The notes under the pieces: model-generated | Seen by the model: only the letters and a program-made list of their open reading frames with translations | What the model was told of the DNA's origin: nothing | Database searches by the model: none | In this document: in pieces, positions 1-40,299 of the stretch | How positions within the stretch are numbered: position 1 is the stretch's first letter | How the letters are laid out: each line of letters opens with the position of its first letter | Assembly (NCBI GenBank): GCA_001899255.1 | Contig: MKVX01000016.1 | Location: 1-40,299 of the forward strand | Reading direction: 5' to 3' | From: Rhizobiales bacterium 62-47 | GTDB taxonomy: Bacteria > Pseudomonadota > Alphaproteobacteria > Rhizobiales > Xanthobacteraceae | DNA length: 40,299 nt | Program-made: the position numbers and the translations under genes

Positions 1-104
1 GCCAAGGCAGATTTATAATATCATGAAATTGCGCCATTTTTTGCGATTTCATCGGCGACTGGTGCCGGGCATTGGGATATGTCCACAATGCTCAACCGTG
101 ATTG

Positions 105-335
105 TCACGCTTGATCACCGACGTGCTCATCGAGTCGCTTTGAAGCGCGGCACTTCACTCTATTCCCTTCGTCCCACGCTTCAAGCTCGTCGATCGGATA
201 GAGGACGGCCTTACCGATCTTCACAAACGACGGTCCAATTTTCATAGCGCGCCAGTTTCGGAGAGTTCCTACCGAGACGCCTCCACGATAGCGCTCGGTC
301 ACTTCTTCCGGAGTGAGGAATTTGGTTTCTGACAT
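105..335 (-). CDS. AlpA/excisionase-like helix-turn-helix protein
   Basis: Small DNA-binding protein of 76 residues. After the start it reads SETKFLTPEEVTERY, then GTLRNWRAMKIGPSFVKIGKAVLYP, the usual layout of the MerR-like HTH_17/AlpA fold: a helix-turn-helix followed by a wing where residues 'GPSFVKIG' and 'VLYPIDELEAW' form the beta hairpin and the closing helix. Such proteins act as excisionases or as regulators of excision and replication genes in integrated elements. The start at 335 is chosen because AGGAGG lies just upstream; longer in-frame starts have no such site. It lies 600 bp from a tRNA gene, which suits the edge of a mobile element extending to the left. No integrase is seen beside it within the window, so the role is inferred from fold and place. 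Confidence 0.75.
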   Translation of the reverse strand: MSETKFLTPEEVTERYRGGVSVGTLRNWRAMKIGPSFVKIGKAVLYPIDELEAWDEGNRVKCRASKRLDEHVGDQA

Positions 336-948
336 ACTGCCTCCTGCGATCGGTACGCTTCGGCGCTTTGTTGCCGACCATGGGGTGGTGGTCGGACGCG
401 AGGTTGTGCCTCTGAGTGAGACCGTCACTCAGCATCACTACCAGGCTTGCCGGTTTCCGGCGGCTCACGCTGTTGCACGGAAATGGATGCACAAGAGCAC
501 GCGAGGAGGGAAGGCCTGTCCTGCGGGCGTAGGGGAGGCGGCAAGTCTCGGCTAAAAATCGGCGGGGTGTGACACGCGTGAGGCGCGTCAATTGAGGGGC
601 GTTGGCGCGCTCGCAGTTTAACCCGCGAGTCCAAGCATCCCGAACAGCTTTTCGAACCGGCGCGAATGCGTCCCTTCATGAGCGCTGCCCTCCGAAGGCA
701 AACGCAAGCTCTTTCTGCTGGTCGAGGGTGTCGTAAAAAACGAGTGAAACCAAGCGATTGGCGAAACTCGAAGGAAGCATGAAAATCGCATTCGAGGTCG
801 CGGAAGCACCACGGAAGCAAACCGAAAGGAGGTTCTGGAGTACGAATGGCGACGAGCGGCAAGGCTTCAGCCCGCGTCGTTTGAGCCATTTCGATTCTTA
901 AATTCGCGATTGACCCAACTCGATCTCGAACACTATCTGAATATCGAT
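336..948. other. Stretch without a recognisable gene upstream of tRNA-Arg
   Basis: About 600 bp separate the AlpA-like gene from tRNA-Arg. Open frames occur on both strands but none has a ribosome binding site and a recognisable protein together, and the longest (minus strand, 425-979) runs into the tRNA. I see no repeat or terminator. It is best read as non-coding or decayed island-edge DNA. Confidence 0.5.
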
Positions 949-1025
949 GCGCCCCTAGCTCAGCTGGATAGAGCGCCACCCTCCGAAGGTGGAGGCCACA
1001 CGTTCGAATCGTGTCGGGCGCGCCA
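949..1025 (+). tRNA. tRNA-Arg (anticodon CCG)
   Basis: A 77-nt cloverleaf with CCA encoded. D arm GCTC/GAGC; anticodon arm CCACC/GGTGG with loop CTCCGAA, so the anticodon is CCG; T arm ACACG/CGTGT with loop TTCGAAT; discriminator G. The acceptor arm GCGCCCC/CGGGCGC pairs at six positions, but position 7 is a C facing C66, a mismatch not expected in a normal arginine tRNA. tRNA-Arg genes are common integration sites, and a related 3' half recurs at 13727-13771. The mismatch could mean that the 3' half was brought in by an integrating element. Confidence 0.93.
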
Positions 1026-1130
1026 TCTCTCGCCCAGAGAGATTAGCGCTTTCTGCGATCTCCTTGCTTTTGGATATTTGCTCTTCAAGGATGCGATCGG
1101 TTCGCTCATGGCCACGCGAGCCGTCATCTT

Positions 1131-1215
1131 CTGTTTGGAAAAATTGGAAGACGCTGCAGATTCAAAATCCACCGTTGGTGACAATATGTCGGTTCGAGTC
1201 CGACCGCCCGCACCA
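1131..1215 (+). pseudogene. tRNA-Leu(CAA)-like remnant, 3' part only
   Basis: The 3' half is tRNA-like: loop TTCAAAA gives anticodon CAA, CACC/GGTG could be the long variable arm of a leucine tRNA, the T arm is GTCGG/CCGAC with loop TTCGAGT, and CGCCCGC-A-CCA closes the molecule. A D-arm trace (ATTGGAAGACGC) is also present. The 5' acceptor strand that should pair with CGCCCGC is replaced by CTGTTTG, which pairs at only a few positions. This fits a 3' fragment left by site-specific integration, or a decayed gene. It lies 105 bp after tRNA-Arg. Confidence 0.6.
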
Positions 1216-1689
1216 TCTCGCTCCTGTTGGGCTGCGATTTAATTTCGAATAGCTGTATCCGTTAAATTCGGTGCCATCTGTCATAGCGTGTTTCAAGTCC
1301 ACGTCCGTTCGGCCGCCTCGTCGCCGAGAGCCTCTTGCACGGGCACTTCGCCCTCAAGCTTCTGCTCCGCAGGCTCCACCGCCCGCGAGTACTGGCGGTC
1401 AATGACTATTTCTTGTCCTCGGCGTAATTAACGGCTCGGTCTGCCTCTCTCGGCGAAGCGCGCAGAAGTGCGTCCACCCTCGTACCAGCCCTTCGAGCGG
1501 TTCACGATCCAGACGACAGAAAGCATGACCGGCAGTGAGGCTGAGCGCGCCCGCGCGTCGGACGCGTCATGCAATCGGGCTCGGATCCTGGATGCGAAAT
1601 ACGACTGAATGAAAGGACCATGCACCGCCGAATTTAACACTTGACCCCAAAACGCCCATGCGAGGTCTCATAAAGTCGGTGCGACCACA
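1216..1689. other. Stretch with a possible gene tail and nothing else recognised
   Basis: On the plus strand one frame ending with TAA at 1425-1427 reads plausibly as a protein tail (residues such as FGRLVAESLLHGHF and LLLRRLHRPRVLAVNDYFL), but it has no start and I do not recognise the family. It may be the remains of a truncated gene. From 1428 to the promoter at 1690 I see no gene. Confidence 0.35.
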
Positions 1690-1715
1690 GTAACCTTTCC
1701 GAAGCTCGATCGAAC
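1690..1715 (+). promoter_or_regulatory. Predicted SigF-type promoter of the VKOR operon
   Basis: GTAACC, 15 bp starting TTTC, then CGAAC. The same two blocks with identical spacing stand before four other units in the window (4910-4935, 9426-9451, 11707-11732, 13386-13411). They resemble the GTAACC/CGAA promoter type described for Caulobacter SigF, and a SigF-like gene lies at 6160-6792. The position sets transcription start near 1722, which favours the VKOR start at 1778. Confidence 0.8.
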
Positions 1716-1777
1716 TGTCCCTATAGATGCCGCATGATCCTTCGGGCCACTGCGGCGATCGAAGGTACCGTGCGACG

Positions 1778-2173
1778 ATGAGTTACTTCCGCCACATCGC
1801 CTTCGCTGTCTCAGTGGCCAGCACAGCCGCGATGTTCTACGTCGGGCTGTACCAGAGCCGTCTGGTCGGGCGCCTCATCTGTCCGTTCCTCGGTCAGCAA
1901 TGCGAAGGCGTCGCCGACGCCCCCTTCGCGCGGCCCTTCGGGATTCCGGACGGTTACATCGGGGCGGCTCTGTACGTCGTGATCCTAGGCCTGTTGCTCG
2001 CTCCGCCAGCCCGCTGGGTCTGGATCGCGCTGCTCATCCTCGCCGCCGTGGCGACGGCGGCCAACGTACTCGGCCTCCGCGACATGATAAACTTCGGCGG
2101 CTACTGCTTCTACTGTCTTACGACCGCGGTATTGTCCCCAGTGCTACTCTACTCGATCTGGAAGCTCGGGTGA
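1778..2173 (+). CDS. Vitamin K epoxide reductase (VKOR) family membrane protein
   Basis: Predicted integral membrane thiol oxidase of 131 residues. VKOR proteins pass electrons from thiols to quinone and in bacteria drive disulfide formation outside the membrane. The two expected cysteine pairs are present: C35 and C42 in the loop after the first membrane helix (LICPFLGQQC), and the active-site CxxC C110-F-Y-C113 near the last helix. The segment FGIPDGYIGAALYVV matches the family's second helix. There is no fused thioredoxin domain, so a separate partner is needed; thioredoxin-like proteins at 11283 and 12395 are candidates. An upstream ATG at 1727 exists but would be almost leaderless given the promoter at 1690-1715. 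The stop overlaps the next gene's start (TGATG), so the two are translationally coupled. Confidence 0.85.
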   Translation: MSYFRHIAFAVSVASTAAMFYVGLYQSRLVGRLICPFLGQQCEGVADAPFARPFGIPDGYIGAALYVVILGLLLAPPARWVWIALLILAAVATAANVLGLRDMINFGGYCFYCLTTAVLSPVLLYSIWKLG

Positions 2174-3732
2174 TGTCGGAGAAGTCGGCCATGGATGCCA
2201 AGAGCCTTGCTGCATTCGCCCGTGGTCAGGCTTCGGGCGGAGGCTCTTCCGGTCGGCGCGTGGATTCGGACTACGTCTTTCACGAACTCACCCGCAGCAT
2301 CTGCCCATCCTGCAAGATGGTGATCGATGCCAAGATCCTGCTCCGCGACAACAAGGTCTACATGAGCAAGCGGTGTTCGAATTGCGGGCCGTTCATGGCG
2401 CTCGTCTACGACGACGCGCGGGCTTACGTGTCGTTTGCCCGCTTCAACAAGCCCGGCACGATCCCGCTGGCGTACGGCACGCGGCACGACGAGGGCTGCC
2501 CGCACGATTGCGGGCTCTGTCCCGACCACGAGCAGCACACCTGCCTCGGAATCATCGAGGTGAACAGCGCGTGCGACATGGACTGTCCGCTCTGCTTCGC
2601 GGACGCCGCCCCCGGCTTCAGCCTCACGATAGAGGAAGTCGAGCAGATGCTCGACGACTACGTCCGCACGGAAGGCCAGCCGGAGGTCGTCCAGTTCTCC
2701 GGTGGCGAACCAACGATGCATCCGCGGATCATCGACTTCGTCCGCGCCGCCTACGCCCGCGACATCCGCTTCGTCATGCTAAACACCAATGGCAAGCGCA
2801 TCGCCCGGGACGACAGGTTTCTGACCGAACTCGAGAAGGTCCGCCCGTCGTTCTACTTTCAGTTCGACGGTTTCGAGCGCGAGACCTATCGCGCGATCCG
2901 AGGTGAACCCGATATCTTTGAGGAGAAGCTCCGTGCCCTAGACCGCCTCGCGGCAATCGGACTGGACGTGACCATCGTCCCCGCTATCGAACGCGGCGTC
3001 AATGAACATGAGATCGGACGAATCGTCGAATTCGCGATCGCGCATCCGGCGGTCCGCGGCATCACCTTCCAACCGGCGTTTCACGCCGGGCGGCACTCCG
3101 CCCACGACCCAATGCAGCGCATGACGATTCCCGAGATCGTCCGGCTGATCGAGACGCAGACCGCCGGCAAATTCGTCGCCTCCGACTTCGTGCCGGTGCC
3201 GTGCTGCTTCCCCACCTGCAATTCGGTGACCTACGCGTTCGTCGAGGATGGCAAGGTGACACCGCTCCCGCGCATCGTCGACGTCGGCGGCTATCTCGAC
3301 TACATTACGAACCGCATCGTGCCGGACTTCAGCCGAGAAATCAGGACGGCGCTTGAGGGACTCTGGTCCTCGTCCTCCGTCGCCGGCTCCGATGCGTCGG
3401 AACGGCGGGTCGCGATTTCGTGTCAGACCTGCGACCTTCCGGACGGCCTGGCGATCAACAGCATCGCCAAGAACATGATCATGATCATGCTGCAGGACTT
3501 CATGGACCCTTGGACGTTCAACCAGAAGAACGCGATGAAGTGCTGCAAGGAATTCCTGCTGCCGGGCGGCAAGCAGATCCCATTCTGCACATTCAACACT
3601 GTCGGTTACCGCGAGCAGGTGCGCGCACAACTGAACGCAATGGAGCCGGAGCGCCGCCGAGCCCGGAAGGAGGGTCGGCCCTACGAACCGAAGCCCATCG
3701 TCTTCGACTTCGGCGACAAGCGCGCGCGATGA
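2173..3732 (+). CDS. Radical SAM protein of the Tes/MJ0619-like family
   Basis: A 519-residue radical SAM enzyme. The N-terminal part has a zinc or rubredoxin-type knuckle (C44PSC47, C68SNC71), then C109PHDC113GLC116 and C124, followed by the canonical cluster motif C134xxxC138xxC141 with FADA after it. GGEPTMHP is the SAM-binding GGE region. The C-terminal third carries more cysteines (CCFPTC, CQTC, KCCKEFLLPGG, PFC), fitting auxiliary clusters. This order (CPSC, GCPxDCGLC, CxxxCxxCFADA) is that of the MJ0619 family, whose archaeal members include tetraether lipid synthase (Tes), which joins lipid tails by C-C bonds. The substrate here is unknown. It is coupled to the VKOR gene by overlap and to the methyltransferase gene by ATGA. 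The SigF-type promoter upstream suggests a role under metal or redox stress. Confidence 0.85.
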   Translation: MSEKSAMDAKSLAAFARGQASGGGSSGRRVDSDYVFHELTRSICPSCKMVIDAKILLRDNKVYMSKRCSNCGPFMALVYDDARAYVSFARFNKPGTIPLAYGTRHDEGCPHDCGLCPDHEQHTCLGIIEVNSACDMDCPLCFADAAPGFSLTIEEVEQMLDDYVRTEGQPEVVQFSGGEPTMHPRIIDFVRAAYARDIRFVMLNTNGKRIARDDRFLTELEKVRPSFYFQFDGFERETYRAIRGEPDIFEEKLRALDRLAAIGLDVTIVPAIERGVNEHEIGRIVEFAIAHPAVRGITFQPAFHAGRHSAHDPMQRMTIPEIVRLIETQTAGKFVASDFVPVPCCFPTCNSVTYAFVEDGKVTPLPRIVDVGGYLDYITNRIVPDFSREIRTALEGLWSSSSVAGSDASERRVAISCQTCDLPDGLAINSIAKNMIMIMLQDFMDPWTFNQKNAMKCCKEFLLPGGKQIPFCTFNTVGYREQVRAQLNAMEPERRRARKEGRPYEPKPIVFDFGDKRAR

Positions 3733-4565
3733 CCGGCCTCCAAGTCTCGCCAGAGACGATCAAGCGCTGCTGCGCGGCGGCCTACGATCACGCCGCCGTC
3801 CGGATCCTGGTCGGCGACGCCCTTCACCCCGGCGGGGCGCAGCTCACCGAGCGGCTGGGTCGGCTCCTGAATTTGACGCAGACCTCCCGCGTGCTCGACG
3901 TCGCGTCCGGACGCGGAGACGGCGCGCTGGTGCTCGCCGCGCGTTTGGGCTGCGAAGTCGTCGGTCTCGACTTCGGACGGCGGAACGTGGAGACGGCGGC
4001 AAAGGAGGCAAGAAACCTGAAGCTCGCCGACAGGGTCGCGTTCTACTGCGGCGACGCCGAGAGATTGCCCTTCGCCGACGGGACGTTCGACGCTGTCGTC
4101 TGCGAATGTGCGCTATGCACGTTTCCGGACAAGCCGACGGCGGCGGCCGAGTTCGTGCGCGTGCTGAAATCCGGTGGAACGGTCGGCATCAGCGACCTCA
4201 CGCGCAGCGGCCCCCTGCCCTGCGAACTCGAAGGGGTCGCCGCCTGGATCGCGTGTGTCGCGGACGCGCGACCGCTCGACGAGTACCGGGCGTTGCTCGC
4301 CGGCGCCGGCCTGGCTGTCGGCGTGACGGAAGCGCATGACAGCGCTCTGATCGACTTCGTGGAGGCGATCAGGTTGCGGCTTTTCACGACCGAGATCATG
4401 GTCGGGCTGAAGAAGATTGACCTGGCCGGCATTGACCTCGCCGCCGCCAAGGACATCGTCCGGCACGCGCTCGCCGCGACCAAGTCCGGCGTCCTCGGCT
4501 ACTCGATCGTGACGGCCACAAAGGATGCCGACCCTCGCGCCGGGGACCTCAAAGAACGACCTTGA
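3729..4565 (+). CDS. Class I SAM methyltransferase, ArsM-like
   Basis: A 278-residue Rossmann-fold methyltransferase. Motif I is VLDVASGRGDG (about 55-65), the acidic residue is in VVGLDFG, and the DAERLPFADGTFDAV block follows. The second half resembles arsenite methyltransferases: ISDLTRSGPLP, then WIACVADARPLDEYRALLAGAGL with a cysteine (C176) where ArsM has a conserved one, and an early cysteine pair C14-C15. Other ArsM cysteines cannot be placed with confidence, so arsenic methylation is only one possibility; modification of the radical SAM product is another. The start overlaps the radical SAM stop (ATGA). The 3' end overlaps the convergent DUF427 gene by 17 bp. No ars genes are near. 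Confidence 0.8.
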   Translation: MTGLQVSPETIKRCCAAAYDHAAVRILVGDALHPGGAQLTERLGRLLNLTQTSRVLDVASGRGDGALVLAARLGCEVVGLDFGRRNVETAAKEARNLKLADRVAFYCGDAERLPFADGTFDAVVCECALCTFPDKPTAAAEFVRVLKSGGTVGISDLTRSGPLPCELEGVAAWIACVADARPLDEYRALLAGAGLAVGVTEAHDSALIDFVEAIRLRLFTTEIMVGLKKIDLAGIDLAAAKDIVRHALAATKSGVLGYSIVTATKDADPRAGDLKERP

Positions 4566-4833
4566 CGCCCTTCCAGAAAGCGACCTTGCCAGCGATGTTT
4601 GTGGCCGCCGGCTTGGGATTCGGATAGTACCAAGCGGCATCAGGGTTCACGCTGCCGTCCACGTCGATCGTATAGTAGCGCGCGATGCCCTTCCAAGCGC
4701 ACGTAGTGACAGTGTCGCTATTCTTGAAATATTGCTCGGACAGCGAATCCGGGGGGAAGTAGTGATTTCCCTCCACGACTTCGGTTTGCTCCGCTTCAGC
4801 GATCACTTTGTCGTTCCAGATAGCTTTCGGCAC
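4549..4833 (-). CDS. DUF427 domain protein
   Basis: A 94-residue protein covering one DUF427 domain. The family signature is clear: KAIWNDKVIAEAEQTEVVEGNHYFPP, then TTCAWKGIARYYTIDVDG and the closing AAWYYPNPKPAATNIAGKVAFWKGVKV. The family forms a small beta-rich fold; its biochemical role is not established. The start codon is GTG at 4833, supported by AAGGAGAG seven bases upstream. A SigF-type promoter lies 77 bp upstream at 4910-4935, so it forms its own unit in the proposed regulon. Its 3' end overlaps the end of the methyltransferase gene running toward it, so both convergent units would be switched on by the same sigma factor. Confidence 0.88.
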   Translation of the reverse strand: MPKAIWNDKVIAEAEQTEVVEGNHYFPPDSLSEQYFKNSDTVTTCAWKGIARYYTIDVDGSVNPDAAWYYPNPKPAATNIAGKVAFWKGVKVVL

Positions 4834-4909
4834 GAATCTCTCCTTACCTCCAAGCGCCCGCGCAATGCCGGCATTTCAATCCGCAGGGGCCGCTGTGCTT
4901 TCCTAGACT

Positions 4910-4935
4910 GTTCGCTAGTCGTGGCGGTTGGTTAC
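4910..4935 (-). promoter_or_regulatory. Predicted SigF-type promoter of the DUF427 gene
   Basis: Read on the minus strand: GTAACC, 15 bp starting AACC, then CGAAC. Spacing is identical to the other four copies, although the TTTC found after GTAACC in three of them and in the VKOR copy is absent here. It points at the DUF427 gene. It directly follows the decayed AhpD-like gene. Confidence 0.72.
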
Positions 4936-4937
4936 GT

Positions 4938-5479
4938 CGATTTGCCCCGAGGCAGGCCCGCCCCGACTTCTCCGAGCATCTCGATCAGCGGGCGATTACC
5001 ACGCGCTGCGAGGCGACGTCCACGTAGGCTTGATCGAGCTCAATACCGAGGCCTTCGACGTGCCGGTTCATGTAGTTGAGTTGAAGAGCGCCACGGTCGT
5101 GACGAGGTGATAGTAGGCCTCGCCGTCCTATCCCGCAGCTAAGTCCGCATCGACGTCGGACTCGGCAGGCCGTTGGTGCGCTCCGTCAGCTTCGCGGCGA
5201 GTTCCAGCACCGGCCGCATCTTCGCAGGTATGTCGGCCTTGGGATCGCCTACATGTAACGCAGCAATTTGCCCCTTGCGGAACCGCCCAAACGCTCGGCG
5301 GGCGCGGCGTGCATGCCCTCAATACCGGCAACCGTTCAGGCTCGATACGTAGGCCGCGATCATCTCGCGTTCGGCCTCGGTGAACGGCGATGGCCCGCAC
5401 AGCAGCGCTTCGTCTCCGGTAACGTTTTGAAGAGGCCGATCAGCGTGGCCTTGGCGGGCAGCGACGGAAGATGAGTCAT
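4938..5479 (-). pseudogene. Decayed AhpD-like (carboxymuconolactone decarboxylase family) gene
   Basis: The start (ATG at 5479, with GGAAGG upstream) and the first 20 codons (THLPSLPAKATLIGLFKT) are intact. A frameshift then moves the match to another frame, reading GPSPFTEAEREMIAAYVSSLNGCRY, the conserved helix before the CxxC of peroxidase-related AhpD-like proteins, where a stop interrupts. Further pieces follow in shifted frames: PAKMRPVLELAAKLTE and, near the end, a trace of the last helix. The CxxC itself is lost. It lies 15 bp after nrsF on the same strand and so was the last gene of the bufferin/sigF operon. Loss of this peroxidase-like member while the rest is intact suggests it became dispensable. 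The 3' limit is approximate. Confidence 0.75.
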
Positions 5480-5494
5480 GGAGATCCTTCCGGC

Positions 5495-6163
5495 CTAGTC
5501 GCGGATTGACGGGCGCGGTGTGATCCATTGCAACATGCGGCGTCCGAACAGGGCCCCAAAGCCGACGAACATCATCGCTGTTCCGATGTTGAACATGATG
5601 ATCATCAGCGTCGCGTCTGCCGAGTGGAAGAGCGACAGGGCCGTCGCCGTGATCGCCGCGACCGCCAGGCTGCCCATGCACGTCACCGCGGTCGGACGCA
5701 ACGGCGCCGCGTAGCGCAGCATGACGAGCATCGCGAGCGATAGCGGCAGGCTGGTGAGCACCAACGTGGCCAGGCAACGTGTCGCCTCTCCGATCGAGAC
5801 GCCGTCGGGCCCGATCGACACCCAATCGCCGAGGCACTGGTAGCCGATGTTCGACAACCAGAGGACGACGGCCGGCGCCGGCAGAAGGAGCCACAAGCGC
5901 GAGCGGTCCGGCAGGCTCACCAGGAAGGCAGCGACGGCCGCGAGCACGCCCGTCAGGACCGCACCGACGATGCCGGCGGCGAAAGACGGATCGTGGATCC
6001 GCGACATGATATCCGGGCGGATCCCCTGGCTAACGGCCAGAAGTCCCACGACCACCGCCGCGAGCAGAAGCCAGCACGCCGCGCGCGTCACAGGAGGATG
6101 CAGCCGGCGTACCGGCTTCATGTTCCGGGAGAGGGATTCGATGAGATCAGGCGTCGCAATCAT
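5495..6163 (-). CDS. nrsF: NrsF-type anti-sigma factor (DUF1109)
   Basis: A 222-residue membrane protein with six likely membrane helices (first at about 27-45, last at about 186-206). Length, helix pattern and the ending GALFGRRMLQW match the NrsF/DUF1109 family. In Caulobacter, NrsF holds SigF inactive at the membrane until heavy metal or oxidative stress. The family usually has two conserved cysteines; C130 here matches the first, but the second, normally in an 'LHC' motif, is replaced by serine (S181 in LFHSAD). The start overlaps the sigma factor stop (ATGA), the classic arrangement for a sigma/anti-sigma pair. Confidence 0.85.
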   Translation of the reverse strand: MIATPDLIESLSRNMKPVRRLHPPVTRAACWLLLAAVVVGLLAVSQGIRPDIMSRIHDPSFAAGIVGAVLTGVLAAVAAFLVSLPDRSRLWLLLPAPAVVLWLSNIGYQCLGDWVSIGPDGVSIGEATRCLATLVLTSLPLSLAMLVMLRYAAPLRPTAVTCMGSLAVAAITATALSLFHSADATLMIIMFNIGTAMMFVGFGALFGRRMLQWITPRPSIRD

Positions 6164-6792
6164 GGCTCGCTCCGATCGCCCAGGATCTTCCGCAGGCTCT
6201 TTACCGCCCGATGCACGTTGACCTTGAGCGCTGCGATGGACATTCCGCTCGCCGTCGAGGCCTCCCTCAACGACATCTCCTTGAGCTTGAGTAGTTGTAT
6301 TGCCTTGCGCTGCATGGGGGAAAGCTCGTCGATCGCCTTTTCGAGTTCGCGTCTGTCGGGTGTCTCTTCAAGGTTCGCCTGAGGTTCGGCGAAGGTTTCA
6401 TGCTCGGGCGTCAGCGGGGTTTCCCGGTTGCGCCTGCGCCCCTGCCGTCGGAGCCGGTCGATGAACCGCCGGTTCGCGATCGTCACGAGCCACGGACCGA
6501 ATGGCCTGGTCGGATCGAACGTATGCCGGATCGCGTGGACGGTCAGCAGGATGTCCTGCACCGCGTCCTCGATGTCGCTCGGATCGCGATGCCGGCGTGC
6601 CGCCAGCGAGCGCAGATACGGCGTGATCTCCTGCAGCAAGCGCTGGTAGGCCGACCTGTCGCCGTCCTGGGCATGGGCCATCAGGATCGCCCAGTCGGTG
6701 TCACGGGCGGTGGGCTCGGGAACGGCAGGTGCGGCGTCACCGTCGCTGCCGACGAGCCTAAGCAGCGGCGGGCGACCGTTTCGCTCGGTCAT
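6160..6792 (-). CDS. sigF: ECF sigma factor, SigF-like
   Basis: A 210-residue ECF sigma factor. Region 2 spans about 34-115 (DIEDAVQDILLTVHAIRHTF, then FGPWLVTIANRRFIDRLRR) and region 4 about 145-202 (ELEKAIDELSPMQRKAIQLLKL, LREASTASGMSIAALKVNVHRAVKSLRK). The downstream gene is its NrsF anti-sigma factor. The start at 6792 is chosen because it overlaps the doxX stop (ATGA) and the SigF family begins at about this point; a longer frame reaches 6921 but lies inside doxX. It is predicted to read the five GTAACC/CGAAC promoters in the window, one of which heads its own operon, giving positive autoregulation. Confidence 0.88.
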   Translation of the reverse strand: MTERNGRPPLLRLVGSDGDAAPAVPEPTARDTDWAILMAHAQDGDRSAYQRLLQEITPYLRSLAARRHRDPSDIEDAVQDILLTVHAIRHTFDPTRPFGPWLVTIANRRFIDRLRRQGRRRNRETPLTPEHETFAEPQANLEETPDRRELEKAIDELSPMQRKAIQLLKLKEMSLREASTASGMSIAALKVNVHRAVKSLRKILGDRSEP

Positions 6793-7298
6793 GGAGGGCC
6801 TCCGCCAGAGACTCGAAGCCGACAGAGCGAGACGGCGAGATGGTCGAGCGAAAGCTTGCCAGGACCGAGCGCCATGAGCGCAACCGCGAGCGCCGCCCAC
6901 GGCAGATGGAAGTTTGCCCAACCCTCCGGCACGACCAATTGGATCACGCCCGTTATGACCAGGAGCGCAAGCGCGCTCAAGCGCGTCGCGAAACCCAAGA
7001 CCAGCAATACCGGCAGTACGATCTCCGCGAGGCCGTCGACGTAGGCGAACATGACGGGAAAGGGAAAATCGTACGCGTGTCCGGAGATGTGCAGCTTAAA
7101 CTCATCTTCAAAGAGAAATGACGCCGCCGGCGACAGGGACAGGAAGCTGTCCCACTTCGTCAATCCCGATTTGAAGAACGGCACGGCCAGAGCGACACGC
7201 AGCAACGGCGGCGCCACGACGCCAGCGAGCCGCGCGAGGCGCTCCACGAGGCCCCGCACGACACCTTCGATGGTCGATATGGCCGAGAAGGAACTCAT
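6789..7298 (-). CDS. DoxX family membrane protein
   Basis: A 169-residue protein with four membrane helices and the DoxX signature: LLRVALAVPFFKSGLTKWDSF in helix 1, a helix with FPVMFAYVDGLAEIVLPVLLVLGFATRLSALALL, and HLPWAALAVALMALGPGKLSLDHL at the end. DoxX proteins are small quinone-linked or redox-associated membrane proteins and are frequent members of bufferin operons, where their task is not settled. Both ends overlap neighbours by ATGA (bufC upstream, sigF downstream), so it is made from the same message. Confidence 0.85.
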   Translation of the reverse strand: MSSFSAISTIEGVVRGLVERLARLAGVVAPPLLRVALAVPFFKSGLTKWDSFLSLSPAASFLFEDEFKLHISGHAYDFPFPVMFAYVDGLAEIVLPVLLVLGFATRLSALALLVITGVIQLVVPEGWANFHLPWAALAVALMALGPGKLSLDHLAVSLCRLRVSGGGPP

Positions 7299-8083
7299 GC
7301 CTTTAACGGCTCCTGTGCGAACCCAAAACCGATCACCGCGCCCGCCCGGATAAGATCCGACAAATTCGCCGAAAGATCGAAACTCGGATCAGTAGCAATG
7401 GCTTCCTCGAAGGCAGCCAGCACCGGCCTTCCGGATTTGAGCGCGTGGATGAACTCCGGACTGCCATTTGGAATCGATCGAACCTCCACCGCGGCCTCAG
7501 GCCGGACGACGAGCGCGTTTTCGCCGCCGGCCGCCAAATCGACCGGACCGGGAACGCCGCCGTCGACGTTCATCTGCCAGATCGTCAGCGCCGGAAACCG
7601 CGAACGTACGATCCGGACCGACGGATGCAGCACCAGGGTGATGGCCGGAAACCGGTCCGATGCGATCTCCGCAAACGCCGAAAGACCGATCGGCGAGGCC
7701 TCGGCCGCATGATAGGCCTCCGTCCATGCGCGCTCGATGCGCGCCACGTCGGCCAGATACGGCAACACGGAAGCGGGTTCGAACCGGTCGATGAAATCGG
7801 GGAGGCCCGCGCCGTAGTCGAACAGCATCGGCGACCGGGGCAAATCACCAACGACGTAGGCGCGGGCCAAGGCGTGGAAGAATTCCGATCCGACGATGCG
7901 GTGCACAGCGGGATAGGCGTCCTTCAATGTCTGGGTAAGGCCAACCATCACGTTATTGCGATAGACGGCGAAGCGCCGCCAGCTCGGTTTCCCGTCGGGG
8001 CCGACAAGACCCGTCGGCACCGGAAGCGCCGGATCGAGCAGCGCGGCTGCGAAGCTGCGTTGTCCTTCAGCGAGCGACGGCAT
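7295..8083 (-). CDS. bufC: BufC-type RiPP partner protein (DUF2063)
   Basis: A 262-residue DUF2063 protein. The N-terminal part has the typical [16 protein letters not shown], then [31 protein letters not shown] and [10 protein letters not shown]; the middle has [24 protein letters not shown]2063 proteins partner MNIO (DUF692) enzymes and are thought to present the precursor peptide to the enzyme, as the equivalent does in methanobactin-type pathways. It starts inside the end of bufB (17 bp overlap) and ends in an ATGA overlap with doxX. There is no signal peptide, so it acts in the cytoplasm like BufB. Confidence 0.87.
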
Positions 8084-8951
8084 GACGACGCACCTCGGGT
8101 TGGTTGGCGGACATGACCATCTCGGCCCGCTCGGCTTCCTGCGCGAGCACGGACCAGGCCGGCACTTCGGAGTCCCACTCGATCAGAGTAGGAATCGGTC
8201 CGATGAGCCGGACCGCGAGTTCGTAGAGATACCAGACGGCATCCTCGACCGGACGATCGTGAGTATCGATGAGAAGCGGCCTGCCGGTCTCGTCGGCCTG
8301 CCGGTCGTTCCCGGCGAGGTGGATCTCCTTCACGCTCGCGAGCGGATAGCCTTCGATATAGGCGACCGGATCCCACTGCTGATTGGTCGACGCGACGAAG
8401 ACGTTATTGACGTCGAGCAGCAGGCCACAACCGCTGCGCCTGGCGACTTCGGCGATGAAATCGGTCTCCGCGTAGGTGCTCTCGGCGAACGCGACGTAGG
8501 TGGACGGATTCTCCAGAAGCATCTGACAGCCGAGGGCCGTCTGGACCCGGTCGATGTGCTCGACGACGCGCTGGAGGGTCTCGGACGTGTACGGCACGGG
8601 AAGCAGGTCGTTCAGGAAACCGGCATCATGCGTCGACCACGCCAGATGTTCGGAAAACAGACCAGGTCTGTAGCGCTGCCGTAACAGTCTTAGCCGCGCG
8701 ATATGATCGTCGTCCAGCGGCCTGTCCGCCCCGATCGACAGTCCGACGCCGTGAAGGGACAACGGGTACCGCTCCCGAATGGCCGACAGATAGCGATGCG
8801 ACGGACCTCCCGCCCCCATGTAGTTCTCCGCATGCACCTCGAAGAAACCGATGTCGGGCGCCGTCTCGATGATCATGCGGTAGTGCTCGGCCTTCAGACC
8901 GACGCCGGCGCGCGCCGGGATGCGATCTTCTGACGATGACGGAATGCACAT
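8067..8951 (-). CDS. bufB: BufB-type multinuclear iron oxidative enzyme (DUF692/MNIO)
   Basis: A 294-residue TIM-barrel enzyme of the DUF692/MNIO family. Expected metal ligands are all visible in order: [47 protein letters not shown] and LIEWDSEVP. These hold two or three iron atoms that use oxygen to modify cysteines; in bufferins the products are thiooxazoles that bind copper. The substrate is most likely the BufA encoded just upstream. The ATG at 8951 is preferred; a TTG two codons earlier (8957) is possible, and neither has a strong ribosome binding site. A stable hairpin lies between bufA and this gene and may lower its expression relative to the precursor. Confidence 0.9.
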
Positions 8952-8970
8952 TGGCAATCTCGAGGCTGGA

Positions 8971-8993
8971 GGGCGGGCCGTTGCAGCCCGCCC
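8971..8993 (-). promoter_or_regulatory. GC-rich hairpin between bufA and bufB
   Basis: A perfect 8-bp inverted repeat (GGGCGGGC and GCCCGCCC) around a 7-base loop, starting 8 bp after the bufA stop. No run of T follows on the minus strand, so it is not a full intrinsic terminator. In RiPP operons such stems often protect the precursor message or cause partial termination, giving more peptide than enzyme. That function here is inferred. Confidence 0.6.
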
Positions 8994-9001
8994 GGGTTTC
9001 G

Positions 9002-9343
9002 TCAGGCCTTCGGCGTGAGGCTTCCTGCACCCTTCGGCGTGTTCATGGTCGTGCAGGTACCCCTGGGCTCGAGCTTGAACGCGTTACCCTGGTAATCGAC
9101 GGTGCTGGTGCCAGCGCAGGTCGTGCCAGCTCCGGCGTAGCAGTCGTTCTGGCCCTTGAGAGCCACGCCGAAGCACTTCTCCATCTTGCCGCCCTCCATC
9201 GCCTTCATGGTCTGGGCCTGCTTCTCCTTCATCATCTTTTCCATGTCGGCCTTGCTTTGCGCGGTGGCGGACGTGGCGGCGAGCGCCCCGACGGCGACGG
9301 CGAACGCGCCGGCGACCATTGCGTTGAGCGTGCGATTGGACAT
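9002..9343 (-). CDS. bufA: BufA bufferin precursor peptide (DUF2282)
   Basis: A 113-residue secreted precursor. Residues 1-28 form a signal peptide (hydrophobic [18 protein letters not shown], cleavage near ATA-QS). The mature part has a Lys/Met-rich leader-like helix and the DUF2282 core EKC57[11 protein letters not shown]68, C76 in TTCAG, and PRGTC97: four cysteines in the conserved spacing. In characterised bufferins some of these cysteines are converted by BufB to copper-binding thiooxazoles before export. The start at 9343 has GGAGGA nine bases upstream. It is the first gene of the operon bufA-bufB-bufC-doxX-sigF-nrsF, with a SigF-type promoter at 9426-9451. Confidence 0.9.
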
Positions 9344-9425
9344 TCGAGTTCCTCCGGTGTTTGGGGCGACCTGGCGGAGTGCATGGTCGCAAGTCCGACG
9401 GGCCGTTCTTCCCGTCTGTACCGAT

Positions 9426-9451
9426 GTTCGTCGCAGCGCGCGAAAGGTTAC
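9426..9451 (-). promoter_or_regulatory. Predicted SigF-type promoter of the bufferin operon
   Basis: Minus strand: GTAACC, 15 bp starting TTTC, CGAAC; 82 bp before the bufA start. Since sigF is in this operon, the element would make the sigma factor autoregulated. Confidence 0.82.
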
Positions 9452-9472
9452 CCCCGCGAACACACGTGGGCG

Positions 9473-10312
9473 TCACGTACAGCCTTCCAATCGCGCGTCG
9501 AGCCACGCGATGTGCGCCTCGAGCGAGATATCCGTCGACGAAGTGATCTCGAGACGCCGATCCTCGAATACGTCGCAGTCGGTATGCGCCGCATGCCAAC
9601 GATCGACCGCAGCGTCGCGTTCGTGGAGAAGCCGCTCGATCTGCGGTCTGAACAGGACCAGCATCGAAGTGATCCAGCGGTCGAGGGGCCCCGCTCCGCC
9701 AAGCGCGAATCCGTCGACCATCGAGATCACGTCCGGCGCGCGGTACCACGTTTCCGCCGTCACCCATCGGTTCGTCGTGAACAGCCGCTCCGGCATGCCC
9801 GTCGGCGTCATCGAGATCGCGACGAGATGGGACATCGCAGCACCATCCTTTGCGGATCGAGAGTTGTCGGACCCCACTGGAACGACGCCAGGCGGCATTC
9901 CCGCCGCACCCATGAACGTGTGGAAGTGCGCGTAGTCGGAATGATCCCGGCCGGCCGGAGCGTGGGCGTGGAAAAAAAACTGCGCGTGGGTATTTGGGTC
10001 GCGCACGTCGTCGGGAGGATAGTGCTCCCACTCGACAAACTCCTGGCTGCCGCGCAGCGCCTCAACGATCAGGTTGCTGCCACATTCGTGAAGCTCGCGC
10101 ATGCAGTCGACGACAGTCTCCGCGGCGGTCGCCATGCGCGACAGCATCTCCGGCGAAAGCGCCGGCGCGTCGTCAGCAAGAGATACAATCGCAATCTGAG
10201 CGATCATATTGTCCGTTAACCTTGAACAGGGAATGGCCGGAGACGGCGTCATCTGGATGCCCGCCGTATCCTCCATTTGATCTCGCAACATCGCTGAAGG
10301 AGATGCGTCCAC
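9473..10312 (-). CDS. Unknown protein, probably DUF6969
   Basis: A protein of up to 279 residues without signal peptide or membrane helix. Recognisable blocks are MRELHECGSNLIVEAL, EFVEWEHYPPDDV, the histidine-rich HAQFFFHAH and YAHFHTFM, then SHLVAISMTPTGMP, LFTTNRWVTAETWY and WITSMLVLFRPQIE. I believe this is the DUF6969 family, recalled from memory; its function is not known. The histidines suggest metal binding or a metalloenzyme. The start is uncertain: GTG at 10312 gives the longest form, while ATG codons at 10288, 10276, 10252 and 10207 are alternatives and none has a clear ribosome binding site. It begins 12 bp after the NPC-peptide gene, so it is the last member of the thioredoxin-CcdA-peptide operon. 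Confidence 0.7.
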   Translation of the reverse strand: MDASPSAMLRDQMEDTAGIQMTPSPAIPCSRLTDNMIAQIAIVSLADDAPALSPEMLSRMATAAETVVDCMRELHECGSNLIVEALRGSQEFVEWEHYPPDDVRDPNTHAQFFFHAHAPAGRDHSDYAHFHTFMGAAGMPPGVVPVGSDNSRSAKDGAAMSHLVAISMTPTGMPERLFTTNRWVTAETWYRAPDVISMVDGFALGGAGPLDRWITSMLVLFRPQIERLLHERDAAVDRWHAAHTDCDVFEDRRLEITSSTDISLEAHIAWLDARLEGCT

Positions 10313-10324
10313 GAATCAGATTCG

Positions 10325-10522
10325 TTACTTTTTGGCGGCGCAGGGATTCGCCTTGGCCGCGCAGGGGTTCGCCTTGCACGGATTGGCGGCCTTCTTGGCC
10401 GACTTGTGCTTGGGCGCGCACGGGTTCGAGCCGGCAGCCGCCGGGACCGGGGTCGCCGCAACCATGCCGGCGACGGCGGCGATCGCGCCGAGGGTTTGCA
10501 GGCTCTTCTTCAGCGTAGGCAT
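10325..10522 (-). CDS. Secreted small peptide with four NPC motifs
   Basis: A 65-residue protein: signal peptide 1-30 (LGAIAAVAGMVAATPVPAAA, cleavage after AAA), then a mature part of about 35 residues made of Lys, Ala and four Asn-Pro-Cys units at 33-35, 47-49, 52-54 and 59-61. All four cysteines (C35, C49, C54, C61) sit in NPC. AAGGAG lies 8 bases before the ATG, so expression looks efficient. The composition is that of a periplasmic metal-binding peptide or a RiPP precursor; the MNIO BufB encoded 1.4 kb away could modify it, but nothing in the sequence proves this. The upstream CcdA and thioredoxin genes could keep its cysteines reduced. Confidence 0.75.
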   Translation of the reverse strand: MPTLKKSLQTLGAIAAVAGMVAATPVPAAAGSNPCAPKHKSAKKAANPCKANPCAAKANPCAAKK

Positions 10523-10561
10523 TTCAACAGCTCCTTGGGTTGTTAAGACAATCGACGCGCG

Positions 10562-11281
10562 TCACAGACGCGTCGTCACGTTCGCCAGCCATTCCGGCAT
10601 GGCGTTCGTCAGCGAGGTCTCGACGATCTTGTCGAGACCGGTGAGTACGAAGAGTCCGATGCCGAAGAAGGCGGCACCCATCAGAGGTTTTCCGATGCGC
10701 GACGCTCGCGCCATCCAATCCCGCCGTGCCATGATCGCCTGCCGCGAACCGTAGGCGAGCAGAAGAATGGGCGTCGCCGCTCCGAGCGCGAAGGCGGACA
10801 TCGTCGCTGCTGCCCTGCCGAGATCGTCGCCCTGGGCCGCAAGACCGATAGCCGCGCCGAGCGTCGGCCCCGAACATGGCGACCAGATCACGCCAAGCGC
10901 GGCTCCGAGCGCGAACTGGCCCCAGATACCGGTCGGCTGAAGGCGGTCGAGCAGGATCTGGCCTTTGCCGGCTACGGGAGACACCATCGCGGCCACCCCG
11001 CCCTGAAGCGCCGGCACAAGAAGGATCACCCCAGCGGCGCCCATCAGCGCGGCCACGGCAAGCCGCAACGTTTCAGGGTCTATGCCGACGCTGAAACCCA
11101 CCGATGCCAGCGTGATGCCGACGCCGGCGAAGGACGCCGCCAGTCCCGCAGCGAGCGCGACCGGTCCCCAGAGATGCCGCTCGAGCGCACCGAACAGCAC
11201 GATCGGTAGGATCGGGAGCACGCACGGCGAGAGCGTCGATAGGGCGCCGGCGGCGTAGCCCAGCGCGAGATTCGCGGACAC
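10562..11281 (-). CDS. CcdA/DsbD-type thiol electron transporter
   Basis: A 239-residue membrane protein with six helices. The two transmembrane active-site cysteines are present in their motifs: LSPC20VLPILP in helix 1 and WSPC136SGPTLG in helix 4. Proteins of this kind pass electrons from cytoplasmic thioredoxin across the membrane to periplasmic thioredoxin-like proteins. The start is GTG at 11281, two bases after the thioredoxin stop, so the two are coupled and the exported thioredoxin is the likely partner. The gene for the NPC peptide follows after 39 bp, making it a plausible final beneficiary. Confidence 0.87.
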   Translation of the reverse strand: MSANLALGYAAGALSTLSPCVLPILPIVLFGALERHLWGPVALAAGLAASFAGVGITLASVGFSVGIDPETLRLAVAALMGAAGVILLVPALQGGVAAMVSPVAGKGQILLDRLQPTGIWGQFALGAALGVIWSPCSGPTLGAAIGLAAQGDDLGRAAATMSAFALGAATPILLLAYGSRQAIMARRDWMARASRIGKPLMGAAFFGIGLFVLTGLDKIVETSLTNAMPEWLANVTTRL

Positions 11282-11282
11282 T

Positions 11283-11663
11283 TCAGAACGCCTTCGCCAC
11301 CAGCGCGCGCAGCGGCGCCGGATTGGTCTCGCCGGTGGAGCGCGCGACTTCCTTCGATCCCTTAAACACGATCAACGTGCTCTGGTACTGGACGCGAAAC
11401 TGTTTCAGGACGTCCTTGGCGCTGTCGAAATCGACTTCGAATACGACCAGATCGGGACGCTCCTTTTCGATCTGCTGCACGATCGGGCGCTGCTGCTTGC
11501 AGGTCGGGCACCACGGCGCGGTGACGTCGACGAGGATCGACTTGCCGGCGGCCTGCGAGGCCTGGAAGGCCCTGGCGTCGAAAGGCTGCCCGGCGTTCGC
11601 CAGCGAAGGCATCGCGATGACTGCAGCGACAACGATGGCCTTAAGAAGGAAGCTCGAGGACAT
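11283..11663 (-). CDS. Exported thioredoxin-like protein
   Basis: A 126-residue thioredoxin-fold protein. Residues 1-24 form a signal peptide (LLKAIVVAAVIAMPSLANA). The active site is W51-C52-P-T-C55 in ILVDVTAPWCPTCKQQRP, and the family's second half is present (VVFEVDFDSAKDVLKQFRVQYQSTLIVFKGSKEVARSTG), although the usual cis-proline before the TLI strand is replaced by serine. The start at 11663 has GGAGAG upstream and a SigF-type promoter ends 44 bp before it. It heads the operon thioredoxin, CcdA, NPC peptide, DUF6969. It acts in the periplasm, probably as a reductase fed by CcdA. Confidence 0.87.
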   Translation of the reverse strand: MSSSFLLKAIVVAAVIAMPSLANAGQPFDARAFQASQAAGKSILVDVTAPWCPTCKQQRPIVQQIEKERPDLVVFEVDFDSAKDVLKQFRVQYQSTLIVFKGSKEVARSTGETNPAPLRALVAKAF

Positions 11664-11706
11664 GACGGTGGCTCTCCGTGGGATGCTGAGACGTCTCGAG
11701 GTCACG

Positions 11707-11732
11707 GTTCGGCGATAACTAAGAAAGGTTAC
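11707..11732 (-). promoter_or_regulatory. Predicted SigF-type promoter of the thioredoxin/CcdA/NPC operon
   Basis: Minus strand: GTAACC, 15 bp starting TTTC, CGAAC, with the downstream block 44 bp from the start codon. It lies between the divergent thioredoxin and peroxiredoxin genes and faces only the former. Confidence 0.82.
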
Positions 11733-11820
11733 GCGGGCCCACGAAAAATATTGGACGTGCCTTCGGGCGCAGCGCGCTCTACATGACCGCATGCGCTTTC
11801 CGCAAAAAAGGACCCGCACA

Positions 11821-12381
11821 ATGACGGATATTGCTCCCCTCTTTCCGAACCAAACGGTCCCGCCGCTCGGAATCGAACTCGCCGGTGGCGGCTCATTCGA
11901 TCTCGCATCTGAGAAGCCGACCAACTTCACGCTCGTCGTGTTCTATCGCGGGCTTCATTGTCCTATCTGCAAGACGCAGCTCAAGGACCTTGAATCCAAG
12001 CTCGAAGATTTCGAAAAACGTGGTGTCGCCGTCGTGGCCATATCAACGGATCCTAAGGAACGTGCAGAACGAACACGGGAAACGTGGGGACTTTCGCGGC
12101 TGCGAGTCGGTTACGGTCTCGCCCTCGCGGCCGCTCGTCGCTGGGGACTGTACGTATCGTCGGGGCACGGAAAGACGTCGGCTGGCGTCGATGAGCCGGC
12201 GCTCTTTTCGGAGCCTGCCATCTACCTGGTGAGACCGGACGGCACCCTCTACTTCGGCAGCGTACAGACGATGCCGTTCGCGCGTCCGCATTTCTCCGAC
12301 ATCCTTGCCGCGATCAATTTCGTCGTGGAGAATAGGTATCCCGCTCGCGGCGAAGTGGTGGACCTCCGGAAGGCAGTGTAG
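11821..12381 (+). CDS. Peroxiredoxin-like protein (AhpC/TSA family)
   Basis: A 186-residue cytoplasmic protein. FYRGLHC47PIC50 is the signature of the peroxiredoxin-like AhpC/TSA subfamily, with a CxxC at the peroxidatic position; the preceding NFTLVVF and following VVAISTDPKERAE complete the thioredoxin fold. The C-terminal block ALFSEPAIYLVRPDGTLYFGS is typical. It probably reduces peroxides or acts as a thiol oxidoreductase. The start at 11821 has AAGGA upstream. It is divergent from the thioredoxin operon and convergent with the TlpA-like gene (13 bp between stops). No GTAACC/CGAAC element faces it, so it may be regulated separately. Confidence 0.85.
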   Translation: MTDIAPLFPNQTVPPLGIELAGGGSFDLASEKPTNFTLVVFYRGLHCPICKTQLKDLESKLEDFEKRGVAVVAISTDPKERAERTRETWGLSRLRVGYGLALAAARRWGLYVSSGHGKTSAGVDEPALFSEPAIYLVRPDGTLYFGSVQTMPFARPHFSDILAAINFVVENRYPARGEVVDLRKAV

Positions 12382-12394
12382 CAGGTCGCCGTCC

Positions 12395-13027
12395 CTACGT
12401 TCTGCTCAGATAGGTGATGAGGTCGTCCGCCGCCGCGGACGACCAATCCGCGTCGCCCGGCATGTAGCCGACGACCGCGCCCGAGCTCGAGACGGCGTAG
12501 GTGATCGGCATGCCGTAGAGTGCGAACGGTGCCTTCTTGGCGTTGTCGGCGTTCGAGTGCGCTACATATCCGTTGGGATCGAGAAAGATTGGAAGCGCCT
12601 TCAGATCGAGCGACTTCACGAAGCGCGCGACGGCCTCGCGCGGCCCGCGATCTTCCGAAATGGCGGCGACATGTACTCTGCCGCGCCAGGCGTCCCGATA
12701 CAGCCTGTCGAGAGCAGGCAACTCCATCCGGCAAGCCGCGCACCACGATGCCCAGAAGTTCACGAGGATCGGCTTGCCGAGCAGCGACGATAGGTCGGTC
12801 GTGCCGCCATCGAGACGGAATAGCCTGACCGAAGGCAACTGCTCTCGCGGGCGGAGGACGGTGAACTGGTATCGTCCGGATTCGAAGTTGGGAACGTCGT
12901 CTTCTACCGCAGTCGCTTGGTCGGCTGCGATTCCGGCCGCCAAGCCGGCCAGGCAGCGCATCAGGATTGCGCGTCGCGAGGGCATCCGCGCTGCGCCAGG
13001 ATCGGCGACGATCGCTTCTTTTTTCAA
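12395..13027 (-). CDS. TlpA/DsbE-like exported thioredoxin with Tat-type signal
   Basis: A 210-residue redoxin. The N-terminus has a twin-arginine stretch (SRRAILMRCLAGLAAGIA) that looks like a Tat signal, with cleavage near ATA. The TlpA fold follows: LFRLDGGTTDLSSLLGKPILVNFWASWC96AAC99RMELPALDRLY, then HVAAISED and a GMPITYAVSSSGAVVG block with the cis-proline. The start is taken as TTG at 13027 because its TTGA overlaps the upstream gene's stop and AGGAG lies 5 bases before it; an ATG at 12985 would shorten the protein by 14 residues and has no ribosome binding site. It acts outside the cytoplasmic membrane, possibly reducing or maturing cysteine-rich metal proteins of the same regulon. 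Confidence 0.83.
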   Translation of the reverse strand: MKKEAIVADPGAARMPSRRAILMRCLAGLAAGIAADQATAVEDDVPNFESGRYQFTVLRPREQLPSVRLFRLDGGTTDLSSLLGKPILVNFWASWCAACRMELPALDRLYRDAWRGRVHVAAISEDRGPREAVARFVKSLDLKALPIFLDPNGYVAHSNADNAKKAPFALYGMPITYAVSSSGAVVGYMPGDADWSSAAADDLITYLSRT

Positions 13028-13353
13028 TTTGACTCCTGCACCAACAACGCCGGCGACGACTGAGGGACGGCCGGTCGAAACGCGGTGAAAAAGAACAGCG
13101 GATTGGGCAGCCAGTACAACCATCCAATTGACCGTTCGCGGGTCCCATCCGGAAGACGTAGGTCGAGCCACACGTATAGGAACTTGTAGACGCAGAGCCC
13201 CGGAATCCAGTTCGGCTTCAGCCGCGAAGTCTTCAGATACCTCCTCGCGATGTAGTAGTTGCCTTCGAAGGGTGTGATTCCGAAGAGGCCGACCGGTCCC
13301 TCCGCGATGAGTTCGCCACTCGCTCGATGCGTGATCCGGACATGACGCGACAT
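13024..13353 (-). CDS. Unrecognised small aromatic-rich protein
   Basis: A 109-residue protein I cannot assign. It starts VRITHRASGELIAEGPVG, has FEGNYYIARRYL, and then a tryptophan- and tyrosine-rich part, VYKFLYVWLDLRLPDG and GWLYWLPNPLFFF. The early beta-rich stretch is faintly like DUF427, but the DUF427 ending (WYYP) is not present. No signal peptide is visible. Its gene is first in a two-gene operon with the TlpA-like protein (TTGA overlap) and lies 33 bp behind a SigF-type promoter. This coupling is the best reason to think it real. Confidence 0.68.
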   Translation of the reverse strand: MSRHVRITHRASGELIAEGPVGLFGITPFEGNYYIARRYLKTSRLKPNWIPGLCVYKFLYVWLDLRLPDGTRERSIGWLYWLPNPLFFFTAFRPAVPQSSPALLVQESN

Positions 13354-13385
13354 GCTTCGACTTTCTGTGCGATACTTGCAGATCG

Positions 13386-13411
13386 GTTCGCCGCATCCAG
13401 CGAAAGGTTAC
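13386..13411 (-). promoter_or_regulatory. Predicted SigF-type promoter of the TlpA operon
   Basis: Minus strand: GTAACC, 15 bp starting TTTC, CGAAC. The rest of the 370-bp gap between 13353 and 13727 holds no gene I can recognise. Confidence 0.82.
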
Positions 13412-13726
13412 CTGTCGTCGCGCGCGAAGTGTGGCGTAACCATTCCGCCTCTCCCGTCGAACGGTTCGGTGACGGTCCGTCGCCAACGGACAGATGGAGG
13501 AGATGCGATCCTTCTCCCGCGCTTTGGTGGAATCCGCGGTAAGTTTTGTAAGTTTCGGCATGTGTTGTGAGCGGCTTTTCCTTGGCGAACGCGCCAAGGA
13601 AGCACCGGGGCAAGGAGAAAACGAAAAATCGCTCCCTGATCTGATTCTTTGGCGGAATTCGTGTTTAGTATCAGCGTTTTATATGGGTTGGCGCGACAGC
13701 GCCTTCCCATGTCACTGACTACATCC

Positions 13727-13771
13727 CTCCGAAGGTAGAGGCCTCAGGTTCGAATCCTGATGGGTGCGCCA
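13727..13771 (+). repeat. 3' fragment of a tRNA-Arg gene, probable attachment-site scar
   Basis: From the anticodon loop CTCCGAA onward the sequence is tRNA-like: 3' anticodon strand GGTAG, T arm TCAGG/CCTGA with loop TTCGAAT, then TGGGTGC-G-CCA. The 5' half is missing; upstream bases do not pair. It matches the 3' part of tRNA-Arg at 949-1025 at about four of five positions, continuing into GCGCCATCTCTC in both. The T-stem differences compensate one another, so it comes from a real but different arginine tRNA, as expected if an element carried its own att half. It marks the left limit of the mercury/conjugation element. Confidence 0.75.
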
Positions 13772-13950
13772 TCTCTCTTGATGGCCATAGAACCAATCGC
13801 TCGCTTCGCTCCCACTTCACGCGTGTAAACACACGGCTGCCAAGGTTGCGGCTAGTGGCAGCAGGGGCGTCGTTGCCCTTCGGGTGCTGCTTGCCGCTTG
13901 ACGATCCAGCGCACGAACCATCCCCATGTTCGAAGGAGAAGGGTTGTCGC

Positions 13951-14070
13951 GTGCGAACAGGAGCTCGACTCAACGAGCCCGCCCATCCCGGCGGGTTCGT
14001 AAAAACCGAGATTATCGATGCCTACGGCCTGTCCGTGAGGGATGCAGCAAAAGCATTGGGCGCCAGCCAA
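13951..14070 (+). pseudogene. HigA-like antitoxin remnant
   Basis: From a GTG at 13951, preceded by AAGGAG, the frame reads NEPAHPGGFVKTEIIDAYGLSVRDAAKALGAS, the N-terminal half of a HigA-type antitoxin with its helix-turn-helix entry. Homology stops at about 14070, where the sequence becomes the antisense of a DUF6088 gene. The second half of the domain and any HigB toxin are missing, so it is a truncated gene fused to unrelated DNA. Confidence 0.6.
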
Positions 14071-14366
14071 GGCCAATTGCCAGCGAGGCGCATGGCGCAG
14101 CTCGACAAGTTGCTTGCCAAAATTCATCATGCGGCTGTCAAGTAAATCGACCGGACCGGCACTTGGGTGGTCAGGCCGAGTGCATTAGCCGCCGCCGCCC
14201 CATTGGGCACGATCACCTCACCGCGTTGGATCGCAAGCGCCTCGACCGCCTGTTCGACGGATGGCGCATGCGTGCCGAACCGGCTGGTGACCGGACGTAG
14301 ATAGAGACCGCGCCCAGCCCGGATCAGCTGGCCGCGCTCCGGAAGGCGCGACAAAGCTTGGTCCAC
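14056..14366 (-). pseudogene. DUF6088 (AbiEi-like antitoxin) remnant
   Basis: On the minus strand, residues such as QALSRLPERGQLIRAGRGLYLRPV, PSVEQAVEALAIQRGEVIVPNGAAAANALGLTTQVPVRSIYLT match DUF6088, the winged-helix antitoxin family related to AbiEi. After a stop and a frame change the next block VELRHAPRWQLALAG continues the same family. The N-terminus is cut by the merA remnant at 14367 and the C-terminus by the HigA remnant at about 14060. No toxin gene is near. Confidence 0.68.
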
Positions 14367-15046
<680 letters not shown>

Positions 15047-15222
15047 ACGCGGGCCGAGCTTAGCTCGACACCGATTTCGAGGCCCGGTTCCGACTTTCGT
15101 GGGCAGCGAGATGCTTGCTCGCGCGCCAAGCTGAAATTTGCGGTCTGTAAGGTAGCCTCGCCGCCCAGAGCGGCGCTCAACACACACAGACAGTCAGGCG
15201 CGCGAGGCCGCTAAAAAACTAC

Positions 15223-15253
15223 TTGACTCTAGAGTTAACTCCAGAGGTTAGCG
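15223..15253 (+). promoter_or_regulatory. MerR-family promoter/operator of the metal ATPase operon
   Basis: TTGACT at 15223-15228 and TTAGCG at 15248-15253 are 19 bp apart, the overlong spacing used by MerR-type activators. The spacer holds a near-perfect dyad CTCTAGAG-TTAA-CTCCAGAG. The same half-site GAGT.ACTC type recurs at 19337 before the CadR/ZntR-like gene, its likely regulator. Confidence 0.72.
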
Positions 15254-15330
15254 TCAAGCGATCCCGGCATGACGCGGCCGCGAGCCGAAGCGTTGATCGC
15301 TTAATCTTGGTCGTCACGAATGGAGCGCAG

Positions 15331-15546
15331 ATGAAGACCGTCATTTTCAAAATCGAAGGCATGAACTGTTCGGGTTGCGCCAACACTATCAAGACCCTGG
15401 TCGAAGGTGAACCCGGCGTACAGTTAGCGAGCGTCTCGTTCGATGACGGTCAAGCACGCATTCTCTACGACCCGAACATAGTCACAGAAGATCGCCTCGT
15501 CTCCGCCGTCCAGAAGCCCGGCTTCCGGGTGGTAGAACGTCAGTGA
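15331..15546 (+). CDS. HMA-domain metal chaperone (CopZ-like)
   Basis: A 71-residue single heavy-metal-associated domain. FKIEGMNC13SGCANTIKTLVEGEPGV carries the MxCxxC metal site and the rest follows the beta-alpha-beta pattern (ASVSFDDGQARILYDP, RLVSAVQKPGFRV). It would bind a soft metal ion in the cytoplasm and hand it to the adjacent P-type ATPase. The start at 15331 fits the length of the domain; a longer frame from 15223 would begin inside the promoter. The ATPase gene starts 29 bp downstream. Confidence 0.88.
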   Translation: MKTVIFKIEGMNCSGCANTIKTLVEGEPGVQLASVSFDDGQARILYDPNIVTEDRLVSAVQKPGFRVVERQ

Positions 15547-15575
15547 TCGATGGGCACGATGAAGAGGAGATCGCG

Positions 15576-18029
<2,454 letters not shown>

Positions 18030-18041
18030 GTAAGGAATGAC

Positions 18042-19301
18042 ATGACTGGAATTCAGCAAACGATGTCGGGGGCGATCGGCGAGCTCCAGCGCGAACGGCT
18101 CCTCAAGATGCTAGCGGCGGCGACCTTCATCATCTTCTTTCAAGCCTACATGGTGGCGCCGATCATACCAGCACTGTCGAACGCCTTCGGAACGCCGGTG
18201 GAGACGGTAGGACTCATCGTCCCGGCATATTTGATCCCGTATGGAATCGCGACCCTCGCATATGGCCTTCTGGCCGATCGGCTTGGCATCCACCGTGTCA
18301 TGTTCACGTCCCTGGCGGCCTTCGTGGCGCTCACTACGCTGACCACAATGGCGCAGTCCATTGAACAGCTTGCGCTGTGGCGGATGGTGACTGGCATCGG
18401 CGCAAGCGGCGTCGTTCCGCTCGCATTGGCGCTGGTGGGCCGGCTGTATCCCTATGAGCAGCGGGGACGACCGCTTGGCTGGCTGTTCGGCGCGATGGCC
18501 GGCGGCATGGCGTTTGGTTCACCGTTGGGCGCATTGATCGTGCCCTTCGTCGGCTGGCAAGGATTGTTCGTCGTCGTCGGTGCTGCCGGCGCGGCGCTCC
18601 TCCTCGTCCTTCTGCCCTATCGAACCGTCATTGCCGCCACGGTTCAGCCGGTGACAGGCACGATCCGGGATCTCTTTCGGGGCTTCAAGGACTTGCTTGG
18701 GGCGCCGCGCGGGCAGCGCACCTACGGCTATGTCCTCGTCAATTCGATGTTCCATTCCGGCGTCTTCACCTGGCTCGGCGTGTATTTCGAGCAGCGCTAT
18801 GGCATCGGGCCCGTTGGTATCGGCTTGGCACTCCTCGGTTATGGCGTGCCGGGCTTCCTGCTCGGGCCGCTGATAGGCCGAGCGGCGGATCGCTGGGGCC
18901 GCGCCAGATTGATACCCATTGGCCTCATTCTGAGCGCGGTCGCGGCGGCAGCTCTGATGCTTGGTTTCCCAGTGATCCTTGCCCCCATCATCGCGATGGT
19001 CCTGTCCTTGGGCTATGACATGACCCAGCCACTCTTCGGCGGAATCGTCACCTCGCTCGGCGGGAAGCGTGCCGGGCAAGCGATGGGCTTGAACGTTTTC
19101 ACGCTCTTTGTCGGCTTCGGTTTGGGAAGCCTCATCTTTGGCGAGCTGCTGCGCTTCGGGTTTGGGATGGCGTTTGGACTGTTCGCGGCCGTTGAGCTGG
19201 CTGTCGCCTTGTTGTCCTTCGCTTTGTTCCGTTCCGAGACCACGTTCCGGCCCGTTCGATCCGCCTCTGGCGCAACACTGGACGCCGGATCCAAGCCCTA
19301 A
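18042..19301 (+). CDS. MFS transporter
   Basis: A 419-residue protein with 12 predicted membrane helices. The loop between helices 2 and 3 has the major facilitator signature [13 protein letters not shown], and the symmetric copy [13 protein letters not shown] lies in the second half. [24 protein letters not shown] is typical of the drug/proton antiporter branch. AAGGA precedes the ATG and the ATPase stop is 12 bp upstream, so it belongs to the same operon. The substrate is unknown; in this setting export of a metal complex or metabolite is likely. Confidence 0.87.
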
Positions 19302-19336
19302 ACGCGGCGAGTGGCCTGACATCCCTCATAAAATCC

Positions 19337-19361
19337 TTGACTCTGGAGTATACTCAAGGGT
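19337..19361 (+). promoter_or_regulatory. MerR-type promoter/operator before the CadR/ZntR-like gene
   Basis: TTGACT at 19337-19342 is followed by a dyad centred on GAGTATACTC with outer arms CTCTG and CAAGGG, like operators of the CadR/PbrR/ZntR group. A good -10 block at 19-bp spacing is not evident. It resembles the element at 15223, suggesting autoregulation and control of both units by one protein. Confidence 0.65.
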
Positions 19362-19387
19362 CGAGGGTCAGGTTTGAGAGGTTAAGA

Positions 19388-19819
19388 ATGTTGAAAATTG
19401 GGAAGCTCGCCGCGCTGGTGGACGTCAGCATTGATACTCTGCGTTATTACGAACGAGAAGGTTTGATCGAACCGGTTGACAGGAGCGAAAGCGGCTACCG
19501 AGTCTACGACAAGGAGTCCGCACGGCGCATTCACTTCATCAAGCAGGCCCAGCACTGCGGCTTCACGCTCGCGGAGATACGCGAACTCCTTGTTTTGCGT
19601 GGTCGCGAAAAGGCTTGCTGCGGCGACGTTCGCTCGCGAGCGATCGAGAAGAAGTTGCAAATCGAGCACAAGATTCGAGTGATGAGGGCGATGTCAAAGG
19701 CGCTTGATCAATTGATCGTCGAGTGCGCGGACGAGGCGCAACCGGTGAAGGAGTGCACCATCATCGCGGCATTGGAACGAGCCACAGTCTTGATGCCGGC
19801 ACCCGGTCATGAAAGTTGA
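19388..19819 (+). CDS. MerR-family metal sensor (CadR/ZntR/PbrR-like)
   Basis: A 143-residue regulator. The winged helix-turn-helix is [38 protein letters not shown], followed by a long dimerisation helix. Metal-sensing cysteines are at C77/C78 (EKACCGD), C113 and C123, close to the spacing in ZntR and CadR, which sense Zn, Cd or Pb, rather than CueR, whose sites differ. The start at 19388 fits the family N-terminus. It probably activates the promoter at 15223 and its own at 19337. Its stop overlaps the next gene's start by 11 bp. Confidence 0.87.
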
Positions 19820-20069
19820 ACTGTTTTATTCGCCAGGCTGCAGTCAATGCGCCGTTGTGCGAGAGGATCTGAAGGCGACCGCCGAACGAACCGTCGCAGG
19901 CATCGAATGGCGCGAACTAAGTGTCCTTGAAGATCTAGACTACGCGGTCGAACTGGGCGTGCTGAGTCTGCCTGCGATCGCCGTTGACGGCGAACTCCTA
20001 TTCTCGTCGTTACCCACACCCCATCAACTTCGCGACGCTCTTATCCGCCGCAGCACGACGAGGAATTGA
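19809..20069 (+). CDS. Thioredoxin-family protein
   Basis: An 86-residue minimal thioredoxin or glutaredoxin-like protein without a signal peptide. The redox site is C11-S-Q-C14 near the N-terminus ([17 protein letters not shown]), and [13 protein letters not shown] carries the cis-proline region. It overlaps the end of the MerR-type gene and its stop is one base before the start of the CcdA-like gene, so the three are coupled. It is a candidate electron donor to that membrane protein. Confidence 0.8.
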
Positions 20070-20070
20070 G

Positions 20071-20766
20071 ATGGAAGCCGATGCACTCCGACAGGCGGTT
20101 GAGCATGCGGGTATAGCCGCCGTTGGCATCGGCTTCCTCACAGGCTTGGTCTTCAGTTTTAATCCCGTGGCGCTCGCCTCTATTCCCGTTTCGCTCGCCT
20201 ACGTCACAAGAGCCCGCGAGAGGAAACAAGCGATCCTCTTCGGCGCGATGTTCATCCTCGGCATGCTTATCACGCATGCCGCGCTGGGCTTCACTGCTGG
20301 ACTGGGTGGCCACTGGGTGGCGTCTCTCATCGGACGAGAGTGGGGACTCGTGGTCGGCCCTCTCCTGATTGTTCTCGGACTGGTATGGGCCGGATGGATT
20401 CGGCTGCCGCTGCCGGCTTTCGCGTTAAGAGCGGAACGGCCTACAGCCTCCTGGGGTGCGTTCGTTCTTGGTGCCATATTCTCGATCGCAGTTTGCCCGT
20501 TTTGCACGCCGGCACTTATCGTGCTGCTTGGGGCGACGGCAGGGCTCGGCTCCCCGTGGATTGGGGCCGTTCTGCTGCTCGCATTCGGAATAGGGCGGGC
20601 CCTGCCAGTTGCTTTTGGCGCCGTTAGCATTGGCTGGCTCGAGAATTTACACGGCTTGGCCCCATATCGCCGCATTTTCGAGATGGCAGGTGGCGTGACG
20701 CTGATTGCGTCCGGCCTCTACATGCTGAACGCGTATTTCTTTTGGGTTCCGGCATTGGCGATGTGA
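20071..20766 (+). CDS. CcdA-like membrane protein
   Basis: A 231-residue protein with six membrane helices of the CcdA/DsbD type. The second motif is present and doubled in cysteine (AVC142PFC145TPALIVLLG), but the first, usually SPC, is replaced by FNPVALASIP without cysteine. Loss of the first intramembrane cysteine should prevent the usual two-cysteine shuttle, so it may handle electrons differently or transport another solute. GAGGAA precedes the ATG. It follows the thioredoxin gene directly. Confidence 0.8.
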   Translation: MEADALRQAVEHAGIAAVGIGFLTGLVFSFNPVALASIPVSLAYVTRARERKQAILFGAMFILGMLITHAALGFTAGLGGHWVASLIGREWGLVVGPLLIVLGLVWAGWIRLPLPAFALRAERPTASWGAFVLGAIFSIAVCPFCTPALIVLLGATAGLGSPWIGAVLLLAFGIGRALPVAFGAVSIGWLENLHGLAPYRRIFEMAGGVTLIASGLYMLNAYFFWVPALAM

Positions 20767-20782
20767 AGCGTGGATCGCCGGA

Positions 20783-20972
20783 ATGTCAGTGATCGATCAA
20801 TCAGCGATTACTTACTGGAACTGCGGAGGCGTGAAGGCGGAGATTATGCCGACCAACGCTGGCCACTTCGTCGACCCGTGCAACGGCTGCGGCGAGGCCA
20901 TGCGGCCGAAGCCGGGGGGTGCTGCGTCTTTTGATCGTATGGCTCTGTGTCATGGCCGCCGATCCAGGTTGA
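20783..20972 (+). pseudogene. Decayed GDCCVxC-family gene with TGA at the Cys/Sec codon
   Basis: The frame from 20783 reads SAITYWNCGGVKAEIMPTN, HFVDPCNGCGEAMRPKPG, matching the N-terminal part of the GDCCVxC (seleno)protein family. One base is then missing in the GD codons. Shifting frame restores CCVF-stop-SYGSVSWPPIQ, where the stop is a TGA at 20932-20934 standing exactly at the final Cys of GDCCVxC, a position where some family members use selenocysteine. Other losses (the first Cys of the N-terminal CxxC is Tyr, the later Cys is Trp) argue for a decayed gene. It follows the CcdA-like gene by 16 bp. Confidence 0.6.
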
Positions 20973-21297
20973 GCGTGTAGCGAGAGGTGTCGCTTGGGCA
21001 CGCGCGATCTCAGGGCCATTCGTGTTCCCGTTGCTACAGGCTCGCAGGTACGATGGGGGTCTGAATATGAGGCTGTTTGATACAATCCTACTCGCAACTC
21101 CCAGATCAGAGCGGCCACGATATTGGCCGACACCGTCGATCTTGTAAGCTCGTTTCACTTTCGGTCGGAAATGAACCGCGTGTACGCGAACGAGATTATG
21201 ACGGAGCTGCGTCAATCGATGCCGAACTACGAAAACGCTCCGCCGTTAGTTGGACTGCACAAACATGTTCCTCAACGGGCATGTACAGCTTATTATC
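20973..21297. other. Gap without a recognised gene
   Basis: About 325 bp between the GDCCVxC remnant and the 3' end of hisI. A plus-strand frame through 21123-21446 runs antisense into hisI and matches nothing I know. No operator, repeat or terminator is obvious. The sequence is lower in GC than its neighbours. Confidence 0.4.
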
Positions 21298-21756
21298 TCA
21301 TTTCCGAGGCGGCCTCTCAGCGCGACAATGGCCGAGCGTGGGACGGCGGAGCGTCGGGCCCTCCGACCCGGTCACGATTCGGCGATAGAAACAACTGGTT
21401 CGGCCGGTGTGACAACAACCGCCGTCGCCCGCGACGCGCGCCTTGAGCCAGACCGCGTCCTGATCACAGTCGATGCGCAGTTCCTCGACCTGCTGGATCT
21501 GCCCGCTGGTCGCGCCCTTATGCCAGAGACGCTGGCGGGACCGGCTCCAGTACCAAGCCTGGCCGGTCTCGATCGTCTTGTTCAACGCCTCCGCATTCAT
21601 CCACGCCAGCATCAGCACCACTCCACTCGCAGCGTCTGTCGCGACAGCAGGAATGAGCCCGTCCTCATTGAACCTTGGCAACAGGGCCGAGCATTCTTCG
21701 ATCATCTCCGCAGGGTCCGCTCTTAATGGGTCAGGTCGCTGATCTTCCAGTGGCAT
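21298..21756 (-). CDS. hisI: Phosphoribosyl-AMP cyclohydrolase (HisI), accessory copy
   Basis: A 152-residue HisI, the zinc and magnesium enzyme that opens the ring of phosphoribosyl-AMP in histidine synthesis. Family blocks are [51 protein letters not shown], and the metal-binding set ELRIDC97DQD, GGCC115HTG, SC122FYR. The C-terminal 25 residues are not conserved. Standing alone in a mercury and metal island away from other his genes, it is probably an extra copy. Zinc-linked duplicates of hisI are known from metal-homeostasis regulons, which may explain its retention. It may share a transcript with the MerT/MerF-like gene upstream. Confidence 0.88.
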
Positions 21757-21851
21757 GTGGCATTTCTTGATTGGGACGTACCAGTTCTATGGATGATCGT
21801 CCGGCCTGAGCGATCGCCACCGTGCGCTGCGAACCGCCCGAATCGTTGCGA

Positions 21852-22166
21852 TTAACGGGTCCGCCGTTCGCTCGCAGGCTTGACGACATCAAGCTCGACG
21901 TCCTGCCGTGCCTCAGATACATCGCATGCGCAAGTCGGGCCCGCCTCCACTCGATTGGATGAAGCCCTGCGCCAACGCATCACGGCGTAGCCGATGGCCG
22001 CGGCCAAGAATGCCAGCACGGCGGTCAATGCAAGACCCTGTCCGCTAAGCCAGCCCACGACACCACCTACTGCCGAGCCGATAAAAATCGGCCCAAGGCA
22101 GCAAAGCGCGACCAATGGCGCGACGACAATCGCGGTCATAAGCCCGGCTGCTGGCTTTTCGTTCAC
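21852..22166 (-). CDS. MerT/MerF-like small membrane metal transporter
   Basis: A 104-residue protein with two membrane helices. Helix 1 contains a vicinal pair C22-C23 followed by Gly-Pro (VALCCLGPIFIG), as in MerT and MerF, and the C-terminal tail has C79-A-C81. Helix 2 spans about 45-63. Such proteins take Hg(II) across the inner membrane. The start is GTG at 22166 with GAGG upstream. A MerR-type promoter with a perfect inverted repeat lies at 22254-22284 facing it. It is not a close copy of the merT or merF at 24439 and 25165, so another metal is possible. Confidence 0.7.
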   Translation of the reverse strand: MNEKPAAGLMTAIVVAPLVALCCLGPIFIGSAVGGVVGWLSGQGLALTAVLAFLAAAIGYAVMRWRRASSNRVEAGPTCACDVSEARQDVELDVVKPASERRTR

Positions 22167-22253
22167 GAAACCTCACTTTCCGCGCTGGTGGCGCCGCCAA
22201 GCCATCTGCGCGGCGCTGCTCGTTCGTTCACACTGACGATCATCACGTTAGGA

Positions 22254-22284
22254 CTGCTACACCCTGTACTAAATACAGGGTCAA
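22254..22284 (-). promoter_or_regulatory. MerR-type promoter with perfect inverted repeat
   Basis: Minus strand: TTGACC and TAGCAG separated by 19 bp, the spacing typical of MerR-activated promoters. The spacer contains perfect 8-bp arms ACCCTGTA and TACAGGGT around 5 bp. It faces the MerT/MerF-like gene. The half-site differs from that of the CadR-type elements at 15223 and 19337 and from the mer operator at 24377, so a distinct regulator outside the window may act here. Confidence 0.72.
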
Positions 22285-22471
22285 TACGGAAGTTTGATCC
22301 GATTGGCTGGCCCCCGGCTTCACCATGTCTGCGCCCGCGCTCCTGGGTTGGTGCATCGCCGACGAAGCGCGTAGCTACGTCGAAGCTCCGCGCGTGCCAG
22401 TTCGGCGTCCTGTAACGCGTAATAGAGCCAGATGAATCCGGCCTCGGTGATTCCAGAAGACCCAAAGGCAT
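22285..22471 (-). other. Possible protein tail between the promoter and the flavin reductase gene
   Basis: One minus-strand frame reads GFIWLYYALQDAELARAELRR before a stop, which looks like the end of a real protein, but it has no start and I cannot name it. It may be a truncated gene downstream of the flavin oxidoreductase. Confidence 0.3.
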
Positions 22472-23818
22472 TCAGAGCATGTAGCCGATATCCGAGGCGC
22501 CGGTGGGATACGCGAACATCGTCGTCTTCAGATTGTCGGCCGTTAGGTCGTGGCGGATCGCAAGGGCAAACAGATTGATCACTTCATCGGCGTGCGGTCC
22601 GACAAGATGTGCGCCTAGGATACGCCCGGTGTCGTCCTCCACCATCACCTTGAAGCCATAGGTCTTCTCTGCGGCCTGGCGGGCAGTAAACCACTCGGAC
22701 GCCTTCTGGGACTTGGTTTGGAATTTCAGGCCCTGCTGACGTGCTTCGTCCTCGCTCAGTCCGACAGCAGCGATCGGCGGGATCGTGAAGGCCACGCTCG
22801 GCACACCGCGATAGTCGGGTGTATGCCGATTGCCCTCCAGAAGGTTAGCGGCGACCACCTTGGCGTCGTGGCTAGAGACAGGAGTGAGCGGCGGCCCCTT
22901 CTGTGCCGCATCGCCGGCGGCGTACACGGCTGGGTTGGAGACGCTCTGCAGCTGCTCATTCAGCTTGAGCCGGCCGTTCTCCGTGGCGATGCCGCCGACC
23001 TCAAGATCAAGCCCGTCTAGCGAGGGGGCCCGGCCGGCCGCATGAACAACGAGGTCGGCCTCAAAGATTGCGCCTCCACCTTCTGATGAGGTGTGGACGA
23101 CAAAGCCCGCTCCCTTTTTCTCAATCGCCTCTACAGTGGTCCGCAGGCGCACATCGACCCCGATCTCGGCGAATTTGTCCATGAGCCAGCCGACAAGGTC
23201 AGGATCAAAGTGCGTGAGCATCCGCTCGCCACGTTGAAGAATGGTCACTTGCGCGCCTGCACGAGCGGCGATGTGGGAGAATTCCGACGCTATATAGCCG
23301 CCGCCGACCAACACGATGCGTTGGGGCAGCCGCTCCATTGCCAGAAAGTCCTCATTGGTGACGAAATACTCTTCACCGGGAATGTGCAGCTTTATCGGCT
23401 CGGCGCCCGCAGCAATCAAAACGTGACGGGCTTCAAGGCTCTCGCCACCCACTGTCAGACTGTTCTGGCCTACGAAGCGCGCATGACCGTGATAGCTATG
23501 GATGCCCTTTTCTTCGTAACGGTGTTCGTGCTTTTCGGGGACCGGGTCGGTGAAGGTGCGCTTGAAGGCGATCAATTCGGACCAGGCGATATGGACGTCG
23601 CCGGCAACGCCATTGCCGCTCATGCGCCGGACATGGTCGACAGCCGAGGCGCCGCCGACAAGCATCTTTTTCGGGTCGCAGCCCCGCAGGGCGCAGGTGC
23701 CTCCGAAAGGCCGGTGGTCGATGACGGCCACGCTCCAGCCCGCTGCGCGCACGCGCATCGCGGCGGCCATGGCTGCCGTGCCGGTTCCTATGACTACAAG
23801 GTCGAATTGGTTCGCCAT
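22472..23818 (-). CDS. FAD/NAD(P)-dependent disulfide oxidoreductase
   Basis: A 448-residue flavoprotein of the glutathione reductase/lipoamide dehydrogenase/MerA superfamily. FAD is bound by LVVIGTGTAAMAAAM, the redox disulfide is C42-A-L-R-G-C47 in GGTCALRGCDPKK (MerA has CVNVGC), the NAD(P) site is IVLVGGGYIASEFSHI, and VYAAGDAA completes the second FAD motif. There is no C-terminal cysteine pair, so it is not a mercuric reductase. Relatives are common in mer islands; reduction of a small thiol such as mycothiol-, glutathione- or bacillithiol-like compounds is possible but unproven. AGGAG precedes the ATG. It lies 100 bp downstream of merR on the same strand. Confidence 0.85.
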   Translation of the reverse strand: MANQFDLVVIGTGTAAMAAAMRVRAAGWSVAVIDHRPFGGTCALRGCDPKKMLVGGASAVDHVRRMSGNGVAGDVHIAWSELIAFKRTFTDPVPEKHEHRYEEKGIHSYHGHARFVGQNSLTVGGESLEARHVLIAAGAEPIKLHIPGEEYFVTNEDFLAMERLPQRIVLVGGGYIASEFSHIAARAGAQVTILQRGERMLTHFDPDLVGWLMDKFAEIGVDVRLRTTVEAIEKKGAGFVVHTSSEGGGAIFEADLVVHAAGRAPSLDGLDLEVGGIATENGRLKLNEQLQSVSNPAVYAAGDAAQKGPPLTPVSSHDAKVVAANLLEGNRHTPDYRGVPSVAFTIPPIAAVGLSEDEARQQGLKFQTKSQKASEWFTARQAAEKTYGFKVMVEDDTGRILGAHLVGPHADEVINLFALAIRHDLTADNLKTTMFAYPTGASDIGYML

Positions 23819-23918
23819 TCGTCTCTCTCCTAATTATTCGTCGTGGGCGCATTACCGAGTTGACTTTCGCAGCCGCAACCAAGCTTCAACGGCGAAACGG
23901 CCGACAATTTCCGCGGCC

Positions 23919-24362
23919 TCAACGGTGCCCCGCATCGCCAACGTCTGGATATGACGAAAGCGCATCGAGGATCGGGCATTCCGGAATGGCGTCACCCGAA
24001 CACTGTGCAGCGGTTTGGGCTAGAATTTTTTCGATCCGCCTGAGGTCTGCGATCTTTGCGCGAACATCGCTGAGGTGATGCTCAGTACGCTCTTTGACCT
24101 CCGCGCACGTCTGTTTGCCGCCGTCGACCAACTCTAAAAGGCCGCGGATTTCCTCGATGCTGAAACCGAGTTCGCGTCCACGCATGACGAAGCGGAGGCG
24201 CCGGACATGGGCTTCGCTATAAACGCGGTAGTCGTTAGCGCTGCGCGGCGGCTCGGGAAGAAGCCCAATTTTTTCGTAGTAGCGGACTGTCTCTAAATTA
24301 GAGCCCGTCTGACGCGCCAACTCACTACGTTTGAAACCCCGTCCGATAGCGCGATCCGTCAT
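23919..24362 (-). CDS. merR: Mercury-responsive regulator MerR
   Basis: A 147-residue MerR. The DNA-binding part is FKRSELARQTGSNLETVRYYEKIGLLPEPPRSANDYRVYS, then GFSIEEIRGLLELVDGGKQTC86AEVKE, and C121 and C129 (AAQC, PEC) complete the three-cysteine Hg(II) site, spaced nearly as in Tn501 MerR. It represses and, with mercury, activates the divergent merTPFAB promoter at 24377. The start at 24362 fits the family; the upstream part of the frame would run through the promoter. The flavin oxidoreductase gene follows and may share its transcript. Confidence 0.88.
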   Translation of the reverse strand: MTDRAIGRGFKRSELARQTGSNLETVRYYEKIGLLPEPPRSANDYRVYSEAHVRRLRFVMRGRELGFSIEEIRGLLELVDGGKQTCAEVKERTEHHLSDVRAKIADLRRIEKILAQTAAQCSGDAIPECPILDALSSYPDVGDAGHR

Positions 24363-24376
24363 GGCCAAAAAACCTC

Positions 24377-24407
24377 TTGAGCCTGTAGTCACTACAGACA
24401 TTATCGT
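24377..24407 (+). promoter_or_regulatory. mer operator/promoter
   Basis: TTGAGC at 24377 and TATCGT at 24402 are 19 bp apart; CATTAT at 24399 is a closer alternative. Between them lies the dyad CTGTAG-TCA-CTACAG, the expected MerR binding site. It sits between merR and merT and faces merT, 32 bp before its start codon. Confidence 0.75.
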
Positions 24408-24438
24408 GTGCCCGACTCGAATTGAAGGGCTTTTTTTC

Positions 24439-24831
24439 ATGAGCGATATCAGTACCAAACTGGTCGACTCGCCGGATGCGGGAAAGGTTAAGACGCAGGG
24501 GTGGCTTGCAGCTGGTGGGATCATCGGCGCGATCCTTGCGTCTAGTTGCTGCGTTGTACCTTTCGCCTTGTTCACGTTGGGAATCAGCGGCGCCTGGATT
24601 AGTAATTTGACGGCCCTCGAGCCCTATCAGCCCATCTTTGCCGCCGTGACGATTGGTTTCCTAGGCTACGGATTCTATCTCGTTTACCGGAAGCCCAAAG
24701 TAGCGTGCGCCGAAGGCTCCTACTGCGCCAAACCCAGCTCGGGTCGCATCGCAAAGATCGGGCTTTGGACGGCTACTGTGCTCGTTATCGTCGCACTCGG
24801 CTTCCCGAAACTGGCGCCCTTGTTCCTCTGA
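24439..24831 (+). CDS. merT: Mercuric ion transporter MerT
   Basis: A 130-residue inner-membrane protein with three helices. Helix 1 carries the vicinal pair C37-C38 (ILASSCCVVPFALFTLGISGAWI), which accepts Hg(II) from MerP, and the loop between helices 2 and 3 has C90 and C96 (KVACAEGSYC), which pass it to the cytoplasmic side. Length and order match MerT. The start at 24439 is 32 bp behind the mer promoter. It heads merT-merP-merF-merA-merB. Confidence 0.92.
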   Translation: MSDISTKLVDSPDAGKVKTQGWLAAGGIIGAILASSCCVVPFALFTLGISGAWISNLTALEPYQPIFAAVTIGFLGYGFYLVYRKPKVACAEGSYCAKPSSGRIAKIGLWTATVLVIVALGFPKLAPLFL

Positions 24832-24860
24832 TCGGCCGCTTAATCTGAAGGAGAAAATCT

Positions 24861-25160
24861 ATGTTCCGACGTATCCTCGCAGCGACTGCGCTTATTGCCA
24901 TGCTTTCGCCTTTTGCGGCCCAAGCCGCCGAAAGAACCGTTGTCCTAAACGTCGATAACGCGACGTGCGAACTCTGCGCCCCGATTGTCAAGAAAACGCT
25001 CTCCCGCGTCTCGGGCGTAAAGGCAGTAGTGGTCCAGGAGGCGAACGGAACGTCGGCCGCAGTGGCAACGGTCACTTTCGACGATGCGGTCACCAATGTC
25101 GCGACCCTCATTGCGGCGTCGACCAATGCCGGATATCCGGCGCGCGCGACAAAAGGCTGA
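24861..25160 (+). CDS. merP: Periplasmic mercury-binding protein MerP
   Basis: A 99-residue protein: signal peptide 1-22 (LAATALIAMLSPFAAQA), then one HMA-type domain. The metal site is C36-E-L-C39 in VDNATCELCAPIVKKTLSRVSGV; the usual MT before the first Cys is changed to AT. It binds Hg(II) in the periplasm and gives it to MerT. GAAGGAGA lies 9 bases before the ATG. merT ends 29 bp upstream. Confidence 0.92.
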   Translation: MFRRILAATALIAMLSPFAAQAAERTVVLNVDNATCELCAPIVKKTLSRVSGVKAVVVQEANGTSAAVATVTFDDAVTNVATLIAASTNAGYPARATKG

Positions 25161-25164
25161 TGAC

Positions 25165-25425
25165 GTGAATAGTCGCACCCTTTTTCGAACCGGCAGCATT
25201 GGGGCGGTCGTGGCGGCGCTCTGCTGCGCGACTCCAATCCTTGGGGTTGTGCTGGGAGCGATCGGGCTCTCGGCGCTCGCGGGCAAGGCCGACTATGTCC
25301 TGATTCCGGTTCTTGTCGTCTCGCTCGGGCTGGTGGGGATCGGGCTCTATCGACGCAACACATCTGCCTCAGCTGGCACTGACTGCTGCGAGACGGATAA
25401 GAAGACAGGAAAGTTCAAGTCATGA
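25165..25425 (+). CDS. merF: Mercury transporter MerF
   Basis: An 86-residue two-helix membrane protein. Helix 1 has C20-C21 (VVAALCCATPILGVVLGAIG) and the C-terminal tail has a second vicinal pair C74-C75 (GTDCCETDKK), the two mercury sites of MerF. The start codon is GTG at 25165, with AAAGG upstream and only 4 bp after the merP stop. It provides a second import route in addition to MerT. Its stop overlaps the merA start (ATGA). Confidence 0.88.
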   Translation: MNSRTLFRTGSIGAVVAALCCATPILGVVLGAIGLSALAGKADYVLIPVLVVSLGLVGIGLYRRNTSASAGTDCCETDKKTGKFKS

Positions 25426-26855
25426 GTGATTGCTGCGCTCCGAGCGCAAAGAACGGGAACGGCCGCTACGATCTCATCGTCGTCGGCGCCGGCTCGGCCG
25501 GGTTCTCGGCCGCGATTACGGCGGCCGAACAAGGGGCGCAAGTTGCGTTGATCGGCCACGGCACGATCGGAGGGACGTGCGTCAACGTCGGCTGCGTCCC
25601 GTCGAAGGCCCTTATCCGGGCCGCAGAAGCGGTGCACCACGCCAACGCCGCACCCAGGTTTGCCGGGATCGCCGCGCAGGCGCGGGTGGCAGACTGGGGT
25701 GCGCAGGTCGCTCAAAAGGATGAGCTGGTCGCGGGTCTGCGCCAGGCAAAGTACGGCGATCTCCTGCCATCCTACAACAGCGTGGCATATCATGAAGGCC
25801 GCGCTCGCCTCGTCGATGGCGGCGTCGAAGCCGCCGGCAAGCGTTTCTCGGCGGATCGCATCATCATCGCCACCGGGACCCGGCCGGCGTTGCCGGCGAT
25901 CCCTGGCATCACGGACATCTCTCTCCTCGATAGCACCACGGCGCTGGAGCTGACCGAGCTTCCACGCTCGATGATCGTGCTTGGCGGCGGTTACATCGGC
26001 GCTGAGCTCGCGCAAACCTTCGCTCGAGTGGGAGTCGAGGTGACGCTTGTCTTCCGCAGCCGCCTCCTGCCGGAAGCAGAGCCCGAGATCGGGGCGGCGC
26101 TCGCCGGTTATCTAGTCGACGAGGGTATCAAGGTCGTCGGCGGTCTGACCTATGAGTCGATCCGTCGGACGGAGGATGGCGTCGCACTCACGGTGGTTCG
26201 GGATGGGCGTCCGGACACGCTTGCGGCCGAGCGAATTCTCGTCGCGACCGGTCGTGCCCCGAACACCGAAAGCCTTGGCCTTGCAGAAGCCGGGATCGCC
26301 CGGACGCCCGCTGGCGCCATCATGGTCGACGATCGGATGCGTACCTCCAAAGTCGGCGTCTACGCGGCCGGCGATGTGACGGGCAAGGACCAGTTTGTCT
26401 ACATGGCGGCCTATGGCGCGAAGCTTGCCGCGAAGAACGCGCTTAACGGCGACAGCCTTCGCTACGACAACTCGGCGATGCCCGCAGTGGTCTTCACCGA
26501 TCCGCAGGTGGGAAGCGTCGGTCTCACGGAAGCGCAGGCGCGTGCCGCCGGGCACAACGTCCGCACTTCCGTGCTTTCGCTCGACAACGTGCCCCGCGCG
26601 CTCGCGGCCCGGGATACACGCGGACTGATCAAGCTTGTGGCGGACGGCGACACCCGCAAGCTGCTTGGGGCACACATCCTTGCGCCTGAAGGCGCGGACA
26701 GTATCCAGACGGCGACGATGGCGATTCGTGGCGGTCTGACAATCGATGACCTCGCGGAGACGATCTTCCCGTATTTGACCACAGTCGAAGGGCTCAAGCT
26801 TGCGGCGCAGACATTCGACCGGGATGTCAAGAAGCTGTCCTGCTGCGCGGGCTGA
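25422..26855 (+). CDS. merA: Mercuric reductase MerA, form without NmerA domain
   Basis: A 477-residue flavoenzyme that reduces Hg(II) to volatile Hg(0) with NADPH. FAD site LIVVGAGSAGFSAAI; redox pair C53VNVGC58 in GGTCVNVGCVPSKAL; NADPH site IVLGGGYIGAELAQ; second FAD motif VYAAGDVTGKDQFVYMAAYGAKLAA; the C-terminal mercury-binding pair is C474-C475 in LSCCAG. The N-terminal HMA domain of many MerA proteins is missing; instead there is a short MSDCCAP tail start with its own cysteine pair (C4, C5), which might take over metal delivery. It overlaps merF (ATGA). A broken homologue lies at 14367-15046. Confidence 0.95.
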   Translation: MSDCCAPSAKNGNGRYDLIVVGAGSAGFSAAITAAEQGAQVALIGHGTIGGTCVNVGCVPSKALIRAAEAVHHANAAPRFAGIAAQARVADWGAQVAQKDELVAGLRQAKYGDLLPSYNSVAYHEGRARLVDGGVEAAGKRFSADRIIIATGTRPALPAIPGITDISLLDSTTALELTELPRSMIVLGGGYIGAELAQTFARVGVEVTLVFRSRLLPEAEPEIGAALAGYLVDEGIKVVGGLTYESIRRTEDGVALTVVRDGRPDTLAAERILVATGRAPNTESLGLAEAGIARTPAGAIMVDDRMRTSKVGVYAAGDVTGKDQFVYMAAYGAKLAAKNALNGDSLRYDNSAMPAVVFTDPQVGSVGLTEAQARAAGHNVRTSVLSLDNVPRALAARDTRGLIKLVADGDTRKLLGAHILAPEGADSIQTATMAIRGGLTIDDLAETIFPYLTTVEGLKLAAQTFDRDVKKLSCCAG

Positions 26856-26888
26856 CGATTGGCCAAACGATCAGTCGAGGAAGTAGTA

Positions 26889-27707
26889 ATGGCGATCGAC
26901 GCGACAACATCGGAAGAGTTCAGTGTCGAGATCAGGCCGGGCGTATGCCGCCCGGACTGGTCGGCCGTTACCACGCCGGCCGCGCGGCATGCGCTTAGCG
27001 GGCGCATGGCGGCGCGGGCGGGACTTCTGGACAAGTGGTCGCAGGCGCTCGAACCGAATGAGGATCTGGTGTGGCGGATGGTCCTCGACCTCTACGCCGA
27101 AACCGGTCGGCCACCTCGCGCTAGCGAGATTGCCGCCTGCTCGGACATCCCAGAGAAGCGCATGCGCGTCATTCTGCACAAGCTGCAACTGCGCGATCTT
27201 GTGGGCCTTGAACCCGGCACGGACGCGATCCTCTATGCCTACCCTTTCACGGAGACACAGACAGGTCACCACGTCGCACTGAAGAGCCACACCTTGAACA
27301 GCCTCTGCGCCATCGACGCACTCGGGGTTGGTAGAATGTATCGCAGCGACGTCACGGTCGAGTCCCGCTGTCGGCTAACTGGTAGAAGCGTCCGGGTGAC
27401 GATAGGCGATGAGGGTCGTACCTTGTGTAACGTGTCGCCGGCTGGCGCCGTAGTCTGGTACGATTTTGCCTATGAAGGAGGTGCGGCGGCAAACTCTTGT
27501 TGCCCGTCGATCGCCTTCTTTTGTTCGGAAGAGCAATTGCGGCGTTGGCTTGATCAGCAGACGCCATCCCGGCACGGCGTCATGTTGGTGATGGAAGAGG
27601 CCCTGGAAGTCGGCCGCGCAATCTTTGGTCCAGTTCTGACAGTGCCTGGCGCAGTTTCGGAGGAAGAGTCGCTAGCATCTTCCAAGTCGAGGAAGGCGCT
27701 TCGCTGA
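26889..27707 (+). CDS. merB: Organomercurial lyase MerB
   Basis: A 272-residue alkylmercury lyase that splits C-Hg bonds and passes Hg(II) to MerA. The catalytic set is visible: C140 and D143 in LNSLCAIDALG and C205 in ANSCCPSIAFF. The protein is longer than the plasmid R831b enzyme (about 212 residues) because of an N-terminal extension of about 55 residues ending in a winged-helix part (GRPPRASEIAACSDIPEKRMRVILHKL), as seen in other long MerB forms. The start at 26889 has GAGGAAG upstream. The presence of merB makes this a broad-spectrum operon. The stop overlaps the start of the LysR gene. Confidence 0.9.
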   Translation: MAIDATTSEEFSVEIRPGVCRPDWSAVTTPAARHALSGRMAARAGLLDKWSQALEPNEDLVWRMVLDLYAETGRPPRASEIAACSDIPEKRMRVILHKLQLRDLVGLEPGTDAILYAYPFTETQTGHHVALKSHTLNSLCAIDALGVGRMYRSDVTVESRCRLTGRSVRVTIGDEGRTLCNVSPAGAVVWYDFAYEGGAAANSCCPSIAFFCSEEQLRRWLDQQTPSRHGVMLVMEEALEVGRAIFGPVLTVPGAVSEEESLASSKSRKALR

Positions 27708-28645
27708 CAATCGAGCTGCGCCATCTTCGCTACTTTATCGCAGCGGCAGAGCGCGGTAGCTTTCGACGCGCAGCAAAGGCGCTTAAGATTCAGGAGTCCG
27801 CCATCAGCCGGCGGATTCGGGATCTGGAAGATGAACTAGGAGCGGCTCTATTCATTCGCCACCATGGTGGTGTCGATCTCACTCAAGCCGGCGAGAGATT
27901 TCTTGTCCGCGCTCGTAAGGCCATCACCCAGATCGGCCATGCCGCCATGGACGTTGGTTCAGTTGGGCGTGGTGAAGCGGGCACCGTGCGCATCGGGATA
28001 TTTTCCTCGCTTGCATCTGGCTTTCTCGCCGATCTCCTCCGCGCCTATGCTGCGGCAAACCCAGCCATCCGACCCGATCTGATTGAAGGCGGGCCCTCCG
28101 GCCACATCGCCGCGATTCAACGATATCACCTGGATGTCGCCTTCCTGACCGGTGAGCCGATCGCCGACGGATGCGATCTGGTGCATCTTTGGAATGAGCG
28201 TGTCTTCGTAGCATTGCCAGACGACGACGACCTGTCTCGAAATCGCGAGATTTCTTGGACGGACCTGCGAGACCGACGCTTTATCGTCAGTGAGACCGAC
28301 CCGGGTCCGGAGATCCACGACTACCTGGTGAAGCACCTCGCTGACCTTGGGCACCACCCCAACGTCGAACGTTGCCGTGTCGGTCGAGACAATTTAATGA
28401 ATCTCGTCGCCATGGCTCAGGGCCTCACGCTGACCAGCGAAGCGACTATCGCGGCGCGCTTTCCCGGCGTCGTCTACCGCCCACTCAGCCAGGAGATTCT
28501 GCCGTTCTGCGCGATTTGGTCGCCGCACAATGACAATCCGGCTTTACGGCGGTTGCTGAGCCTGGCCAGAACAATGTCGCGACGATCGAACGCCGTCACA
28601 GTGCCGGGACTGATCGCTAATTCTGCGACGACGAGCCCGAGCTAG
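27704..28645 (+). CDS. LysR-family regulator with probable CTG start
   Basis: A LysR-type regulator of about 313 residues. The DNA-binding part reads IELRHLRYFIAAAERGSFRRAAKALKIQESAISRRIRDLEDELGAALFIRHHGGVDLT, a full helix-turn-helix; the effector domain follows (GTVRIGIFSSLASGFL to the end). No ATG, GTG or TTG lies at the expected start. The only fitting codon is CTG at 27704, whose CTGA overlaps the merB stop, with GAGGAAGG 8-15 bases upstream. The first ATG (27947) would drop the whole DNA-binding domain. Regulators of this type at the end of mer operons have no known target; its coupling suggests a link to mercury or organomercurials. Confidence 0.8.
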   Translation: MTIELRHLRYFIAAAERGSFRRAAKALKIQESAISRRIRDLEDELGAALFIRHHGGVDLTQAGERFLVRARKAITQIGHAAMDVGSVGRGEAGTVRIGIFSSLASGFLADLLRAYAAANPAIRPDLIEGGPSGHIAAIQRYHLDVAFLTGEPIADGCDLVHLWNERVFVALPDDDDLSRNREISWTDLRDRRFIVSETDPGPEIHDYLVKHLADLGHHPNVERCRVGRDNLMNLVAMAQGLTLTSEATIAARFPGVVYRPLSQEILPFCAIWSPHNDNPALRRLLSLARTMSRRSNAVTVPGLIANSATTSPS

Positions 28646-28880
28646 CAGGTGGGTGCCCGTGTTCGCCGTCGCGTCGCGCCTTCAAGAATCCTCGGTCGGT
28701 CGCCATGAATCGCTCGATCATCGGCGGAATCAGCTTCACCGGATCGCCCACGGATCTTCCTGTCTCGCGGGCTAGTATTTGGGCATAGGCCACGAGATCG
28801 CGGTGAACCGTGGCCGGCAGTTCGAACGAGACCTTGACCGGCTTGTCATCGGTAATCGAGCGAAGCTTCAATTTCACCAT
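28617..28880 (-). CDS. DUF2274 protein of the trb operon
   Basis: An 87-residue protein with the DUF2274 signature: VKLKLRSITDDKPVKVSFELPATVHRDLVAYAQILARETG, then LIPPMIERFMATDRGFLKAR. It looks like a ribbon-helix-helix or antitoxin-like fold but its role is unknown. It is the usual last gene of this type of trb operon, 1 bp after trbI, with GGAGG before the ATG. Its end overlaps the end of the convergent LysR gene by 29 bp, the border between the transfer and mercury modules. Confidence 0.85.
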   Translation of the reverse strand: MVKLKLRSITDDKPVKVSFELPATVHRDLVAYAQILARETGRSVGDPVKLIPPMIERFMATDRGFLKARRDGEHGHPPASSGSSSQN

Positions 28881-28881
28881 A

Positions 28882-30138
28882 TCAGCCTCCGTAGGGTTCG
28901 AGCACGAGATCGCGCGTGACGATGACGCGGACGGGAAAGCCCGGCCGGATGGTGAGCGTCGGGGCGATGTTGAGCTGACGCTGGACGATTTGCTGGCCGG
29001 TTTGGCTGACGCTGTTGGACGCACCCTGTCGTAGCGCCCGCACGATGTCGCTTTCCTGGCCAGACGAGCCGGCCTCCGCGCCGATGCTCAGGATCGTGGA
29101 GAGCGCAGCGGCCTTGAACAGTTCGCCCCAGTGATAGTCGACACCATCCTCGAGGCCGGCATAGCCCTCGGCGTCCGCACCAGGCTGGCGCTCCAGAACG
29201 ATGGAGCGGCCATTGGGAAAGATCAGCCGATTCCAGACGAGGAGTATGCGCCGCTGACCGAAGCCGACGCCGCTGTCATACTGCCCGATGACGCGCGTGC
29301 CCTGAGGCACGAGGAGGATCTTGCCGGTCGGGCTGTCATAGATGTTCTCCGTCACCTGCGCGGTGATCTGGCCCGGCAGGTCGGAGCGGATGCCGGTGAT
29401 GAGCGCGGCAGCGATGACAGCGCCGGCCTGCAGAACGTTCTTCGACGCCGGCGCCGCAACGCGATCCGGCGAGACGGTGCGCTTGTCCGGCGCCTGGTTG
29501 AGGAATGCGAGCTGGCGATCCTGCGCCGAGGGCGTCGCCGGCTGCGGCGCGAGGCCGAGGCTGGCGAGGTCGGCCGGCGGCGTGGCGATCGCGCTGGGTT
29601 GCGTCGAGGCCCCAGCACTGACGGGCCGAGTCTCGGTCGAGGCGAACAGCCGCGCGGTCCGTGCCGACTCCAGCTCCTGCGCCCGACGCTGTTCCTCCGG
29701 GCTCGGCCCCACGGGGCCTGATGCCGGCGCGCCGATCGGCGGCACCGTGCCACCGTTCTGCGCGTTCAGGATCGGGCGACCGAGATCGCCCGGGAGCGGC
29801 GGGCCGAGCTTCGGGACGCCGGAATAATCCTTCGGCAATCCAGCCAGTCCGTCCGGTGTCGAGCGGTTGTCTGTCGAGTACAGTTCCTGGCCCTGGCCAC
29901 CGTGACGGGTCTGAAGCGCATAGATCAGCGCCCCGCCGACACCGAGGCTTGCGGCGAGACCCAGACCGGCCAGCACCTTGCGGGACAGGCGGGTCACGCG
30001 CGGCGGCTCGGCGCGCAGCCGCATCGTCGCGGCCGGCTCGCCGGTCAGCGGCCGAGCGTCATCGTCGATCGGCTGAGGCTGGGGCGTCGAACCTTGCGCC
30101 CGGCCTTCCTCCTTTTCGGGATCGCGTTCATCGCTCAC
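28882..30138 (-). CDS. trbI: Conjugal transfer protein TrbI (VirB10-like)
   Basis: A 418-residue VirB10 homologue. A cytoplasmic N-terminus (about 1-50) is followed by one membrane helix (VLAGLGLAASLGVGGALIYAL), a proline-rich periplasmic linker, and the conserved C-terminal domain: LPGQITAQVTENIYDSPTGKILLVPQGTRVIGQYDSGVGFGQRR and FPNGRSIVLERQPGADAEGYAGLEDGVDYHW. It links inner and outer membrane parts of the type IV secretion channel. The start is GTG at 30138, overlapping the trbG stop (GTGA). Confidence 0.92.
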   Translation of the reverse strand: MSDERDPEKEEGRAQGSTPQPQPIDDDARPLTGEPAATMRLRAEPPRVTRLSRKVLAGLGLAASLGVGGALIYALQTRHGGQGQELYSTDNRSTPDGLAGLPKDYSGVPKLGPPLPGDLGRPILNAQNGGTVPPIGAPASGPVGPSPEEQRRAQELESARTARLFASTETRPVSAGASTQPSAIATPPADLASLGLAPQPATPSAQDRQLAFLNQAPDKRTVSPDRVAAPASKNVLQAGAVIAAALITGIRSDLPGQITAQVTENIYDSPTGKILLVPQGTRVIGQYDSGVGFGQRRILLVWNRLIFPNGRSIVLERQPGADAEGYAGLEDGVDYHWGELFKAAALSTILSIGAEAGSSGQESDIVRALRQGASNSVSQTGQQIVQRQLNIAPTLTIRPGFPVRVIVTRDLVLEPYGG

Positions 30139-31202
30139 GATGCCGGCCTCCCGTCGGTGCGGGAGATGCGGACGCGCTTCTGGTTCTTGCCCGCACCAAA
30201 TCGCAACTCGGCGGCGGCGAACAGCCGATCGACAATCATGTAGTTGCCGCGCACGCGATAGTTCACCAGCTCGGATGTGTCGCCCTCCGGCCCGACCACG
30301 AACAGCGGCGGCATCTCGCCCTGACCGATGCCGCGCGGGAATTCGATGAACACCTGCTTCCCGTCGTCGAACGCCCGCAGCGGCCGCCAAGGCGCACGGT
30401 CGCCCGTCACCTCGTAGCGGAAATTGACACGGGCGAGATCGATGCCGCCCGACACCGGCTGCGCGGTCTCGGCTTGCTGGTTCTGGCGGCGCAGCGCAAT
30501 GAGCTGGTCCTGCGGATATTGCCAGGACACCGACGCCATGTAGGTCGAGGGCGTCGCGCGCAGCTCCATGTGATAGGTGCGCCGGTCGGTGTTGATGACG
30601 AGATTGGTCATCAGCTCGGCGCGGGTCGGCTTGACGAGGATGTGGATCTGCTTGGCCCCGCCAACGCCGCTTTCCGTATCGCCGATGATCCAGCGCACGG
30701 TGTCGCCGGCGGCGACGGGACCTGAACCAACGAGTTGCTCACCGGGCTGGAGTGCGATGTCAGTAATCTGCCCCGGCGAGGCATAGACCTGATAGAGGGC
30801 ACCATCGACGAAGGGATAGACCTGCATCGAGTTGATGAAGCCGTTGCGAACGGGCTGGACGCGCGCGGCGGCGTTGGCCTGGTTGACGCGCACAGCGGGG
30901 TCGGCCGCTTCCGGCTCCGGCTTGCCGTCCTTGCTGAGCGGCTTCAACTGACCGGGAAGCGGCAGCGGCTTCGGCAGTTCTACCACCCGGACCGGCGCTG
31001 GCGGATCGGACGTCTGCACGGCCGGGGCCGCATTGTCGTAGGAGATCTCCGGGGGCGGCGTGTGGGTGGCGCACCCTGCCAACGCCGAGCCGGCGAGCAG
31101 GATCGCTGGCAATGCGGATTTACGCAAAGCCGGCATTGCGTTGATGAGGAAAGCCGGACGCCCTGCACTCCAGGGGGCGGCTTTGCGGAGTGCGGGCGTC
31201 AT
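30135..31202 (-). CDS. trbG: Conjugal transfer protein TrbG (VirB9-like)
   Basis: A 355-residue VirB9 homologue of the outer-membrane core complex. The N-terminus has a lipoprotein-type signal with lipobox LAGC (SALPAILLAGSALAGCATH). Conserved blocks include VYPFVDGALYQVYASPGQITDIALQPGEQL, IHILVKPTRAELMTNLVINTDRRTYHMEL and FVVGPEGDTSELVNYRVRGNYMIVDRLF. The start at 31202 overlaps the trbF stop (ATGA); an internal ATG 22 codons later would give a tighter signal peptide and is also possible. Confidence 0.92.
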   Translation of the reverse strand: MTPALRKAAPWSAGRPAFLINAMPALRKSALPAILLAGSALAGCATHTPPPEISYDNAAPAVQTSDPPAPVRVVELPKPLPLPGQLKPLSKDGKPEPEAADPAVRVNQANAAARVQPVRNGFINSMQVYPFVDGALYQVYASPGQITDIALQPGEQLVGSGPVAAGDTVRWIIGDTESGVGGAKQIHILVKPTRAELMTNLVINTDRRTYHMELRATPSTYMASVSWQYPQDQLIALRRQNQQAETAQPVSGGIDLARVNFRYEVTGDRAPWRPLRAFDDGKQVFIEFPRGIGQGEMPPLFVVGPEGDTSELVNYRVRGNYMIVDRLFAAAELRFGAGKNQKRVRISRTDGRPAS

Positions 31203-31882
31203 TGTCCAAGCTCCTTCGACCAGTTGATGGCGTTGATGTAGATGCCGAGCGGGTTCTTCCGCAGCGTGTCGGCGTCGCGCGGCGGCTGTACAATGACGGT
31301 GAGGATGGCTGACCAGCGTTCGGTGGAGGCCAGCGAGCCGTCCTGATAGCGGCGCTCGATCCAGGCGATGCGGAAGCTGGATGGCGAGGCCCGGATGACC
31401 GACGACACCTCGATTGCGATTTGCTGCTTGCCGACCTTCGTGAAGGGGTCGTTGGCGCGGGCGTAGTCGTTCAGCGCGAGCGCGCCGCCTTGTGTGGTGA
31501 AGTCATAGGCGCGCAGCCAGTTCTGCCGCACGATGATGGCGTCGGCCGGGATCGAGCGAACCTGCTCGATGAAGCGCGCCAGGTAGAAGGCGATCTGCGG
31601 ATCGTTTGGCTGGTAGTCGGCGGTCGCCGGCGCCACGGCCTGCGCCTGGCCGAGCCGGTCGACCTGCACCACCCAGGGCACGATCGAGCCGTTGGCGGAC
31701 TGCCAGACAAGTGCGGCGGAGAGGCCAGCGGCAAGCCCCAATGAGCCGAACGCCATGTAGCGCCAGTTGCGGGCCTGCACGCGGGCTGATCCGATCCGAT
31801 CGTCCCAGATCTGCGCCGCGCGCTGGTAGGGCGTCTCTGGTTGCGGGGATTTGCCGTAGTGGGTGGATGGTCGTTTGAACAT
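31199..31882 (-). CDS. trbF: Conjugal transfer protein TrbF (VirB8-like)
   Basis: A 227-residue VirB8 homologue. One membrane helix lies at about 41-62 (MAFGSLGLAAGLSAALVWQSA), then the NTF2-like periplasmic domain with FIEQVRSIPADAIIVRQNWLRAYDFTTQG and SFRIAWIERRYQDGSLASTERWSAILTV. It is an inner-membrane assembly factor of the channel. The ending NPLGIYINAINWSKEL is characteristic. Overlaps trbG by ATGA and follows trbL with 2 bp between. Confidence 0.92.
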   Translation of the reverse strand: MFKRPSTHYGKSPQPETPYQRAAQIWDDRIGSARVQARNWRYMAFGSLGLAAGLSAALVWQSANGSIVPWVVQVDRLGQAQAVAPATADYQPNDPQIAFYLARFIEQVRSIPADAIIVRQNWLRAYDFTTQGGALALNDYARANDPFTKVGKQQIAIEVSSVIRASPSSFRIAWIERRYQDGSLASTERWSAILTVIVQPPRDADTLRKNPLGIYINAINWSKELGQ

Positions 31883-31884
31883 GG

Positions 31885-33231
31885 TCAGTCGCTTTCGGAA
31901 AGGTTGACGGAGGAGCCGCCGCCATGGCTGTCGCCGCTACGAACGGCGTGAGCCGCGGCCTGAACGCCATGGGTGAGCTGCTGCGAGCGCTTCATGCGCT
32001 TCGCCCAGGCCGGCGGGTTTTCGGCGGCGGAAGAGGATGTAGCCTCGGCGGTGGCTTCGCCCGCCGCTGCGCCCGATGAGCCTGTGGCGATCTCCGTTGC
32101 GGCCTGTCCACCGGCCTGATAGCTCTGCTTCAGGCTGTCGGCTGCACGCCCGGCTGCGCGCTTCAACGGTGAGACGGCCGCCTTCGCGCCCGTGCTGGCT
32201 ACATTGCCGAGACCGGATGCGACACCCGACGCGCCAGACTGTCCGGCCGCACCCAGGCTGTAGGCGGTGGATGCGCCGCCAGCGAGGGCGGCGCCACCGC
32301 GAGCGGCAGCGGCTGCACCGCCGGCAAGGGCAGCACCGCCGGAGGCGACCGCGCCCACAGTAGCTGCGCCCGCTGCAACCATGCCGCCTGCGGCGAGCCC
32401 CGTTCCGACCGCCGCGCCCGCGCCGAGCTGCGGGCCGCCGGAGACAAGACCGTTGGCGATGCCGGGACCGAAGATGCCGAGACCAAGCAGCGACAGCGCG
32501 GCGAGCACGATCGCCATGGCATCATCGATCGACGGCGTGTTGCCGCCAAAGCCGGACGTGAACTCGGAGAACAAGGTGGAGCCGATGCCGATGATGACGG
32601 CGAGCACCAACACCTTGATGCCGGAGGAGATGACGTTGCCAAGGACGCGCTCGGCCATGAAGGCGGATTTGCCGAACAGGCCGAAAGGAATGAGGACGAA
32701 CCCCGCGAGCGTCGTCAGCTTGAACTCGATCAGGGTGACGAAAAGCTGGATCGCGAGAATGAAGAAGGCGAGCAGCACCAGCGCCCAGGCGAAAAACATG
32801 CAGGCGATCTGGATGAAGTTTTCGAAGAACGACCAGTAGCCCATCAGGCCGGAGATGGAGTCGAGCAGCGGGTGTCCCGCATCGAGTCCGGTCTGTGCCA
32901 CCTTGCCGGGGCGCAAAAGGTCACTGACGGCAAAGCTCGTGCCCGAGGCTTTCAGGCCGAGACCCGCGAAGCTCTCGAAGATGATGCGAGCGAGATTGTT
33001 CCAGTTGGAGATGAGGTAGGCGAAGACGCCGACGAACAGCGTCTTCTTGACGAGGCGCGCCATGATGTCGTCGTCGGCGCCCCACGACCAGAAGAGCGCG
33101 GCAAGCGTCACGTCGATGACGATCAAGGTGGTGGCGATAAAGCCGACCTCGCCACCGAGCAGGCCAAAGCCGCCGTCGATGTAGCGCGTGAAGACCTCGA
33201 GGAAATGGTCGATGACGCCGGTGCCGCCCAT
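31885..33231 (-). CDS. trbL: Conjugal transfer protein TrbL (VirB6-like)
   Basis: A 448-residue polytopic inner-membrane protein. The first 260 residues hold five to seven helices (GFIATTLIVIDVTLAALFWSW, TLFVGVFAYLISNWNNLARIIFESF, FFAWALVLLAFFILAIQLFVTLIEFKLTTLAGFVLIPFG). The remainder is an Ala/Gly-rich low-complexity tail (about 260-420), which is usual for TrbL. It forms the inner-membrane pore region. It starts 1 bp after the trbK-like gene. Confidence 0.9.
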   Translation of the reverse strand: MGGTGVIDHFLEVFTRYIDGGFGLLGGEVGFIATTLIVIDVTLAALFWSWGADDDIMARLVKKTLFVGVFAYLISNWNNLARIIFESFAGLGLKASGTSFAVSDLLRPGKVAQTGLDAGHPLLDSISGLMGYWSFFENFIQIACMFFAWALVLLAFFILAIQLFVTLIEFKLTTLAGFVLIPFGLFGKSAFMAERVLGNVISSGIKVLVLAVIIGIGSTLFSEFTSGFGGNTPSIDDAMAIVLAALSLLGLGIFGPGIANGLVSGGPQLGAGAAVGTGLAAGGMVAAGAATVGAVASGGAALAGGAAAAARGGAALAGGASTAYSLGAAGQSGASGVASGLGNVASTGAKAAVSPLKRAAGRAADSLKQSYQAGGQAATEIATGSSGAAAGEATAEATSSSAAENPPAWAKRMKRSQQLTHGVQAAAHAVRSGDSHGGGSSVNLSESD

Positions 33232-33232
33232 C

Positions 33233-33634
33233 TCAGCGGATCTCCGGCTGGGCAGGATCGGCCTGCGTCGCAGGCGCTGCTAAATTCGTCGGCGCACTGT
33301 CTTTGTGGATGGGATCGGCCGACGCGGGCGCGCTTGGAAACAACATGGTCGGCGCAGACGGGGCCGACGTCACCGCAGGAGCCGGTTGACCGAGGAAACG
33401 GCGCCGGTTCTCGGCCCACGCTCTCAGGCAAGCGGGATCTCGCGGACCAGCCTCGCCGATCTCCGAACAGCGCAGCAATTCGGCCGCGAGAGGATCTTGC
33501 GATGCGACGGGACGCACCCGTGTCGCGAAGTCGATTGGCCGATCATCCTTGCGGTGCATCTCGATCGCGGTCGCCGTGATGGCGACCGCGACGAAGACGA
33601 TGGCGCCGATGCGAGCGAGGGTCTTGCCGTCCAT
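33233..33634 (-). CDS. trbK: Putative entry exclusion protein TrbK (alternative type)
   Basis: A 133-residue protein: short N-terminus, one membrane helix (IGAIVFVAVAITATAIEM), then a periplasmic part with LAAELLRCSEIGEAGPRDPACLRAWAENRRRFLG containing two cysteines, and a disordered Pro/Ala-rich tail. This is the 'TrbK-alt' layout always found between trbJ and trbL in this operon type. It probably blocks redundant entry of the same element, but this has not been shown for the alternative form. Confidence 0.85.
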   Translation of the reverse strand: MDGKTLARIGAIVFVAVAITATAIEMHRKDDRPIDFATRVRPVASQDPLAAELLRCSEIGEAGPRDPACLRAWAENRRRFLGQPAPAVTSAPSAPTMLFPSAPASADPIHKDSAPTNLAAPATQADPAQPEIR

Positions 33635-33644
33635 CGCGCCGCCC

Positions 33645-34403
33645 TCAGTGATTGCCGTAGAACATCTGCGCGTTGCCGGGCTGGTAGCCCGAACCTGGCG
33701 TCAGAAAGCGACGGCGCTGCTCGCGGCCCTGTTCGGCGGCGGTGGACTGTTCGGCCGATTGGAGCGCCTGCGCTCGGCCATTCGCCGCGACGACGGCGGT
33801 GAGGTCGGCGAGCTGCTGAGCCTGGAGCGCGAGGAGCTGGTTGCCGGCCTGCGTCGCTTGCAGCGCGCCGGTCGCGCCCTGGCTCTGGCCGACGAGCGCT
33901 GACATCTGAGCGCGGTTAGTGTCGATGTTGCCGACGACGCCGGCCTGCACGCGCATGGCGTCCTGCAGGCCGCCGACCGTGTTCTGCCAGCGCGAGCGCG
34001 CATCGGCCACGAGCTGCTGATCGGACGCCGACATCGAGACGTTCCCGTATTTGGTCTGGAACGCCTGATCGATCTGCCGGACGTCATAGGCAATGTTCTG
34101 GGCTTGCTGGAGGAGTTGCTGCGTTCGCTGAACCGATTGCTGAAGCTGTTGCAGCGACGAGTACGGCAGGCTCGCCAGATTGCGGGCCTGATTGATCAGC
34201 ATCTGCGCTTCGTTCTGAAGCGAGGTGATCTGGTTGGTGATCTGCTGGAGCGATCGCGCCGCCGTCAGGACGTTCTGCGCATAGTTGGAGGGATCGAACA
34301 CGATGATGGCGTGGGCCGGCGTCGCCAGCATGGGCGCGAGCGCCACGGGAGCGATCAGCAGCGCGGCAGCGAACCGCGCTGCGCGGGATTGGCGCAGTTT
34401 CAT
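33645..34403 (-). CDS. trbJ: Conjugal transfer protein TrbJ (VirB5-like)
   Basis: A 252-residue exported protein. The signal peptide ends near HA (LLIAPVALAPMLATPAHA). The mature protein is mostly long helices rich in Gln: ILTAARSLQQITNQITSLQNEAQMLINQARNL, LQQLQQSVQRTQQLLQQAQNI and LQAMRV-type repeats, typical of TrbJ. It is a minor component at the pilus or channel tip. Its start overlaps the trbE stop (ATGA). Confidence 0.9.
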   Translation of the reverse strand: MKLRQSRAARFAAALLIAPVALAPMLATPAHAIIVFDPSNYAQNVLTAARSLQQITNQITSLQNEAQMLINQARNLASLPYSSLQQLQQSVQRTQQLLQQAQNIAYDVRQIDQAFQTKYGNVSMSASDQQLVADARSRWQNTVGGLQDAMRVQAGVVGNIDTNRAQMSALVGQSQGATGALQATQAGNQLLALQAQQLADLTAVVAANGRAQALQSAEQSTAAEQGREQRRRFLTPGSGYQPGNAQMFYGNH

Positions 34404-36838
34404 GAGGACTTCTCCTTGTTGGTGAGCGTGGGAATGAGGTCAGCCGCCCAACCGACTTCACGGTGGTGGAGCCAGGCGGCGAGGAATCCGTCGCGGCCAT
34501 GCTCCGCGACGATGCGGGCGATTACGGCCTGGTCGGTTTTTGACGAGGCGGCGCAGAGCGCGAGCGCGACGTCGGACAGGCCCAGCTCGAACAGCCGATT
34601 GCCGCGACGGGACTGACAGTAGTAGTCGCGCTTGGGCATGGCCCGGGCGACGATCTCGATCTGGCGGTCGTTGAGGCCGAAGCGGCGATAGATGGCGGTG
34701 ATCTGCGGCTCGATCGCGCGCTCGTTCGGCAGGAGAAGCCGGGTCTGGCAGCTCTCGATGATGGCGGGCGCGATCGCCGAGCCGTCGATGTCCGATAGGC
34801 TCTGCGTGGCAAAGATGACGCTGGCGTTCTTTTTGCGCAGCGTCTTCAGCCATTCGCGGAGCTGGCCGGCGAAGCCGTCGTCATCCAGCGCCAGCCAACC
34901 CTCGTCGATGATGAGGAGGGTCGGCGAACCGTCGAGCCGGTCTTCGATGCGATGGAACAGGTAGGAGAGAACCGCGGGCGCCGCGCCTGTCCCAATCAGT
35001 CCTTCGGTCTCGAACGCCTGAACGAAGGCCGATCCGAGATGCTCGCGCTCGGCGTCGAGCAACCGGCCGTAAGGTCCGCCCACGCAATAGGGCCGAAGCG
35101 CTTGCTTCAGGTCGTTCGACTGGAGCAGCACGACCAGGCCGGTGATCGTGCGCTCCTCGATCGGCGCGGACGCCAGCGAGGTCAGCGCCGTCCAGATATG
35201 CTCCTTCACCTCGGGCGTGATCGCCACACCCTCGCGGGTCAGGATCGACACGATCCAGTCACCCGCCCAGGCGCGCTCGGGCACGTCGTGAATCCGGGCG
35301 AGCGGTTGAAGGCTGACGCTGTCGATCTCCCCGTCGCTGAGATCGCCGCCAAGATCATGCCAGTCGCCACCCATGCCGAGCGCCGCCGCCCGAATCGAGC
35401 CGCCGAAGTCGAAGGCGAAGACCTGGGCGCGGGCATAGCGTCGGAACTGCAGCGCCATCAACGCCAGCAGCACGGACTTGCCCGCGCCGGTCGGGCCGAC
35501 GATCAGCGTGTGGCCGACGTCGCCGACATGAAGCGAAAGCCGGAACGGGGTCGAGCCTTCGGTCTTGCCGAAGAGCAGTGGGGGCGCTGCAAAATGCTCG
35601 TCCCGTGCCGGCCCCGCCCACACCGCTGACAGCGGGATCATGTGGGCGAGATTGAGCGTGGAGATCGGCGGCTGGCGGACGTTCGCGTAAACGTGGCCGG
35701 GCAATGATCCGAGCCAGGCATCCACCGCGTTGATGGTCTCGGCCATGGCGGTGAAGTCGCGGCCCTGGATAACCTTCTCGACCAGCCGCAGCTTCTCATC
35801 GGCTATGCGCGGATCGTCTTCCCACACCGTCACCGTCGCGGTGACATAGGCCATGCCGGCATAGTCCGCGCCGAGTTCCTGAAGCGCCATGTCGGCATCG
35901 GCGGCCTTGTTGGAGGCGTCGGTGTCCACGAGGACTGACGCCTCGTTGGTCATCACCTCCTTCAGGATCGCGGCGATCGACTTGCGCTTGGCGAACCATT
36001 GGCGGCGGATCTTGGTCAGCAGCTTGGTCGCGTCGGTCTTGTCGAGCAGGATCGCGCGCGTCGACCAACGATAGGGAAACGCGAGACGGTTCAGTTCGTC
36101 AAGCAGGCCCGGTGTCGTCGCCGTCGGAAAGCCCGTAACGGTGAGGATGCGCAGATGCGATGCGCCAAGGCGCGGTTCGAGCCCGCCGGTCAGCGGCTGG
36201 TCGGCAAGCAGCGCGTCGAGATAGATCGGCGTTTCGGGAACGCGGACCCGATGCCGTTTGGTCGAGACGCAGCCGTGGAGATAGGTCAGGGTCTCGGCGT
36301 CATCGAGCCAGTGACATTCGGGCATGAAGGCTTCGACCAGGCGCAGGATGCGATCGGTGCGATCGGCGAAGCCGGTCATCACCTCGTTGGGGTCGAGGCC
36401 ATTCTTCTCGCGGCCCTCGTAGAGCCAGCTTTCCGCCCGCGCGGCGTCTTCGGCCGGCGGCAGATAGGTGAAGGTCAGGAAGTAGCTCGACTCGAAATGC
36501 GCGCCGGCCTCCTCGAAGTCAGCCTTGCGCTCGGCATCGACCAGCGCCGAGGCGGCATCAGGAAAGCGACTGTCGGGATAGAGGTTCGAGGCATGGCGCT
36601 GTGCCTCGACGAAAATCGCCCAGCCGGAGCCGAGGCGACGGAAGGCGTTGTTGAGGCGGCCGGCGACGGCGACCAGCTCGGCCGGGACGGCGCTGTCGAG
36701 ATCGGGGCCGCGAAACCGGGCGGTGCGCTGGAAGCTGCCGTCCTTGTTGAGGACGATGCCGGCGCCCACTAGCGCGACCCAGGGAAGGAAGTCGGCGAGT
36801 CGGCTGTTGCGGTTGCGATATTCGGCGAGATTCATCAT
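34400..36838 (-). CDS. trbE: Conjugal transfer ATPase TrbE (VirB4-like)
   Basis: An 812-residue cytoplasmic ATPase that powers assembly of the transfer channel. Walker A is G448PTGAGKS455 (LIVGPTGAGKSVLLALMALQ), Walker B is LLIIDEGWLALDDDGF, and IFATQSLSDIDGSAIAPAIIESC follows as in the family. The N-terminal CagE/TrbE domain is complete (AEYRNRNSRLADFLPWVALVG onward). The start at 36838 has GGGAG upstream; the longer frame reaches into trbD. Confidence 0.94.
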   Translation of the reverse strand: MMNLAEYRNRNSRLADFLPWVALVGAGIVLNKDGSFQRTARFRGPDLDSAVPAELVAVAGRLNNAFRRLGSGWAIFVEAQRHASNLYPDSRFPDAASALVDAERKADFEEAGAHFESSYFLTFTYLPPAEDAARAESWLYEGREKNGLDPNEVMTGFADRTDRILRLVEAFMPECHWLDDAETLTYLHGCVSTKRHRVRVPETPIYLDALLADQPLTGGLEPRLGASHLRILTVTGFPTATTPGLLDELNRLAFPYRWSTRAILLDKTDATKLLTKIRRQWFAKRKSIAAILKEVMTNEASVLVDTDASNKAADADMALQELGADYAGMAYVTATVTVWEDDPRIADEKLRLVEKVIQGRDFTAMAETINAVDAWLGSLPGHVYANVRQPPISTLNLAHMIPLSAVWAGPARDEHFAAPPLLFGKTEGSTPFRLSLHVGDVGHTLIVGPTGAGKSVLLALMALQFRRYARAQVFAFDFGGSIRAAALGMGGDWHDLGGDLSDGEIDSVSLQPLARIHDVPERAWAGDWIVSILTREGVAITPEVKEHIWTALTSLASAPIEERTITGLVVLLQSNDLKQALRPYCVGGPYGRLLDAEREHLGSAFVQAFETEGLIGTGAAPAVLSYLFHRIEDRLDGSPTLLIIDEGWLALDDDGFAGQLREWLKTLRKKNASVIFATQSLSDIDGSAIAPAIIESCQTRLLLPNERAIEPQITAIYRRFGLNDRQIEIVARAMPKRDYYCQSRRGNRLFELGLSDVALALCAASSKTDQAVIARIVAEHGRDGFLAAWLHHREVGWAADLIPTLTNKEKSS

Positions 36839-36852
36839 CGGCGCGCTCCCTG

Positions 36853-37134
36853 TCAGACCGTGAGGTGCGCGGGGACGCGCAGATGGCGGCGCACCACGTC
36901 GACGAAGAGCGGATCGCGCTTCGCCGCCCAAACCGCCGCGACATGGCCGATCGCCCAGATGGCGATGCCGACCAGCCAGAGGCGCAGCCCCAGTCCGACC
37001 GCGCCAGCGAGCGTCCCGTTCATGATGGCGATGGCGCGCGGCGCGCCGCCGAGCAGGATCGGCTCGGTCAGCGCCCGGTGAACGAGGACCGTGTAACCCG
37101 GGACTTCGCCGCCCTGTTCGACAACGCCCGTCAT
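36853..37134 (-). CDS. trbD: Conjugal transfer protein TrbD (VirB3-like)
   Basis: A 93-residue inner-membrane protein of the VirB3 family. GYTVLVHRALTEPILLGGAPRAIAIMNGTLAGAV is the conserved N-terminal block with the first helix, LRLWLVGIAIWAIGHVAAVWA the second, and AKRDPLFVDVVRRHLRVPAHL the conserved end. The start at 37134 overlaps the trbC stop (ATGA). A longer frame in the same phase exists but belongs to the shadow of trbB. Confidence 0.9.
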   Translation of the reverse strand: MTGVVEQGGEVPGYTVLVHRALTEPILLGGAPRAIAIMNGTLAGAVGLGLRLWLVGIAIWAIGHVAAVWAAKRDPLFVDVVRRHLRVPAHLTV

Positions 37135-37466
37135 CAGACCAGCGCCCCGCCGCCGAAGGAGAAGAACGACAGGAAGAAGCTCGATGCAGCGAAGGCGATC
37201 GAGAGACCGAACACGATCTGGATCAGCCGCCGGAAGCCGCCGGACGTGTCGCCGAAGGCGAGCGTCAGGCCGGTGACGATGATGATGATCACCGCGATGA
37301 TTTTTGAGACCGGCCCTTCGATCGACTGGAGGATTTGTTGGAGAGGTTGTTCCCACGGCATCGACGAGCCGGAGGCGTGGGCGGGCGCGGCCATCACCAC
37401 CGACAGGGTGGCGACGGAAACGGTCATGGCTAGACGGCGGCGCGCGAGGCGCAGGCGTTGGATCAC
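37134..37466 (-). CDS. trbC: Conjugal transfer pilin TrbC (VirB2-like)
   Basis: A 110-residue prepilin. A signal peptide ends at AHA (LAMTVSVATLSVVMAAPAHA), then SSMPWEQPLQQILQSIEGPVSKIIAVIIIIVTGLTLAFG and a second helix (IVFGLSIAFAASSFFLSFF), the VirB2/TrbC fold. It forms the conjugative pilus. ATGA overlaps link it to trbB and trbD. Confidence 0.92.
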   Translation of the reverse strand: MIQRLRLARRRLAMTVSVATLSVVMAAPAHASGSSMPWEQPLQQILQSIEGPVSKIIAVIIIIVTGLTLAFGDTSGGFRRLIQIVFGLSIAFAASSFFLSFFSFGGGALV

Positions 37467-38479
37467 TGGCTTTCTCCTTCAGGGCTTTGGGTGAGTAAGG
37501 TCGGACCGCCGTCGCCCTCGATGACGGCGGGCGTGACGCGATAGTCGCCGTCGGGACCGAGGCCCTCGACGCGTGCGAGTTCGCAGAGCCGGCGCGCGGC
37601 GCCGCGGCCGGAGAGGACGGCAATGAGGTCGATCGTCTCGGCGATAAGTGCGCGCGGGACCGTGACGACAGCTTCCTGGATGAGCTGTTCCATCCGGCGC
37701 AGCGCACCGATCGCGCTGCCGGCGTGGATCGTGCCGACCCCGCCGGGATGGCCGGTGCCCCATGCCTTGAGCAGCTCCAGCGCCTCGGCTCCGCGCACCT
37801 CGCCGACCGGAATGCGATCAGGGCGCAGGCGCAGCGACGAGCGGACGAGATCGGAGAGCGAGGCGACGCCGTCTTTGGTGCGCATCGCCACAAGGTTCGG
37901 CGCAGCGCATTGCAGCTCGCGCGTATCTTCGATGATGACGACGCGATCGGCGGTCTTTGCGACCTCGGCGAGGAGGGCGTTGGTGAGTGTGGTCTTGCCG
38001 GTGGATGTGCCGCCGGCGATGAGAATGTTGGCGCGAGAGGCGACGCCCTGGCGCAGCATCTCGGCTTGCGCCGCCGACATGATCCCGGCGCGGACGTAAT
38101 CGTCGAGCGTGAACACCGCGACGGCAGGCTTGCGGATCGCGAAGGCCGGCGCCGCGACGACCGGCGGCAGCAGGCCTTCGAACCGCTCTCCTGTTTCAGG
38201 CAGCTCCGCCGACACGCGCGGCGCGCCCGCATGAACCTCGGCGCCGACGTGATGGGCGACCAGGCGAACGATGCGCTCGCCGTCTGCAGCCGACAGCCGC
38301 TCGCCCGTATCGGAGAGCCCTTCGGACAGGCGGTCGATCCACAGCCGCCCATCGGGGTTGAGCATCACTTCAACGATGCTGGCGTCGTCGAGATAGCGCG
38401 CGATCGCTGGGCCGAGCGCGGTACGCAGCATCCGTGCGCCTCGCGCGAGACCTTCCGCATGTTGATGTGAAGCCGCCAC
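37463..38479 (-). CDS. trbB: Conjugal transfer ATPase TrbB (VirB11-like)
   Basis: A 338-residue hexameric ATPase of the secretion NTPase family. Walker A is G156GTSTGKT163 ([19 protein letters not shown]), then [12 protein letters not shown] (Asp box), [32 protein letters not shown] and [18 protein letters not shown] (His box). It energises pilus assembly. The start is GTG at 38479, preceded by GGGGG; ATG at 38431 is an alternative. It is the first gene of trbBCDEJKLFGI-DUF2274. Confidence 0.93.
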
Positions 38480-38646
38480 ATGACCCCCGATTCCATCGGG
38501 GTCGAGACAGTCCTTCCCCGGACGGGGATGATTAAAAGGGCCTGATTTTGGGCCGATTCAACAAAGATTCATTGGCGTAGTAGTGTAGCGTGCAAATACA
38601 GGAGAACGGCGGTGCGGGATTCCGGGTAGCGCGAGGCGTGCGATCA

Positions 38647-39126
38647 ATGACGGCGAATATCGGACATGGGAGAACCGACTCAGCGACCCGATTCATCGCC
38701 GCCAGCGCGGACGTGATCTATCGTGCGTTTGTTGACTCCAAGGCATGGCCGCAGTGGCTTCCGCCGGAGGGCATGACCGGCCAGATCTACGAGTTCGACG
38801 CGCGCCCCGGCGGAAACTATCGAATGGCGCTGACCTATCGCGGGGATCATCCGAGCGCAGGCAAAACCTCCAATGACACTGATGTCGTCGAAGGTCGCTT
38901 CGCAGAGCTGATCCCAAATCATCGCGTCGTTCAGATCGTAACGTTTCAGTCCGATGATCCGGCTTTCGCCGGCGAGATGCGGATGGCGTGGAGCCTTTCG
39001 CCGGCGGCCGGCGGCACTGATGTCTCGATCATCGCCGAGAATGTGCCGATCGGAATAAGCAAAGCGGACCACGATGTCGGGCTTCGTTCGACTCTCGAAA
39101 ACCTCGCGCGATTTGTCGAAGGATGA
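38647..39126 (+). CDS. SRPBCC (AHSA1-like) domain protein
   Basis: A 159-residue protein with the START-like lipid or ligand-binding fold of the AHSA1 type: SATRFIAASADVIYRAFVDSKAWPQWLPPEGM, FDARPGGNYRMALTY, VVEGRFAELIPNHRVVQIVTF, and the ending HDVGLRSTLENLARFVEG. It is read against the flanking tra/trb genes and is not part of the transfer machinery, so it appears to be cargo inserted between trbB and copG. The start at 38647 has GAGGCG upstream; a GTG at 38590 lies in frame but has no ribosome binding site. The ligand is unknown. Confidence 0.83.
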   Translation: MTANIGHGRTDSATRFIAASADVIYRAFVDSKAWPQWLPPEGMTGQIYEFDARPGGNYRMALTYRGDHPSAGKTSNDTDVVEGRFAELIPNHRVVQIVTFQSDDPAFAGEMRMAWSLSPAAGGTDVSIIAENVPIGISKADHDVGLRSTLENLARFVEG

Positions 39127-39161
39127 TCTTACGCCGCTTCGGTTAGATTGACGGCGACGCA

Positions 39162-39593
39162 CTACGGCTCACCGTCGGCAGCGACGTCCTCGGAAATCTC
39201 CTGCCTTAGCTTCGGCCCCTTCGCGAGGCGGCGGCCGAGAGCTGTGACGAATTGATCGTAGCGCTCGCCAGCCTTCGCACGTGCAGCCTGCGCGGCAGGC
39301 TCCGGCAAGGCCGGGGTGGTCGCGACCCAAAACCGCACGAACACCGCCAGCATCTCGACGGAGATGCCGACATCGCGTTCCATCCGCGACATGCGGCGAT
39401 CAAGTTGGTCGAGGCGCTTGGTAATCGCGGCCTCCTGTCGTTCAGCCGCATCCGGAGAGAGGAAGGATTCGATGGCCGCCTCCGCGACCAACGATCGCGA
39501 ATGATCGCGTCGCGCGGCATGTTCGGCGAGGCGACGCATCACGGCGGGCTCGAGATAGACGGACAGGCGCTGTTTCTTCGAGGGTTTCGTCAT
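39162..39593 (-). CDS. CopG-family (ribbon-helix-helix) regulator
   Basis: A 143-residue protein. KQRLSVYLEPAVMRRLAEHAARRDHSRSLVAEAAIESFL is a ribbon-helix-helix; a coiled-coil-like stretch (KRLDQLDRRMSRMERDVGI) and LAVFVRFWVATTPALPEPAAQAARAKAGERYDQFV follow. Genes of this kind stand between traG and trbB in alphaproteobacterial elements and probably regulate or assist transfer. It lies 6 bp after traG and is likely co-transcribed with it. Confidence 0.85.
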   Translation of the reverse strand: MTKPSKKQRLSVYLEPAVMRRLAEHAARRDHSRSLVAEAAIESFLSPDAAERQEAAITKRLDQLDRRMSRMERDVGISVEMLAVFVRFWVATTPALPEPAAQAARAKAGERYDQFVTALGRRLAKGPKLRQEISEDVAADGEP

Positions 39594-39599
39594 GGCGAC

Positions 39600-40299
39600 C
39601 TAAAGCTCCATGCCGTCACCGGGATCGAGCGACACCTGACGCGCCACACCCTGCATCAGCCGGCTCATCCGGCTGTTGCGGGCGGCGTCATCCTCGGCGT
39701 CATCGGCAAGGCCGATCTCGAATTCGTTCTCGATCGGCGCCTTCTTCTCGACAGGCTTCACGCGGCTCAATTCGGGCTGCTGGCGACGCTCGGATTCGGT
39801 CGGATCGTCGCCCGTCTCCGTCCCGGGCTTCGCCTCGGCGATCACAGGCCGAACCGGGAGCGGCAGCGCGGTCCAATCATCAGCATGACCCTGTTTCGGT
39901 TGCGCGAGCGTAGGCGGCGGCAGGATGCGCTCCTTGAAGCGGGCGTCCTCGTAGTAGCGCGCCTTCTTCGCCCGGATCGGCGGTGTGCCCGCGACCATGA
40001 CGATCTCGTCGGTCGGCGGGAGCTGCATGATCTCGCCGGGGGTGAGTAACTGGCGGGCCGTCTCCGAGCGCGAGACCATCAGATGTCCGAGCCAAGGCGA
40101 CAGGCGATGTCCGGCATAGTTCCGCATCGCCTTCATCTCGGTAGCGGTGCCGAGCGCGTCTGACACGCGTTTGGCGGTGCGTTCGTCGTTCGTGGCGAAG
40201 CTGACCCGTACATGGCAGTTATCGAGGATCGAATTGTTCGCGCCGTAGGCTTTTTCGATCTGGTTGAGACTCTGGGCGATCAGGAAGCTCTTGAGGCCA
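39600..40299 (-). CDS. traG: Conjugal transfer coupling protein TraG, C-terminal part
   Basis: The 3' 232 codons of a VirD4/TraG-type coupling protein; the start lies beyond the window end. The first visible residues, LKSFLIAQSLNQIEKAYGANNSILDNCHVRVSFATNDERTAKRVSDALGTAT, are the conserved region downstream of Walker B. LLTPGEIMQLPPTDEIVMVAGTPPIRAKKARYYED follows, then a charged, variable tail. The protein brings the transfer DNA to the secretion channel. Gene order traG-copG-trbB fits alphaproteobacterial conjugative elements. Confidence 0.92.
   Translation of the reverse strand, partial: GLKSFLIAQSLNQIEKAYGANNSILDNCHVRVSFATNDERTAKRVSDALGTATEMKAMRNYAGHRLSPWLGHLMVSRSETARQLLTPGEIMQLPPTDEIVMVAGTPPIRAKKARYYEDARFKERILPPPTLAQPKQGHADDWTALPLPVRPVIAEAKPGTETGDDPTESERRQQPELSRVKPVEKKAPIENEFEIGLADDAEDDAARNSRMSRLMQGVARQVSLDPGDGMEL

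Follow-up and report, generated by a model that had tools for sequence, protein, structure and literature searches.

A putative horizontally shared ECF16 (SigF-NrsF) regulon with a variant anti-sigma factor in Rhizobiales bacterium 62-47

Introduction

The nearest known kin of the regulon described here is the copper-induced SigF regulon of Caulobacter, whose sigF mutant is copper-sensitive (PMC8224329). Promoters of the ECF16 group follow the consensus tGTAACc-N16-CGAA, and those of Bradyrhizobium EcfF have the form GTAAC(g,a)-N14-15 (PMC3420878). In Sinorhizobium, neither H2O2 nor Cd nor chromate elicited a response of the ECF16 targets. Genes for a sigma factor and NrsF are already known in Buf1 clusters of the bufferin family (PMC12452194).

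Here we describe a block of about 12 kb in the window, i.e., the whole 40,299-nucleotide stretch of contig MKVX01000016.1 that was analyzed. Judging from its sequence, the block probably (at a rough probability of 0.85) represents an ECF16 (SigF-NrsF) regulon that is complete in itself, comprises 16 genes, is shared horizontally, and would answer a soft-metal signal, most likely copper.

Promoter motif and its clustering

Five sites made up of GTAACC and CGAAC with exactly 15 bases between them occur in the window at the coordinates and on the strands given in the preliminary description (Table 1). The chance expectation for this strict pattern is 0.02 per window, and none of 100 dinucleotide shuffles reached five. 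With start codons of our own choice, the distances from CGAA to the first gene are 63, 77, 83, 44, and 33 bases, within the range of 33 to 83 reported before. A sixth site, whose spacer is 16 bases long, had been missed. Its counterpart precedes an intact membrane-protein gene in two relatives (L037/L119 and L117; in the latter, Pfam assigns it to DUF6789), and the homology of the window to both ends at 13509, inside the start codon of that gene, so that the sixth promoter is orphaned here; DUF6789 has no match elsewhere in the window. No further exact site was found in the window, including the stretch before the AhpC/TSA-like gene, and the five promoters precede 16 genes, not the approximately 17 first proposed.

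Table 1. Features of the island and its borders (window coordinates)
Feature	Position	Strand	Unit or evidence	Occurrence in relatives (loci)
tRNA-Arg(CCG)	949..1025	+	near left end of shared block	likewise at left end in L037
SigF-type promoter 1	1690..1715	+	VKOR/radical SAM/methyltransferase; GTAACC-N15-CGAAC	L037, L038, L112 (= place of L039), L040, L114 (= place of L041)
VKOR family membrane disulfide oxidase	1778..2173	+	PF07884, 53.4 bits (Pfam)	
Radical SAM enzyme, HMPTM zinc ribbon, Tes/TrsS superfamily	2173..3732	+	PF04055, PF23545; PDB 7tol	
Class I methyltransferase, nearest DVU_1556 family	3729..4565	+	Methyltransf_11 (Pfam); 132 bits, cutoff 155	
DUF427 protein	4549..4833	-	PF04248, 107.8 bits	
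SigF-type promoter 2	4910..4935	-	DUF427	L037, L112, L113; no recognizable site ahead of DUF427 in Afipia L038
NrsF anti-sigma factor, Cys110/Cys130/His180 layout	5495..6163	-	PF06532, 108.8 bits	
ECF sigma factor (SigF/ECF16 type)	6160..6792	-	PF04542, PF08281; TIGR02937 above cutoff	
DoxX membrane protein	6789..7298	-	PF07681	
DUF2063 partner protein of bufferin maturase	7295..8083	-	PF09836	
MNIO bufferin maturase BufB	8067..8942	-	NF050167, 379 bits, above cutoff of 310; PF05114	
Bufferin precursor (DUF2282)	9002..9343	-	PF10048, 81.6 bits	
SigF-type promoter 3	9426..9451	-	bufferin-MNIO-DUF2063-DoxX-sigF-nrsF	L037, L117 (Afipia), L112, L113
DUF6969 protein	9473..10207	-	PF22308, 244 bits; three-sequence alignment	
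65-aa peptide, four NPC repeats, signal-like N terminus (by eye)	10325..10522	-	sequence	L037, L112
CcdA/DsbD-type membrane thiol transporter	10562..11281	-	PF02683	
Thioredoxin, signal-like N terminus (by eye)	11283..11663	-	PF00085	
SigF-type promoter 4	11707..11732	-	Trx-CcdA-NPC-DUF6969	L037, L112; in Afipia L117, only a GTAACT variant
AhpC/TSA-like redoxin, without SigF-type promoter	11791..12381	+	PF00578	
TlpA-like thiol-disulfide oxidoreductase	12395..13033	-	PF00578, PF08534; NF047696, 95 bits, below cutoff	
109-aa protein, no family match	13024..13353	-		L037, L038, L112, L113
SigF-type promoter 5	13386..13411	-	109-aa protein-TlpA	L037, L117, L112, L113
Sixth SigF-type promoter	13436..13462	+	spacer 16; orphaned in window	L037/L119, L117
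32-base piece, 90.6% like tRNA-Arg(CCG)	13725..13756	+	right of block	

Throughout the genome (4,916,030 bases in 23 contigs), the strict pattern has five matches, all inside the window, and its backward-read control has four. The relaxed pattern GTAACC-N15/16-CGAA yielded 14 matches versus 20 for the control, showing no overall enrichment. Genome-wide enrichment of the short motif was accordingly rejected, and significance is assigned only to the strict form and to clustering: 6 of the 14 relaxed matches fall in 1690-13461, and the probabilities derived from the control density are about 7e-13 (strict, at least five) and about 2e-11 (relaxed, at least six). The eight relaxed matches outside the island all lie within open frames of at least 150 aa; because five of the six island sites do so as well in this GC-rich DNA, in-frame location does not discriminate and was not used.

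The island sites, GTAACC-N15/16-CGAA, fall within the GTAACC-N14-16-CGAA form of published ECF16 promoters; they fit, as had been proposed, the promoter type of Caulobacter SigF (GTAACC-N16-CGAA), and also the motif of the ECF16/SigF group. Adjacent genes among the sites encode an ECF sigma factor of the SigF type and NrsF (PF04542, PF08281, and PF06532, all above cutoff), again in agreement with the earlier proposal. From sequence alone, two blocks at a fixed spacing could also be read as operators of a DNA-binding regulator. This reading has no direct support, and it is made very improbable by the match of blocks and 15- or 16-base spacing to published ECF16 promoters, by the five sites each facing its own unit at 33 to 83 bases, and by the blocks being unlike each other and nonpalindromic; moreover, SigF and NrsF are the only regulators assigned inside the block.

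Recurrence in relatives

The same units are found in Roseiarcaceae, Afipia, and two Bradyrhizobium relatives. Most of these units carry the same blocks; the sequences between and around the blocks have diverged. Matches to the relaxed motif are concentrated at the island in four carrier genomes (7 of 16, 4 of 17, 6 of 20, and 7 of 29), although in three of the four the total does not exceed the backward control (16 versus 30, 20 versus 34, and 29 versus 56; Afipia, 17 versus 14). In Bradyrhizobium BR13661, each counterpart of the five units is preceded by a site, and another lies at the position of the sixth; identity is 43/91 in the spacers and 55/180 and 63/180 in the flanks, the identity of the cores being true by construction because the sites were located by exact match. 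The order of the units is rearranged in Bradyrhizobium erythrophlei, where a site is retained by four of the five (VKOR, DUF427, bufferin, and 109-aa/TlpA); none precedes the thioredoxin gene, which there comes after nrsF. Two additional islands are present in Afipia, and each of them includes a SigF, an NrsF, a bufferin operon, and sites of its own.

These data bear on whether the motif copies could have arisen by recent duplication or have been carried over inside a single island, which would make them uninformative about shared control. A longer block, GTAACCTTTC, is indeed common to four of the five strict sites. However, the copies show no evident similarity in their spacers and flanks, and they recur in relatives despite diverged flanks and rearranged gene order, which largely contradicts duplication and leaves it scarcely credible. 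The proposal of a single regulon stands as a reading of sequence, in that the motif clusters around the SigF-NrsF pair both here and in relatives, where it precedes most counterparts of the window's units. Motif, clustering, gene content, and recurrence were all seen directly.

The block appears to be a shared island absent from the sampled members of the genus: GTAACCTTTC-N11/12-CGAA occurs in none of seven same-genus genomes, and an island-type NrsF was found in none of the seven. Six of them have one NrsF each, with the Caulobacter-type cysteine layout, and one has none. The block has a tRNA-Arg gene near its left end and a tRNA-like piece to its right (Table 1), and it adjoins mercury-resistance and conjugation genes; beyond it, the window encodes a heavy-metal P-type ATPase, MerA, a MerB-like protein, MerF, and conjugation proteins. 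A relative of a GDCC-motif protein is present at 20783-20967. No integrase was detected among the scanned proteins, a subset of the window frames, and a search for near-identical plasmid copies of the island returned none (one record matched, over 8% of the query). The genome has a second SigF-NrsF pair (C23:189729-190337), which might read the same motif; no copy of the motif was seen in the stretch upstream of it.

NrsF and its sensor residues

The window NrsF lacks the standard two-cysteine layout (C131/C181 or C129/C179). It keeps the first sensor cysteine (C130), has His180 at the second position, which is a cysteine in the Caulobacter and Bradyrhizobium proteins, and carries an extra cysteine, Cys110, about 20 residues ahead of the first. 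Because of this altered layout we class the system as a variant, not as a standard ECF16 or SigF-NrsF member; its NrsF also misses the cutoff of the NCBIfam AntiSigF_NrsF equivalog (21.7 of 300 bits). The Cys110/Cys130/His180 layout was found in 28 of 125 distinct NrsF proteins sampled. The topology of NrsF is uncertain: a crude hydropathy scan of the window protein failed to flag the third helix, and C129 of OsrA is predicted to lie within the membrane (PMC3420878).

GTAACC or GTAACT motifs accompany 25 of 28 loci of the window type, 32 of 81 of the Caulobacter type, 7 of 9 of a CxxC type, 3 of 4 with no second cysteine assigned, and 1 of 3 with cysteines near both places, in loci of unequal length counted without a scrambled control. 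The idea that the short motif marks all NrsF loci was rejected, as its 14 matches lie in 8 of 29 loci; two scrambled patterns together gave one match there. In 20 wider regions, chosen by hand (three for a nearby DUF6969), there were 17 short-motif matches versus 3 scrambled.

DUF6969/NPC and VKOR/radical SAM neighborhoods

The NPC-repeat peptide of the window has no Pfam or NCBIfam match. An NPC-peptide gene lies near DUF6969 in 12 of 30 loci of 3.5 kb and in 5 of 20 wider loci, two counts that are not independent, since 14 of the 20 are extended versions of places already in the set of 30; the signal is absent from 29 NrsF loci and 26 control loci. Among the 30 DUF6969 loci, none reached the threshold with the scrambled triplets NCP, PNC, or CPN; 5 and 8 did so with PCN and CNP, respectively, shifted readings that arise from runs of NPCNPC. 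The partial counts indicate that the association is frequent, not general. Some of these loci also carry SigF-NrsF. A GTAACT site lies near the NPC gene of L171. By hand count, DUF6969 and NrsF lie at most 5 kb apart in 4 of 18 genomes holding both (G000, G064, G155, and G198). On Azospirillum plasmids, DUF6969 genes in two regions adjoin MlaE/MlaD-type genes, and neither an annotated NrsF or sigma factor gene nor an NPC frame is present there. An AlphaFold prediction for DUF6969 (three sequences) had a mean pLDDT of 36.9 and was useless as a structure.

In the radical SAM loci of named genomes, a methyltransferase gene is near in 12 of 14 and VKOR in 6 of 14. A VKOR profile search gave no match in 10 remote loci, so VKOR is not a general partner of the radical SAM enzyme; the archaeal L051, a fifteenth radical SAM locus, was covered by the profile search and gave no match there. 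Assignment of the enzyme to Tes proper was rejected (NF045702, 317 of 450 bits), as was that of the radical SAM/methyltransferase pair to TrsS/DVU_1556 (NF045646, 316 of 490 bits; NF045667, 132 of 155 bits).

Signal and proposed mechanism

The preliminary description left the signal as metal or oxidative stress. An oxidative or chlorine stress signal (H2O2, HOCl), with the thiol-redox genes as the main output of a real regulon, is suggested by the response of Bradyrhizobium EcfF-OsrA to H2O2 through OsrA C179 (PMC3420878), by the induction of the Brucella ECF16 target operon by HOCl, by the reported poor resistance of the Caulobacter sigF mutant to oxidative stress in stationary phase (PMC8224329), and by the island being rich in thiol-redox genes. 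However, the residue corresponding to OsrA C179 is a histidine in the window protein, as in 28 of 28 proteins with its layout, the central bufferin operon is a copper chelator system (PMC12452194), and agents generating reactive oxygen species fail to induce the SigF-dependent genes of Caulobacter. We consider an oxidative signal rather unlikely. Metal is better supported by copper induction and sensitivity in Caulobacter, by that lack of induction, and by the absent OsrA-type cysteine; copper itself is argued from Caulobacter, whose different NrsF cysteine layout counts against it, and the unresponsiveness of the Sinorhizobium ECF16 targets to Cd and chromate as well as H2O2 is a further point against the proposed scheme.

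Under a metal signal, we infer transcription, topology, and enzymatic roles as follows. NrsF, an inner membrane protein of six helices by the published family model, would hold the sigma factor, and a periplasmic soft-metal signal, most likely copper, would act on Cys110 and Cys130, presumably placed on either side of a single periplasmic loop, perhaps together with His180. The released sigma factor would read GTAACC-N15/16-CGAA and drive transcription of the five units; because one of them ends in sigF-nrsF, positive feedback is proposed. The outputs would include a predicted copper-chelating bufferin peptide and the enzyme that matures it, another Cys-rich peptide (NPC) accompanied by DUF6969, the Tes/TrsS-like radical SAM enzyme with its methyltransferase, and DUF427, while thiol oxidation and reduction by VKOR, Trx/CcdA, and TlpA would keep peptide cysteines and other envelope thiols in the proper state.

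More tentatively, and with considerable doubt, the island may be a traveling ECF16 regulon in which a sensor with two cysteines around one loop plus a histidine controls both bufferin and an NPC peptide for which DUF6969 provides processing or loading and a dedicated Trx/CcdA pair supplies thiols. If so, sensing by Cys110, Cys130, and His180 replaces the two-loop cysteine pair of known NrsF proteins, and two separate secreted metal-binding peptide systems, one with an undescribed NPC-repeat peptide, stand under one regulon. The main reading of the regulon places DUF427, DUF6969, NPC peptides, and the radical SAM/methyltransferase pair in one testable metal-response program, and its sigma factor appears to travel along with its target promoters. 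The layouts offer a natural comparison of sensor cysteines within one anti-sigma family, which opens the NrsF signal to probing by residue changes.

Comparison with known systems

The radical SAM enzyme shares the zinc ribbon and radical SAM core with Tes/TrsS and aligns to Tes over most of its length; unlike Tes/TrsS proper, it is in an operon with a methyltransferase gene. As in bufferin (Buf1) clusters, the DUF2282 precursor, the MNIO BufB, and the DUF2063 partner are present, whereas none of the remaining units with a promoter site is listed as a bufferin neighbor in the accessible part of PMC12452194. Bradyrhizobium japonicum EcfF-OsrA is likewise an ECF16 pair, with a promoter of the form GTAAC(g,a)-N14-15 and a cysteine-controlled anti-sigma factor (PMC3420878); OsrA has only C129 and C179, while the window NrsF keeps the first (C130), has a histidine in place of the second, and adds Cys110.

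With Caulobacter crescentus SigF-NrsF (ECF16) the window shares the promoter blocks and the ECF sigma factor with NrsF (PMC3511200, PMC8224329), as well as the bufferin genes DUF2282-DUF692-DUF2063-DoxX as targets (PMC3511200). The two differ in NrsF cysteine layout and in spacer, which is 16 bases in Caulobacter and 15 in five of the six window sites. Caulobacter sigF is under its own promoter, whereas sigF-nrsF close the bufferin operon in the window. To the Caulobacter-like set the window adds the VKOR, radical SAM, DUF427, NPC-peptide, Trx/CcdA, and TlpA units, while the Caulobacter target list instead includes YedY (PMC3511200).

Promoter sites and gene content of the SigF-NrsF block

The 12-kb block is well supported, by its sequence and by its relatives, as a SigF-type regulon whose transcription, signal, and enzyme roles are predicted. 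A sequence scan of the window returned the five GTAACC-N15-CGAAC sites at the positions of the preliminary description, and the distance of 33 to 83 bases from site to start codon holds with the next-gene start codons chosen in our analysis. Dinucleotide shuffles (n = 100) gave a mean of 0.02 strict matches per window, and none reached five. Scanning the whole genome (4,916,030 bases) with this strict pattern, the check that had been proposed, yielded five matches, all of them the window sites, and the backward-read control yielded four. The relaxed pattern GTAACC-N15/16-CGAA matches 14 times in the genome versus 20 times for its backward control, and 6 of the 14 matches lie inside the block; thus, the evidence is the clustering (P of about 2e-11 relaxed and 7e-13 strict, computed from the control density) and not a genome-wide excess.

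A sixth site has the spacing of Caulobacter. At its counterpart in the Roseiarcaceae locus (L037/L119) and in Afipia (L117), an intact membrane-protein gene follows, which in L117 belongs to DUF6789 (Pfam, 105 bits). Because the similarity of the window to both the Roseiarcaceae and the Afipia (L038) loci ends inside the start codon of this DUF6789-type gene, and no DUF6789 match occurs elsewhere in the window, the window has kept the sixth promoter and lost its gene. Exact blocks with spacers of 14 to 17 were absent from the window beyond these known sites.

The units behind the five promoters sum to 16 genes, compared with the proposed size of about 17 genes. MNIO BufB scores over the equivalog cut-off (NCBIfam), and the NPC-repeat peptide (65 aa) and the 109-aa protein match no family in Pfam or NCBIfam. 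By sequence, the solved structure nearest to the radical SAM protein is tetraether lipid synthase (Tes; 7tol, 260 bits). When the Tes, TrsS (radical SAM [seleno]protein), and DVU_1556 families were tried, the radical SAM protein and METHYLTRANSFERASE both fell below the cut-offs. A Mycolicibacterium plasmid carries a 52% identical radical SAM enzyme and a methyltransferase adjoining CcdA and a disulfide oxidoreductase; the thiol-redox link therefore recurs outside Proteobacteria at least once.

Features of the window and of related sequences (window positions unless a locus or contig is named; gene families by Pfam/NCBIfam)
Feature	Position	Strand	Content
Small HTH_17 protein	108-428	-	Directly left of tRNA-Arg; 26.6 bits versus cut-off 27; presumably excisionase-like
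Site 1	1690-1715	+	VKOR, radical SAM with HMPTM zinc ribbon, methyltransferase (3 genes, one promoter)
Site 2	4910-4935	-	DUF427 (1 gene, own promoter)
Gap	4936-5494		Between DUF427 promoter and nrsF; no assigned gene
Site 3	9426-9451	-	DUF2282 bufferin, MNIO BufB, DUF2063, DoxX, ECF sigma, NrsF (6 genes, one promoter)
Site 4	11707-11732	-	Thioredoxin, CcdA, NPC-repeat peptide, DUF6969 (4 genes, one promoter)
AhpC/TSA-like gene	11791-12378		No site of GTAACC/CGAA type in front
Site 5	13386-13411	-	109-aa protein, TlpA-like protein (2 genes, one promoter)
Site 6	13436-13462	+	GTAACC-N16-CGAAC
End of similarity	13509		Roseiarcaceae (L037) and Afipia (L038)
Disulfide oxidoreductase-like stretches	14310-14990		Pyridine-nucleotide type, in more than one frame (by eye)
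Metal resistance and conjugation	15543-40166		Heavy-metal P-type ATPase, MFS, MerF, MerB-like lyase, two MerA-like reductases (of which one exceeds its cut-off), Trb/VirB-type conjugation proteins
Second CcdA/DsbD-type protein	19984-20967	+	Followed by relative of small GDCC-motif cysteine-rich protein
Seventh site, Roseiarcaceae island	L119 7106-7131	-	Heads secreted-looking protein gene outside window-shared part
Second NrsF of genome	G000:C23:189729-190337		L026, L175

The block in relatives

Searching named genomes for the radical SAM protein yielded 15 loci. The Roseiarcaceae locus is 91.9% identical to the block over 12.9 kb, a stretch that takes in the left-end tRNA-Arg(CCG); Afipia sp. 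1NLS2 matches in three long pieces (84 to 86%), and Bradyrhizobium BR13661 at about 75%. BR13661 has a site at all five units and at the sixth place, with spacer 16 in three of the six. Since sites in relatives were chosen by exact match, identity of their cores is given by construction; the comparison is informative in that the sites precede the expected units despite the diverged spacers (43/91 identical) and flanks (55/180 and 63/180) of BR13661. B. erythrophlei has a different gene order, with sites before the bufferin-sigF-nrsF, DUF427, 109-aa/TlpA, and VKOR units and none found at its Trx-CcdA-redoxin genes downstream of nrsF. In Afipia, a GTAACT variant heads the Trx unit, the DUF427 unit has no recognizable site, DUF6969 is a 34-residue remnant, and the NPC peptide was not found.

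Among 14 loci (L037 to L050), exact relaxed sites occur in L037 to L041 and L045, and the remote loci are mostly without them. A betaproteobacterial metagenome-assembled genome (L040) has a site in front of VKOR, in L042 the divergent Trx and VKOR units are separated by a stretch with two GTAACT sites, and L047 has one site with spacer 14. Relaxed matches in four carrier genomes total 16, 17, 20, and 29, with 7, 4, 6, and 7, respectively, in the island; the backward controls in these genomes gave 30, 14, 34, and 56. The SigF-NrsF package is modular; each of two further Afipia regions (L115/L116 and L118) combines SigF and NrsF with a bufferin operon, motif sites, and thiol-redox genes.

From its spread and the tRNA, we infer that the 12-kb block is mobile. 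No integrase was seen among the window proteins scanned, which cover part of the frames. Beyond 14 kb lie a heavy-metal P-type ATPase, MerA (over the cut-off), MerF, a MerB-like lyase (over the cut-off in Pfam, below it in NCBIfam), and conjugation proteins. The small GDCC-motif protein, of which the window has a relative, lies near the island end in Bradyrhizobium (L112), Afipia (L117), and Roseiarcaceae (L119).

The second NrsF of the genome, on another contig (C23), has a Caulobacter-type cysteine pair and adjoins an ECF sigma factor and a methyltransferase; the stretch read upstream contains no GTAACC promoter. A single NrsF of Caulobacter-type cysteine layout is present in six of seven same-genus genomes (in one as a partial match), and the seventh has none. 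GTAACCTTTC-N11/12-CGAA is found in 0 of the 7.

NPC peptides and DUF6969

DUF6969 is present in 90 of 385 genomes sampled from the class, and our literature search found no paper naming this family. At 12 of 30 loci (control loci, 0/29), a frame with at least three NPC repeats is found no more than 1.5 kb from DUF6969, and at 5 of 20 (control loci, 0/26) within about 5 kb, 14 of these 20 overlapping the 30. This proximity leads us to guess at an action of DUF6969 on the NPC peptides. In L172, SigF-NrsF has a site behind it, and after this site come an NPC peptide, Trx, CcdA, and DUF6969. L173 and a Skermanella plasmid (L033) have an NPC gene with a site in front, close to SigF-NrsF, and in L171 a GTAACT site precedes an NPC gene divergent from SigF-NrsF-DUF6969. 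Long frames of 18 to 30 repeats lie near DUF6969 in L129, L132, L135, and L173; those of L129 and L173, the two tested, are fused to cytochrome P460 domains (Pfam).

NrsF cysteines and the candidate signal

C131 and C181 substitutions in Caulobacter NrsF deregulate its targets (PMC3511200), and the Bradyrhizobium anti-sigma OsrA has C129 and C179, of which C179 is required for the H2O2 response (PMC3420878). The window NrsF has cysteines at 30, 110, 130, and 162. In 125 distinct NrsF sequences from 134 loci, picked from search hits rather than at random and with two columns of slack allowed, the first conserved cysteine is invariant (125/125), and the layouts are of Caulobacter type (81), Cys110 type (28, all with His at the second place), CxxC type (9), without an assigned second cysteine (4), or with cysteines near both places (3). 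A FastTree tree, rooted at its midpoint, joins all Cys110-type sequences in a clade (support, 0.955) of 37 tips, of which 28 have this layout; parsimony counts 10 layout changes over the whole tree. The published six-helix model (PMC3511200, PMC3420878) would place C110 and C130 periplasmically, on either side of the third loop; the authors of the latter paper place OsrA C129 within the membrane, and the third helix of the window NrsF was not picked up by a crude hydropathy scan. Layouts beyond the two-cysteine one are not described in the available portions of PMC3511200, PMC3420878, PMC8315932, and PMC6180224, nor by the titles listed in a non-exhaustive literature search.

The Caulobacter SigF regulon is copper induced in all tested conditions and the sigF mutant is copper sensitive (PMC8224329), ROS-generating agents do not induce the regulon (PMC3511200), a sigF mutant in stationary phase copes poorly with oxidative stress (as cited in PMC8224329), and bufferins sequester periplasmic copper (PMC12452194). 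Because the window NrsF lacks the OsrA-type cysteine, and beside these copper findings, copper or another soft metal is our best guess for the signal, with oxidants a possible one; of the metal or oxidative-stress response first proposed, the metal part is thus favored. Compared with Caulobacter NrsF and OsrA, to which it was aligned, the window NrsF keeps the first conserved cysteine as C130 and has His180 in the place of the second.
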